The translations under genes were made by a program, and so were the position numbers. A stretch of 64,000 bases of DNA from Lophium mytilinum (Eukaryota; Ascomycota; Dothideomycetes; Mytilinidiales; Mytilinidiaceae): positions 2,448,215 to 2,512,214 of the forward strand of contig MU004181.1 of the NCBI GenBank assembly GCA_010093605.1. The letters are read 5' to 3'. Below the pieces are notes generated by a model. That model saw only the letters and a program-made list of their open reading frames with translations, searched no databases and was not told where the DNA came from. Shown here piece by piece: positions 1 through 64,000 of the stretch; position 1 is the first letter of the stretch, and each line of letters opens with the position of its first letter.

Positions 1-203
1 CTCGAGTTCCATCAGATTAACGTTTTCGTGATCCATTGTACTCAATGTACTTGTGATCATAATGCTCGGAAAGACGCGGTGGATGTTTGCTCCGCGAAGC
101 CGCGTGTAGCCATCTGCTGTGCGATTGTCTCTCTTGGCTGCACTACTTCTACGACTGACCTCGCAATCCTCACCCCGCCTCAAGTGCAATCGTGGCTACC
201 AGA

Positions 204-1444
204 ATGCTCCCCAATGATGTTCTCATTCTGCTGTTCTCAGAGCTAGACGTTGACTCTCTCCTGAACTCACGCCTAGTTTGTCAGCTATATCATGATTTGA
301 TTCAAACCCACATATTCTCTCTTTCTCGAGCCGTGGCTAGGAACACATTTCCAGGCTCTCCACGAATCCTTCTACCGCCGGATGATGGCATCTACAACCT
401 ACGATGGCTAAAGCGTCTCCGACGCCAACAGATGGGAGCCATATTGATCGAGTGCGGAACCAGAACTTCATACTCAAAACGGCCACATTATTGGGCCTCA
501 GCCGAAGAACCCCGTTATGATGATCTCAAGAATCAGATCGCCTGCGGGCTTGAAACACTAGCACAGTTCTCTCGTATTGCGAAAGAGGTTGATGCCTTGG
601 CTCCTCATGAGCTTCGCTCAACGAAAGAGATTGACTTTCCTATCACTAGTGCTGAGATCAAGGATAAGATCGGAGACGAAGATATACGAGAGCGCGAGCG
701 GGATATGGGTAAGAAGTTTGCTCCGCCTTGAGATTGTGTTCTACTAACTTACTATGCACAGCTACTCAGCACTACGGTACAACTGTTAGAAGAAGGCGGA
801 TCGCTCATAGCTTGTTCGGGAAGCCACATAACCGGCCAACCATACTCGGCACTAAGAATTATACCTTGAGCGACGATATCGAAATGGTCTGGCGCCGAGA
901 GTGGGAAATATGTCGTCTGAGAATCGAGTTTGCAAGAAGCCTACCACTAGAACGCCTCAAGAACTTTCTCATCATGTTTGAATGCCTTGGAGCCTCCTTT
1001 GGGAGTATGTATATGAGATGGAATCTCGATCCTCCACACTCTAGATGGCTTCTTTTGTCGGGAAAGAAGTCGAAGATCGATCGTTCATATACTACTTGGG
1101 CTGGTTGGTGTGTACTCAAAGAGGGACCACAGATGTTTTGGCATCAGTGGTGGAAAAATCGCGAGCTAGGTTCTTCACATTCTACCCACTACGTTCGCGA
1201 TACAATATACCACTGTTGGGACGACCGGAGCTTTCTTCAGCGAGCCGTTGAACAAGAGGTCTGGGCAGATACTCTTTGGGCGCTTAAGATACTTAGAAAA
1301 ATGGTTCCTCACATATATCAAAGGAGTAAGGGCTTGGGAGATACAGGGGTGCCACAGACATTGCCAGATGTCCCCTTTCTGGTCGGTCTGGAGGCGGAGT
1401 ACTTTGTCAATGCCGATAGTAGTGTGGTGAAGTTCTTCTTTTGA
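204..1444 (+). CDS. F-box domain protein
   Basis: Two exons, 204..708 and 762..1444, joined across a 53-bp GT-AG intron with a CTAAC branch site; 395 residues. The first in-frame ATG is at 204; the frame is open a little further upstream, but only with GTG. Residues 1-40 (MLPNDVLILLFSELDVDSLL, then an R-x-VCQLYHDLI stretch) match the F-box pattern of a Leu-Pro-x-[DE] start and paired helices. F-box proteins bind Skp1 and present substrates to an SCF ubiquitin ligase. The remaining 350 residues are rich in Trp and Arg and show no repeat or domain I recognise, so the substrate is unknown. Similar F-box proteins with unassigned C-terminal halves are numerous in filamentous ascomycetes. The intron is needed: without it the first frame stops at 731. 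Confidence 0.72.
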
Positions 1445-4062
1445 ACCATCATTTCCGTAGAAGACTCTTACTCTAGGGATCAAGCTATACTGAGAGGGAA
1501 GTACAAGGTAATGCTTGACTTGGTTTCATCATTAGGCTACAAGATTGGGCACGCGGATATCATACCATTTGCGTGTCAGACTTGACGATCAGATGACGCC
1601 GCTAGGAGTAGCTCAACTATATAGCCTAATATTCGTCAAGATATTACCCGATATCCATCGTTACAAATTTGACTTTATGTTTGTACCTTGAAAGCCCATG
1701 GGGACACCCCAGGCGGTGACAAACGAGTTTACGAACGTCGGCAAGACACCTACTCGATTCTTGTTCTCTTCCTAGTCTGGGCCAGACAGCTATTTGAAGG
1801 ACTCCAAGCCTAGCCAAACTACAAGCTTCATAATGTCATATCTGCGGGCCTGCGAGTTGGGCGCAAGCACCTGGTGATTGAATTTTGCTTTACATTGTTC
1901 ATCACTATAAATTGGAAGAGTGTTGCGATCGTTTTGATAAGCTAGATAGCTGTCTAAGGGCTCCGAGCCTTCCAGTGGTTTGATGTGTCAAAAAGGTGAC
2001 TGTATGGCCAATAAAGACAGCTCGAGACGCAATAGGCATAGCCTGGCTTAGACTCCATCAACTTACCTACCCACCCATCTGCATTCGTATTCGGCACGGG
2101 CGGATAGTGGGCGTCGGATATGGCTTTGGAAGCTTCCAAAATGCTGTGTGACGTTCGTTCACCTGAGTCAGCGGGCCAGGGGGTGTACACCAAAGCCGAA
2201 GACGGTCGTCATTCTGGGGCTGTGGAAAATATTGAAAAGGCAGAAGAATACGATCCTGGCGAGGATCGATGATATATCAGTCCCGATGGGAACGTTCGTC
2301 GGTGTTAGTAGACTTGGGGCCTATTAATGGAGGTGGGTTGCAGAGGGGCTCTGCTCCCGAGGTCGTCTTCATGCATGCGCGCCCTGGGCTGACTGCGATC
2401 CAACAGGGCCAGGATGAAGAGATGCGGTGATTGGGCGACAGCGAAGCGCCCTCTACTCTCACGGTCTGTTGGTGGAGGGCCGTGTTCTTTTCTATCATTA
2501 TTTCGAAACTGTCGAACGACGATATGACGACAGCTTTGGCGCTTTCTGAGACAGGAGACGGCGATCTTGACTCCACTGCTCTGTAGTTGCATTTGGGAGT
2601 GGGACTCTATACGTGGTTCTATGGTTGAGGCTGCGTGCTTCCCGTTCTGCGAGTATTTACATTGTGCCTTGTGCCGGCTGTCTTGCTGGTTCTCATGCCG
2701 GATTTGAGATGCAATCTTGCACAGCGTCTGCAGAAGAAGGATCCATGTGCAGTACTAGATGAATTGAATCATGCACGGAATGCAAAGAAAACACCTTGCG
2801 AAGCAGGACGATGGTGGGGCTAGGACTGGCGATGCATGCCCCAAAGTTCAGCTGCCCCTCTTGGGTAGGAGTATGAGATGCAGTGGCCACACAGCCGCAG
2901 TTTTTCAATACCCGCCGGCAGCAGGTCCCACGTCAGCTGGGCGCCGAACCCTTCGACTTCTCTGCGCGGTGCCGGAGTTGGCGCCTCTGGCGTGTTGCTG
3001 GCGATACTGGTGATGCGGCATCGTGGAGGAGGGCGTGCTGGGGTGGAGCAGAGCAGCATCCACTAAGAGGGCTTGCGGGCCTCGCCGCCAACACTGGCAC
3101 ATTGGCCCGCTCGAATGAGACGGCTGTACGTAGCGCGGGCGGGTGTTGAAACTGTCACGACGATGGATGGCCCGAATAGGGCCCCAGTGTCCATGTGAAG
3201 CTCCTCCGAATCCCCCTCCAGAGCGCTGCCTACATCCCGCTGCTGCCGCCCATCCTCACGCCTCCTCTTCTGCCTCTCTTCTTTTCTGCCTCTTCAGCCT
3301 CTTCTACCTCCTTGCCTTCTCGTCTGCCTCCTGTGTGTGCCGCCTCAGGATTCGGCCCCCAAACTCCAATCCTGCGGGCTGTCCCATCCGCCGTGCCGCC
3401 GCCTTGCTGCCTTGCCCAATTCTCGGCCAGGGCTTGCACGCGCCTCAACCTCGAGCCCGTTGTCCCGCTCTCCAAACCCCAGCCTGAACCACTCCTCGAC
3501 GCTCGACGCTCGACACTCTGTGCTGTGGACACACTGACGAGTAGTCTCCATTGCAGAACGGTACGCAGCTTCAGTTCTCAAGCTTCCACTGCCCCCCGCG
3601 ACTCGTGCTCATCCCACTATCTAGGCAGGCCGTGCTTCGATCGACCGACGGTATCTCTATTCACCCCACGATAACCGCTCTCGCGGCCCTCCTCCTTCGT
3701 TGTTGCGCCAGACCGCTATATCTCCACCTTCGAGTCGGTCAGAGTCGTCGGCTACGTGCAGCGTCCCAGGAACCAAGCAACGCGCGTTCAGCATTACACA
3801 AACAAGAGGCCGACACCCCTCCTCCGTCACTCGCTCGAGAGGCTGGCCGAAACCCTAGGACACGGCCATCCATACCAACAGCTTGCCCTGCCACAGAGTC
3901 ACAGTACTCTGACGCACAGTCTACTCTACACCGCCAACCAAGCTCTCCGTTTGGCCGAGCCTTCATTATTACTGAAAGCCCTATATCTCTAGCTATAACT
4001 TCTTAGTTCTTCGCAACGACGCAGATACGGATTATACTCTGAATTAAAACCCTCCGCTTAAC
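1445..4062. other. long intergenic and leader region before the MAPKK gene
   Basis: No recognisable gene in 2.6 kb. Short open frames on both strands (for example minus 1954..2193 and 2277..2592) overlap each other and resemble no family. From about 3190 to 4060 the plus strand is strongly pyrimidine-rich with CCTC/CTTCT runs, as is common in promoters and long 5' leaders of fungal signalling genes. The open frames there are low in complexity (Pro, Ser, Leu) and are probably leader sequence of the MAPKK transcript. Confidence 0.5.
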
Positions 4063-5627
4063 ATGTCTTCTCCCGCCCCCCTCCTACGGCCGCCAATTCC
4101 TGGCGGGCGACCTAGTAGAGGGCCACCTCGCCTAGGTCTCTCAATACCGCCCTCGCCAAACGCGAGACCTGTCGTCAACGGAAATGATAACGCGCCTCAA
4201 CTCTCTCGACCACAGCTGCCCCAACTCCGGTTAGCTACACCCATGGGCAGTAGTCACACTCCATACGAGGGCCGTCCTCAGCCCAAGGGACTGCCTCCAC
4301 TTCAAATCGGAACAGGGGCAGGCCTCTCAGCAAGCGGCTCCAGCGACGCAAGCGGACATTCGAGATCGGGAAGCTTTGGGGAGAACGGATATGCAAATGG
4401 CGCAACGTCAGCAGTCTCGTCATACTCGCAGGCTTTAGGGTTTCCGGGGCTGCAGAGAACAAACGGCTCTGACCCCATATCAGCAATATCTCAAGGCGGG
4501 AGTGAAGGTGCACCGGCTATGGAAAGAGAAAATAGCATGGGGCCGCTGCCTGACCTGGAGCAACTTGCTAAGGAGAAGGGCCGACCCCTGGATGTGGAGG
4601 ACCTGGATGATGTCGGCTGGAGAGCGGCGAGTTCCAAAGGCCTCATTCAAGAGAAGGGTAGTCTAGGAGAAGGAGCTGGAGGTGCAGTCACAAAGTGTGT
4701 GTTACAGGGTGGAAAGACAGTCTTTGCTTTGAAGGTATGATAATGCGTGAGAGACCACCGTACCATGCTGACCACATTGCTAGATTATAACGACGAACCC
4801 AGACCCTGACGTCAAGAAACAAATCGTGCGAGAACTTTCGTTCAACAAGAACTGCGCTAGCGATCATATCTGCCGCTACTACGGTGCCTTCATGGATGAT
4901 AGCACCGGCACTATCAGTATTGCTATGGAGTTCTGCGAGGGCGGTTCTCTAGACTCGGTCTACCGTGAAGTCAAGAAACTTGGGGGTCGAACCGGCGAGA
5001 AGGTCCTCGGCAAAGTTGCCGAAGGAGTCCTCAACGGACTTACCTACCTCCACTCTCATCGAATCATCCATCGGGACATCAAGCCAAGTAACATCCTCCT
5101 GTGCCGCAATGGCCAGGTCAAGCTTTGCGATTTTGGTGTGTCTGGAGAATTCGGCACGAAAGGCGACGCCAATACCTTCATCGGAACTTCGTACTATATG
5201 GCTCCTGAGCGGATCACTGGCCAGAGCTACACCATCACCAGTGACGTATGGAGTCTGGGCGTCACTTTACTTGAGGTTGCACAGCATCGCTTCCCGTTCC
5301 CGGCAGACGGGACCGAGATGAACCCACGGGCAGGACTCATTGATCTGCTTACGTATATCGTAAGGCAGCCGATTCCAAAGCTAAAGGATGAGCCGGAAAG
5401 TGGAATCAGGTGGACGGAGAATTTCAAATACTTCATCGAGTGCTGGTATGTTCTTCCTCGTCGTGTCCTTATGAAACCCTCTCTAACCTCTTGGTAGTCT
5501 TGAAAAAGAACCTCCCCGCCGAGCAACACCATGGCGCATGCTAGAACACCCTTGGATGGTGGAAATGAAGGCCAAGAAGGTCAACATGGAGCACTTCCTC
5601 AAGCAAGTGTGGGATTGGAAGGAATAG
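4063..5627 (+). CDS. mkk1: MAP kinase kinase of the cell wall integrity pathway (Mkk1/Mkk2 type)
   Basis: Three exons, 4063..4734, 4784..5445 and 5498..5627, with 49- and 52-bp introns; 487 residues. The N-terminal 190 residues are Pro/Ser/Gly-rich and probably a docking and regulatory tail. The kinase domain follows: Gly-rich loop at about 200-208, catalytic Lys at 224 in FALK at the exon 1/2 junction, HRDIKPSN at 320-327 with catalytic Asp322, DFG at 340-342, and a MAPKK-type activation segment ([20 protein letters not shown]) ending in APER. The short third exon supplies the terminal helix and ends in VWDWKE. In fungi this kinase is phosphorylated by the Bck1-type MAPKKK and activates the Slt2/MpkA MAP kinase under cell wall stress. 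The [13 protein letters not shown] segment and the [16 protein letters not shown] insert fit the Mkk1/2 group rather than Ste7 or Pbs2. The symbol is assigned by family resemblance. Confidence 0.93.
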
Positions 5628-6596
5628 GTCGATACACAGAGTCGACCTTGACTAACCTTTCCCAAATTCGCTGCGGCATTATCGTCTCATCCTTTGCACG
5701 CATGACGCCTTTTTCCGTTCTCATCTATCTTGAACCCCGAGATCTTTGTGTGTCATGTGCTGGACATAGACTATTCGGAAAAGAAAATGACGCAATTGTT
5801 CTCTCGTTTGGCGGCGCTCATGGAAGACAGTGAGCTTCGCTTGAAGGGCAGGTTGGGAAGAAGGCCCACTTTTGGGCCATGAGGTGGGCATCATTGGAAT
5901 GGGAGCGGTGTCGGCAGGCACAGGTAAATGGAGGTGGCTAGAACGAAGGGTTAGCAGCATTGGGTGGGCGTTAGGGTCTTCGCACTCATCCTAAGATTTG
6001 TAGGTTGCTGGACGCTCGCGCTGCTGCCATGTGCTATTCTTAGTTAGGTACCAGTTCCGAATCACGCGTCCGGCGGTTGAAACAGGCTTGATTATCTGTA
6101 TTGTCCTTGCTTTGATGTTCATGTTGCCACCGACTTGTACGAATCTAACTTCGCTCACCGATTCAAGTCGCTTTCGCTGCATGTTCAGTAAGTTTTAGTA
6201 ACTTCCACCGCAGCTCCTAATCCGACTCTCGTTAATGCATACAGGTTGTCCAGAATTTGCTAGCGGCCTTCCTCCTGAAGTTAGAGCTATAAACTGAACA
6301 CAACGTACGGAGTAGGGGTCTCACTCTACGCACATGGGCGACGACACCCCTCGATCTCGCACAACATCGTACAAGACTAACGTAGCACTTCATCTAAAGC
6401 ATTCCCTATCAAGCTAAAACCATTACGCGTCCTCGACTCGAAATAACCTCAAAAACTTGCTCACTAATTGCCCAATCACGCCGTCTCAAATCCTGCTGCC
6501 TGAACCCCACGGCGTCTATGTAAATAGCCTCGAAACCGCAACCACGGGTCCAATACAGTGTCTCAACTCAGGCTCAATGCACAAATCCTTGTAATC
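5628..6596. other. intergenic, nothing recognised
   Basis: Contains the 3' end of the MAPKK transcript and the promoter of the DJ-1-like gene. Only short, overlapping open frames are present; no repeat or RNA gene seen. Confidence 0.5.
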
Positions 6597-7425
6597 ATGG
6601 CTACCAATCAACAAAAACCCCTCCACATCGGCGTCCTCATCCTGCCCCCGGTCCAACTCCTCGACATCTCCCCCATCGACCTCTTTGGCATGCTCACCCC
6701 CGAGTACCTAACCGTATGCAACCTCCCGGCACCTCTCCTCGCTCTCAGCGTCCCTATAAACATTACCTACATCTCGCCAACTGGCGATTCACCGGCGCTC
6801 TGTACCGCCAACGTCGGCATCCGCATCGACGCCTCCATCGCGTCCCCCGACGTCGCGCCGGGGAAGCTGGATATCCTGCTCATCCCCGGGCCAGAGCCGA
6901 GCGCGGTGCCGGCAGCGCCGGCGCTGGAGTTTGTGAGGGGCCATGTGGAAAATGGGGCGGATTTGCTGAATGTGTGTACGGGACAACTTGTAGCAGCGTA
7001 TGCGGGCGTGCTGGATGGGAGGGTGGCGACGGGGCCAAGGGGATTGTTAGGGAGGCTGAGGGGGGAGTTTCGGGAGGTAAAGTGGGTAGAGAGGAGATGG
7101 GCACGGGACGGGGGGGTTTGGACGAGTGGTGGGTCATTTTTCTTTCCTTCCTTATTTCGTATTTTCATTTTCAGGCGAGGAGAGGATTGAGTGTAGATTG
7201 CTGACTATGGGTGCTCTAGGTGGGGTTACGAATGGGCAGGATATGGTGGCGGCGTATATACGGCAACGGTGGCCGGGGCCGCTGGCGGAGGTTGTGTGTA
7301 GGTTGGCGGATGTAGGGGATAGAGGGGTGGAGTATGAAATTGGGGCGGTGAGGGAGAATGGGTTTTGGCTGTGGCAGATCTTGAGGGCTGGGATTGCTGG
7401 GCTTTGGAAGGGGAAGCAGGCTTGA
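6597..7425 (+). CDS. DJ-1/PfpI family protein
   Basis: Two exons, 6597..7128 and 7220..7425, separated by a 91-bp intron with a CTGAC branch site; 245 residues. The ATG at 6597 (MATNQQKP) is preferred over a frame-compatible ATG at 6558 because it begins just before the first beta strand. Residues 10-35 (IGVLILPPVQLLDISPIDLF) and the strand LDILLIPGP at 91-99 are typical of the DJ-1/PfpI flavodoxin-like fold. Cys127 in LLNVCTGQ sits at the nucleophile elbow. The junction recreates WTSGGVTNGQDMVAA, the conserved segment that supplies the end of the active site, so the intron is secure. Members include glyoxalases, amidases and proteins of unknown activity; the reaction here cannot be told from sequence. 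The second half is strongly G-rich on the plus strand. Confidence 0.87.
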
Positions 7426-8094
7426 GAATTTGTTGAGAGCATTCAGTGCTGAGTGTGCGCACACTCGCTACTCTGGCTTGCGATGCGTGGTGGATGGGTG
7501 TGAGATATACACAGTACGGTGCGAGTCTTGACTGTAAGGAGAATACTGAGTATTTTCAGATTTGAATACCCTCGTTGCTCTTGCAGGGTCAAATTCTGGA
7601 AATGTGTGCGAGAGGTTTGGCTTGCTAAATGTGAAGAGAGTATAGAGCCAGGACAGGAGGCTTCGAATGCGGACAAAGCACGTAGAACAACAAGTGGCAA
7701 TTAAATCTAATAGGATGAAGAGGCATAGATATGAGTATCGGTCCAGATATACTTTCGTGTTCAGATGTATGTGATGTCGGAACTTAAGGATGACAATCTC
7801 GATGTTCTATCTAGTCACTCTCATGGTGATGTGGTATAGGCAGGCTCACAGCTTTGATGTACAATATGAGGAACGGAATGTTGACTAAAAGGGAGAAAGG
7901 GATGGAGGAGAGGAGATAACCTATCGGAATATTAACCGGATCGGCGAAATGTTCCTCCGACCCCTGCCAAAATTTGATGCTGCAAACTCGGAAGAGTCCA
8001 ACACCATCGACTCCCACTTCAGAGCACCTCAACAGCCAGGAACTGCTCTACTTGCTACTAACAGAGCGCCTCGTCGAGGACCATAGTTGCCAAA
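7426..8094. other. intergenic, nothing recognised
   Basis: Spacer between the DJ-1-like gene and the helicase. Short open frames on the minus strand at 7152..7700 run antisense to the DJ-1 exon and have biased composition (Pro, His, Ser). Confidence 0.5.
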
Positions 8095-9816
8095 ATGCAA
8101 AAAGAGCAATCCCCGTTCACATCTGATCAAGAGTCGGATAGTAACCAAGATTCGAGTACCTGGGACTCAGATGCACAAGACGAAGCGCATAACGATAGCC
8201 CTCGGAAACGAAGAAGGTTGTCTGATCCTTCAGATGAAGAAATAAAACCATCTCAGCCTTCACTACCATCATCTTCATTATCGCGCATAAAAGCCAAGAA
8301 AATAGGACTCCTTGACCTAGAAGCTGAAAGACTGGACCCTGCGTCTGGTTTCGTAACCAAGCAACAAAAGACTACCTTCTCTGATATTGGGGTCGCGCCA
8401 TGGCTAGTGGCGTCTCTAGCAGCCATGCAAATCACGAGACCCACTGGAATTCAAGAGACTTGCATTCCCGAGATCATTAAAGGGAGGGACTGTATCGGCG
8501 GAAGCAGAACCGGGTCTGGAAAGACTGTGGCTTTCATGACGCCGATATTGCAGAAGTGGGCGGAGGATCCAGTCGGGATATTTGCCGTAATCCTGACACC
8601 TACCAGGTTGGAAACTTCCCTCATTGTAGTAGACCGATTTACTGATGCTCTGGCAGAGAATTGGCACTTCAAATCTTCGAACAAGTTAAGGCAGTGTCGT
8701 CACCAGTTTCGCTCAAGCCGTGCCTGATAACAGGTGGGAGTGATCACCGTGCACAAGCACTTGCGTTATCGCAGCGACCTCATGTAGTCATTGCAACTCC
8801 AGGTAATACCAACCTAAATAGGATGTTTTTCAGCAGGGACTAAATCGTTTTATAGGGCGATTAGCCGATCATATCGACACTTCCGGAGAAGACACTATCG
8901 GTGGCCTTCGAAGAGTTCGATTTCTCGTGCTTGATGAAGCCGATCGGCTCCTTGCAACTGGCAATGGCAGTATGGTTCCTGACCTCGAAACTTGCCTGGA
9001 TATCTTACCACCGTCGACCGAGCGTCAGACTCTTCTCTTTACCGCTACTGTTACCCCAGAAGTAAGAGCTATCAAGGAAAATCCGCGTCCGGCAGGGCGA
9101 CCTCCATTCTTTGTATGTGAGGTTGATACCGAAGTTCTTGCCATCCCAGCCACACTAGAGCAGAAGTATCTGCAAGCCCCGGTCACTCACCGCGAATCAT
9201 TTCTTCATATTCGTAAGTCGAAAAAGCATCTTTTTGACTGTTTGAGCTAACCAAAACAGTTCTCCTCACCCCATCGAACCTCACAAAGAGCATTATAATC
9301 TTTTGCAACAGGACTAGCACAGCGACCTTCCTTGAGCATATGCTCAGGCTGTTGGAGCACAGAGTGACCTCACTACATTCAGCATTACCGCAGGCTGACC
9401 GAGTATCCAATCTCGCCCGCTTTCGTGCTAGGGCAGCAAGAATCCTCGTGGCTACAGATGTCGCCGCGCGTGGTCTTGATATCCCCGAAGTCGCGATGGT
9501 CATTCACTACGACCTTCCGCGAGACCCCGACGACTATATCCACCGCAGTGGACGGACAGCAAGAGCTGGGAGATCAGGTGAGAGTGTGAGTTTCATTGGC
9601 CAGCGAGATACGGGTCTCATTCTTGCGATCGAAGAGCGGGTCGGGAAGAAAATGGTAGAGTACGAGGAGGAGGGTGTCAGCATCGAAGGGCGGGTCATCA
9701 GGGATGCTTTGAAGATTGTTGGCGAAAAGAAGAGGGAAGCGATGCTACAAATCGAGGAAGGCAGGAATGTTGTGGGGAAGAGGAAGAAGGGAATGCAGAA
9801 ACGTGTCAAGGCCTGA
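8095..9816 (+). CDS. DBP8: DEAD-box ATP-dependent RNA helicase Dbp8
   Basis: Four exons, 8095..8606, 8657..8802, 8856..9212 and 9260..9816, with introns of 50, 53 and 47 bp; 523 residues. An acidic and basic N-terminal tail of about 95 residues precedes the helicase core. Seen in order: Q motif ([11 protein letters not shown], then PTGIQ), motif [10 protein letters not shown], motif Ia PTREL (restored across intron 1), TPGR (restored across intron 2), motif II DEAD, an SAT-equivalent TAT, RCK-type [11 protein letters not shown], and [11 protein letters not shown]. The C-terminus is Lys/Arg-rich. Dbp8 acts in the nucleolus in early 18S rRNA processing and 40S assembly, with the cofactor Esf2 in yeast. 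The assignment to Dbp8 within the DEAD family rests on length and on the GSRTGSGKT and [11 protein letters not shown] segments; generic DEAD-box identity is certain. Confidence 0.92.
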
Positions 9817-10051
9817 AATAGGTCGTCGGAAAGTAACATTAAATCACAGTATGTTCATCTCAAAGAGTGTATCCACCTTGAATGTATGTGTGGCTTTTGT
9901 AACTCTATAGAGTAATTCAGTGAGCAGGGTTCTGAATTCCTATGCAGGTTCTGCTGATAACATGAGTGAAGATACAGAAAGCAATAGCCTTTGTCATTGC
10001 CCTATGGAGAAACCTCGCAGAGGAGCCTCTTCCTATTGCCCACGGTGATAT

Positions 10052-10856
10052 CTACCACAAGCCTAAAAGCTTCTTCCGTTGTGGCATGGCTTGGAAGTCC
10101 TCGCACTCACCGGAGTTGTAGGCTTCCTTGCTCTCGCGATATGCCGCCTCATCATCGCGATCGAAATCTCCCTCAGACCCAGAGCTGCCTTCGATGACCT
10201 CGCGTCCACGGCGCGCGGTATCGGGAATCGGTGCTTTGTCGTTCTCCAAGGGCTTCTGAAGGGAAACCGACGGAGCGAGTTGAGCATGGTCCATCTCTTC
10301 TTCGGGATCGACATCATCGTCCAACTGTCCGATACTCTTCAGATACGCGCTACGATCAATCCTACGGTCGATGTAGCCACGGCCCGGCATCTTCGCCATA
10401 TACACCCAGCTGTGGCCCACCTTTGGCTTGACGTGGAAGACAATTCGAGCACCTCCTGACTTGTTATCGTGGACCCAGTAAGGCCTGATCGCCTGCGTGG
10501 TGCGAAGCCCGGCTTTCTGGATGATGCTGGCATGCGTGTAGATCTGTTGACATATTAGCATATTCGCCGTCAACCTTCGTATATAGTGGACTTACCAGCA
10601 GGCTCACGATCCCTTCATAGCGTGGGTCATCCAGATCAAGCTCTCCCTTCTCATTGAACCAGCTGGGCTGGAAGAGGTAATCGACGTTGATGTTGTTGTA
10701 TGCGCTCTTGCAGAGGGACGGCCACCAGTTCTGGCGGATGAAGCAAATTACAGAGGTGAACCCCGGACTGGCGCCATCTTCAGCGGAGGTGTAGGCAGGA
10801 GGATTTGTTGGCGGTGACTCTGGAGGAGTAGGCGGAGGAGTCAAAGAGCGCGACAT
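10052..10856 (-). CDS. uncharacterised conserved-looking fungal protein
   Basis: Two exons on the minus strand, 10596..10856 and 10052..10543, with a 52-bp intron; 250 residues. The N-terminus is Pro/Thr-rich (about 25 residues). A compact Trp/Tyr-rich block follows (SVICFIRQNWWPSLCKSAYN, then NVDYLFQPSWF), interrupted by the intron and resuming at IYTHASIIQKAGLRTTQAI. A basic segment GHSWVYMAKMPGRGYIDRR leads to an acidic C-terminal tail. There is no signal peptide or membrane helix. I do not recognise the family. Even coding character on both sides of a clean GTAAGT...CAG intron makes a real gene likely. Confidence 0.7.
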
Positions 10857-11389
10857 TGTTGGTAGTTCGGTGGGTCGACGTGTAGAGAGGGTGGTTCTGA
10901 GGGATGTCGTTGTAGGTTCCTGAAGTAGGAGGTCTGTGGGGCACCGGCACTGCTTTTGTACGCGTTCGAAGAGCAGATTTGACCGTTTGTTAGTCGGCGA
11001 AGCCCTCCCTCTAAGGTGAATGACTACTTGGTTCTATGCTCCATGCTTCGGTTGGCCGTGGATGAGCGGGTGGGATCGGCTTTTGTCACGTGGATGCAGT
11101 GACTGTCTGCAAATGCTCATGAAACGAACGGACTGTAATGGATCAACAGTAATCGTCGACCTGAGAAACCCTAACTCAATCCGGTAGGTTCAGGCCTAGT
11201 GAAGTGAAGGTTTGTCTGTTTAGCGACTACGTCGTGAACAACGGGCGGTTAACAAGACAAACCATGACGCCCACGTAGGACCTAACCCACCCGCCTCGCT
11301 TTATAAAAGCTCCAGTCCTTACAAGCGCTACAATTTAGCAACATTTGCGTATTACTGATTTTCAACGGGGGCCCCTTTTCGAAGACACG
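10857..11389. other. divergent intergenic region
   Basis: Promoter region between the minus-strand gene ending at 10856 and the plus-strand gene starting at 11390. It includes a CACGTG core near 11088 and the TATA box listed separately. Confidence 0.5.
11302..11308 (+). promoter_or_regulatory. TATA box upstream of the gene at 11390
   Basis: TATAAAA lies 82-88 bp before the ATG at 11390, a usual distance for fungal TATA promoters. Confidence 0.5.
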
Positions 11390-12375
11390 ATGACTGTCTA
11401 TCTCAGTACCGGTGTTGACGGGTCGATGCTTCTTGAAGGGCCAACCATGACGGTAAGATGCTGGAACATTCATAATAAGCACACGGATATTCCGAACGTA
11501 CCAAAGCGCATGTGGACGTACTTCTCTCGCAACCCTGAGGGGCTCGAAGCGGACGACTGGTCAGAAGAGTTCGTGGATATCATGCCAAACCAAGGGAGCT
11601 TGCACAGTATCCGTAAGCGCGTTCCACCTGGATCAAAGTCGTTCTCTAACCATGACTTACTACTATAGGTTACATATTGAGCTGGATCCTAGATATGTGC
11701 ACGAACGGGGAACATGACCTGACGTTGCTCACGTGTGAAGACAATCTTCAGCTGTATGTCACGGCTGTTCATTGCAACTTCGGAAGGGCGGCCACATACC
11801 TCCTCGGATATCTTCACAATCACCTTTTTCGGGACTCGGTCCTTAACAACAACGATATATACAATCTGAGATTCCTTCCGGATAACGATCCTCTGCTCAA
11901 GTGCGCAGCTCCCAGAATTTCGTCGTTGCCTTACTTCTCCTTCGAGGAATGTAGGTTCTCTTTGCTGTCGGATCCGCGAATGCTATGTCTGGTCTATGAA
12001 GCAAATATGGAGCAGATGAAACATCAGACTGCCGAGGAGCGACAGCAAGAGGAATTCCTGGAGCGCTACAGGTGGCAAGAATCTTTAAAGGCTCGGAAAG
12101 AAAAGATTGACGATACTATTAGAACTTGGAAAGGCAAGCTGCCATGGAGAGAACTTGATTGGTATAGAGAGCAGCTACGAATCAGCCGTAACCCTAGGAA
12201 GGACGAATATGAGGATGGCCCTTGGTTACTCGGACAGAATGATGTATGGTTCAAGGGACAGTGGAGTGCAACTTGGACGAAGCACGGCGACGTTGAGCCG
12301 GTCATGGTGGATGGGATTCGGCGAGCCAAGCATGAGGGCGAGAGGATTCGAACGACGCGGCCGGAAGGTGTCTGA
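11390..12375 (+). CDS. uncharacterised protein, possibly BTB-like
   Basis: Two exons, 11390..11612 and 11669..12375, with a 56-bp intron ending CTATAG; 309 residues. The ATG at 11390 is 88 bp after a TATA box; the frame extends upstream only with TTG. The N-terminal part contains VYLSTGVDGSMLLEGPTMTV and a YFSRNPEG segment, followed by LHSIRYILSWILDMC and AATYLLGYLHNHLFRDS. This order of strands and helices recalls the divergent BTB/POZ-like proteins common in ascomycetes, but no diagnostic motif is present. The C-terminal third is charged (EERQQEEFLERYRWQESLKA) and probably helical. The next gene downstream has a similar general design, so the two may be relatives. Confidence 0.65.
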
Positions 12376-13042
12376 TCTTAAGAATACTTTGGAATGTAGG
12401 CGAAGGCTTTGGGCTGATCTCACCGGGGTAGAATGTAATGGACGAATATGGGCGAGCCATTTGAAAGGAAAAGTATTCTATGGTACTGTATGGGGCATCG
12501 ATGCTTGCGGAGGGGTTGATTCTATGTCCGACTAGCAAACAGCAATCATTTGGAGAGTGATAAGGCCCGGTGGTCTGCCTTCTTGTGCTTCTTTCTCCTT
12601 ATTTAGTGAGCTTGGATATAAGGAATTCGGTGGTGCTAGCTGGTCTTTTCGGAAATATTATCTGAGAGGTCTGTTAGCAGTGCAACTCTCAAATCGACCT
12701 ACTATTCCTGAGAACCATCCATTCACTGAATAGGCTGGGCCACCTACAGCAACTCGCTATAGGAGTAAATATATACCTTCACTGAATTGTGCGCCCTATT
12801 TATACCTGGCCCCTATCGCGCTGCTGGCTTTCAACACACTTACAAACAATCCCGAAGCCTTGAGACCAAACGTCAGATAGCACTGGACCACGTGGACGCC
12901 ATTCTCCAGGACAAAATACTGAATACACTGACGGAACTCGAAAGATACTTGGCTGCAATCAAAACACATAATCTGAACCCTTTCCTCACTACCAACCGCC
13001 ACGCAGAAAGCTACCACCACCAGATTGAGCTAGGAAGCCGAA
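12376..13042. other. intergenic, nothing recognised
   Basis: Spacer between two uncharacterised plus-strand genes. A short open frame at 12787..13059 overlaps the next start and is probably leader sequence. Confidence 0.45.
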
Positions 13043-13981
13043 ATGTCGTATTACCTTGAGTTTCCTGCCTCCGTGTACCCTCTTCCTACCAATATAATGG
13101 CGAAACCATATGCCCACATCTCCATCGGCACCAGGGATATTTCCTCCTTGCTCCCGAAATTGATTCCCATTCCGATGCTCCTCCACTTCGCACCAGCCCT
13201 TCAAAAGTTCCTAGGGCCACCAGAGCCAGCTGATAGTCTCACGAACCGCATCCTCAAACCACACCAACGCCTCACTTTTCCCCAAGGCTCGGTGGGCAGG
13301 TATGGGGTCGAGGACATCATCAAGCGGATGATGCAGATTGCCGGCGGCTATACCCCCTCACTTTTCAAACCACCACGACCAAACTTAGACGCTGCAGTCC
13401 TGGTTCTAGAGGCCTGGATGATATTTGGACAGAAAGCAGTGGGTAGTGTACAGCTTAGAGACTATATCCTGAGTCGTCTTTATGCTGGACCGGTGGATGC
13501 GTACGACATCAAAGCAATATGGGAACACTTCCACCATGATAGCGATCTGGCGGAGGCTATGATATCAAATGTCGTCGAAAACTGGGCGAACGGCGAGCTT
13601 AGCGATAGAGAAAAGTTGATGATCATGCGCTATGCACAACCAAAGAAGGAGCTTGAGGAGAGAATCTTTCAGGCGAATACGGAGTTTCAAAAGAAGGTTG
13701 AAGCTCGAAAAGCCAATCGGCTTAGGCAATTTGAATGGAACGGCGAAGTCCGCACACAGCAGCCACTGTCTGCGCGGGTAAAAGACACTCGCGAACTGCA
13801 CATCATTCCTCAATCAGGGCGATTGATTCCAAATCAGTCAGAGCAGACGGCGAGTCTTGACAATGACCGGGCTTCTCGAGAATCCTCCGTGGAGACTGTA
13901 GTCCATCGCCCAGAAAGCTCTTCGAATACCGGCGCATTAGTCAACGATAATAAGCCCATCAACCCTCGTCTCCTTTCGTGA
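13043..13981 (+). CDS. uncharacterised protein, possibly BTB-like
   Basis: Single open frame from ATG at 13043, 312 residues, no intron needed. Residues 15-130 look folded. The helical block VLVLEAWMIFGQKAVGSVQL, RDYILSRLYAG, and DLAEAMISNVVENWA resembles the part that follows the BTB fold in many ascomycete BTB-like proteins, where a WxxGE-type helix leads to helices ending in a cysteine or aspartate motif. The BTB core itself is not clear. Residues 215-312 are charged then disordered. It lies 667 bp after a gene of similar size on the same strand; whether they are paralogues cannot be settled by eye. Confidence 0.65.
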   Translation: MSYYLEFPASVYPLPTNIMAKPYAHISIGTRDISSLLPKLIPIPMLLHFAPALQKFLGPPEPADSLTNRILKPHQRLTFPQGSVGRYGVEDIIKRMMQIAGGYTPSLFKPPRPNLDAAVLVLEAWMIFGQKAVGSVQLRDYILSRLYAGPVDAYDIKAIWEHFHHDSDLAEAMISNVVENWANGELSDREKLMIMRYAQPKKELEERIFQANTEFQKKVEARKANRLRQFEWNGEVRTQQPLSARVKDTRELHIIPQSGRLIPNQSEQTASLDNDRASRESSVETVVHRPESSSNTGALVNDNKPINPRLLS

Positions 13982-14316
13982 ACTGTGCGCCTGAGTCTGG
14001 GCACGGATTCAGTTGACAACAGCTCTAACCTGCGACCGCCAGATGATAGACCGGATCGGTAAAGGTGGACCGGGAAGCTTTTTGGAGGGTCGAATCGTAA
14101 CATCAAAAGAAGTGCAGATTATTCGAAACTCATGCGGTGAAGTTGGAACATGGTGAGATTTTTGAGACTCACCTTGTAGGCTTGATGCGACACCTAGAAC
14201 ACGAAGATTTTTGTGAGGCACATGCTATACAAAATTGGCGAATTACTGATACTGTTCAACAAGCTACTTCTAGTAGGAGGCCGTCTAAACTTTTAAGCCA
14301 CACTTAATGTTCTTTT
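13982..14316. other. convergent 3' spacer
   Basis: Short region between the 3' ends of the plus-strand gene at 13981 and the minus-strand aquaporin gene at 14317. Nothing recognised. Confidence 0.5.
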
Positions 14317-15450
14317 CTAGTCCTTATAGATTGGAATGCACCAGTACATTATCCCGTTTAGGATTGCGGCAGTGATGTCTCCGAGCCAATGCACGTAATG
14401 GTAGTCGAAACGTTCTTTTGAGATGTCAGATCACTGCGACAGAGAGTCAAGAGCATTCAAGCTTACCAGCTGCGGCCATGAGACCAAGACACCTGGCTGG
14501 ATTCAGGGAAGCACCTGAAAAGCCCGGAGTGACAAAGCCGGTGGAAAAGGTACAAAGCCCTAGAGCGATTCCAACCAGGATTGGGGATAGTGCCGGACCA
14601 AAAACCACGCGTTGTCGTGGATCGAGACCGACTCCGAAGGCTACAAATATCAAGGCGAAGGCAGTCATGAACTCAAAAGTATATGCTTGCCCAGCGTTGA
14701 CCAGCGAGGTGTCAACATAGCACCCTGGTATCTTCTCCAGAGCGGCTGCAGGCAGACCCAGAGCAGCTCGCATTAAGAACCCGCCAATGACGGCACCGCT
14801 ACATTGAAAAGCAACGTACAATGTTGTGCGTGGTAAGGTTGCTAGTCTCGCAAAGAAGGTTGCGATTGTGATGAAAGGGTTGAAATGCCCACCTGAAAAG
14901 TAATTAAGCTACGAGAAAGAGCAAGCTGGACTGGCAATGTCCCTTACCAGAAACGGGCCCTCCGGCAAAAATGAACAGTGATATGAGGACTGTGTTTGCA
15001 ATGGCTCCAATAGTTGCTGGCAACAAAGGGCCTAGAGACGTTTCTGTGATGGCGGAGGATAACCCGAGGGAGAAAAGGCCAGAAAGAAATATCTGCAAGC
15101 CAGTCCCCACGCCTTCGATGGTTGCTTCTTTCCATAGTTCTAGGTCAGAGAAGCCCCGCGGGTCGATGCTTGCGTGCCATGAGAAATATGTAGCTGCATC
15201 GGGTGCCTTTCTGGTTATGGATTCAAATTGAGACTGCAGTGGCCGACCCACGATTAGCTTTGTTCGCGTTGTTCTCGAGGTCAGTTGCTCCTACATCGTC
15301 ACGAGAGACGGTGAACTGCTGGTTACCACCAATACGCCCAGCGAATGGGCGAGACACCGTGTTATGCAAACCCTGCTGCTCGACATCTCTAGTAGCTTCA
15401 GGGGCCCCTGTGGATTCGAGGGAGTGGACGTGCTTGCGTGAGGTTGACAT
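14317..15450 (-). CDS. aquaporin-like (MIP family) channel
   Basis: Four exons on the minus strand, 15295..15450, 14948..15233, 14467..14892 and 14317..14414; introns of 61, 55 and 52 bp; 321 residues. A hydrophilic N-terminal tail of about 55 residues precedes six hydrophobic helices. The two half-helix signatures are at residues 152-154 (GGHFNPFIT) and 278-280 (GASLNPARCLG). The first is NPF rather than the usual NPA, with the second canonical. The last exon supplies HYVHWLGDITAAILNGIMYW, a normal final helix. The MIP family carries water, glycerol or other small neutral solutes across membranes. The altered first motif places this among the divergent fungal aquaporin-like proteins, so substrate cannot be assumed. 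Splice sites are all GT-AG and restore the frame exactly. Confidence 0.88.
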
Positions 15451-15882
15451 GGTGAAGGGAATCTGAAGATAGAGGTTGCAAATAAACTATGGGAGAACTA
15501 GTCGACAATGAGAGAAGGATGGCGATGTAGGACTGGCCGTGGAAGTATTCCGTGCTCCATGACGAAGCACAACGGAGAGGCTTACTGAAGTATTCAAATC
15601 ACGCTAAGTGCTTCATCCCAATTGCTAGCGAAATTGGCTTACTGCTGTGAGGGTTTGCTTAATTGCTGGCTTAGTAAAATGTACATAAGGAGTTGTGCCG
15701 ATCGAGAAGACCTCCGGAGCGATCTCGACCTCGGATGGGAGACAGGGGGGCCTGGAGATTCTCTTGGCATAACGCCATCCACATCTGGACTAGTGCCTCT
15801 CGCTAAACTTTAATCCACCCCACAGCGCGGTGTTCGTTGGAAAAACCACCGCGACATCGACACTCTCGACACCACCGCCATC
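15451..15882. other. divergent promoter region of aquaporin and eS7 genes
   Basis: The aquaporin gene (minus) and the ribosomal protein gene (plus) start from opposite ends of this 432-bp stretch. No gene inside. Confidence 0.5.
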
Positions 15883-16710
15883 ATGTCGTCGCCCTCGTTG
15901 AACAAGATTGCGGCCAACAGCCCGTCCAAGACGAAGCCCTCCGAGATCGAGACCAGCATCGCCAATGCTCTCTACGACCTCGAGACCAACATCCCGGACA
16001 TGAAGAGCTCCCTGCGACCTCTGCAGTTCGTCTCTGCTCGCGAGGTAAGATGAACCACTACCTTCAGAAACAGGAAACAGCCTCCCAGTCGATCCAATGC
16101 GCCGCCGGCGTCAGAAACCGTGGCGTTGCGGACGATGGGGTCAGGTTGAATATCGAAGAGGCGGTGGGCACTGGGCAGCTTCAGCACGCTGACACCAGGA
16201 TTCTTTAGATCGAGGTTGGCCACGGCAGGAAGGCGATTGTCATCTTCGTCCCTGTTCCCACGCTCCAGGGCTGGCACAAGTCTCAGCAGCGGTACGTATT
16301 TCCCCGGCTCAAATTTGGCCAGCGCTTGACTGACCTTTGACAGCCTCACCCGCGAGCTCGAGAAGAAGTTCTCCGACCGTCACGTCCTGATCATCGCCTC
16401 CCGCCGCATTCTCCCCCGACCCAAGCGCTCCAACCGCTCGCGTACTACCCAGACGCAGAAGCGCCCACGTTCGCGAACCCTGACCGCTGTGCACGACGCC
16501 ATTCTCCACGACCTCGTATACCCTGTCGAGATCGTCGGCAAGCGCATCCGCACCCGCGAGGACGGCAGCAAGATTCTCAAGATCGTGCTCGATGAAAAGG
16601 AACGTGGTGGTGTTGACTACAGGCTGGACACCTACTCGGAGGTCTACAAGCGGTTGACCGGCAAGGGCGTCAACTTCGAGTTCCCCCAGAGTGCTCCTAC
16701 GGACTATTAG
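15883..16710 (+). CDS. RPS7: 40S ribosomal protein S7 (eS7)
   Basis: Three exons, 15883..16044, 16209..16291 and 16344..16710, with introns of 164 and 52 bp; 203 residues, the normal length for eS7. The product begins [20 protein letters not shown] and carries the conserved segments LQFVSARE, then [17 protein letters not shown] starting exon 2, and [17 protein letters not shown] in exon 3. It ends [16 protein letters not shown]. eS7 is a component of the small ribosomal subunit and contributes to 18S rRNA maturation. A longer first intron close to the start is common in fungal ribosomal protein genes. Codon choice is strongly C-ending, as expected for high expression, and this creates long false frames on the opposite strand. 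Confidence 0.97.
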
Positions 16711-16943
16711 ATGGGTATTTGACGGGGTGCAGGTTAGGACGGGGGCAATGTACTCGACACAAAAGCTACTCGGCATGAAATCCATTGTGCCACAATACCA
16801 AGACGGTTCAGACTTCTTCATATTTGTTCGGCTATATGCAATTGTGATGTTCTTTTTGATTCATCTAAGTCCTGCTGACATATGACTTCTCCCACCTTAT
16901 AAAGTTCCATCGCAGCACGTCGTCGTATTCTGGCCGAGGTTCC

Positions 16944-17812
16944 TCATTGCCTGTCCAGCTCGGGATAATGGCGGAAAATACCCTGGCCGTAAGGCAGCCT
17001 CCTCTCGCTAGCTAAATACTCCTTGAGGTGTTCTTGCTCTTTTACCGCTGGGTAAAATGTATCAAACAGCAGGGGATAGTCCGCTTTCCGCGCTTCGATT
17101 TCTTTCGGGAAGGCAAACTGCAATCCATTTACAACATGCCACAGCGTCGTATCAGCAAACGTCAGCTTCTCTCCGACCAAATGTTTGCCCTGCCCAGCCT
17201 TCTCGTTGCTCTTTAGCACACGCTCAAAGAACGAAAAGAATTTAGGAATTCGGATTTCGCGGACGTTCTTTGCTTTCTTGAGGGCCTCTTCTTTCTGGTC
17301 TGGGTGACGTTAGCGATGCGGGGTTACTCCTACTCGCACGAGCTAATCCTAGCCTATGTGAGGATTCCGTATGTTGTAGATAGCCTACCTTCATAGTAAA
17401 GTATATTCGCAATGGGGTGGTGCGAGTCGTGGGCTTCGTTGTTCAAGTCCAAGGCCGTGAGGGCGTAAGCATTGACAGCCCACTTGTCCGCCTCCTCGCT
17501 GCCCGCCAGTCCTAGCTTTTCCCCTAGATATAGCAGGATGTTCGGTGTCTGGTATAGCACCAGCTCGGCACCATCTTTGCCCTCTCCGGCCACCTTTAGC
17601 AGTGGAGGTGCGAAGGCTGGGTTTGTCTCGGAATTGAGGGCGTCCATGACAGGGCCTCGGTCAGGCTTAGGTCTATTGCAGATGTCGGTGTATGGCGTTG
17701 CGGTAGCTTCGAGCACGAGACGGATGAACTCGCCACGGCCGGGGAGGGTGGGCCAGTAGACGAGGGTATAGAGAGGCGTCGTGCGGGCTTTCTTGGCTGA
17801 GGGCTCAGACAT
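16944..17812 (-). CDS. glutathione S-transferase family protein
   Basis: Two exons on the minus strand, 17389..17812 and 16944..17299, with an 89-bp intron containing a GCTAAC branch site; 259 residues. After a short polar start the thioredoxin-like domain begins LYTLVYWPTLPGRGEFIRLV, resembling the Tyr/Ser active-site region of sigma-like transferases. A substrate-binding LYQTPNILLYLGEKLGL segment closes the N-terminal domain. The all-helical C-terminal domain contains GEKLTFADTTLWHVV, matching the conserved N-capping-box region. Such enzymes conjugate glutathione to electrophiles or act as peroxidases in the cytosol; the substrate is unknown. Confidence 0.9.
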
Positions 17813-18154
17813 GGTGATGCAAATGGAGTGAAAGAGGGCGATGGAGGGAGGACGAGTGTTCTAGACAATGTCAACGTTGTTTCTCGTCAATGCGTGCTGT
17901 ACTTATCAGATGTCTTAATAGCTGTCTCGGGATTGAAGTAGAAAGAGTGTGATGCCCCATCGGTACCGAAAAGGGGATCCATTCCATCATGCTGGGAGGG
18001 GCAGCAAATGATCATTGACAGGGATATATTGGGCCGTGCACTACTCCAAACCAACGGTTGTTTTTGAGCTGCCTGACTGCCTTCAGCCCTCTTCTACACC
18101 AAACACCTCGCCCACTCTGCCCTGGGCTTCACTACTTACCATCTTTTACCCAGT
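17813..18154. other. divergent spacer between GST and CCCH genes
   Basis: Promoter region for both neighbours; nothing else seen. Confidence 0.5.
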
Positions 18155-20186
18155 ATGAACGGGTACATGGATAGTAGCGCCGTTCTGGCCCAGATCGAGG
18201 GCTTCAAAAAGTCGGACGGCGACCGTGAATCCCTGCTAATGGTATGCCTCACTCTACAAATTCTCCGCTGCACGACACAAGCTAACGTCAGCTACAGAAA
18301 CTTATTAAACAGCTCGAAGACCTGAAGGAGAAGTACGAGGAGAAGTGCGACGACCATGAAAATGAGAGACAGTCCCGAAGGAGATTACAACGCAACTGCG
18401 ACGATATGAAGGCACAGGTTCGTATCTGCCCGCTCAGCTACACGTTGGACTATGCTAACTCACCCAAAGCTCACTTCTGCGAGACAAACTATGGAGTCGA
18501 GCCCCTTCGTTCTAGCGCTCATAGACGGAGATGGTCTAATAGTGAGTGACCTCCACACTACGCACAACTTGCTCTCCATACTGATATTTCCTCTCTTCCT
18601 AGTTCCAAGACATGCTCCTCAGCGCCGGACGCGAGGGCGGAAGCGATGCTGCTCATCGACTAAACGCTGCTATTCGGACACATATACTTAGTTTGTACGA
18701 GAACGCGGGCCAATGGGCGATTATGGTACAGATATTTGCGAACTTCGAGGGCCTCTCCCACAAGCTAGCTTCACTCAATATCATAAAGTACCCGACCGAG
18801 TTGAACGCGTTTGCGCAGTCGTTCAGTCTCAACCAACCCCTGTTCAGTTTCGTGGATGTAGGCAGAGGCAAGGAGAGAGCCGATGTACGTGTCTGCCTGA
18901 GAGCCAATTAAATACTCAACCATGCTAATCAATCCACAGCATAAGATCAAAGGTACGCTTATAGCATCCCTTTCCTAAACTCTTCTCCTTCCAACTATGT
19001 GATACTGCGAAAATCTACCTGTTAGCGTGGAAACTTTGGTCAAATGCTGGCTGGATTATGCAGAGCAGCTTTGTTCTAAGGTTGTACACAAGTTGCCCCA
19101 AACTTCTCTTTTTCTTCCCTCAGCACGAATTCTACCGCTTATCTCCTTCCTCTGTCTACTTTACACGCGTTTCTATTTTCTCGGGTCATATTCACTTGCC
19201 ATCCACGGGACGAAAACCACGCTATCACGTGATGATTTACTAACATGCATGGCAGAGACTTTACGAGTGTTCATCGTGAACCCTTCTTGCAAACATATAT
19301 TGTTCGCTGGATGCCATGATTACGGATACCTACCAAATCTGGAGCCCTACAAGCATGATCCAGCCATGTCATCCCGAATCACGCTGGTGGAATCTACCCC
19401 AGCCCAGCCTGTTTACTCCAGCCTAAATATGAAGATCATCAGCTTCGACGATATCTTCCGTAACACTCCTCTACCAGAGCGGGCATTTATGCCAATGCAA
19501 CAGCTTAAAAGCTCACTCCCACCCACCCAGCCAAGTTCAGTAGCTACGGCGCCACCACCTGTTCAGCCACCGCCTGTTCAGCCACCGCCTGTACGTGCAC
19601 CTGTTATTGCGCAGCCTGTTGCTAAGAGCCCAACTCCTCCTGCGGATTCCACCTGGGCCAGTGTCGGAAAGACTGGTATCACCGAGAAGAAGATTTCTAT
19701 TGCATCAAACAAAACACCTCGGAGATACATCGTCTTCAATGCAGACGGCGAGCGACTCGATCTTCCAATTGCAAAAGCGGACCGTGCGTCCCAGGACAGT
19801 CTTCATCAGCGCATCAAGAAGGGGAAAGTGTGCAACGACTATCATCTCAAGGGCAGGTGCGAGAACATCGGCTGCCCTTACTCGCACGCGCCTAGGCTCA
19901 CGCAGATGGAGACGCTCGTGCTGCGGAACAAGGCTCGCGGACTCTCGTGTGTTCAGGGCAGCGACTGTTTCGACTTTAATTGTTATTTTGGACATGTATG
20001 TGCTAACTACTATTGTGACGGAGGCCCTCAATGCTACTTCGGTCACAGGCACAAGGATCAAATGGATACTGTAGGTTATACTCTATTACTCAATATCCTG
20101 CAAAGAAGAAACTAATTGAATAACAGGCACCTGCCAAGAAGTATTACGAAGACGGAACAGAGGAGGATGTGCCTTACCCTGGGTAG
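18155..20186 (+). CDS. CCCH-type zinc finger protein
   Basis: Seven exons: 18155..18241, 18298..18417, 18470..18541, 18603..18884, 18940..18952, 19256..20070 and 20127..20186; 482 residues. The N-terminal region contains a coiled coil (QLEDLKEKYEEKCDD). A folded domain follows, running from FVLALIDGDGLIF through LFSFVDVGRGKERAD and CKHILFAGCHDYGYLPNLEP, a layout shared by many fungal CCCH proteins and distantly nuclease-like. A Pro-rich linker with PPPVQ repeats leads to three Cys/His clusters: C-x8-C-x4-C-x3-H (VCNDYHLKGRCENIGCPYSH), C-x5-C-x4-C-x3-H and C-x4-C-x5-C-x3-H. These suggest RNA binding. Exon 5 is only 13 nt and the next intron is 303 bp, far longer than the rest; it ends with a perfect TACTAAC branch site. 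The long intron is the least certain part. Confidence 0.85.
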
Positions 20187-20751
20187 TAAATTTGTGCGGG
20201 ACTATGATGGTGCTTACACCTTTAGCTCTTGCTTGATTATATGATGGTCTCTTGGTTGCGGTGGGCGGTTTTGGTATAAGCTGTTAACATAATTTAGCAA
20301 GCGGAAAACTACGTCGGGGAAGTAAGTAATTAGCTCTCTAGTAAGCCGCCAAACCTCTCTTTCGTACTTACATCTTCCATGCTTCATGTGTCATTAACAT
20401 TGGACTAACTCCTTCGCTAACCCATCACGTGAGTATATGCGTAGTAAAAACGTAGGTAAGTTTCGGTATTCTGTGACATAGTAGTCAAACCTCTCCTTAG
20501 ATTTCTCCAGCCCTTAGATAGAATCCAAAATCCACCTTCCCATATACCCCGTAAACACTCCCCCGCTAAAGACCAGACATATCAGACACTCCCCCAACTA
20601 ACCCCCCATATTTCTTTATAATCCGAAAAATGTTATCAGACGTCCATTCCCATATGCACGTTTTCTAGATCCGAAATCCACACGTTATACACCTAACACT
20701 CCTTACTCCTTTAGATACCACCCGTGCCCGCTTCTCCCCGTTCCACTACTG
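20187..20751. other. convergent 3' spacer
   Basis: Lies between the 3' ends of the CCCH gene and the Zn2Cys6 gene. AT-rich in part, with a TCACGTGA palindrome at 20425..20432. No gene seen. Confidence 0.5.
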
Positions 20752-23700
20752 TTACGACCCCATCCCACCCCCTTCATCCATCACATCTCCCGTCCCCACA
20801 TGCGGCCCACCAAACCCCCACGCATCGCCCGCGAAAACGCCGTCGTCGCCCAGCGTGGGCGGCTCCATATTGAACGGCATGAACCACGCCATGCTCTGGT
20901 CGGGAAAGAAGCCGTTCCCCATACCACCCGTATTCGGCATACCCCCGAGATCCAGGTTCCAGAGATCCGGGGCGGCCGAGCCCGCGAACGCGGAGAGATC
21001 GAGCGGAAGGAGCGAGTTGGTCGCCGTGGCGTGGTTCATGAGGCCGATGTTCTGGGCATGTGACTGCGGCGGTTGCGGCTGGCCCGGGATCTGGGCAAAG
21101 GGCGTGGGGAACGACGCGTTGGCGGGGTTGGAGGCGTAGTACGCCGGGTCGAAGTTCTCGACGACGTCGGGCTGGAGGCGCATTTGGTGGAGGTCTTGTG
21201 GCGGGTGTTGGAGGGGCGTGTGCTGGGAAGGTGAGAGCTGGGGTTGGAGCTGAGCGGTGGCGTCGATGGAAGGAAGGTCATCGGTCTTGGGTTTGGCTTG
21301 TTTCTTCTTTTTCGCCATCTTGCGCTGGTGTTCTGCCCGAGATGGTGGCGAGAGGCTTGCGAAGAACTCTTCGACGCTTTGTAGGTCGGATTTCTGGCCG
21401 AGGACGGCGTCAGTGCCCGGCTCTCTCTTGACCTTGGTAGCTGGGTCTTCGTAGTCGGTGTTGGAGACGCCGTGGGGATAGCGGTCAAACCAGTCGCCGT
21501 ATTGGAAGATCTGCTCCTGTCCTTTGCTGTTGCCTGCGGCAGGTCCCCGCAAGGCTGCATCGGCGTGCTGCCGATATAAGTCTTTCAAGTTCTCTGCAAT
21601 GTAATGAAACATGCCCCAGTACTTCTTCATTTTGGTCAGATACTTGACGTTACTAGCCAAGTATTTCTTCGATTGCTCTTCCAGTTGTGGGTTTTTGCTG
21701 AACACCCCTCGAATGTGAATAGTGCTTGAAAAGAAGGCCGAGTATCCCACAAATGGAGCGACGACGTTGTGGTCCATGGACGCGCTGATCACAATGGAAA
21801 CTTGTTCTGCGGCTTCTAAGGCATTACGCGCGGCTTCGGCGAGGAATTCCTGTGGTACTTCGTTCGGAGTATGGGCTCCAGAATCAGCCAAACGGGAGGT
21901 TCTACGCAATTTGGGAATGCTGTCCCCACTCGCGGTAGATGGGCGAGCGAACCGATTCAGGAAAAGAACGCTCTGGTAGTACAGGATATGCAGGTATAGC
22001 AGCTGGTTTGCAGATCCCTCAATGGCGTGGCTCTTGAGATTCTCCTCGTTATGATGCAGGGTTTCCGGTAACGTTTCCTTGAATTTCTGAAGTCGGCCCT
22101 TGATGCAATTGAAAGTAGATTCGGGATCCCATGTCGGTACCGTCTCCCTTTCTAGCCCGCCAAGATTTAGGTATTTGATCAGCTCGCCCCATATCGAAAC
22201 CAAGCGAATCAAATATGCCATGACTCCCATATTGGCCGTCGTGTCCGTCAGCTGCTCCGAATTTGACGTAGAAGCACCACCGTCCAGATCTTCAGTAGAC
22301 CCTGCGATTTCATCAATGTACAGTTGCTCTTTAACCGGCAACTGAACCTGGATGAACTGTTCATTAACGAACAGTGGGCGCTCTGTGCCAGAAGAGTTGA
22401 ATCGATCCATGAGGAAGCACGACCACATTGTTCTTCTTCTTATTTCTCGATCGATGAAGCTGAGCTTCTTCCTCTCTCCATTCTCGCCACCTAGTGGGTC
22501 GTAATCGAGGTCCCTATGAAGTTGCAAGGCATAGGCCATTCTCTGCGCCATACCTCCGAACATCCAGCTTCGGCCTCCTTGGCACGTTCCAAACTCATGT
22601 AGCCCGAGTAAGAGATACACTATCAGAATCGTAATATTGGGGGCGTCGTATCGTTTGAGGGCTATCTCGCGGGCTTTCGTGGCCCACTCTTCGCCTCGAA
22701 GAAATGCAGGCTCTGTCCGAAGCTGTGGATGGGTCGAGAATCTTGCGGAAATGGCACATATTGCCAGTGTTAAGACTGGAGGGACGTTCCCAGCAGCTAG
22801 CCTGCGCATAAAGCTGGGTTTGTGAAGAAGAGGGTAGCTCTGGCCGTATACGAAGTCAAAATAGACTTCGGCGAGATGTTCTTGCATCTCTTTTGATGGA
22901 AGGCTTTCCACTCCCTCGGTAAGTAGCTTGCCTTCCTCCGTAGTCCGTGCTTTTGATGTTGCCGTCGCATTCTCTTCAACTTGCTTGGAGGCACCCGATT
23001 TCGACCAGTCTTCCAGGTCATTCCCAAACGCTTCGTCCGCCGCCCGTTTCTTAGTAGCCGAAGGCTTCGGAACGGTGCCGGGGAGAGGTGGTTTGACGAC
23101 TGACCTCCCCATCGGTGGGACAGATCCGGCGTTTTCCTTTGGGATCAGCTTTATCACCCGATCTTCCATTCTTTTAAGTCGTTTGTCCAGCATGGCCATA
23201 TAGTCGGTCCTCGGCGCAGCTTTGCGGGTGGTAACTTTGTAGACGCAAGGTATGCGTGATCGCAAACAGTGTCTGCAAGCAGGCTTCTCTCCAGAGCATC
23301 TGATCTTCTTCCTCCGACAGGCGATGCAGGCTAAAGGAAGCCGTTTCCGCTCCTTGCCCGCTTTAGTCTTCATTTCGCTCCATGGCGGTGGCTCCAGATT
23401 GCCGTCCTTGTCCTTTATCGAGCCTTCGCCTCCGTCTCCGCTGACACTGCCATCAGCTCTAGTCCCCATCGAGTCGTTCATTGTCTCTCCTACTCCCATG
23501 ACGCTTAGCCCCAGACCACTCTCTGGACTTGTGTTTTGGTCCAAACCATCTCTTTGCTGACTGAAGTCTCCGATGGTGCTAGTGCTCAGTCGGTGCTGTA
23601 TGCCAGATGCAACAGAGCCTGGGCCTTCGCTGAAATTCGAGACAGGTGTACGGTGCTGGGTGAAGGAATGGCTCTTCGTCGCCGGGGATGGTATTTGGGC

Positions 23701-23940
23701 CCGGTCATAGGATGTACCGTAAGACTGGTAGTCGCGCGATCCGTTGGCGAAGGCCATATCAGAGTATGTTGGTACCAGGGCAGGGTTGGGAGGCATGGAG
23801 GGCGACTGCGAAGCCGGGTGCGCATTCTCCATGTGTTGATGCCGCATATTGGAGGCAACGTAGCTGTTCAGGCCTAGGGGATCTTCGGATGATTGGTCTG
23901 CGAGGCTGTTATCCGGCAAAGGATGTGAATAGTTCGCCAT
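20752..23940 (-). CDS. Zn(II)2Cys6 fungal transcription factor
   Basis: One uninterrupted frame of 1062 residues from an ATG at 23940, unusual among the intron-rich neighbours. A Ser/Pro/Gln-rich N-terminus of about 185 residues precedes the zinc cluster. Its six cysteines at 205, 208, 215, 222, 225 and 232 fit C-x2-C-x6-C-x6-C-x2-C-x6-C, with basic residues RRKKIR between. A short linker and a coiled-coil-like stretch (DYMAMLDKRLKRMEDRVIKL) follow. The middle holds the fungal-specific regulatory homology region (EVYFDFVYGQSYPLLHKPSF, then GRSWMFGGMAQRMAYALQLH and RRRTMWSCFLMDRF). The C-terminal 250 residues are Gln/Pro-rich, fitting an activation domain. It is nuclear by family. The target genes cannot be read from sequence. 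It is the regulator nearest to the peptide/UstYa pair, but its form looks like a widely conserved regulator rather than a cluster-specific one. Confidence 0.92.
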   Translation of the reverse strand: MANYSHPLPDNSLADQSSEDPLGLNSYVASNMRHQHMENAHPASQSPSMPPNPALVPTYSDMAFANGSRDYQSYGTSYDRAQIPSPATKSHSFTQHRTPVSNFSEGPGSVASGIQHRLSTSTIGDFSQQRDGLDQNTSPESGLGLSVMGVGETMNDSMGTRADGSVSGDGGEGSIKDKDGNLEPPPWSEMKTKAGKERKRLPLACIACRRKKIRCSGEKPACRHCLRSRIPCVYKVTTRKAAPRTDYMAMLDKRLKRMEDRVIKLIPKENAGSVPPMGRSVVKPPLPGTVPKPSATKKRAADEAFGNDLEDWSKSGASKQVEENATATSKARTTEEGKLLTEGVESLPSKEMQEHLAEVYFDFVYGQSYPLLHKPSFMRRLAAGNVPPVLTLAICAISARFSTHPQLRTEPAFLRGEEWATKAREIALKRYDAPNITILIVYLLLGLHEFGTCQGGRSWMFGGMAQRMAYALQLHRDLDYDPLGGENGERKKLSFIDREIRRRTMWSCFLMDRFNSSGTERPLFVNEQFIQVQLPVKEQLYIDEIAGSTEDLDGGASTSNSEQLTDTTANMGVMAYLIRLVSIWGELIKYLNLGGLERETVPTWDPESTFNCIKGRLQKFKETLPETLHHNEENLKSHAIEGSANQLLYLHILYYQSVLFLNRFARPSTASGDSIPKLRRTSRLADSGAHTPNEVPQEFLAEAARNALEAAEQVSIVISASMDHNVVAPFVGYSAFFSSTIHIRGVFSKNPQLEEQSKKYLASNVKYLTKMKKYWGMFHYIAENLKDLYRQHADAALRGPAAGNSKGQEQIFQYGDWFDRYPHGVSNTDYEDPATKVKREPGTDAVLGQKSDLQSVEEFFASLSPPSRAEHQRKMAKKKKQAKPKTDDLPSIDATAQLQPQLSPSQHTPLQHPPQDLHQMRLQPDVVENFDPAYYASNPANASFPTPFAQIPGQPQPPQSHAQNIGLMNHATATNSLLPLDLSAFAGSAAPDLWNLDLGGMPNTGGMGNGFFPDQSMAWFMPFNMEPPTLGDDGVFAGDAWGFGGPHVGTGDVMDEGGGMGS

Positions 23941-25800
23941 TGACGTCGCGGGTGAAGGAAGCGCTCACATCCCCACCAATGCTCAGGACAATTGTTAGTC
24001 AACACAAGGGTATAAGTATACGGGTGTTTGGTTGGGAGTGTAGCGTCGCGTAACTGCGCAGATCATGTCGGATGCTGCTCAGTTGCCAGCATCGCCGTCG
24101 ATCCGAGCGAAGGGTTTTCCTCCCGCAGTGGCGATGCGCGCGAGCTATACAGCCAAGCCAGCAACGAGTGATGAAAGCAACGTTGGTGTAATCGGCGGTC
24201 CGGAGCAGCCAATGCTTGTCCTGTTATCCGTGTGCCAGGAGGTGTCGAGGCTGAAGAGCGGTCAAGGGGGCGTTCGGACAAGAGGTCTGTTCGGTGAATG
24301 GCGAGGAGGGGCAGCGGGAGAGCTTCGAGGCCGGAAGCTGGCGCGATGGTGCAGGGCGGGTATAGGCAAGTGGACGAGCAGAGAATCGAGTGAATGGGCA
24401 AAGGGCGAGGTCGGTGTCGGGCGGGCGTGGCGGTGGCAGCGGTGGCATTGGACGCGCGCAGTGGTTTGGACGACACAAAGACCCGCCGAGGTTCTTCATT
24501 CTTAGGTGTGCGTAGCACTGTTCGCGGGCCTGCGTAGCGCTGTTCGACCGGCCAGAACTTGCACCACGGGCGCCGAATTAGTCAGGCCTGCCCCCGCAAG
24601 CTCGTCTCTACCCGCAGCAGCCATCGCGATGCCTGCACGCCCTGGTCGTCCAGGGCTTTGCCGCGTCAACGGCATGGCACAGAGAGCACCACATGCAGAT
24701 AGCTTGCGTGAAGGCAGCCACAGTCGCACCATCCACGTTCCCGCCCGAAGCCTCAAAGCGCCCCGCACTGCTTGGAACGTCGACGTCAGGCCCCGGAGAA
24801 CTCGCCAACACCAGTGCCTCGCAGACGCAGGCACTGCAGGCACAGCGTACAAATTCGCCGTGAGAACGCCGACACCTTCAGGCGTGCAATCTGATGAACA
24901 AATGACAGCGATGATCGTGTAATGTGCTAACCTGCGGCGCCATCCATCCCGCGTCGGCGACTATGGACGAAGCGCCTTCAGCCATTTCCCATTCAGCTTG
25001 AAGTCCGAAACGGCGTCCCAAGTCTGCAATGACGGTGCTCCATGCTATATGCCAGGGCCCTGGTCGCCCGGTGCGAACCCTATTCGCCTGCGGCCCGGCC
25101 ATGACTGCCTCCAATGCGGCCGACCGTTCGCGATCGCCAGAGTTTCATGAACAAGAGCTTGGGTTTCGTGATACGCACGACGTGGGGGCCGAAGCACGAT
25201 TAGATTATTAACATGGCAAAGGGATTGGAGATAAGTGCGTGCTCTTCTAGGGAATGACCCTGTTTTGGGCCTGGACGGACCATGTACACACTTCACGGTT
25301 GCGCCATTCGGTGGTCCCTGTACTGTGCGTGCATTGCAGTCTAGGCGAGTTTGGCCTTCTAGAGTTACGTGGAGTGCATGCATACTTGATGGCTGCGTCG
25401 CGAATGCATTTACACTGTGACACGTCATCATATGATAGCCTGCGAAGGAATCTACTGCCATGTAGCAGACAAACACTGATGAGTAACATTACAGACACCT
25501 CAAACGTTCAAGGAAACCAGGCTGAGGCTGCATAAGAATCAATTCGTCATTTAACCATATAAACTAGCCCGTTGCAACTGCATACTCATATATAAAAGAA
25601 CGACTAGAAGAACGCGCCCACATGTCTCAGCGCCACACCACTACACTACCACAATCAGTTCCCTGCTGCAGTCGTGTGTCTCGTATAACCCCCATTTGCG
25701 TGGTTGACCTGGTGGCAACACGTCAGCAGTGTTACTGTCTTCGCCAGTGGCCTTGCATATAAGCCTACCGCACCTGTATTACTCACGTCTTTGAGGCCTC
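23941..25800. other. long intergenic region upstream of the Zn2Cys6 gene
   Basis: About 1.86 kb with no convincing gene. Frames of 120-150 codons at 24063..24518 (both strands) and 24502..24922 overlap one another in a GC-rich stretch and look like leader and promoter sequence of the regulator. A TATATAAAAG string at 25589..25598 on the plus strand has no gene behind it; the plus-strand frame at 25704..26222 runs antisense to the repeat precursor. Confidence 0.45.
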
Positions 25801-26748
25801 TCAAGAGGCATTATTGCCTACGTTGGCAGCGGCGGCCTCTTCCGCATTCTTGTATGTCTTGTAATCCGAGTAATGAACGTAAGGTCCGTAGCTGCCGTAG
25901 TCCTCCTGAACATGACCATCGCCAGCTTCGTCCCGCTTCTGCTTTTGGGCAGCTTCTTCCGCTGCAGATCGATACGCTCCGTACGAAGCATACGGCCTGT
26001 AGCTGCCATAGTACCCGAATGTTGATTCAGTCTTGGCGTTGTCTGCATTGTTGCGCTTCTGGTTTTGGGCCGTCTCTTCTGCTACAGATCGGTACGCTCC
26101 GTATGAGGCATACGGTCTATAGCTGCCGTAGTAGCCGAATGTTGTTTCAGTTTCGCCCTTGTCTGCAACGTCGCGCTTCTGCTCTTGAGTGCCTGATTCC
26201 GTCTCTGATGCCTCAGTCATAGCAGCGGCCATGCTGCTGCGCTTCTCATTCTGCGCGGCACCATCCATAGCTTTCGAGTAGCTTCCATAATATGAGTATG
26301 GGCGATAAGTCCCGTAGACGCCAAACGTTGTTTCTGTCTTTTCAGTAGCCACATCACCGCGCTTCTTGCTCTGAACACCGTCTTTCGCTCCAGCTCGATA
26401 CGCTCCGTACGAGGCGTACGGCCTGTAGCTGCCGTAGTAGCCGAACGTTGCTTCAGTCTCGGCGTTGTCCGCATCGTTGCGCTTCTGGGCCTGTTGCGTG
26501 GTAGCGTCTTCCGCGGATGAGCTGTAATGATCATAAGACTTGTATATTGCATATGGTCGGTACCCAGTGTAAGTGCCATACGCAGTGAAGGTAGTCGCCT
26601 CTTCTGATCTGGGGATAATACTCCATGCTCGTGAATCAGCTTCCCTTTTCAATGGACTGATGAGACCCCCACTAGCAAGTGGAGCAGCAATGACGGCTGT
26701 CGAGGCACCAATCACCAAGGCGGCGATGAGATCTCGCGTGAGATGCAT
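25801..26748 (-). CDS. secreted Tyr-rich repeat precursor with Kex2 sites (candidate RiPP precursor)
   Basis: One exon, ATG at 26748, 315 residues. Residues 1-22 form a signal peptide (hydrophobic LIAALVIGASTAVIAA). Lys-Arg pairs at 34-35, 89-90, 129-130, 169-170, 191-192, 231-232 and 271-272 divide the rest into segments of 55, 40, 40, 22, 40, 40 and 43 residues. Six segments carry a Tyr-dense core. Three of these have the identical core FGYYGSYRPYASYGAYR (102-118, 204-220, 244-260); the others are variants. The fourth segment lacks any core. Each core is flanked by acidic and Ala/Gln-rich spacers ending in KR, the target of the Golgi protease Kex2/KexB. This layout is that of fungal dikaritin-type precursors and Kex2-processed repeat proteins. 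The divergent neighbour is a UstYa-type oxidase, which supports a modified cyclic peptide product. A purely structural secreted protein cannot be excluded. Confidence 0.85.
   Translation of the reverse strand: MHLTRDLIAALVIGASTAVIAAPLASGGLISPLKREADSRAWSIIPRSEEATTFTAYGTYTGYRPYAIYKSYDHYSSSAEDATTQQAQKRNDADNAETEATFGYYGSYRPYASYGAYRAGAKDGVQSKKRGDVATEKTETTFGVYGTYRPYSYYGSYSKAMDGAAQNEKRSSMAAAMTEASETESGTQEQKRDVADKGETETTFGYYGSYRPYASYGAYRSVAEETAQNQKRNNADNAKTESTFGYYGSYRPYASYGAYRSAAEEAAQKQKRDEAGDGHVQEDYGSYGPYVHYSDYKTYKNAEEAAAANVGNNAS
25933..26643 (-). repeat. in-gene tandem repeats of the peptide precursor
   Basis: Six KR-ended coding units: 26479..26643, 26359..26478, 26239..26358, 26173..26238 (short, no core), 26053..26172 and 25933..26052. 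Four are exactly 120 bp. A final unit at 25801..25932 has no terminal KR. Core-coding DNA is nearly identical between units 2, 5 and 6, pointing to recent duplication or gene conversion. Confidence 0.85.
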
Positions 26749-28525
26749 GACGAAAGTGGAGGAAGCTGAATTCTCTCAAACGATCTAAGAGATGAGGTAA
26801 GCGAAAGGCCAGAGACTCTGAGGAAGTAATCTGGGTTGGGAGAGCCAATATTTAAATGGAATACACATCTTGTAGTGATAGAATTCGATAGGGAAGTCGG
26901 CGATATGAGCACCGACACTACACAGGTATACAATTGATAACTCCATGATCCCACAGTGTCGTATGATGCTAATCGAGCAAAACTCAAATTGCAGCTCGCG
27001 GATTCTTTACCAGCTTCCAATGATTCCAGTGCTGTCCCACTGTTGAGTAACGCTTGGAGGCACCATCTAGCAATCAAAAGAGACAAAGTAATACCTCATA
27101 ATAGACCTGAGATTAGCACGGACGTGGTGAAGTCTGTAGACCGTATTGGATAAATGATTGTGATACTGAGCAAAGACTTGGAATATACGGGAAAGGGTCC
27201 GTGGCTATCCTAAGAACCCTTCTTTTTAACTGGCAAAGCACGACAGAGACGTCCAAATTCACGCCACGATAACCAACGTACTAGCGGGAAGACGTCCCAC
27301 GGAGCAATTGGCAAAATGCGGTGAAGATGCTGTGCCGCGGAAAATGGCCATGTGTTGAGCCCACAGGCAACGACAGGCGGATTAGGAAAGTGTCTGTCAA
27401 CCTATGGTCTAGAATCAAGATACTTGCTGCGAGAACCCGAGTGTCTGTAACGTGTTCCCCATCAGGATGGACGTGTAGTGCTTTTCTTTGTCGAGAAACA
27501 AAGCGGAAGGTTGATGAGGGGGTCCGGCTTAGAGGATCTTGATCGTACCAATCGGATTGGAGATTTTCCGGTCCGGTGGTAGAGCTAGCTTTGACACCTC
27601 CTTCTATGAACCAACCACAAATTCTGAGAGCTCCAAATGTAGCACTGTAAGTCCGTTAGTGGACTCCTGACATCGGGATCCCGCAGCCATGCACTTGCTG
27701 ATCCACAAAATCCCAGATGGCATCGCAAAACTCGGGAAGGCCGCGTGATCTTGTCTGCCTCCACTGCATCAGCTGGGACGGAGATCCCAGCGTGTCCGTG
27801 TACTACTACTGCTTGCAAGCGGCCGAACGTTGTCCCTGGCTTTTGTGGTTTTGAAGGTATATCGTAGGTATATCGAAGTACTGTTATTAATCAAGAAGTC
27901 AGACGTTTCGCAAAGCTTACGGTAAGGTCAAGGAGGTAAGGACCTTAGTGCGCAAACACAAACCCCCCATTCTTTGCCCCGTCCTGATTGCTAGGTACTT
28001 TCTCCTGGGTTCCGTGAGTCTAGTAACCAGTCAGTTAAGAGCGTCAAACATCTAGTTTAGATTTTGCTGTGACCAGACTGACATCCAAGGTATTGTTTTG
28101 GACAATCTATCAATGCACCACACGCAGTCATCAAGTAAACACAGGAATTGATGATCAGTCACTGCAGCTGGCAAGTTCTGCAAACTTTAGAGGATAAGAG
28201 CGTAAGGATTTGACTAGTTCGAAGTTTTGTACTATTGCACTCTTTGCTGAGTCTAGCAACGACAAACGTCAGCCCACGGAGATGGCGTTTCACACGGATG
28301 CTTGCAGGAGCGGTGAGAAAGTCATCAATTTCAATGAACTGGTGAATGACACTTGCGGTAATCTGTGCAATCGAACTGTTAGTCTTCTATACTTGCTTCG
28401 CTTTGTGCTCAAACATTGTTAGTAAAGCTCAGCAGATGCTTTATTCCTGTCTTTCCATTCATCCAACACAGCCCCACCCTTCACTTTCTATTTTGTTCTT
28501 GATACTCATGCAAGCTTCGACGTGA
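26749..28525. other. divergent intergenic region of the precursor/UstYa pair
   Basis: About 1.8 kb separating the starts of the precursor (minus) and the UstYa gene (plus). A CCAAT and a TTTAAATA string at about 26845..26857 lie 100 bp before the precursor ATG and may be its core promoter. No third gene is convincing: the open frames (26956..27153, 27321..27542, 28210..28422) are short and unlike any tailoring enzyme. Confidence 0.5.
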
Positions 28526-29599
28526 ATGTTCACCATGTTTGGTCCACTTGTAAGAAATTCTACCAAGTTCACACCAGTCTCTCAGGAAGAAGACCATGAG
28601 GCTCTACTACCGTGTCCTTCCTGTAGCGCCTCCTCTGAAATCAAACGATCACCTCGACCCCCCGGAACTTGGTACTTTTTGAAAACATACGCTCCTCTCG
28701 TCCTCTTGATATGTGTTTCGGGACTGTTTGGGGTATGGTTGGGCAACAACTGGGTTTTGAGACCCGACAGGTTTTGCATTCGGCACACTTCCCAGTATTG
28801 TATGACATACTGAATTTGACGTGGACCAAGAGTTAACATCCAAACATAGCCCCTATAGTCAAGGAAGTCGACCTTTACTATGAAACGGTTCGCTTCAACG
28901 GCTCTTTGCTGAAAGCCAATATTTTCAGGGGGCCTGCGAGCCCCGAGGTCGATGCAGCATGGGAGTCATTGGGGGTGAATTGTAGGTATCAAGGCAATGC
29001 TTTTGACAGTCAAGATCACTGAACCTATATTCAGACCGCGCCGTGGTAGTTCCAGTAGATCAAGCAACTCAGTCCGGCATCCGTCCGGATCAAGTGAAAG
29101 TCAGTCAGCGCTACGGGGGTGGATTTCCTGCCAATGTGGAAGGTTTGCATCACTTGCACTGCTTGGTGAGTTCTTCTTCAAATTGCTGGACTATTCGTAC
29201 TTGAGCCAATGTTAGTCATGTTTTCTAATCATTCCGATACAGAATCTCCTCCGTAAAGCGTTGACATGGAACTACGAATACTACCACAAGCAGGGCGAGG
29301 GACCGTTCACGAATTCAGACTACGTGATTCGGTATCACGTCACGCACTGTTTGGACGTTCTCCGTCAACAGCTCATGTGCACTGTCGACGTTGGCGTACT
29401 AGGGCAGATCTGGTATCATCCCGAAGGCTATCCAATGGAGCCGTTTGTTGACTTTCACACAAATCACAAATGCCGGAACTTTGAGGCAGTAAGAGCATGG
29501 GCGGAGAAGCATCAGTTGCCTCCCGAAGAGAATGTCGATATGCAGCATTTCTATGAATTGCCGAAAGAGGGAGACAGGATTGTTTCCGAGATTCCATGA
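28526..29599 (+). CDS. UstYa-family (DUF3328) oxidase
   Basis: Four exons, 28526..28799, 28850..28981, 29035..29165 and 29243..29599, with introns of 50, 53 and 77 bp; 297 residues. A cytosolic tail of about 50 residues precedes one membrane helix (about 55-74). The lumenal domain begins QYSPIVKEVDLYYETVRFNG, then FRGPASPEVDAAWESLGVNY. The two signature motifs are present: HHLHC at 174-178 within NVEGLHHLHCLNLLRK, and HVTHC at 211-215 within YHVTHCLDVLRQQLMC. UstYa proteins catalyse oxidative ring closure in ribosomal peptide pathways such as ustiloxin, probably through metal bound by these histidines. The nearest gene is the Tyr-rich Kex2-repeat precursor, divergently transcribed, so the likely substrate is that precursor. 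The family also occurs outside peptide clusters. Confidence 0.93.
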
Positions 29600-29734
29600 T
29601 TCTAGAGTTCACGGTATTGATAGATTGAATGTATCGATTTCCAACCATCTCTGCAGGAGAAGCATGATTCTTGATTCTCTGAAAAGCGTTCAGCCAACTT
29701 TATAATAAGTCTCATAGGTAAACTTGCCCCGCGT

Positions 29735-29744
29735 ATCACGTGAT
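29735..29744. promoter_or_regulatory. ATCACGTGAT palindrome upstream of sen15
   Basis: Ten-base perfect palindrome with a CACGTG core, 114 bp before the ATG at 29858. CACGTG is bound by bHLH factors such as Cbf1; whether it acts here is unknown. Confidence 0.3.
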
Positions 29745-29857
29745 AATGTGAAATATATCTCGCCAAGAAGAATCCAGTCACCTCAAATCTTCAAAAGTTG
29801 AACTTCCCCGAGGACGACACCGTTCCTTCAGACTTCGACACTCGCAATCCCTCGACC

Positions 29858-30466
29858 ATGGCTACCACTGCTGCGACCTCGCTTCCAACACCGTCTCCTC
29901 TTACGAAATTCTTCTCTTCCAACCCCACCAGTAACCCCCTCCAAACCCTCGCCCTCCAAATCCAGCACAACCTCACTCACCAACACGCCTGGACCGCAAT
30001 CCGCCTCCACACACACTCTACAATCACAAACACTCCTCTCCCGCGCCCACTACTCTCAGGCCTGCCCCCGCTACGGCTATACACCCACCCAGACGAGCAA
30101 GTGCAATTGCTGAAAGAGGCGGAAGCGAGGAGGAAAGCCGGGAGGACGAAGCAAGCCGAAAAACACACCGACGCACAAGAGGAGACAGACGGAGCAGAGC
30201 CGGAAGGACTGGACGTGCAGGCTGAGCCGGAGCGCGAATGGGTATTACCGACGCGGCTGAGCGAGCGGTGGAGCTTGAAGAGGCTGGCGGAGGTGTTCGA
30301 TGCGATCGAGCTTAGTCCTCCGCCTGGCGCTGAACACGGCGCAGATGAGGAGGAGGGGAGCAAATGGAGGACGACGAAGAGGGTGGTGCTCGCGACGGTC
30401 GATTCGGATAGCACGGTGGTTTATTATATCGTGCATGATGGGGTTGTGAAACCGAGGCAGAATTGA
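29858..30466 (+). CDS. SEN15: tRNA-splicing endonuclease subunit Sen15
   Basis: Single exon, 202 residues; the frame runs upstream to a TTG at 29798, but the first ATG is 29858. Residues 25-65 form the start of the fold (LQTLALQIQHNLTHQHAWTA). An acidic insert of about 60 residues follows. The C-terminal part holds the family hallmarks: VLPTRLSERWSLKRLAEVFD and VVLATVDSDSTVVYYIVHDG, ending in KPRQN. Sen15 is a structural subunit of the Sen2-Sen34-Sen54-Sen15 complex, which removes introns from pre-tRNAs. The window also contains an intron-bearing tRNA-Arg, a substrate type for this complex. Confidence 0.9.
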   Translation: MATTAATSLPTPSPLTKFFSSNPTSNPLQTLALQIQHNLTHQHAWTAIRLHTHSTITNTPLPRPLLSGLPPLRLYTHPDEQVQLLKEAEARRKAGRTKQAEKHTDAQEETDGAEPEGLDVQAEPEREWVLPTRLSERWSLKRLAEVFDAIELSPPPGAEHGADEEEGSKWRTTKRVVLATVDSDSTVVYYIVHDGVVKPRQN

Positions 30467-31941
30467 GGAGGTGGAGAGGAAGAGTTGCACTATAAGGCTA
30501 TCATGCCTCGGAGGCCACACGGCGCCGCCCCGTTACCGCTCCCTCTTACAACTTTAGGATCGGCCGCAAAGAAAGCATTGCAATGCACGCGCTTCTACGG
30601 GTGGTAAGGAACACCTATGTGATCTTAGAAATTGGGTGCAGGTGGGCTAGCTGCAGAGCACCTCTGCAAGTAGAGAGGTTGAGGGTCGTGCCGGGTGCAA
30701 TAGCTCGCGCTAATTGAGTGGCCCTTGACTGGTGAGAGAAGATGCCAGAGACTAGGCCTTCAAGACCCTGAAGCATACGAGAGCTTGAGGAAACACCAAT
30801 CTGAGAAACTACCTCACAATCTAGAACTAAGAGGGTAAGTCCGTTCTTCTTTCAAATATAGGAGGTGGACATCATATCGTAACGTCACTGAATCTCTGTC
30901 TTTTTAGTGACTACGATTTGATTAAGTCCAGCTCATATACCAGAATCAATACGAGACTCATTCTTCCATCATCGGTCTATTATTATGTGAACTTCATTTA
31001 TCTTACAATGACTCGTCAAAGGAATCTATACACTCGTTCAACGCTGCTGGAGAAGGACTGTAGGAGGTAGTATTCTTAGCGTTCCGAATGAGAGAGAGGG
31101 TGGGAGTTGATCTTGGTGTTGGGAGATATGTGAGCCAGAGCCAGCCAGTCCGTGTGGTTTGAAGTTGGGTTTTTGGTGTTATTGGCGGATCTCTTGAATG
31201 AGGCCTGAAAATTTGGGTTGGTCTTGAGGGTGCGAGATGTTTGAAGTGGAGCCAGTCCGTTCGATCTGAAGCTGGTTTTGGCATACTATTGGCGAACGCT
31301 TGACATCAGGCTTCAGATATGGGGTCAATCTTGAGGGCGCGAGATGTATAAACGGGAGCCAGTCCGTGCGATTTGAAGGTGGTTTTGGCATATTATTGGT
31401 GAACGCTTCAAATCAGGTCTGAGGATTGGAGTTGATCTTGAGGGTGTGAGATGTATAAACGGGAGCTAGTCTATGCGATTCGCAATTGTTTTGGGCATGT
31501 TATCGACGAGGTCCATGATTTAGGCTAGGAGCCCTGTACAGCATCTTAGACTACTAGTAAACTCGCGAGCCCACCCGACAGTGTCAACATATTTTACGCA
31601 GATCCTAGTGTTTTCTCTGTGCCCGGGTTCTTTTCAATCCCGTCACCCCCTGTATATGCACCTGTGTCATATTTGGTAGTTAGTGAATGGATAAAATGCT
31701 TGACCGCTGAGTGTCAAAAGTATCCATATCTCCCGCAAGGATGCTGCAATATCTTTCAAGCAAGAGCATCTCCCAAGAGACTTTTGTATTCATAGTATCG
31801 TGCACACATAAGGATAATAGACGCCAAAGAAGGACAAGTCTATCGCTCCACTTCGCCCTTTACGCGGGGACTATGCCAGCCGTCATGTCCTCACTGTTGC
31901 ATAACCCCAGCTCGTGATATGGCCAACACCCTTTCGGCAAT
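30467..31941. other. convergent intergenic region with minisatellite
   Basis: About 1.5 kb between the 3' ends of sen15 and the HET-C2 gene. Its main content is the 107-bp tandem repeat listed separately. Minus-strand frames at 31003..31284 and 31179..31391 are translations of the repeat and are not credible genes, since 107 is not a multiple of three. Confidence 0.6.
31105..31510. repeat. 107-bp minisatellite, about four copies
   Basis: The GCCAGTCCGT landmark starts at 31144, 31251 and 31358, and a mutated form (GCTAGTCTAT) at 31465. All three spacings are exactly 107 bp. Shared words include TTGATCTTGAGGGTG, GAGATGTATAAACGGGAGC and GGTTTTGGCATA. Copies have diverged by scattered substitutions but have kept period. 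Confidence 0.85.
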
Positions 31942-32696
31942 CTACCACTTCGCCTCCTTCCGCGCCAAGAACTCTTTCAGGACAGTCACATCCTTCTCCA
32001 GCGCCTCAAGCCATGGCACGAGCGCCGCCTGCACTTTATCTTGATCCGCGCCCAGCTTCGCATAGAAGTCCTTCCGGTACGGCGTCGCGCCCATAGCGGC
32101 GCTGAAGATAGGTTTAATCAGGAAGGAGTGGTGCGGCTTGAGGGTGTTGGAGTAGGCGGAGCGGAAGGAGGCGGAGAGTTCTTCTGAGGAGTTGTTTAGG
32201 TTGGCGCGGAGGGCTTGGGCGGTGAAATCGAGGCCACTGGTAACATGTTAGTTATCTGGTATAGGGAAGTCTGGGGTGGAAGGGGGGCTTACCGGACTAG
32301 CCATAGGAGCCCCTCGGTGGCTGTGTGCTTCTTCTCCTTCAGCTCGTTCAAGACGAGGTCTTGGAGCGTCTCGGACAGAGTGGGAGCGGCGAGTTGGCGG
32401 TCGCGGATCTTCTTGACGTTGCCGAGCATGTCGTTCTTGACGGGGTTGAAGGCCATGGAGCCTAGGACGTCTGCGGGGGGAGAGATATTAGCATTGAAAA
32501 CGAGCTCTATTACATAGACCTTGAGGATATTTCTGCAGTCTTGAAACCTACCAAACAGTGTAGTCAAGCTCTCCGCAGCCTCGAGGAACTCGGTGGTTGG
32601 AACAGCATTGTCCTTCCCCGACTCGACTGGGACATCGACGAAGCTCTTCTTGAGCGTGTCGAAGAAAGTTCCGTTGGGAGGGTATGCGGCAGCCAT
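31942..32696 (-). CDS. het-C2: HET-C2-type glycolipid transfer protein
   Basis: Three exons on the minus strand, 32552..32696, 32293..32470 and 31942..32236; introns of 81 and 56 bp; 205 residues, the usual length for the family. The GLTP fold is recognisable throughout: FFDTLKKSFVDVPV, TTEFLEAAESLTTLFDVLGS, VKNDMLGNVKKIRDR, EGLLWLVRGLDFTAQAL and LKPHHSFLIKPIFSAAM. Asp62, Asn66, Lys69 and Trp105 align in order and spacing with the sugar-headgroup Asp/Asn/Lys/Trp set of human GLTP, and His143 or His144 supplies the ceramide-contact histidine. The protein moves glycosphingolipids between membranes. In Podospora anserina its orthologue is the het-c heterokaryon incompatibility locus, which acts with NWD-repeat partners; such a role here is inference. 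Confidence 0.94.
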
Positions 32697-33009
32697 GATT
32701 GCTATGCTTAATTGTATTTCTTTTGAGGTTATAAGGGAAAGTTTGAGGTTTCGTGGAGCTTGAAGAAGACGAAGCTCCCTTGGAAAGCGGTGTGCGAGGG
32801 GCTGGCGCGGGGGCCATCTCCAGACCAGACAGGGACCAGATCGGTCAGCTAGTGGGGCCGCACGTGCAAATATAGATAGCAGTGAAAGGTCTTGAGAATA
32901 CACTATCATTACTTTATTTGAAATTCCCTCCAACTCCTGGCCAATCTAAATGGTATCAAATGCGCTGTGCTCGCTAAACAAAATCTTGAAACATCCCAGA
33001 ATCTCTCAA

Positions 33010-34128
33010 TCATGCGAAAAAGCGAATCGCGAGCTTCTTCCCCTTTGGTAATACCAACAACCCACTGACGCTCTCTAGCGCTGTCATTTTGTCACCAAAT
33101 CCCATGCTGTCACTGAAATCTCCAGCCATTGTATTTGCGGCTGGGGTCAGGATCGACGCGACTGTGCTCGCTGTTTCCGGTAGTATGGCAGCGGTTTTTG
33201 CAAGGAGGCTGGCGAGAACAGCCTTGAAGCTCTGCTGATCCAGGTCGCAGTTGTTGCCTTTTTCGCAGAACGGCTCGTAGAGGTTTCCGTTGAGAGTAAA
33301 GGTGTCTTTGATGTGCCCCAGGAAGCCATTGACGCGATCGATCCACTTGTGGTCGCCGGTCTGTGTTGCCATGACTGCGGAGCCGTACAGGACTGTTGCG
33401 ATATTGTAGCTCCATTCATTGTGGTTGACATCAATGCAGCCTGATCCCTTCGCGTCGTCCGTCCCATCAAAAACCGCGAATGTTTTCACGTCGATTAGAC
33501 CAACACTGACGAGCCAGTCATACGCCGCGTCGGCAACTCCGGAAGCAGCTTCGTCCTTATTGTAAAGGGCGAGGCGGGCAGCTAACTCGAAGTAGCCAGC
33601 CGTCGCAATGGTAGATTTGTAGTCGTAGCCGTCTTCTCCAGGGTTTATTTTCCACTTCATGCCACCCTTGCACCGAGTTGTGTCCCATCTGCCTTTCTGC
33701 TCGTTGTAGACGTTTGTTGCAAAATCGACCCACTTCGGTTGTCCAGCAGGCGGGTCGGAAATCTTATATTCAGCAGCCGACATGGCGAGGCGTCCCCACC
33801 AAGCTTGATCGTCGTTTGCAACACCAACACCGGCCATCATGAAGTCATTGGCGGAAGTTGCTTGTGAAAGTATGCCCGCTAGAACAATGTGCTCGTAGGA
33901 GGCATCACCGGTGTTGTGCTGATAGGAGACGAGAGCGCTCAAGGAATTTGCCGACTCCCACCAGAATGCGGGTGCAGGAAGCAGACCAGCGGGGCACATA
34001 GACGCCAATGATCTGGCGAAATCTGCTGAGCCGGTCTTGATGGAGGGGGAATTTGTGGCATCGAGGGAAAAGGCAGTGGCCTTGCAAGCCAGGGCTGCAA
34101 GGACGAGCGTGCAGGATTGGGTCCACAT
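33010..34128 (-). CDS. GH76 family endo-1,6-alpha-mannosidase (DCW1/DFG5-like)
   Basis: Single exon, 372 residues from the ATG at 34128. The frame runs further upstream only with non-ATG starts, and the ATG begins a good signal peptide (SCTLVLAALACKATAF). Mature features: FWWESANSLSALVSY, then NDDQAWWGRLAM with the paired catalytic aspartates at 106-107, KWKINPGEDGYDYKSTIATA, and NHNEWSYNIATVLYG. GH76 enzymes cleave or transfer alpha-1,6-mannan and help to cross-link GPI proteins to wall glucan. The C-terminus (LPKGKKLAIRFFA) lacks the Ser/Thr-rich stretch and hydrophobic tail of GPI-anchored Dcw1/Dfg5, so this form is probably released to the medium. It is one of the several paralogues usual in filamentous fungi. 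Confidence 0.9.
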   Translation of the reverse strand: MWTQSCTLVLAALACKATAFSLDATNSPSIKTGSADFARSLASMCPAGLLPAPAFWWESANSLSALVSYQHNTGDASYEHIVLAGILSQATSANDFMMAGVGVANDDQAWWGRLAMSAAEYKISDPPAGQPKWVDFATNVYNEQKGRWDTTRCKGGMKWKINPGEDGYDYKSTIATAGYFELAARLALYNKDEAASGVADAAYDWLVSVGLIDVKTFAVFDGTDDAKGSGCIDVNHNEWSYNIATVLYGSAVMATQTGDHKWIDRVNGFLGHIKDTFTLNGNLYEPFCEKGNNCDLDQQSFKAVLASLLAKTAAILPETASTVASILTPAANTMAGDFSDSMGFGDKMTALESVSGLLVLPKGKKLAIRFFA

Positions 34129-35944
34129 AATGATGATATCGTGAAACAGTGGATAAAAGGACGTAATTAAATTCGAGAATAGCAAAAGAAAATATAACAA
34201 CCGTGATCAAGAGAAGAAAACGAAAACAAACAGAGCAAAAGAGATTAGGAGATAAGGGTCTGGGCTGTGTTCTGAATGTTGTGGATCCATGATTGGAATG
34301 CGATTCCATCATAACCTTTATACAACCTCAATTTCACCATTGGGGCTGAAAGCAGTTGAGATCGGCTCCGTTTAGGCGACAATACCTTACCGGATTGGAG
34401 GAATGGGAAATTGTGTAGTGGCCCAAGCCTCATCTGAGTCGTAGCAGACATCGTGATGGCCTAATCTGACGACCGCAGCACCAGCGTAGATGCAGCACAG
34501 AGAGAATCCAGACCACTAGAAGGCCAGAAAAAGATATTAAGGTTTTGGATCCGAGGCAGTGATCTTTCGAACTACTGAAGACAAGCATGATAGACACTTC
34601 TGCTAATAAGGAGTGGGGGCTGGTGGTAGCCTATGAGAACTCAAGAGTCACAAGGGTCCATAGAACAGAGTAAGATTACAGTGCTGTGAATGGGTAGAAT
34701 TAGGGTTAAGCATGAAGTGCGAGGTGGCACACGTCCGGGCCGTGTTAGAGCGTGGTGGTGGCAGAGCTGATGCTAAAATAGGATCTTAGGGCGTCCTATC
34801 TGAGGAGGCCGTCACTCGGAGATTACCGGCGTGAAGTCTCGCCGCACGTCGTATGAGAAGAGGACGAGGAGGATTGCGGCGAGGGAAGTAGGAGACGGGA
34901 GCGGAGTGGTCGGAAAAGAGGCGCGGTGATGTGGCCGTGCTGCTAGCGTGGAGGCTGGATAGATGGCGAGCGTGGAGCCAATGGCACAAAAGGCCAGCCT
35001 CGCATAGCCCTATAAGGCCAGTATTACTCCGGCCAGCTATTGGACGGACGCCTGATTAAGGCAAGTCAGACATGCTTTGCTGAGACTCAGGCGCCCTGTC
35101 GCCGTGCGGCGCTCACCCACGCACGGCTCCCCACGCTTGAACAAGTCGCCGCTCGATAACGAAGCACAGCCTGGCCAACTTGCTATACCTCTGCGTTGCG
35201 GGCTTTTGCAGCTTCTTCTTTCCGCCCCATATACCTGCGTGATGCTCGGATGGAAGAAGGCAAGAAGCTGACGTTTTCCGAGATTGAGAAAAGCAGACGC
35301 ATGAAGAGGAGATGGAAAGGTAACCATTGTACTAAACCAAGGCACTCTGCTGCTCGTCGTCTTGGCTTCGTGCCGCTCTCGTAATGTGTAGGTTTTACTC
35401 CTCGATGTTCTCCACCACATCGATCCTAAGTGGTCTCTGCTGAACGGCAGATAAGCATGAAATGATGAAGGTGACAGAAAGTTTGCATAGCTAGAGTAAT
35501 AGCCCATGAAGTCTTTTTCAACTCAAGCCATCAACCCGCCTATCCCAGCTGCTCAAAAAGGTATGAATATTTCCACCTACCTAAAGTTGTCAAAACTTCC
35601 CTCTCCGGCAGGTCGCGAAGTGGGGTCAAAAGACCAAAGCCCCGCACTCGTCACTACTCACCAGCACATCTAGCCACTCAGTTGCCGTCGCGTCGCGCAG
35701 TTCCCTGTAAAAGCACGCCGGAATGAAGAGAAAGCTCTCCCGCTGCTCTAGCCGGGCTTCTCTCCGCCGAGTACCGAGTTATATAAACCCGTTGGTCGAT
35801 CACTGATTGCTGATCGAACGGCCGATCTCGGCACTGAGTGAACACTGCTTCATAGTGTATCGCTATCCTCGGTGTTTTTGAAATAGTTGCTTGCGTGTCG
35901 AAGCCTACTTTTGAAAAGACGACTTGTACGCCGATCCAGCCGTC
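34129..35944. other. long divergent intergenic region
   Basis: About 1.8 kb between the GH76 gene (minus) and the dehydrogenase gene (plus). Open frames such as minus 35037..35507 and minus 35678..36244 show no family resemblance, and the latter overlaps the dehydrogenase exon. No repeat or RNA gene seen. Confidence 0.5.
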
Positions 35945-37148
35945 ATGTCTCCCTCCACAATCCGCACGAAGTCCCGCGTCTTCAAGATCGTCACCATACC
36001 CGGAGACGGCATCGGCGTCGACATCACAGAAGCCGCAGTTGCAGTTCTCCAGAAGCTCGCCGCGGTATCTGGGACCTTTGAGTTTGAGTTTACCGAGAAG
36101 GACTGGAGCAGCAAGAAGTATCAGGAAAGAGGCTACTACATGCCGGAGGACGGCCTGGATCAGCTGAAGAAGTTTGATGCCATCTACTTTGGGGCTGTTG
36201 GATGGCCTGGTAAGTGAAGAATCCAATCGTGTTGCTATTTGCACACGTATTGAATGGGGAAATGTGTGCAGTGTCAGGTACGAAGATTGCTGATTATGGC
36301 CGCGAATAGATGTACCCGATCATATTTCCCTCTGGGGCCTCATCCTTCCTATCCGAAATGCCCTCGGTCAATATGTAAACGTTCGTCCGACTCGCGTTCT
36401 ACGAGGCATAACATCGCCATTGAAGGACTGCGGCCCTGGCGATCTCGACTGGGTTATCGTCAGAGAGAACTCTGAGGGCGAATACGCTGGTCATGGAGGA
36501 ACCACGCATGGCGCATTTTCACACGCTATAGCCACCGAGGTTTCCATCTTCACACGTGTGGGTATCGAGAGGATATTCCGCTTCGCCTTCGAGACCGCCA
36601 GATCGCGGCCCAGGAAGAAGTTGACAATGGTGACGAAGAGCAATGCACAAAGACACGGCATGGTGCTCTGGGACAAGATCTTTACCGAGATAACCAAGGA
36701 GTATCCAGATGTTGAGACCGACAAGATGCTTGTCGACGCAATGACCGTAAGGATGACCTTGCATCCCAAAACACTTGACACGATTGTTGCAACCAACCTG
36801 CATGCCGACATCCTCTCTGATCTTGCAGCTGCGTTGTCTGGTAGCATTGGTATTGCGCCGTCGAGTAACCTGGATCCCACGAGGGAGTTCCCTAGTATGT
36901 TCGAGCCGATTCACGGCTCGGCGCCGGATATCGCGGGGAAGGGTATCGCGAACCCAATCGGCGCATTTTGGAGTGCGGCAGAGATGGTAAGATGGCTAGG
37001 GTTCACCGAAGCTGCAGATGGATTAATGGCGGCCATTGAGAATGTGACGGAAGCTGAAATTAAGACAAAAGATCTGGCAGGCGCGAGCGACACGAAAACC
37101 GTGACAGAGGCCGTGTGCAAGGAGATCGAAAAAGTTTTGCAGAAGTAG
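35945..37148 (+). CDS. tartrate/isopropylmalate-type decarboxylating dehydrogenase
   Basis: Two exons, 35945..36209 and 36310..37148, with a 100-bp intron; 367 residues. The junction restores GAVGWPDVPDHISLWGLILP, the substrate-loop region of tartrate dehydrogenase/decarboxylase and close relatives. Other motifs: IVTIPGDGIGVDITE (N-terminal nucleotide region), VRENSEGEYAG, the catalytic Lys-Asp region KSNAQRHGMVLWDKIF and VDAMTVRMTLHPKTLD, NLHADILSDLAAALSGSIG, and [20 protein letters not shown]. The enzyme oxidises and decarboxylates a 2-hydroxy acid (tartrate, malate or similar) with NAD and a divalent metal. The DHISLWG signature argues for the tartrate group over leucine biosynthesis. Its 3' end overlaps the opposing Imp2 frame. 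Confidence 0.9.
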
Positions 37149-37818
37149 AACTCCGTGTATATAGAACGGGCGTAGCACTCACCATGCCCTCTAAATCTTC
37201 ATAGTCTTTTGGCAAACGTGAAGTCCCAGGTATGACTCTCGTGTCTCCCTTCCGAGCCTTCTTCACGGGGATATCTTCTGGAAAGATGAGATTCCTCATG
37301 ATATAGAGAGCTTTCCCATCTACCATGGCTTTTGAAATTGGTCCAAAGTCGTTGCTATCCCTGCTTGCCGTCCAGTTGTCGCCCTCGACCCAAATGTGAT
37401 TATGCGGCACTACGATCTTCACACTCCCGTCTGGACCCTTCACAACCCCATCATACATCCCACTACCCCCAGTATAGTTCTTGCGTAGTCCATATCCCCC
37501 GTATCCCCCCTTGGTTGCCGTAGCTCTGTCCCGGGGTATCACAGTATCGCCTTCCAAAGCTATAATCCTCTTGATGGAGATTTCTTCTGGGTTATGTGGC
37601 TTCCAAAATGTTACAATATCGCCTCGCTTTAAGTTCTGGCGAGGAAAGCTGCGCGAGAGCAACACACGGTCGTGAATGCCGGCGCTTTTCGACTTTGGGG
37701 AGAGAGTAGGCGTCATGCTCTCGCCTTTGACGGCGGTAGTACTGAGATAATTGTCTGTGAATAGGTAGAAGACCGAGCCTGCGACGCCCATGCGGTAGAT
37801 AGTCTTCCAGTAGGACAT
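37060..37818 (-). CDS. IMP2: mitochondrial inner membrane protease subunit 2
   Basis: Single frame from an ATG at 37818, 252 residues. An N-terminal membrane helix (MGVAGSVFYLFTDNYL) is followed by the signal-peptidase I catalytic blocks. The serine is Ser34 in VKGESMTPTLSP; the lysine is Lys83 in SIKRIIALEGD, preceded by the NPEEI segment seen in Imp2. Box E is HIWVEGDNWTASRDSNDFGPI. Imp2 cleaves sorting signals from proteins in the intermembrane space, acting with Imp1. The last 40 residues (from about 213) are low in conservation and are read from DNA that also encodes the end of the convergent dehydrogenase gene, an 89-bp overlap. A GTGAGT at the position of Val214 could be a splice donor giving a shorter end; the C-terminus is therefore uncertain. 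Confidence 0.88.
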   Translation of the reverse strand: MSYWKTIYRMGVAGSVFYLFTDNYLSTTAVKGESMTPTLSPKSKSAGIHDRVLLSRSFPRQNLKRGDIVTFWKPHNPEEISIKRIIALEGDTVIPRDRATATKGGYGGYGLRKNYTGGSGMYDGVVKGPDGSVKIVVPHNHIWVEGDNWTASRDSNDFGPISKAMVDGKALYIMRNLIFPEDIPVKKARKGDTRVIPGTSRLPKDYEDLEGMVSATPVLYTRSSTSAKLFRSPCTRPLSRFSCRSRLPDLLS

Positions 37819-38245
37819 ACTGACGTGAAGCAGCTCTGGTGGCTGTCAATAATCTGTGAAATGGGCAAGAGGTAGCTTTGCGTGCTCCGAGGTCTGAGCT
37901 CTTGGATCCAGGGTCTCGAAAATTTGCGTTATGTAATCAAATACTCACTTGACGCATTCTTCAGCTCATTTGATGGCAACTGATTCTCGTCTAGAACAGT
38001 CTTCTCCATACATTGGAAGATGATAGTGTGAAGCAGTATTCAAGAAATCGTGGAGAGACCATTGATTTCAGCATCGTCACCAAAGCACCCGAGATATCGA
38101 GTATTTTCTTCTAAAAAGTACTGTCACATTGCAGGGTGTATAATACAGCATCTACATGAGCCTACATATGCACATCGCACCTAACCGCAGCCCCGCTGGC
38201 GCAATACAATGAAAATGCAAGGAATCGCACCCTAAAAAGACAAAT
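37819..38245. other. spacer between Imp2 and IDH2 genes
   Basis: Holds the promoter of the Imp2 gene and the 3' end of the IDH2 gene. Nothing else recognised. Confidence 0.5.
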
Positions 38246-39756
38246 CTACTTCATAGCCTTGACGACTGCCTCTGCGTATTCATGTGTCTTAGCTTTGCCG
38301 CCAAGATCTCCAGTGATAGTCTATTTGTAGGTTAATATTCATGGTTTTCAAAGTGATAACGAGGGTTGACATACCTTGCCTTCCGCTAGGACCTTGAATA
38401 TAGCAGTCTGGATCTTGTCTGCGTACTGGTTGAGGCCCATATGTTGCAACATCATGATACTACTTAGCAGCAGAGCCGTTGGGTTGGCAAGTCCCTTTCC
38501 AGCGATATCGGGTGCGGAACCGTGCACGGCCTCGAAGATGGAGCACTCGTCTCCGATGTTACCGGAGGGGGTTAGACCAAGACCACCGATCAGACCAGCG
38601 CAAAGATCGGACAGAATGTCTCCGTACAGGTTGGGCATGACGAGAACCTTATCGTTGTAAGGGGTAGGATCCGTGACCATCTTCAGGCAAGTGTTGTCTA
38701 GAAGTTCGGCGTCGAATTCGATTTTGGGGTAGTTCTTGGCGAGGTCACGGGCGGTGCTGAGGAAGAGACCATCGGACATCTTCATGATAGTGGCTTTGTG
38801 GACAGCGCGCACCTTCTTTCGTCCAACGTCCTCGGCATACTGGAATGCAAACTTGAGGACGCGCTCGGAGGCGTCCTTGGTGATGAGCTTGATGCTCTGT
38901 ACGACACCGTCCACAACGACGTGCTCGATACCAGAGTATTCTCCCTCAGTATTCTCTCGGATCAACACGGTATCCACGCCATCGTATGGTGTCTTGTATC
39001 CAGCGATTGACTTGCAGGGACGGACGTTGGCGAAAAGGTTGAATGTTCGTCGGAGGGTGAGATTTAGAGAGACATGGCCCTTGCCGATGGGGGTCTGTGA
39101 GGTGTCAGTGAGGCCACGGAATATATGGCAGGGCTGCTAGTACCGCCAGCGGCCCTTTCAGAGCTACGAAGTTCTTCGTGACACTCTCAATGGCCTCATC
39201 TGGAATGACAGTCTTGCCGTCTTTGAGAGTGGGTGTAACGTCCACGGATTCCCACTTGATAGGCACCTTTGACCCAATTAGCTGCTGTGCAAGCGTCCGA
39301 GTGTAGATTTGTCCTTACTCCTGCGGCCGAGAAGATATCCTTTACTGATTGTGAGATCTCAGGCCCAATTCCGTCTCCCTCGATAAGCGTCACGGTGAAT
39401 TTGCCCTGTACAATGTAGCCTTGTCAGTCATGTTTTGGGCCCAGCAATCTATCCTCGTTGCAATCCGTCCGGGAGTATTCGCCTTGGTTGGCTTACGTCG
39501 TTGCCTTTGGTGCCCTTGAACTTTGCGACTTTGTCTTCGGCGGGGACAGCGTAGAATCGCGATTGAGACTGGAGTTGAAGACATGGTCAGATACGGTACA
39601 TTTTGAATAGAAGTATAGGGCAGCGGAAGCTCAATGGCGGTGGCTGAAGTCCATAGGACTAACCTGTGCAAGTGCCGGTATCCATCGCTGGGTGGCTGGG
39701 CTGGCGCGACGTAGGCATTGCCTCGCGGGCGCAGCAAAAGTACGGCAGGCCAACAT
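38246..39756 (-). CDS. IDH2: NAD-dependent isocitrate dehydrogenase subunit 2, mitochondrial
   Basis: Six exons on the minus strand: 39664..39756, 39497..39568, 39319..39405, 39144..39266, 38375..39094 and 38246..38320; introns of 95, 91, 52, 49 and 54 bp; 389 residues. The first exon encodes an Arg-rich, acid-poor presequence ([20 protein letters not shown]) typical of matrix import, ending near [10 protein letters not shown]. Then [77 protein letters not shown], the catalytic [33 protein letters not shown] and [19 protein letters not shown]. It ends with [20 protein letters not shown]. This is the catalytic subunit of the TCA-cycle Idh1/Idh2 enzyme. All junctions keep the frame. Confidence 0.95.
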
Positions 39757-40340
39757 CTCGAAGACGATACCAGTAGAGGGCAGAAGAAGTGCAGCAGTGT
39801 GCGGTTGCTGCAGGGAGAATTGGGGGCGGCGGGGGAGTGGGGAGAAGATGTTGTTACGGTGGTAAAAGCAAAGCTCTGAAGATCGACGGTGCCAAGGCCT
39901 AACGGCGATTTAATCGCGACCTCCCATGCCCGGTCGCGGCATGCATTCAATACAAGAGGTGTGGCATAACTTCTTTAGCAAATAACATGTGAAATCTACG
40001 TTGATACCATATAGAAGCAAAGTGCCATTTAGTTAAATTTATGCTTCGAGATCATGTCAAGATTTGACAATAGACTTACCTAACCCCGGTTGAGGTTCTC
40101 TGGTACACATTAATGCTATAAAACAACAAACTGTAAGGCTCATTGCTTTCTGGGTCAATTCAGACGGTGCCAGAATGCCATGTTATGTTCAACGGAGCAT
40201 GCAAGCGAGAGATTGAACTGAAGCTGTGTTGATTCCATGCCGAGACGTTGCATTATTGGCTGATCTTCTCCAACATCGTGACTTCAGACCTTCGACACTA
40301 GCAACGACATCACCATCGAAGACAACTACAAACCCGCAAG
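39757..40340. other. divergent spacer between IDH2 and SEC5
   Basis: Promoter region for both genes; no other signal recognised. Confidence 0.5.
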
Positions 40341-43300
40341 ATGGCGGCTACGGAGGCCAAGCTGCAGAACTACTACAACATCTCAACCCTCTACCCCTCG
40401 GAATGGCCAGCGGAGAAGGACGTGAGCTCCGACGATGATGAGGACTTGCCCAAGACATCCACTAGCAACCCCGTTCGCCGGTCAAAATCGCGCTACTCTG
40501 TGCTGGAACGCAGTGGAAGCTATAGGAGAACTCTACCAGGAGCGGAGAAGACGCGCGATGGGCTCGAGAACCTCGTGCAGAAAGATGAATCCGATCCCCT
40601 CGGCGCATTCCCGAGTGTGGTCCAGGTGCTCCGCCAGCGAGGGCTGCCGGTAGAGGATGATACCAAAATGAGTAGGTTGAGAACACTGAGTACAATTAAG
40701 AAAATTAGCTGATTATTGCAGGAAACCGCTTCCTCCTGTCCTCCACGACCTTCTCCCCCGCCCTCTTTCTCTCACAGGTCCACAATGACGACTCCACCGA
40801 TCAGCTCCTGCGGGGCCTTGACTTCCTCTCGCGATCCATTGAGAAGAAATCAGCGTCCCTCAAGGTACTCGTCGAATCGAACTTCGAGCGTTTTGTGCGC
40901 GCCAAAGCCACCATCGACAACGTATACAACGAGATGCGCGAGCAAGGTGCCGCAGAGCCTGAATCCCCCAAACGACCGCACTCTCGCCATACTAGCAAGT
41001 CAGCCAGTCATGGCAGGAGCACCAGTGGCCCTCTGAGCCCCAACTTAGGTTCTAACAAACCGTTACCGAGTGATAAGAAGAAGAACGCGCTGGTGAAGGA
41101 GAGTGAATATGGTGTTGCGGGTATCAAGGCACCCTTGCTAGAAGTGGCAGTCAAAGCTGAGGAGGTCTGGGGACCTGCCCTTGGTGGAAGGGACAAAGAG
41201 GAGACTCTGAAGGCCATATTGAGCTCCATGGAGAGAAATCGAGCCCTCTTCGAGATTGGAGCTTCACTTCAGGACGCAATCAAGCGCAAGGACCATGAAA
41301 CGATCGTTGAAGACTATACACGAGCACGAAAATATGCAGACGATGCAAGGTCTATGGTCGAAAGTGCCAATTACCATCGGAAGCCTCTCGCAGACGACCA
41401 AGTTCACCAGATCATCGTCACCGCTCGCATGTGGGCAGATGTCGATGGTCAGATAGATTCCTTCAAGCGCGATGCATGGCGCACCCTGACTGGCATGCAC
41501 TTTAACAAGCAGCAAGCAATGGCGGAAGACAAGCCCGAGGCATACATGGAGCTCATTTCCATTATGCTGGAGTTGGGTGTAGAAGAGAACCCCATCTGGT
41601 TTTGGCTTCTCAGCAGGTACGACTTCCTCAAAAACAAGATCGCAGCGACCTGCGAACGGTCAAAAGTCGAGATTGAGATTCTACGTCGCCATCTCGGCAA
41701 TGGCGAGAAGCCTACATTGAGCATGCTCGCCTTGCATCTTCGCTCCGTCGGCTCGCAAGGCCGATCTGGAGACCCTGGGAAGATGGACTCGGCCAAGGTT
41801 TTGGAATTCTGGGAGCATGTGCTTGGCTCTATGAATACCCTTCTCTCTACACAAGGTGGAGTTCTTGGTGAGGTTGTAGAGTACTGGGATACTGCAAGGT
41901 CCTTCATCGATGGCAAAGCACAAAAAAATCTCCCGATCGGTATAGACGGTAGTAGCCGCCAGCATCATCGCCTCTCCACAGACGGTGTTCGAGAGTTGGA
42001 GAAGGGGGTCATCGAGCTGATCAACGTGATCCGCGAGCATATCTTCTCATTCTTCTCCGACCCTCCTATCGACGATATATCTCTGCTATTTTCTCCACTA
42101 CCCACAACCCCTCTTACTCCGAAAACACCAATGTCTGCTGCTCTCACGCCTCTCAATGACTCCCGATTCCGCTTCGACCCCAACAGCGCCCCTCCACCAT
42201 CTCCTTCGCGTGGCGAATCCTGGGAGAAATATGCCTTCTGGCCACCCTACTCTAACGCCCTCAGCGGCGTCCACTATCTCGCCAAAATTCTTGTTCTCAT
42301 TGGCGCCGCTGCGAGCGAAATGGCATCACTACGATTGCCCGAGCGCAGTGAAACGGGAATGCGCATGACGGAACTACTCAAGTCTCTCGTTGGAGGGGTG
42401 CGGGAACGTTGTGTGTCAGCTGTTTGTGTCGCTTGGGACCTCGACGCCGACAAGGTCAAGGTTCTAGAGGATTGGACGCGCTCGTCGGAACGGCGGGACT
42501 CTACAAATCTGCCATCGAGGTTTATGGCGCTACAAAACGCTCTGCTAGGCAATCTGCAGAAGATTTTGTATGTCAGCGATGCGATGAGCAAGCCTGGCTC
42601 GACGGATGTCGTAGTGCCGCCGTCTGCGAAATTGTTGCAGATGGTGCGGAGTCAGTTTGTCACCAGCTTGTACAAGGCCCTTTCTGGAATGGTTGAGAAT
42701 GCCGAAAAAGGGAGGGTGTTGGTTGATGATGACTGGGACGACGTGGCGGACGAGCTCACAGTACCAGCACAGAAGGCGGTTGAGGACTCGAGTTTGAGTG
42801 GCATTGATGCCAGCAATCAGGTATGTCTTCTCAATTTTATACCTCATGTACCGCTCTCATTAGCGTCGTGTCCATTTCCTGCAAGTACTACTTCTGCTGT
42901 ACTTCATGTAATTCATGTACCCTAATCATAGCATGTCATATATACCACCGTTTTCCCAACCAAGAGAAACTATGCTAACGAACAAACTCAGTCTATCCGT
43001 CTCCTCCTGACCCTCTCCACTCTCGCACACCTTAGCATGGACCAGATCCCTAACCTAATCTCCATTTTCGAATCGACCTTCTCCGTCGCCCTTACGGATG
43101 AAACGACCGCCATTCGCGACTCGCTTGCCAAAATCGACGCCCACCTATTCAAATCATATACGAAGCCGATCGCCGACCGCCTCGCAGCTACGATCACCAC
43201 CGGCATCCAATCCCCCAATTGGGCGCCCACCGTGTCCCGCGGCTCCGACCGCAGCCCCTCTCCTTACGTCTACGAAGTTCTTCTTGACTTGGTTATTGTG

Positions 43301-43717
43301 CACACTGAGGTTTCAACCACCGCAAACCCCCTCACGGGCCGCATCCTCAAGTTCCTGTTCGAGCACATCTCCGTCTGCCTCATCAACACGTTCCAGTCGC
43401 GGCAGCGCTACACACTCGCGCACCTCATGCAAGCGACACTGGACGTCGAATTTTTGGCACAGACGCTGTCGACGTACACGACGGAGAAGGCGGCGGAGGT
43501 GCAGACGGAGATTTATCAAGTCCTCGACCAGCGGACGGATAATGAGGCGAGGGTCAAGCTGCAAAATGAACTGCCGAGCTTGAGGCTCATTTTGAAGAGG
43601 CTGAGGGAGGGGACGAGGAGCCAATTTGCGTGCTTTAGGAGGCCGAAGAGAGGGACAGTCGTGGACGGGAGGCCGGCAAGTAGGGGAATTAGTATTGTGT
43701 CGAGGGGGAGGGATTAA
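40341..43717 (+). CDS. SEC5: exocyst complex component Sec5
   Basis: Three exons, 40341..40671, 40722..42820 and 42992..43717, with introns of 50 and 171 bp; 1051 residues, about the usual length for filamentous fungal Sec5. The start reads MAATEAKLQNYYNISTLYPS. The first junction restores MRNRFLLSSTTFSPALFLSQ, the conserved N-terminal Sec5 block, followed by helix-rich LSRSIEKKSASLKVLVESNF and FVRAKATIDNVYNEM. Much of the rest is helical rod typical of exocyst subunits, interrupted by a Pro/Ser linker near LFSPLPTTPLTPKTP. Sec5 tethers secretory vesicles at growth sites such as the hyphal tip. The last 30 residues are basic. The 171-bp intron is longer than average but has a GCTAAC branch site and a CAG acceptor. 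Confidence 0.92.
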
Positions 43718-43891
43718 GCGTAGACGACGAGTATTCAGATGTGGCCGGCAGCCGTTCTGTTTCGAGCTTGACCGTGGTTGTGCAGGCTTGAGCGTTGCCG
43801 GATTGAAATATTATACAATTTGATGATTTATATCCACCACATGATTCATAGCTGACCCATCGAGGGTCCAGCAACATTATTCCCAATCTTT

Positions 43892-45322
43892 CTAGGAAGC
43901 CCACCTTGACTTCCTCAGACCGTCCGCCTTAGCGAAAATCGCCCCGGCGACCCCTTTCGCGTCTTCGGTCCAGAAGTTATTCGAGTCTTGCTTTAGTTCA
44001 TCATTCTTTGGGGGTTCATGGTCATCATGACTATCGACGTCGACCTTCCCCTGGGCATGAGAGTTGCTTGCTTCGGCCGCGTCGCCGTTAGGTAATTCGG
44101 TGAACGAGTTCAGCTCTTTTAATGGTGTGACAGCGGCCGAATCGGCCCAGTGGCCGTTTGACTCTGCAACTATGTCGTCTGAAGAGCTCTTGGTCTCTGC
44201 AAACTCGTGTAAGGGCGACAGCGGGGGATGCAAGAAGGCACTCTGTGATATACCTTTGCTTTCCGCTGTCGACTCGAGACCGGAATTGAAAGTGTTAGCT
44301 ACCGTTGATACGGCAGATGGAACACTATAATCATCCTGAGTCTCAGCAATAGGAGGAACTATTGCAGTCTCAGGAGTTGGATGAGACGTAGGTGCATCCT
44401 TCACGTCCATCGAAGCCTGGAGGTCACTATGCGACCTGCGGCTCATGATGCCTAGACCCGGCACCGAAACCCCGACTCTAGCCCAGTCCCATATCCTTCG
44501 GCGGGGCGGGCTGGCGTCGACCGAGGCTGCGGACGGGGATCCTAGATTGTCGTCTTGACTCCTGTCGTCTTTTCTGGATGTGGAGCTGGAAATTACGGAT
44601 TCGGATTTGAAGGGCTTTGAGTTGTCAACGGAGCCCTTATCGCGTGTTGCCTTGTCGCTCTTACCACTGTCGGACGTCTTGCTGGTCTTGCCGGCCTCGG
44701 GCGACACAGCCTTGCTACTCTTGCTAGCAAGACTGCTACGACTGGCCTGGCGGCGAAGTGCGCCTTCGTAGCTTTGGCGGAGCCCGTTTTGGGCTGTCGA
44801 CGGGAGTGGTGGGGGTGGGAGCAGCAGGGGGGCTGGCTCCTCGACCTCCTCCTGCACCTCCTCCACCATTGCCTCCTCCAGTCCCAGCCCCACTGCTTTT
44901 CCGCCGGATGCCGACTTTGCTCTCGTTCGGAACTTCTCCCGAGCTTCCTGTGGGCTTGAGCCGAGCGGTGCTGCTGTCGCCGTCTCGGTGCTCGTCGAGA
45001 CCGTTGACGAGGCGCGGCGGAGAGGGCCGCCGGGATAGGCGCCGGGTCGGCGAGGGGGACGCGGCTGGGGAGTTTGCGGTGCGGAATGTGTAGTCGGAGG
45101 ACTTTGAGCCATCGGAGGACTTTGAGCCATCGGAGGACTTTGAGCCGTCGGAGGAGGCACGGGAGGTGGAGGGTCGGCCATCGGCAGCGCTTGACGCGGC
45201 GACGTGATGTTTGCCGTTGGAGTTGAAGTGTGTGATACCGTTGGAATGGCCGGCGCCGATACCGTTTGAGCGGGCGGAGCGGGCTTGTGGACGCGGCGGC
45301 GGTGCGAGGAAGCCTTGTACAC
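43892..45322 (-). CDS. intrinsically disordered hypothetical protein
   Basis: Open frame of 476 codons ending at 43892. Its upstream limit at 45322 is a GTG, not an ATG; the first in-frame ATG is at 45181. DNA at 45323-45324 reads as an AG acceptor on the minus strand, and an upstream ATG near 45426 opens a short frame (MPSRLFWDEVE), so an upstream exon joined by a short intron is likely. I cannot place that donor securely. Composition is Ser/Pro/Ala-rich with a short tandem run of AQSPPM units, an acidic EVQEEVEEP stretch, a long Ser/Lys region, and a possibly folded patch RRRIWDWARVGVSVPGLGIM. The tail FWTEDAKGVAGAIFAKADGL is also better defined. No family recognised. Confidence 0.6.
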   Translation of the reverse strand: MYKASSHRRRVHKPAPPAQTVSAPAIPTVSHTSTPTANITSPRQALPMADPPPPVPPPTAQSPPMAQSPPMAQSPPTTHSAPQTPQPRPPRRPGAYPGGPLRRASSTVSTSTETATAAPLGSSPQEAREKFRTRAKSASGGKAVGLGLEEAMVEEVQEEVEEPAPLLLPPPPLPSTAQNGLRQSYEGALRRQASRSSLASKSSKAVSPEAGKTSKTSDSGKSDKATRDKGSVDNSKPFKSESVISSSTSRKDDRSQDDNLGSPSAASVDASPPRRRIWDWARVGVSVPGLGIMSRRSHSDLQASMDVKDAPTSHPTPETAIVPPIAETQDDYSVPSAVSTVANTFNSGLESTAESKGISQSAFLHPPLSPLHEFAETKSSSDDIVAESNGHWADSAAVTPLKELNSFTELPNGDAAEASNSHAQGKVDVDSHDDHEPPKNDELKQDSNNFWTEDAKGVAGAIFAKADGLRKSRWAS

Positions 45323-45474
45323 TGTGGTGTTAATTCTTGTTATCGTTCTGCTTTGTGAGGACGAAGCGTGGTGTGGATGAAGCGTGATGGGTGCTCGACT
45401 TCGTCCCAGAAGAGACGGGACGGCATGAGCGAGGCACTGTGAAGTGGGATAGGGCGGATTGGGACAGATGCCGC

Positions 45475-46497
45475 TTATTTACCTTGCTTTGCTCTCCCTT
45501 TGCCCTTTATGTGACAGTTTGGCCCCGCGTCGTGGTCGTGATAGGTGCAGTCATCGCGAGCCTCAGTTGGGTCCTCGAACAGCATACCTCCCGTGCCCGA
45601 CCGGATGGCGTTGACCATATCAACTGCGAAATCAGGAGCCCCATCGAAGCAGGCTCGATAGGACTCGGCGTCCTTCTCACTCGCCGGGTCCATGATCTGG
45701 CGCGCAGCAATCTTGGTCATCAACCGTCGAAAGGGCGACCCGGGACTGCTCTTACGATATATCTCGTTGATCTCGTCGGCGTCCGGCACCAGCTCTGCCT
45801 CGCTGAGCCCCTTGCGGTATTGGTCCATCGCAATGTTCTTTAGCTGCGGCATGTCGAAGCGTTCGCAGAGCAGGTACAGCTTGTGGCAGCACACTGCGTA
45901 GTCGTACATGCGATTCGGATCTGCCATGTCGGAGACATCGTCGAGTTTGCCTTGATACAGCCATTTTACTAGCAGTTCGAAGCCCGATGGATCGTCCTCT
46001 AGTAGCTCAAGCTTGTCTGGTGTCTTCTTTTTCGTGTCGTTCGATGGTAGGAGCTCGGCAGCCAGCTGCTCGGAGTGGTGACAGAGGAGGTTGCGGTGGA
46101 GGGCCCAGTGACGCTTGGAGGGCCCAACGTAGATGTCTACGAGCGGGCCGGAGAGGAGCCTGGCACGCTGCGATTTAGCTTTGGCTTGTACGTGGAGACG
46201 GTGCGAGTGGATGCGATGCGCCAGAATGGGTCGCGGCATGAGCGGATTGGGCTCAGAGTAGGGTTGCGAGGGCCCATCAGGCAGCGCATCGCTCTCCGAC
46301 TCTGAGCCCGACTCTGCGCTTGATTCTGGCTCTGGCGCGTCCATCTTTGGCACGTCCGCATGCGTGGAGAGTGGTTCATTCACGTACTCGGCAAAGGTGG
46401 TCGCGGGCGCATCGCCGATGTTGGTCGCCATACGAAATCGGGGGGAGTTGAAGGCAAAGTCACGGACGAAGACGATGCGCTCCTGCCAGTGACCCAT
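45475..46497 (-). CDS. BTB/POZ domain protein
   Basis: Single exon of 340 residues from an ATG at 46497. A polar, acidic N-terminal region of about 110 residues precedes the BTB fold: LLSGPLVDIYVGPSKRHWAL, HRNLLCHHSEQLAAELLPS, LELLEDDPSGFELLVKWLYQ, and AVCCHKLYLLCERFDMPQLK. That is the usual order of interaction strands and helices in ascomycete BTB proteins, some of which are Cul3 adaptors. The C-terminus carries a helical region and a His/Cys/Asp-rich tail (DDCTYHDHDAGPNCHIKGKG) that could bind metal. Function unknown. Confidence 0.85.
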   Translation of the reverse strand: MGHWQERIVFVRDFAFNSPRFRMATNIGDAPATTFAEYVNEPLSTHADVPKMDAPEPESSAESGSESESDALPDGPSQPYSEPNPLMPRPILAHRIHSHRLHVQAKAKSQRARLLSGPLVDIYVGPSKRHWALHRNLLCHHSEQLAAELLPSNDTKKKTPDKLELLEDDPSGFELLVKWLYQGKLDDVSDMADPNRMYDYAVCCHKLYLLCERFDMPQLKNIAMDQYRKGLSEAELVPDADEINEIYRKSSPGSPFRRLMTKIAARQIMDPASEKDAESYRACFDGAPDFAVDMVNAIRSGTGGMLFEDPTEARDDCTYHDHDAGPNCHIKGKGRAKQGK

Positions 46498-47268
46498 ACG
46501 AAGGGGCGGCAGCGCACATAGGTACGAGAGAAGCAGACGGCAGGCTAGAGGTTCTTATACGGTGGCGCATCGAAAGCAGGTTACGAAAGAGGGGGCTGGG
46601 ATCTTCAAGGTTCAACACCATGCCCTGCGAGGTGGCACAGACATCATGGCCATCCCAGCTCTAAGCTTCCACACTTCATCCGTCCACGTGCCACCATGTT
46701 TCTTTACGTCTCTGCTCCATCATCAAAGTCTCTTGCTTCTCTTTGGTCGTTACACTCAACTGGGCGAGGATAGGTAGACTGCGAGACCAAGCAATACAAC
46801 CGTCTCTTTACCTTCTTACCAGCATATCACGTCATAGAACTTCTCTAGTTCCAGCATCTCCTGTGACGAGGAATGGTTAAATGGTCACTGTTTTGCCAAC
46901 GCATACCCGCTTTACTATTGTTTCAGAGACTTAGGCCTATCTGCGAAATTTGGTACAAAAGCAGCGATGATCGAGATTTGCTTTTTCCCGCGTTATGGAG
47001 TGCATGTGTCTCCCTATTCTGGTACTGCAGGCTGCAAGTTCGATCGACTCATAGACTAAACTTCTTGTCACATCTTTCCTCGTTCAGATATTCCAAAAAG
47101 CCCTTTTCTGTTCTTGGCCATGTGCATTACCGATCATGCGATGGGTTTGAGGCCGAAGCCAACGATTGGCTGCGGGGATATGCACCTCAGCTCGAGAGCT
47201 TGGGTTGATCCCAACTATCCTAACTTCAACCCCACTTCCAGCTGGCGGTGTAGATCGCCTTGTTGAAG
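46498..47268. other. divergent intergenic region
   Basis: Promoters of the BTB gene (minus) and the membrane protein gene (plus). A frame at 46873..47208 has no family resemblance and is probably not coding. Confidence 0.45.
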
Positions 47269-48653
47269 ATGGCCGTCTGTACGTTTGAGGGCAACTCTGA
47301 CATGTACGGTCTCGGAATACGCCTTGGATTCTATCTACAATGGTTTGGCGTCATTTTAGCCGCCTGGATCGCTCGCGGAGAGGTTCAAGGCCTGTGGTTT
47401 GCCAACGACTTCTTCGTAGCCGCTACATTCCTGGCACTAGTCATCCAAGTATCTCGAAACGTGCAGTCTCTCCAAGTCGTTGAAGTTTACATTATCCTAC
47501 TCCTCATGTTTGGGGCATACCTCTATGTCGTCCCGGTGTATATCTGGCGCTTCTTCACCAGATGCAATCCTTATTGGGACCCGACACGGTGGCCTATCAT
47601 TCGAGAAAGCGCTTTGCACTCGAACTTACGCCTCATGCTAGAATTTGCCGTTCTAGGCTTGCAGTTTTGGTTTTGGTTCAGCCGCGTTCAAGATCTGAAA
47701 GGTGAAGGATGCGAGCAGTTTGGCTTCTTCTTCGCCAAGATCCGCCTGAATAACACCGGCTTTGTGGCTATTAACATACTACTCTACTTCATGCTTGCGG
47801 CGATATGTCTAATTCTGGTTTTTGTGAAGATGGTGAGCATGCTGGGAATACCTCAGAATCTGACTGAACACGACGACAGGTATGTTTCCTTTCACAGCAC
47901 ACCACATATCTGCGGACCCTTTCCTTACTTACGTATCACAGAGTGAGTGACGACGTCGAGCGCCGCATTAGAATTCTGCGCAACCTCAACTCCCTGAGCA
48001 ACATCATCGTTGCAAGCATCATCACTGCTGCTACTGAACTTACCATCCACTGGAACCACATCACGGGCGTTAACTCACTTGCTGCAGCGGGCCAAACAAT
48101 CCCTTTTGTCATCGGCCTCGGCGCTGTTATTCGCATATTTTATGTCTACTTCTTCCACAGCGGGAACGATGACGGCGGGAACGGCGAGGATCCGCATGAC
48201 AATGAGGGTCCCAGAGAGCCCACGGATTGGACTCGCCCTCCTCGTTACGCAGCCCGTCCACCGCCCGGAAGCCGATCTCCCCGTACCGCTGCCCGCCCAA
48301 CAGCCTGGCATGACTTTCATCGCGTGCAGGCTCCTCCGAGAGGCCAGTATCCACATAACGATGAGGGTCCCAGAGGTCCCACGGACTGGGCTCGCCCTCC
48401 TCGTCAAGGCCGTCAGCCAGCCAGGAGTCGATCTCCCCGTACCGCGCAGGGCCCTTCGAGGGATTTCGAGGAGTGCCCACCCAGAAGACCAGAAGTGGTG
48501 TCTATTCATGGGGCCAGACGCGAACAGCGTCGAGAACAGAGCTCGCCGTTAGGACCCCGGAAGGTGGTGGTGGAGGAAGATATAGTGGAAATGGACTGGG
48601 AAAGGCAGGGGTGGGTGCGACGGCATCGAAGTCGCAGTCAACGAGATGGATGA
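47269..48653 (+). CDS. polytopic membrane protein with Arg/Pro-rich repeated tail
   Basis: Two exons, 47269..47879 and 47942..48653, with a 62-bp intron; 440 residues. Hydrophobic segments lie at about 17-34, 44-62, 70-92, 121-138, 164-188, 220-240 and 253-274, giving roughly seven membrane helices. The N-terminal block (GLGIRLGFYLQWFGVILAAW) and PYWDPTRWPIIRES match a group of uncharacterised fungal integral membrane proteins. From residue 278 a cytosolic-type tail, rich in Arg, Pro and Asp, contains two copies of a 53-residue unit starting at NEGPREPTDWTRPPR and DEGPRGPTDWARPPR, with SRSPRTA in both. The tail ends in a basic RRHRSRSQRDG. No transport or receptor motif seen. Confidence 0.8.
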
Positions 48654-49224
48654 ACGACGGGAGATGTGATTTTAGAAGTTGAGATATAGGGGCTTGACGT
48701 CGTCCTCAAGCAGAATGGCAGTGAAGTGATCTAGTCGTCCAGATCGAGATATGTCACGTGATCTACAATACTTTAACATCACTTCATCACCATCATCTCC
48801 CAAGCCAGTATACCAAGCTCATAGCTTTTTCTATGAATGTGCGATACGAGAAGGACAGTTTGCGATAGTTTCGCGTTCTTGCTGCCACGGTATCGGTATC
48901 TTTGAAAGAGTAGATGAGATCCGAACTTCGCATGATCACTGGAAGAACTTTAGCCAACCGTCACGATAGTCAAGTTGTATTAGGCTATAAGGTCGAAGAG
49001 CCATCACATAAAGTCTAGAGCACGTCGAAAAGTAATTCTTTATCGTGAGTAGTTCCCCCAATCTCGTGACATACCCCTCTCCCCGCACCAGTCATCGACC
49101 CACATCTGCAAACTCGCCCAAACAGCAACTTTGGAGCTGAAATATTCCTCTCAGCTTTTAGCGTACTGATCATATACTGACTAAATTTTCAACTGCTCCA
49201 AATCCTCTGATTTTACAATCCACG
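48654..49224. other. intergenic region upstream of the tRNA
   Basis: No gene. Contains a TCACGTGA palindrome at 48754..48761. Confidence 0.5.
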
Positions 49225-49309
49225 GGCCGGTTGGCGCAATGGTAGCGCGTGCCCCTCCTATGGAATTCTAGATAGGGCAAGGCTGCGGGTTCGAGTCCCG
49301 TGCTGGTCG
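49225..49309 (+). tRNA. tRNA-Arg (anticodon CCU) with a 13-nt intron
   Basis: Full cloverleaf: acceptor stem 49225-49231 with 49302-49308 (three G-U pairs), D arm GCGC/GCGC around an AATGGTA loop, anticodon stem TGCCC (49250-49254) with GGGCA (49275-49279), and T arm GCGGG/CCCGT around TTCGAGT. The loop reads C-T-CCT-A, placing CCT as anticodon at 49257-49259. A 13-nt intron at 49261..49273 follows the base after the anticodon, the canonical site. CCU reads the AGG arginine codon. The internal A and B boxes fall in the D and T arms. Confidence 0.9.
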
Positions 49310-49310
49310 C

Positions 49311-49316
49311 TTTTTT
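49311..49316 (+). terminator. RNA polymerase III terminator of the tRNA gene
   Basis: Run of six T one base after the discriminator base of the tRNA. Confidence 0.8.
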
Positions 49317-50598
49317 GGCCTTAGATTGTGTGTGTCCACGGTGAATAGGCGGCCAACTGTTCGCTTTTGCTTTTTGAACCGGGTAGATGACCTGGGGGAT
49401 GTAACACATACTCTCATGCTGTGGAGATCTTTGGCAGATTTGTGTAAAGTTCAAGTTGTATCACCCCAGAAAGTGATATTGGATTTAGTGTTCGTATACT
49501 TGACTGGAGTGAACTAATCAGTGTTAGAATCGCAGAGCCTATCTCCTACTAGTGGAAGTTGCTGAGCTGTGTTCTCCACGAAGTAATTCGGCTCACCGCC
49601 CAACCTGAACTTCAATGGCACGCTTGTCCTTCAAACGAGCTCCTTTCTCTTCATTTACCCTTGCTATTCCCGTATGTTAGCCTTGGAAGTTGATCTGCCA
49701 ATATGTCACGCCCCTTCGGTCTCGTCCCCGTCTCCGTATGCTCTTCCTAGGGGACCATGCCTGCGCACACTCCAACAAGCTGCAAGGGCATAGCAAGCAT
49801 CGGCACAAGCCCCGTACCTTTGCCACTCCCTGCATGATCCGATCTAGGAGCCGTGCGCCGGCATGTCTAGCGGAACATCTGAACACGTGCAAGTACCGAT
49901 GAACCAAGTTCAAAAGAGGGGTGTGATTCCGTCGACTCCGAACTCTGCAAGGCAGACGGTGTAGTTCTCTTATCGAATACCAAGGAACAGAACTCATCGC
50001 TAGCTTTTCGATCAAATTGCGATTCTCGAAGCAATCGCGAGAATAGTTGCGCTGGATTTTCCGTGACCGGTACTCGGTAGAAGGTCATAGCGAGAGACGA
50101 TAGCACGCGGCTTCGCAAGGAATGTCCCTGGAAAGCCGCTGAGTCATGTCAGCCTCTGCCGCCGATACGTGATGCGCTAGGTGCATATCAAAGGGCTGGG
50201 AGCAATTTCGGAGCAATGCGACACCCATCTGCGTGCAGAGACGTCTACAGGTGTCGAGTTATGGGAGTCTCAGCTAACGAGTGAATATGATCGTGGGATC
50301 AGCAAGTAAGAACAAGAGCATAGTTAGAAGTAATATCGCCATTTTCAAATTAACGCCAGTGCTATGTATTAATTTGTGATAGTGATTCATGGGGGGTAGG
50401 ACAATTCATAACCCCTCTCTAAAGTCTTGAATGGAAAAAACAGCCCAACTTGATCCGGGGTTTCCCTTAGACCGAACTATGCAAATAAGCGTCAAGACCG
50501 TCGTATCGGGCGATATTGTATTTTAGTACTCTACATAGTCTTTCCGCTCACCGCCGCACCCGTTCCTGAAGATCACCCGCGCCCTGTCAGAAACTTCT
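49317..50598. other. intergenic, nothing recognised
   Basis: About 1.3 kb with only short frames on both strands; no repeat or RNA gene found by eye. Confidence 0.45.
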
Positions 50599-51953
50599 TC
50601 AGACTTTCATAGCGCCGGCGGGCCCTGTGGGCCTGCCCCTCGGATCAAAGATCCACTCTTCGCTCCCGCTTCTCCCCGCGCTAGCTGGTTCGCTTCTCCC
50701 ATCGCCGCCAGCGCTGCTGGGAGTGTACCGCGTTAGCTCGATGTCTTGTCTGACGGTGATACCCCCGCTATTGCCAGTTTCCGACTTGAGGTTGACCGAG
50801 CCCTCTGGAAGAGACTGGAAGGGGAAAGAGCGCTTGCCGTAGCTCTTCGTGCGATCGGAGGAGTATTTGCCCTGCGTGGAGCCGAACAGCCGAGGGAAGA
50901 GCGTGGACAGGATCGGTTTAATTCCCGTAATGCATCCACAGATGATCCCGACATTTGTCTCGATGGTGGTGATGACATAGACGATAGACCCTTCCCAGCT
51001 GACGTCGGAGGAGCCGAAGTAGATGTTGAGATACCATATGCGACAAATGCCCGCTACACAGACTCTGGGATGATGTCAGCTAGGGGAGCATGGGGCTCTG
51101 GGGGCCCAGATACTTACATACAACCCAAGCTGAAAGAGACCACTAGCCCTACCCGCTGTGACTTCGGCAATTGGATATTCCAGAGAAATCGCGCAGGCCA
51201 TAGAAATACGGCAATGTCTGTGAAGCTGTTTGTAGCCGCAGCGGCAATAAAGAAAGCCTTTTGATTGATGCAATTCCTATTTGTGAACTTCAAGAGATCC
51301 CAGTTGTCTGATATAGGGCTAGAAAAGATTAGCAACGCCACTTTACTAGATCAAATACTCTTACATGCACTGGAAAAGAAATGTAAAGAAGATCGCAATA
51401 GTCCAAGTAATGAGCCAGGCCATAGTCGCGTAACAAAAGTACCGATTGCCTTGAGACGGAAATATGCGCAGATAAGTCAAGCAAAGACTGAACTTTGTGA
51501 GACCAACACAAGGACCAAATAGCATTTGGGTTGCGAGAGCTAACTGAAGTTGCGAATAGTTAGCAACCATTACAAAGAACTCGTACGTATAGGTAGAACC
51601 TCACCCTCCCCGAAGTTGGTATCCATTCAAGCTTGTTATCCCATACGTGGAGGCCGGTTCCCCACAGGGTAGAGTAGCAGTTTATAATGCATATTGCTGT
51701 GCCCATCATCTGTGTACAATTAGCAGTAGGTACATCTTGCGCCGAGATGACAAACCCAGCATAGAAGCATTGTCCAGTCATCTACTCCCAGCGCTTTCAA
51801 CCGCCATCTGGAATACATCCGCGCTGCCATGAAAACCGTCATGACCACAGTAAGCGGAATCTCGGTAGCGAGGATGATTCCCCGGCGAGACTCGGGGTCG
51901 ACAAAGTTGGGCTTTGGCCACGAGAGGACTTCCGTTGGGGTGAGGTCACCCAT
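50599..51953 (-). CDS. Pth11-like seven-helix membrane protein (fungal rhodopsin-fold domain)
   Basis: Five exons on the minus strand: 51756..51953, 51605..51709, 51365..51543, 51118..51318 and 50599..51064; introns of 46, 61, 46 and 53 bp; 382 residues. Seven hydrophobic helices are recognisable, including ATEIPLTVVMTVFMAARMYS with the following RWRLKALGVDDW, GLTKFSLCLTYLRIFP, ITWTIAIFFTFLFQC with PISDNWD, NSFTDIAVFLWPARFLW, GCIVCVAGICRIWYL, and TTIETNVGIICGCITGIKPI. This GVDDW, TKFSL, YLRIFP and ETNVGIICG pattern defines the Pth11-related receptor-like proteins abundant in Pezizomycotina. The C-terminal 110 residues are cytosolic and disordered. Pth11 itself senses surface cues in Magnaporthe; most relatives, including those lacking a CFEM domain like this one, have no known ligand. 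Confidence 0.9.
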
Positions 51954-53764
51954 CGTGGTAGATAACTGTGGCAGGCGAGCGACTTTGGTATGCTGTTAAG
52001 GCCGATTCTTTATGGCTCTGTAGTTGGGCAGTAGTTGATTGATGGATTCAATTCGAGGTGTAACGCAGCTAGCCTCCACCTTGGTGACAATGTTGTTTCG
52101 AGGTCTGCGAGGAAGCGAGAAGGATTTCGATGGGATGAAACAGGTAATGGTACAGTTCTCAATCAAGAGCAAACCAAGCCTGACTCAGGCCAATGCCTTG
52201 GTTCGGGCCAACATAGTATGGGGAAGTGGGTTCCGCAGAGATTTGTGGGGGGGTTTATGGTGATATGGCACACCTCAAAGGTGCATGGTCAAGTCCTTTG
52301 CAGACCAATATCAACTCCGGGGAAATAGGACTGAAAGAGGTTGCAACGGAGAAGTGGAAAAGTGGGGAGATTGCAGCGCAATGCAGGTTGAAAAGAAATA
52401 GACCACCAAATAGACACAGGCGAAGAACACACAGATGCGAAGGGGTATGGGTTCGAAGTAGAAAAGAGGCCTCGACTGGGTAAAGGCACTAGTTTGACTG
52501 GCAGAAAAGATTGACTGAAATCGTTACCGCCTGTGTAAAGTTAGAGGGATGTCCGCAGTCGCATATCGGCATTGTCCTGGAATTCGCCCATGAAACTGCG
52601 GATTGGCAGGACCTCTCCTTGAACTGGGAATGAGGAGACAGTTCGGGCTGCAGGGCCCGCTCGGAATGTGGATGGAACATGGGGGAATAGCCGATCCTAG
52701 CACATGGCATATTGGCTTGTGAAAGGCTTGTGAAAGCCTAGCAAAGATTACCGACGGGATGCGGCACGCTGGGGACCGTGGCACCATTCAGCTGCGCCAT
52801 AATTTGAGCCGTTTAGAGTTCGGGAATGACCTTTGAAGTGACGCCCGCTCGAAAGAAAGCCAAACCGTTGCAGTATGAGAGGACTCAACGGTGCTTCACT
52901 ACGGGCTCTCTGCGCCGTGATAGTCCAAAACGAGTAAATTGCACACAGCAAAGGCAGCTGGCAAAAGATGTTCCGATGACAGTGAAGCCATGCATCCGGG
53001 TTCCGGATACTAGATGGAAGACGGAAAGATGCCCATTCGAGTGCTGATGGGAAGGGAAGCAAGGCAGGGAAGCGAGGAGCCTGGAGTGTGGCGGGACATC
53101 CGGGCCTCATTCTACAGTCCTAGGGATTATGAGTTGCGAAAGATGATGATGATATGCCCTGTGTAGGCTGATGAAACCATGGAGGCGCATCGGAGGAGAG
53201 ATGAAGAAGCTTAGTGTCTCGCCTAGCTGTGAAGCTGGGCTGGCGTATTCGAAACTGCAGGAGCCAATCAGAGTTCGCCTAACACGTAATATTAGGGCAG
53301 TTCTGGATTTTAGTGTTATGGTGATAAACCCAGCCAAAAGACTATACTCGCGGTTCATGGAATTACTCGACACCTTATGATTGCGAGAAGAAATAATATG
53401 CACATGTACATACAGTTGCGGGAAATAGAGTTCGAAGAGCTAATCAGCACTACTTCTCTCGGATGATGACCAAAACACGAAGATAGCCCGCAGCACGGGT
53501 TAGGTTCCATCCTCCTGTGTGCTTGTATCACTTGTTTTAATACCCCAGTGTGCACGTTGCCCGACCTCTCTCTGCGCACGTGAAACAGCGCTGCTGTGGC
53601 TAAGTTGGGCTCAGGCCCGGTCAGCCACATCTCTCGGCAAAGCGAGGTTTTGGGTGGGGCTCCGTTCATACTTTGGACCTACGTTCCTCAGCCATCTCCG
53701 TCTCTATATCCACTACTCTCACTATCCCACCGGCTTACATTAGTGGATTTACTTGGGTGCAACA
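51954..53764. other. gene-poor region, nothing recognised
   Basis: About 1.8 kb. Frames at minus 52748..53110, plus 52035..52328 and minus 53355..53669 are short, overlap frames on the other strand and match no family I know. It starts a gene-poor stretch that extends to 61 kb. Confidence 0.45.
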
Positions 53765-54092
53765 ATGTCCCTGGAGCGCTGCAGTTTGTGTCACAACCTC
53801 GAGCGAGCGGAAGCTGGCGATAGGCTTGATTTCGCAGGACAGAGTCCAAGTTGCTTGTCCAGTCTGCACAATGATACGCAATGGTCTCGCACCGTTCGAG
53901 CCCCTTGTCGGCAATATCGAGAATCTGCGAGAAATACGGGTTAGAAGTCGATCGCCACTAGTTCTATGTGAGAAAGACAGCAAGACGGTGACCCTGCGGC
54001 ATGGGAAAACGGAAGAGACTCTCGATCTTGACTTCTTCATTGCTGTATGTAAGGTGATCTGTACTCTCCTTGGATTTCTTATTACTCCATGA
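53765..54092 (+). pseudogene. truncated N-terminal remnant of a HET-type gene
   Basis: From the ATG at 53765 one frame gives MSLERCSLCHNLERAEAGD, resembling the Cys-x2-Cys start of HET-domain proteins. The continuation that would follow (VACPVCTMIRNGLAPFE, then SPLVLCEKDSKTVTLRHG and LDLDFFIA) lies in another frame that ends at 54092. No consensus intron joins the two frames, and the HET core itself does not follow. This reads as a frameshifted, truncated relic. The resemblance is moderate. Confidence 0.35.
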
Positions 54093-54483
54093 GTCTTTCA
54101 TCTGCCTTCTGTTTGACAAAGCCCACATGATTCAATATACTATTCTATTTTATCTTCACTTTTTACGCGACAAGTAATCAACGGCGGGGCCTTGATTGAC
54201 TCCTCGCGTGATCCCACGATGAGGGGTGTGCCATTCATCGACGGAGATGTGCCATTCATCGACGGAGACAGAGCTTCAGCCGGATCGAAGGTTTCCGCTT
54301 ACAATATAATCTCAAGGTAAGAATGCTAAGTAACTCTTGTAATGAATTGAACTACAGGAAAGCCTAAACTATGAAAACACACCCTCTCTCAGGTTCCAAA
54401 AGACTGTCCGACGGTCCTGAATATGATGCCCCCTCTTCCCTGCTACCGCACAAGCCAGCTAGCCCATCTTCACCTGTTAGGTA
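54093..54483. other. intergenic with a short tandem duplication
   Basis: No gene. Includes the 21-bp duplication listed separately. Confidence 0.5.
54227..54268. repeat. perfect 21-bp tandem duplication
   Basis: A 21-bp unit starting TGTGCCATTCATCGACG occupies 54227..54247 and again 54248..54268 without mismatch. Confidence 0.9.
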
Positions 54484-55332
54484 CTAGACCTTGCCCGGGG
54501 AATCTCCATTCCCGCCTGAATCGCAACTGCCGAACGAGAAGGACGAACCGCAGTGGTACGAGGTCAGGTCTTCGCCCGCGGTCCCGATGGTGACGTAGCC
54601 ACGCCATGTGCCGCCGTGGTCCATCTTGATGCACTTGACGCCGCAGATGCTGTCGTTTTGGGAGCTTAGGAACTTGTTCATGGCGCCCGCGATGGTCTCG
54701 AGCTGCGCCGTCGAGTCGCAGTTGTCGCCCCCCTCCCCGTAGACTTGCCAGGTCATGTTGTCGACCGAACCCGTGTGCACCTTGTCGCACTCCTTGCTGT
54801 CGGAGCCGGCCTTGGCCAGAGTCGCGATACCGAAGGCGACGGCAGCAACCAGTCCGCCTATGCTGACGCACACGCCAGAACGTGCCGGATCTGCGATGCC
54901 TGGTTTCGAGGACGAGACATGTTAGTTGCGTCATTTCTTTCTGTATCTCAAGGTGCGCTGCTGGACAGTCTTAAAAAGAATATGACTTACAGTAGCCAAC
55001 ATTGGTTCGCTTTGACAGAACCGGGTCTTCCATCGCAGCAAGGTCCATGGTGATATACTCATTCGCCTACACGCGTGCACAATTAGACGACATTCCCAAT
55101 AAGTTGCTGGTTCTCGGTGAACGGCGTCACATGCTCCAGCCACCCCGTAGGCTGCGTAAATATGAAATCAAAAGGAGGGGGGGCCAAACTCATACAGAAT
55201 GAAAAATATGCAACGTACCATTCTTTTTCCCGCGAGTCGAGGCTCCTGCTGAGACGGCAACGAGAGACCCCATACTGGAGATAAAATTGAGGATGCGGAA
55301 AGTAGGGTTGAGATTGTAGTAGTGGCACGCAT
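54484..55332 (-). CDS. small secreted protein, CSS2-like C-terminal domain
   Basis: Three exons on the minus strand, 55219..55332, 54991..55066 and 54484..54899; introns of 152 and 91 bp; 201 residues. Exon 1 encodes a signal peptide (MRATTTISTLLSASSILSPV, cleaved near WGLS). A dibasic AGKR follows at residues 34-37, and a second, LSKRTNVGYC, lies in exon 2, so propeptide removal is possible. A hydrophobic GLVAAVAFGIATLAK stretch precedes the C-terminal domain: CDKVHTGSVDNMTWQVYGEG, CDSTAQLETIAGAMNKFL, ICGVKCIKMDHGGTWRGYVT, and YHCGSSFSFGSCDSGGNGD. This Cys-rich order matches fungal proteins named after the secreted protein CSS2, whose role is unknown. Seven or more cysteines suggest disulfides. 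A TATA box lies about 130 bp upstream. Confidence 0.78.
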
Positions 55333-55460
55333 ATTGAATGAGAATAGTGAGGATGATAACAATGACGATTTTGTTGTTGTAATAGAAGTAGTTCATGTAA
55401 GGTTGCTTTGATGTATGTTCCTGAGTCGAGAACATGTTGTGGACGGGAAGCCTAGAGGGT

Positions 55461-55467
55461 TTATATA
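55461..55467 (-). promoter_or_regulatory. TATA box of the CSS2-like gene
   Basis: On the minus strand this reads TATATAA, about 130 bp before the ATG at 55332. Confidence 0.45.
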
Positions 55468-56499
55468 GTTTGTGAGCACTCATAGTGTGCCTATTTACAG
55501 AAAGACCTACTGCGACTTTGGGTGAGGTCGTGTTCTTTTTGCTTTGATGGCTATGACGATGGGCAAAACTATGGGAAGACTTGGCAGTTGGGTGGTGATG
55601 GATGAGACAGAAAAGCTGACGCTCAATCTCAAGGAAGGAATCGTACCCAGAGGACCGGAGATTAACAGATCATCGTTTGGCATCGAAAGACAACATAGGG
55701 GCGAAGAGGCAGGGTGACTGCACAAATAGCGTCACGGTATGCGTTAAAGAACCAACTGTCAACCATGTGCATCCAAAGATAAACAAAAACTGAAGGATTT
55801 CATAGCCACAATTACCGTTTAGCTGTTACACTACGATCACCCAACTTTAACATGAGACATGCCGGCCCCCATTACTTTAGCCCCCTTGGCCCCAGGCCCC
55901 ATTCTCTAACCACCTATTCTCCAGTCCTGTTCTCCCGGCCCCCATTATACAGAGGGGTACCCGGAAATAGACCTTCTGAGGCAGGGTAATGACCCCAGTC
56001 TCAACACTCCCTGTGAAATACAGGGCCTAAACTTAGGTTCCAACAAGCTGCTCAGTCTTCGCTTAAAATCGCTTACCCGAGCACAGCAACACCCCAAGCT
56101 GGAGCATAGGCAGCTCAGTTCCTTGAACGGTAAAGGAAGCCACTTGGGCGCACATTGGGATATCGTGCTACCTGGTTTAACACCCTCATGTTTCTCTCAT
56201 CACCTCCCATATCCTACCGGCCACCGCGAAACTAGTACATCCGTTGATAGAAACTTCAGAAAATGCACATTCAAGCAAAGCATAATATCTTAGATGAGTC
56301 CTCGCATGACGGCGACGCCGAGCTCCTACGTCCGTACCCAGACCGCAATTATCAAAAGCTTTCCGGGAAACAAAACGAGCAGAAGTTCGATATATGCTCG
56401 AGTGCTTAGTACAGAAATGGTATCGAAAGGTATGAGACATTATGAACCATGAGATACAATAGCTAACCAGACGCCGGAGCCTTAGACTAAAAGTGTCCC
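55468..56499. other. intergenic, nothing recognised
   Basis: About 1 kb. A stretch near 55860..55955 is C-rich with repeated GGCCCCCATT-like words. No gene seen. Confidence 0.45.
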
Positions 56500-57600
56500 T
56501 CGAGAGATCAGTGCCGAAATCTATAGAATGTGGCGCGTGTAGGTCTTTCGCACCCTCCCTCCGTGCCGTTCGCTCAACGAAAACACTTCAACTTCCGCTC
56601 CTCTAAGCTGGATTTCTTGCTTTACGAGAGATCTAGTACGGTCATCTCGTACTCGAACATAGAAGCGCAGCCATTTATCCGCTTCTTCCACCAAATCGAG
56701 ATGTTCGCGTCCGAAGCCTCCATGCTCGGACACCTCGTCAAGTCCTTGATTCCGTGCAAGAAGCTTCAAACAATGACCCTGGCTGGAATTCTGGTTGTTC
56801 TCACGCCGAGTTCTACGACAAGAGCCCTGACAAATTCTCGTGGTGTTACGTGGAAGCGCAGTAGGCTATCTCTCAGCCCCCTACGTTTTCCAACGCTCGT
56901 CACCGCACCTGGAAAGTATTGCGCAGCTTTGCGTTCGAGCCCATCCCAGGATATGGAATGTACAATGGCTTTAGACGGTATGTGTTGCCAGACTATAGCT
57001 TCTGTATTGTGTAGGTTGTTTGCCGGAAGCCCTAGTTGTCGACGAGGTCTGTTACACTCCACCACACTCGCCGGTTGAATTTCTTTGCATCGATGACGAG
57101 GATTTCAATGCCTGAAACCATGTCCGGAGATAGCCTACTAGACACGCGACCGCGCATGATGAGGCTCGAGTGGTGCGGATACAACTTCCGCGAGGCAACA
57201 TGGGGTGGCAAATGCTCGCCTCTCATTGGCTCGGGCGGGTTTTCCGAGATCGAGAGCATTCAACGAAACCTGGATTCATTGATTTGTACAATATTCTTCA
57301 AGGATTCCGAGCGCATAAAGCTCAATATTACCTGTTCGAGTCCTGCCGTCATGTCTGACAATGCTTGGGTGTTGAGTACAGAAGGAGTTGCTTCCGGAGC
57401 CCGTGCTCTCCCCATATCAGAAAACCTTCTTGAAGCTGTAGTAGCACGGAGGGCGTCATTCTTGATGAACCTTATTGGCGTTGCCACCTTGATGTCCTGG
57501 CCGTAATTCTTTGAGGAAACACGGCATATCCAGATCCAAATTGCGTAGAGCCTCGTTGCGCAAGATTCGTTCAGCAATAAATTGGCATTTGCATCGAAGC
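56500..57600. other. uncharacterised, possibly decayed coding region
   Basis: Long open frames exist on both strands. Plus frames run 56530..57078 and 57036..57506. On the minus strand a single frame is open from 57577 to 57032 except for one TGA at 57260..57262, and further minus frames cover 56766..57065 and 56521..56769. A third minus frame near 57590..57440 reads QFIAERILRNEALRNLDLD, a plausible helical segment. I cannot assemble an intact gene on either strand. It may be an old minus-strand gene with stops and frameshifts. No family assigned. Confidence 0.25.
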
Positions 57601-58698
57601 TGCCCTGAGATTGATCAGATATATCATATGACGTTGTATAAACCTCCGCGGGGGACTTCTTTTGCCTTTTGGTAATCTGAAAGTCGTGTGAAGCAAGAAA
57701 GCTTTGAGGATCTTAGCAAGATGGTCCTGAAGTCTGGTAATTCATCTACGTACCTTTCTGAACCCTTTTTCCAGCCGTTCTGTTGGTAGGAGCTCGATCG
57801 TCAGGCATTTGAGTTGACGAAGGCAATTATTGATACTTTAGGGGGCTATCAACGGCCAGAGTCAGCGTGATTCGGAATATCTACAGTATAGACTGATAGC
57901 TTGGTTAAGTAGCGCTAATCTTAGTTTCTCAGTACTTATACATTAGATTCGTAGAGTTCGCTCACCTTCAGCCGCTCCTCATTCCGCATACTTCACTAGA
58001 ACCTCTTCATCGTGAACTCTCCCCTGGAAGCATCAAAGCTGACATCAAGCTACGACAAGCTGTTTCGTGGCTGTCGTGTTTCCATGTACTCCGTACTTAA
58101 GTGCCAGCTGGAAGCCTGGAACTCATCTTACTTGAGACGCGAGAAGTTTGGGACTTCAGCATCAGTCAATTGTTTAGATATGGTCGTTCGTAGAAGGGGA
58201 TAGACATTACTGGGGACTAATACGTGAGTGAATGAATAGTGAGTCTCATGTGGGTATGTCTTTCAACGGCCAAGTCATCTATCGAGTTTCCAGACTCACA
58301 CCTTGCGATTGAGATAAGCTTGTCACGTGTGACCATGGGGCTCCATTTCCATAAGTAGCAAATAAAGATGGTCACCAGCGCTGGAGAAGTACTCATCGTG
58401 CGGCTCAGCCTCTTCTAACGTCCCGCAATTTGCCCGTTGTATTTCCGACCGGCTTCGGCGTGAGCATACCACGGCCTGCAAAATTCGGTCTTTTCCACTT
58501 CGAGTCCAAAATTCGGTAGGTAATCTAAGAAATTTTGGGGTATAAAGGTTGACCGGATGTTGCCCAAGGGTAAGGTGCGCAGACTAAAGTAGGCTCTGCG
58601 ATTCGCAGCGGACGACTTCCACAATTCCACCTGGAGCCACGGTCGAAATTGGATCTGAACCCAGCTCTGTGATTGACGGTGTGCTGTTGAAGTTTCCG
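57601..58698. other. intergenic, nothing recognised
   Basis: About 1.1 kb downstream of the broken HET gene; only short frames. A TCACGTGTGA motif lies near 58323. Confidence 0.45.
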
Positions 58699-60891
58699 CT
58701 ATCCCAATCGAACATCGACCTCTTCCGTCGGAGCAGAGTCCCAGTAATCTTGAAAGACACGGCCGAGTGCAACACGATATGCGACGCCGTCTTCCCACTC
58801 GATCCACATGATGTTATAGAACTTATAGGGTGGATCCTTCTTTTTCGATTTACACTTCTTAGGAGAATCCTCGCAGTGGGGGGGACAGTTCTCATGAAGC
58901 AGCTTCATCTCGGGGAATAATGATGCAATTTCCCATGAAGAGGAGAACGCTCCCAATTCTACTTTCCCAGCACTGATAGAAATCCATTCACAAGATTGAC
59001 CAATGGGAACGCCAGCTTGCTCCGATAGAGACGGCATTGTTCCCACTATCTTTCCACTAGAACACTTGAGGTACCATGCGTCAACGCCATCAATCTTTTC
59101 TCCGATAAACAGACGAAGCCTCTGGGCGCGACAGAAAATGATCGGACTCCAACTATCCTCTTCTGGCGGAAGAGACAATAAATCGATTGGAACAGGGGGA
59201 CGAGGCATACCATTTCCGAGGAGATTTGATTCCAGACGTCGTTTTCCCGAATGGTAGCAGGAGTTACATGTCTCGACTTGCTTAAAATCTATTGGAACCA
59301 GGGTTCCGGAAGATGCTCGCGATTTGTACCATTTGACCGTCGGCTGGATATCTAGAAGAGGTCTATCATCTAGGCTAACATTACGCTGGTGAGGATATAC
59401 GCAGCGCCAAGGGAAGGTATCAATAGGGCCGGACCAGCCTGCCCACGACCAGCTCGGAAGTGTACGCAGCGTTGACCCTGTCGCATCTTTCTTCCGCTCG
59501 TGGAGCTCCTCGGGTTTCCATAGCAGCATAACATCAAAAGCAATTTAAAGTAGTCCATAAAAAATTCCGCCCTTCATGGACTTGCTCGCAATAGTCGTAA
59601 TTGCTCCAAAAGCGTCTAAAGTATCTTCAGGATAACTTAGCTGCCGTTTGCTGTAATCCTTCACTAACGAAGCATATGACAAAATATTTAGCCGGTGTGT
59701 GTTGGGACGCAACGGGACGTCGGACGGCGTGGCCATGTTTTCAGTGCTAAACATTTTTTCGCAGGTCCAATTGACAGTACCGTGCACGAAGTCTAATTTC
59801 CTTCGAGAGATAATTTCTTCCTGGAATGTCCACGCGCGTGTGTCATATTTGTATGTTTGATTTACCGGATCAACCGTTGTTATCAGTTGGCAGTCTGGTC
59901 CAAAGTCGAAGAATCGAAAAGGGCTTTTTCGCGGCGTATTTGTTGCAATTCCTCGTAGGCCAAATTCATCATCACTCCCGTCTCGAGCTACTATCGTCAA
60001 GTATGCGTTGGCGTATACGGATGCCATCGACTTCAACATTTTGGGCTTGTGCTTTAGGTCATCCTGCACAATGCAGAACCTATCCACCCACAGTTTCTTT
60101 CCCAGCAATCCGGCCAAAACCATGCTGTCTTGGATAGTTTTTGGCAACCGACATTTATTCGCTGGAATGTCGAAGGCACCATCTTGGCAGAGTGCATTGA
60201 AGTTGTACATATCTGTTTGGAACGGTGCCAGGAGGTCACCCCAAACATAGCTCAAAGCCACGTATTGGTCCATCTCTTGGCCGCGCACCAAGCACCGGCG
60301 CGTGACACCGATCAAGTACAGCTGTTCTGGTCGTTGGAAAGTCCACCATGGATCGGTAATAGAGTGACAAACGCCGCTGTGGCTTTCATCACAGAATTTT
60401 GCCCACTCTTTCACTCTCTTCACGTCAATCCAATCTCGGTCGAGGCAGTCAAATGCAACACCGACCACCGAGTGTTCCTTATGAGGGCCGACAGGCGTTA
60501 AGTCTAACTATCGAAAGTTAACCATGTTACATTATCAGTATGAGTGAGGCAACTATACGCTGACAATATTAACATACAGCTTCCACCTGTACCGGACGAA
60601 CCAAATATTGACATAGCGAGAGTCTCCGGAGACTTGTTTCTGGAGACACTGCACGACGTTCAGACAAGTTGGACAGTTTGTCTGATTGCGAAACTCTGCA
60701 AGGGACGCGATCCAATGGTGAATTTTGTGGGGATGAACAATACGAGCTATTCGCGGTTGGGGTTTGAAAATCCGAGCTATTTTCGTACAATTCGGGCATG
60801 GACGCTTTCGCTCGGGGTTTGAAAGACTCACTGACCGCGCGAAAGCTTTTAGTCCTCGAAGCCTAGTACCAGTCGTCTCGAGTTCCGACAT
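58699..60891 (-). pseudogene. HET-domain (heterokaryon incompatibility) gene with an in-frame stop
   Basis: Minus strand, exon 1 60559..60891 and exon 2 58699..60507, joined by a 51-bp intron (GTATAG...GATAG, branch GGTTAAC); 714 codons including stops. Exon 1 encodes the Cys-rich start (CPNCTKIARIF, then NCPTCLNVVQCL). Exon 2 has the HET core: YVALSYVWGD, LPKTIQDSMVLAGLLGKKLW, VDRFCIVQDD, MASVYANAYLTIVARDG, and RAWTFQEEIISRRKL. The frame is interrupted once by TAA at 59545..59547, between GGIFYGLL and IAFDVMLLWKP. It then stays open for 282 more codons, with good HET-type sequence (TLPSWSWAGWSG). So the gene looks recently inactivated, or makes a shortened protein that still holds the HET core. 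HET proteins trigger cell death after fusion of unlike strains. Confidence 0.85.
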
Positions 60892-61779
60892 TTCTCAAGA
60901 TAGTAGGAGAAACAAGTGATGAAGTTGAAATGGGACGAAGGCTGTGACTGTTGTTGAAGAGAGGTGGGCGCTCTATTCGTCATCGAAATATGCGGCCCGT
61001 TCAAGGCACAAGCACCGCCATACAAGAACACACAAATCTCACCCAAAACTGAGCCAAACTTCTTGAAAGTCGAAAAAGATTGAAGCCTCATAGTCTGGCT
61101 TGCAGCTGCAAGCTTAGACATTTCAATTTGGGGGGAAATTGGGAGAGGATTGCTTGTTGTGTCGTGTTGCATGTGCCTCAAATCGGCCGCTTATTTCGAT
61201 GATGAAGGGTCAGCCCGAAGGCACGTCGCAGCTTCGAGTTTGCTAAGCCTCCCCACCACCCAGACATTCTAATAAGCCTTCAAGAGAGAAAGTATTAGAA
61301 AGGACGAATCAAGTCGCAGCGCGTGCAAGGGTGAGAAGGCTGTGCGAGGCTGAAAATGAGGTGCTACGTGCACTCACAGCAACCTTGTGGTAGAGTTCCG
61401 AAAGAGGGGTGTAGAGGTACAGTAGTACAACCGCTTCTTAAGCTCCCCAATTTAAAATATACCATTAGATGCCCTAATAGGACTGTTATTGCCCCACGAA
61501 CAGCACCACTGAATGCATTCTATCTCACGTGGCTGAACATACATCATATTTCTAGCATATTATTGCAAGAGTGTTGCTCGCCAGTGTCACGTAAACACCA
61601 TCCCAAAACCCCTTGACCTGTGTTTATGCTAGCATTGCCCCTCGCTATTCATGAAGTCATGCCATAGATAAAGCTGTGTTGGCAAGGAAAATTTCGTTGT
61701 CTCGCGGGCACTTCGAGCATGCTTCGGGTATCTTCATCTCCTGTTTTGTCCGACGTTCCTAGTTTACTGTCGACTTGAA
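60892..61779. other. intergenic, nothing recognised
   Basis: Spacer between the HET gene start and the 3' end of the macrodomain gene. The minus-strand frame at 60849..61181 overlaps the HET start and is probably leader sequence. Confidence 0.45.
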
Positions 61780-62829
61780 CTATGGTTTGCTCTCCAATGC
61801 TCCTGTCTTCGACGTTGCTTCATTCGCTGTCTCGTTGACTTCCTTAGAGGCAGGTGCTACCTCCGCGGCGGAATCGGTAGACACCTTCTGTTTTTTGGGC
61901 TCTGGTTCTCCCTCCTCCACAGGCTCGGTGGTGGGAGCGTCTGGCAGCTTTGACGCTAAGTCAGTCTCCTCTGTCGTCTTCTCGGTATCTTCCTCCTTCT
62001 CTTCCGGTACGACTGGGGGAAACACAAGACTGTTCTGGTGTTAGCAGTGCGCATTAAGTAACAACGCGACTCTGAAGACTCACGGGATATTGGCAAAGTA
62101 AGCCTTCTCATCCTTCTCCATGAAGTTGCAGAAGATGATGCGCTCCAAACTATCCCCCTTGCCCTCGTCCAAGAACTTCCGTACTGTAGCTAGGGCAACC
62201 TCACTTGCTTCTCCACTCGGATAGCCGTAGATGCCTGTGCTTAGCGCGCTGAACGCGATACTCTTCAAGTCGTTTTCCACCGCGAGCTCCAAGCTACGCC
62301 AATAGCATCCCGCCAGCAGCTCCTCAGCAGCTCCTTCCTTCTTCGAAGCCCAATATCGCGGCCCTACGGCGTGAATCACCTTCTTCGCTGGTAGCTCGTA
62401 GCCGTCTGTAATTTTGGCATAGCCGGTCGGGCAGCCGTCGAGAGTCTCACACTCGTCCAGGAGGTCAGGCCCGGCGGCGCGGTGGATTGCGCCATCAACA
62501 CCGCCACCACCCATCAACGATTCGTTGGCGGCGTTGACGATGGAGTCGATTGCGAGTAGCGTGATATCATGGCGAATGACGGAGATTTTGTCGTTGAAGG
62601 TAGCAGAAGGCGCTGGAAGCTCTGCACTATCGACTTCGGGGTCCGCGGCGAGCTTCTTGAGCTTGTAGAGAAGGGACAGGGTGGGGATTTCGGAGAGGGG
62701 GAGGGGTTCGGGGCCCTCCATGGTGCGGTAGAAGACGCGGTAGCTTTGCGTGAGGGATCGAGGACGGAGGAATGAAGCTCTGTAGAAGATACGCAAGCTT
62801 GAGTTTAAGAACAAACAAGTTGGTCGCAT
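61780..62829 (-). CDS. macrodomain protein (ADP-ribose hydrolase type)
   Basis: Two exons on the minus strand, 62084..62829 and 61780..62029, with a 54-bp intron; 331 residues. The macrodomain spans about 80-250: ISVIRHDITLLAIDSIVNAA, then ANESLMGGGGVDGAIHRAAG (107-120, phosphate loop), GCPTGYAKITDGYELPAKKV, IHAVGPRYW, and FSALSTGIYGYPSGEASEVA (second loop). The NAANESLMGGGGVDGAIH pattern is that of the MacroD group, which removes mono-ADP-ribose from acidic residues and hydrolyses O-acetyl-ADP-ribose. The ATG at 62829 adds 36 residues before an internal Met37; this extension is Arg-rich and acid-free, like a mitochondrial presequence. Exon 2 encodes only an acidic, Lys-containing disordered tail. 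Confidence 0.92.
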
Positions 62830-63567
62830 AGAGAGTGGAACAGTGATGGCTGGCAGCGGTAAGGCTGGATATCAAATTGAGGGCAACGTGGCCCAAGCTC
62901 AAGCTTGGGCCTTAAACCACGTGACCCGATCTCAGCTCCATTCCAGGTACGGGCATCGAACCTTCATCCCTTCGTAAGTCAGCTGCAACACCTGGAGCTA
63001 CTTTTAGGACCGTGATTACAAGGCTCTATACACGGAGGGCGTCGTCACTAGGGCATTTTACTCAGAAACCTCGCCAAGTCGATGATTTGCAACAGGATTA
63101 CAATTCACTCTTGGGACGGATTCACGCTGACAGCAATCGTGGGACGTCTAGGGCATATTCAGCTCGCGATGCCAGGCGCTTTCGGGCATTCACCCGAGCA
63201 GCGGCATATGTAGCTACTTTGGTATAGTGAGCACTTACCAGAGACTGGTAGTCGCACATATGCATTGTCCAATCACGAGCACTGGGGACCCCGCAAACTC
63301 CCAGCCGTCGGGAAGGGAGTAGCTTGTTCCCTACAACGTAGCACAGATCCCTCGGCAGTAGCGTCATGGGGGTGGGCGGTAAGCCACAGCTCGACACGAA
63401 GTGCTACAAAGCTAGTTCGGTCGCCAGTGACAGCTGAGCTACAATTACAGCTGAAGGCTCACCTCCGTCTTTGTTCAAGTAGTCAACAATCCCTCTATTT
63501 GCTGTCCTTCATATACCCTCTTCTATCTTGTTCTCGTCAATCTGTTGCTTCCCACTCTGGTTTAGCC
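62830..63567. other. divergent spacer before the acyl-CoA ligase gene
   Basis: Contains a CACGTGA motif at about 62918 and otherwise only short frames. Confidence 0.45.
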
Positions 63568-64000
63568 ATGCCTTTCCTCGCCGAGGACCGCTTTGACGTT
63601 TCGACCCAGGATCTCATTTCTTGGGCCTTCGACAATGCGGCTTACGATTTGGACAAGCCGGTAGGCCCTGCATTGACCGGTGTAGTAGGCAATTATTGAA
63701 CCTTGCAGGTGTATATTGATGCCGCCGACCCCAAACGGTTCGTCTCTGCTAGACAAGGACGCACTATCATCCGCAAACTTGTCGCTGGATTCCGAAAAGC
63801 TGGGCTAGAGAAAGGAGACTGTGTCGTGTTGGCCTCCTTTAATGATGTAAAAACCTCTCATGAGCCGTGTTCAACTACTGACTAGTCCAGCTCTACTATC
63901 CCCTGATCGTTCAAGGTATCATTGCCGCGGGTGGTGTGTATACAGGAACAAATCCAAGCTACACCCCCCATGAGCTTGCCCATCACATCAAAGTCTCCAA
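63568..64000 (+). CDS. AMP-binding acyl-CoA ligase (4-coumarate-CoA ligase-like), 5' end only
   Basis: Exons 63568..63660, 63709..63846 and 63891 to beyond the window edge; introns of 48 and 44 bp. The product begins MPFLAEDRFDVSTQDLISWA and continues VYIDAADPKRFVSARQG, RKLVAGFRKAGLEKGDCVVL, ASFNDLYYPLIVQGIIAAGG, then VYTGTNPSYTPHELAHHIKV. The last stretch is a hallmark of fungal 4CL-like adenylate-forming enzymes. The acceptor at 63890 is preferred to an earlier AG at 63885 because it restores FNDLYYP. These enzymes activate a carboxylic acid as its AMP ester and transfer it to CoA, often in peroxisomes. The AMP-binding and catalytic motifs lie outside the window, so the substrate is unknown. 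Confidence 0.88.

Follow-up and report, generated by a model that had tools for sequence, protein, structure and literature searches.

A candidate two-gene dikaritin-type RiPP locus in Lophium mytilinum with a strict tyrosine ladder in its precursor

The window analysed here is a 64,000-nt stretch of the genome of Lophium mytilinum (Dothideomycetes; assembly GCA_010093605.1, contig MU004181.1, positions 2,448,215–2,512,214). It contains two divergent genes: a single-exon gene on the minus strand (positions 25801–26748, ATG at 26748) that encodes a Kex2-processed repeat precursor of 315 residues, and a four-exon gene on the plus strand (28526–29599) that encodes a UstYa/DUF3328 oxidase. A compact promoter common to both genes is unlikely because the start codons lie 1.8 kb apart. 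The 1,777-base intergenic stretch (26749–28525) showed no gene-like open reading frame (ORF) when its longest stop-to-stop frames were inspected by eye.

The N-terminus of the precursor is hydrophobic and, judged by eye, resembles a signal peptide. The protein contains seven Lys-Arg (KR) sites, separated by intervals of 55, 40, 40, 22, 40 and 40 residues; it is rich in Tyr (37 residues), Gly and Ala, has no Cys and exhibits no match in Pfam. The five Tyr-core units bounded by KR sites span 40–55 residues, with a length of exactly 40 in four; judged on these KR intervals, this agrees with the published KEP criterion of at least three tandem repeats of at least 8 residues, none longer than 100, between dibasic sites. 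The 22-residue unit, absent from the preliminary description, is without a core.

Six Tyr-dense cores are encoded along the minus strand. The first, YGTYTGYRPYAIYKSYDHY, carries seven Tyr at period three (26524–26580), and the last, YGSYGPYVHYSDYKTY, carries six (25852–25899). Between them lie three copies of YGSYRPYASYGAY, in units 91–130 (26398–26436), 193–232 (26092–26130) and 233–272 (25972–26010), and a variant, YGTYRPYSYYGSY, in unit 131–170 (26278–26316); the exact core FGYYGSYRPYASYGAYR is present in three copies. Tyr follows a strict period of three, (Y-x-x)5–7, in all six cores, and 33 of the 37 Tyr fall on this ladder. The cores hold 27 i,i+3 Tyr pairs; 20,000 within-core shuffles gave 11.0 such pairs on average and never more than 20. 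A DNA pattern for five Tyr at period three matched nine times in the window, always within the precursor, and not once in 100 shuffles. Strings typical of the cores had no match in the literature searched. The preliminary description had not recorded the period.

An origin of the ladder in a 9-base DNA tandem repeat was rejected: no period of 9 was found, and the only tandem repeat at the DNA level has a period of 120 bases. Relative to the common core, 6 of 17 residues are changed in the variant core and 9–10 of 17 in the first core, yet both keep the Tyr track. Comparison of the three core copies with one another revealed no replacements and 4–7 silent codon changes per 17 codons, whereas their flanks differ at 10–14 residues per 25 (core versus flank, Fisher p = 0.0059, 0.0090 and 0.0007). 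Among these copies, the core is kept at the protein level while its DNA drifts silently.

The UstYa gene (exons 28526–28799, 28850–28981, 29035–29165 and 29243–29599) encodes 297 residues; its public model, BU16DRAFT_554922, starts at the second Met and has 294. A match to PF11807 with an E-value of 6.6e-55 and 186.8 bits (cut-off 25) marks the protein as a canonical member of the family. Both HxxHC motifs are present, as HHLHC and HVTHC, and their residues H171, H174, C175, H208, H211 and C212 are invariant in all 48 aligned sequences (UstYa and 47 relatives). UstY enzymes have been reported to hold a dicopper site. A hydrophobic stretch at about residues 50–75 was taken by eye as the membrane anchor. 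A search with the UstYa profile retrieved no solved structure at E-values up to 1. The preliminary description had noted seven Lys-Arg sites with mostly 40-residue spacing, six Tyr-dense cores and a membrane-anchored neighbour with HHLHC and HVTHC, all of which were recovered here, the anchor as a by-eye reading.

The locus has the KEP gene near a UstYa gene that marks a dikaritin RiPP. As scanned, it falls outside the older, broad definition, which looks in the cluster for a tyrosinase, a methyltransferase, several DUF3328 genes, a transporter or a peptidase: one UstYa stands alone, and the accessory genes were not found among 30 further window ORFs. A Pfam scan of these ORFs, which short-exon genes could escape, revealed no tyrosinase, methyltransferase, S41 peptidase or transporter, and no isoflavone-reductase gene; 15 of the 30 had no Pfam match at all, and a signal-peptidase-like ORF of the S26 type lies at 37063–37845. 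The asperipin-2a pathway likewise lacks several genes of the older definition.

KEP-like repeats were found near UstYa at five of the 12 UstYa places of the genome (four strong, one weak), and at four of the five the repeat gene and a UstYa gene are divergently oriented. The repeat precursors at the other places are unrelated to the one studied here. KEP-like repeats occurred in none of five random 9.9-kb control stretches (the first five of 40 drawn), a comparison that proves little by itself. More weight is carried by the published density of KEPs: from the reported average of 5.25 per Ascomycota strain, about 0.015 would be expected in twelve 10-kb stretches of the 43.2-Mb genome, a figure to be read in the light of the detector used here, which is not the published one and may be more permissive. 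The weak case, at C13, was flagged in two detection passes and not in a third. Several other flagged frames were not accepted as KEPs: L028 705–1391 (Arg/His/Pro-rich and flagged in one pass alone), L029 1459–1752 (low complexity), extra frames at L031 and L035 (alternative frames of the same DNA), and window frames 40709–42922, 43895–45478 and 20755–23964 (low-scoring) and 44739–45329 (low complexity).

Such pairs are already known and common. In a published survey, 1,758 of 7,878 KEPs (22%; 30.1% in Ascomycota) had a DUF3328 gene within the 15 closest genes, most often as the immediate neighbour. Repeats with Tyr made up 65.6% with a DUF3328 neighbour versus 38.2% without; nine KEP/DUF3328 clusters have been reported in Venturia inaequalis. 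The gene anatomy, precursor–UstYa pairing and family assignment first proposed for this locus are upheld, and further UstYa genes in the genome are paired in like manner. What is new is the tyrosine ladder.

The relatives of the two genes differ in spread. The UstYa clade comprises 566 matches at E ≤ 1e-10, spread over many Pezizomycotina among the 120 listed. By contrast, a single-protein search with the precursor returned one significant match, and a profile search, which scored the 8,000 candidates with most words in common, returned three (P0001, P0122 and P0123); significant relatives come only from Pyrenochaeta, Cucurbitaria and one metagenome. The period-three Tyr ladder is common to all three (0 of 20,000 shuffles for each). 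P0124, with an E-value of 6.7, two (Yxx)6 tracks and no x-P-Y step, was not accepted as a relative, nor was any of 39 pattern matches on viral contigs; the Lophium genome holds no paralog besides the gene itself. Given how much more widely the UstYa clade is spread than the precursor relatives detected, the enzyme may act on substrates besides this precursor.

We read these genes, with moderate confidence, as a two-gene dikaritin-type RiPP locus, closest in logic to asperipin-2a, whose product would bear Tyr ether rings. Counting against this reading are the breadth of the UstYa clade, the small number of precursor relatives detected, the absence of accessory genes among the ORFs scanned, the divergence of the variant and first cores and the distance between the two start codons. 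The precursor, to judge from its N-terminus, would enter the secretory pathway, and in the lumen the membrane-anchored, probably dicopper UstYa would oxidise Tyr of the (Y-x-x)n cores. Kex2 would cleave after each KR and exopeptidases would trim the ends; the pair would yield cyclised or cross-linked Tyr peptides. The likeliest modification joins the phenol oxygen of a Tyr, through an ether, to the β-carbon of the Tyr three residues earlier, and a single enzyme acting repeatedly would give each core one 17-membered ring or several. Because the i,i+3 spacing of Tyr is that of known 17-membered Tyr-O-Cβ rings, a ladder of such rings is predicted in the cores. The computed [M+H]+ of the linear peptides is 2040.924 for FGYYGSYRPYASYGAYR, 1884.823 for FGYYGSYRPYASYGAY and 4199.897 for unit 233–272 without KR, with an expected shift of −2.016 Da per ring. 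The product would most likely serve as a defensive or competitive secreted peptide.

It is also conceivable, though we consider it unlikely, that the cores are released linear and unmodified and, like the Kex2-cut Rep1 repellents, function or self-assemble extracellularly, while UstYa acts on another substrate and is a neighbour by history. Gly/Ser-Tyr repeats could stack, in keeping with such an outcome. For 6,120 of the 7,878 surveyed KEPs, none of the 15 closest genes is a DUF3328 gene; Rep1 repellents exemplify linear products, and the breadth of the UstYa clade relative to the precursor family points the same way. However, other, unrelated repeat precursors in the Lophium genome also lie next to UstYa genes, and the Tyr period of three appears stricter than self-assembly would require. 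UstYa might instead modify the cores by a chemistry other than i,i+3 Tyr ethers, such as dehydrogenation, hydroxylation or linkage to a different residue. UstYa homologs are required for amino-acid desaturation in phomopsins, and in cyclochlorotine biosynthesis hydroxylation and chlorination are ascribed to DUF3328 proteins; the conserved feature here, however, is the spacing of Tyr, which oxidation of single residues would not need, and we hold such chemistry to be distinctly improbable. A structural protein of the wall or matrix, in which a peroxidase or laccase forms hardening dityrosine links and the KR sites are incidental, would suit the Tyr, Gly and Ala content and the repeats, but is very improbable given the seven regularly placed KR sites, the absence of a Pfam match, the adjoining UstYa gene and a literature search that, going by titles and the openings of abstracts, turned up no fungal Tyr-rich Kex2 dityrosine protein.

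Returning to ether rings, one UstYa might join successive Tyr along (Tyr-x-x)5–7 into a rigid polycyclic rod of four to six connected 17-membered rings; we offer this extension tentatively, as a proposal that may well fail. Such a rod would exceed in size the mono- and bicyclic cross-linked fungal RiPPs compared here. If the ladder reading is true, it shows that repeated action of one UstYa along a track is possible, and (Y-x-x)5 or longer, combined with an x-P-Y step, becomes a search signature for further such peptides. The precursor itself suggests the chemistry: its strict Tyr track matches the spacing in known 17-membered rings and has persisted despite silent DNA drift. Few dikaritins have been reported (only five, according to a 2022 review), although KEP/UstYa pairs are common.

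Among known systems, the Rep1/Hum3 repellents of Ustilago maydis are also Kex2-cut repetitive secreted proteins, but the account consulted gives linear peptides and mentions no oxidase pairing. The plant burpitides selanine A and arabipeptin A are copper-dependent Tyr-O-Cβ ethers with 14- and 17-membered rings, but BURP-domain cyclases, which form a separate enzyme family, make them, and they have one or two rings in the accounts consulted. Selanine A arises from the core VLFYPSY as a Leu-Tyr-Tyr di-ether, and the asperipin-2a macrocycle is said to resemble it; arabipeptin A, from FLWGY, has a Tyr-Leu link whose 17-membered ring corresponds to i,i+3 spacing. Epichloecyclins (GigA) and victorin share Kex2-type multi-core precursors and are counted as dikaritins, but epichloecyclins are nonapeptides linked between Tyr and Ile, and victorin is chlorinated and has its ring closure between Phe and Leu. 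Ustiloxins and phomopsins share KR-separated repeats and nearby UstYa-type oxidases, and have a signal peptide such as the one suggested by eye here, but are described with four-residue YxIx-type cores, a Tyr-Ile link and larger clusters that include a tyrosinase. The preliminary description had judged the Lophium core longer than those of its class, and this is so relative to the lengths given for ustiloxin and phomopsin (4 residues), asperipin-2a (6; PMC6514808) and epichloecyclins (9). Closest is asperipin-2a (aprA/aprY, Aspergillus flavus), for which the published account gives a multi-core Kex2 precursor, an aromatic Tyr-rich core, a four-gene pathway without a tyrosinase and a bicyclic product, joined through Tyr side chains and β-carbons, that requires a single UstYa homolog, AprY (PMC6514808). 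That pathway also has transporter and isoflavone-reductase genes, neither seen among the Lophium window ORFs scanned, and its core has six residues and two rings, whereas the Tyr tracks of Lophium run to 13–19 residues and 5–7 Tyr.

The precursor gene is a single minus-strand open frame (26748 to 25801) of 315 residues, with a hydrophobic N terminus, seven Lys-Arg (KR) Kex2 sites and 37 tyrosines. Cutting after KR gives, from N to C terminus, pieces of 35 (the signal piece), 55, 40, 40, 22, 40, 40 and 43 (the tail) residues; the four 40-residue units agree with the preliminary description, which had reported seven KR sites with mostly 40-residue spacing. The six tyrosine-dense cores that it had counted were all found, each with tyrosines at period three, and the 22-residue unit carries no core. 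The start codons of the precursor and of the plus-strand UstYa gene (28526 to 29599) are 1.8 kb apart on opposite strands, and the two form a genuine pair of a Kex2-processed repeat protein (KEP) and a UstYa, as had been proposed.

In the six tyrosine-dense stretches, the period-three runs, or tracks, (Y-x-x)n, contain 7, 5, 5, 5, 5 and 6 tyrosines and take in 33 of the 37 tyrosines of the precursor. The cores hold 27 i,i+3 tyrosine pairs, a number that none of 20,000 within-core residue shuffles reached (mean 11.0, maximum 20), and all nine matches to a five-tyrosine DNA pattern across the window fall inside the precursor gene. The same 17-residue core is present in three units (residues 91–130, 193–232 and 233–272). 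Compared pairwise, these cores show 5, 4 and 7 codon differences, silent throughout, whereas the 25 flanking residues of the same units differ at 14, 12 and 10 positions (Fisher p for core versus flank, per pair, 0.0059, 0.0090 and 0.0007; the three pairs are not independent). Silent-only changes in the cores together with altered flanks indicate that the core peptide, rather than a DNA repeat, is what is kept in these copies. Relative to the common core, 6 of 17 residues are changed in the variant core (unit 131–170) and 9–10 of 17 in the first core, which indicates that the track is kept while the positions between its tyrosines can vary freely. The sequence, tyrosine spacing and core conservation of the precursor are direct observations.

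A single-protein search with the precursor gave one match, P0001 from Pyrenochaeta (E = 2.3e-5; 27% identity over 56%). A profile of four rows, two of them artificial rearrangements, added P0122 from Cucurbitaria berberidis (4.2e-13) and the metagenomic P0123 (8.8e-11). Track lengths are 6, 6 and 5 tyrosines in P0001, 5 and 5 in P0122 and 6 and 6 in P0123; because these relatives were found by similarity to such cores, the tracks they carry count only in part as independent evidence. By our own reading, all 6 precursor tracks and all 7 tracks of the three relatives include one or more x-P-Y steps and have an acidic residue, often amid alanines, 4–6 residues past the last tyrosine. No Lophium protein corresponding to the precursor appeared among the matches of either search, an absence suggesting that its gene lacks annotation there; gene predictors may overlook such precursors in other genomes as well. 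Given these possible annotation gaps, the rarity of the precursor in protein databases says little. P0124, a tyrosine-rich KR protein of 132 residues (ENA source), has two (Yxx)6 tracks, YGKYGNYGKYGSYGSY; its similarity to the precursor is not significant (E = 6.7), and it is possibly a parallel case. A literature search with six core-typical sequence strings found no paper. Among the matches listed for Kex2/UstYa and tyrosine-rich Kex2 proteins, the track is undescribed in titles and abstract starts; a prior listing of the precursor may exist.

The UstYa gene comprises four exons encoding 297 residues, with a hydrophobic stretch near the N terminus and a PF11807 match spanning profile positions 16–220 of 220. 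Its splice model is one of 24 open-frame combinations, picked for agreement with the public Lophium mytilinum protein BU16DRAFT_554922, to which it is 100% identical, an identity that places the window in the genome of that species; the public model begins at the second Met, unlike ours. Both HxxHC motifs are kept across 48 aligned sequences (the window UstYa and 47 relatives chosen from 120 listed of 566 matches); the earlier reading had noted two such motifs in a membrane-anchored-type protein beside the precursor. The window UstYa clusters with Glonium and two unnamed sequences in a tree of the 120 listed matches. Comparison with the remaining UstYa places in the genome gave one near-full-length match, at 27% identity, and partial matches at 24–38%, save for a 16-residue piece at 56%. 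Judging by organism names, with lineage records for Lophium and Cucurbitaria, the 120 listed of 566 matches span several Pezizomycotina classes. That the UstYa clade is so broad and old is the strongest argument against its member here being an exclusive partner of the precursor.

A domain scan covered 30 further window frames, taken from the 65 stop-to-stop frames in the window that reach 150 residues or more, and 15 of the 30 had no domain match. By domain match, Sen15, glycolipid-transfer protein and GH76 frames lie downstream of UstYa, an S26 signal-peptidase-like frame lies at 37063–37845, and HET-domain (59548–60507) and macro-domain (62083–62871) frames lie on the minus strand close to the window's right-hand end. 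A 1,070-residue transcription factor frame with Zn2Cys6 and Fungal_trans domains (20755–23964, minus strand) adjoins the precursor on the side away from UstYa. No tyrosinase, methyltransferase, S41 peptidase, P450 or transporter was found among the 30 frames, a scan that many-short-exon genes could escape. The locus appears to consist of two genes, as first proposed, and by gene content it is provisionally a dikaritin-type RiPP locus.

The genome contains 24 PF11807 exon matches, which we grouped into 12 places (C-numbers). The window was read for its own locus, C1, and 9.9–14.5 kb (L-numbers) surrounding each of the remaining 11. UstYa is accompanied by clear KR-separated repeats at four places (C1, C2, C10 and C12) and by a weak repeat at a fifth (C13); outside C1, the cores are unrelated to those in the window. 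Repeat gene-to-UstYa gaps are about 1.1–1.8 kb, and in four of the five places the repeat gene and a UstYa are transcribed divergently. No KR-separated repeats were found in the stretches read at the remaining 7 of 12 places or in five random stretches of the same genome, a small control. The C10 precursor (L031, 6614–7162) is divergent to a UstYa match ~1.2 kb off and has units EDALEFAGASYSHLYKEAKDAEVAKR; that of C2 (L032, 3161–3583), with Trp-bearing units AEEASEDLAFWQSGDWKR, is on the same strand as a match ~1.1 kb off. The weak C13 frame (L034, 6487–6780), divergent to its UstYa match, has VEGGGQWKR-like motifs. The C12 precursor (L035, 7049–7513), with near-identical 32-residue units, lies amid three UstYa matches, an arrangement resembling a larger dikaritin cluster. 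Some UstYa matches at C18, C7, C4 and C2 extend across in-frame stops, which may reflect introns or decayed genes.

Asperipin-2a, with the core FYYTGY, is described as bicyclic, with ether bonds joining Tyr side chains to beta-carbons, and one UstYa homolog, AprY, as essential for it (PMC6514808). Arabipeptin A (core FLWGY) is reported to have a 17-membered ring through a Tyr-Leu link, and a dicopper site of UstY enzymes is reported from in vitro work, as stated in PMC12186524. By atom count, a Tyr-O to C-beta link closes a 17-membered ring at i,i+3 and a 14-membered ring at i,i+2, and i,i+3 spacing is available 4 to 6 successive times per precursor track. Taken together, the ether precedents, ring-size count, tyrosine spacing and dicopper report predict that UstYa would form successive Tyr-to-Tyr ethers along the tracks. 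The enzyme action, ring type and ring number are inferred, as are the secretion and biological role. A published survey reports a DUF3328 gene in the neighbourhood of 22% of KEPs, most frequently as the immediate neighbour. KEP/UstYa pairs are already known; the new element is the unusual tyrosine track of the precursor, a hint at its chemistry.
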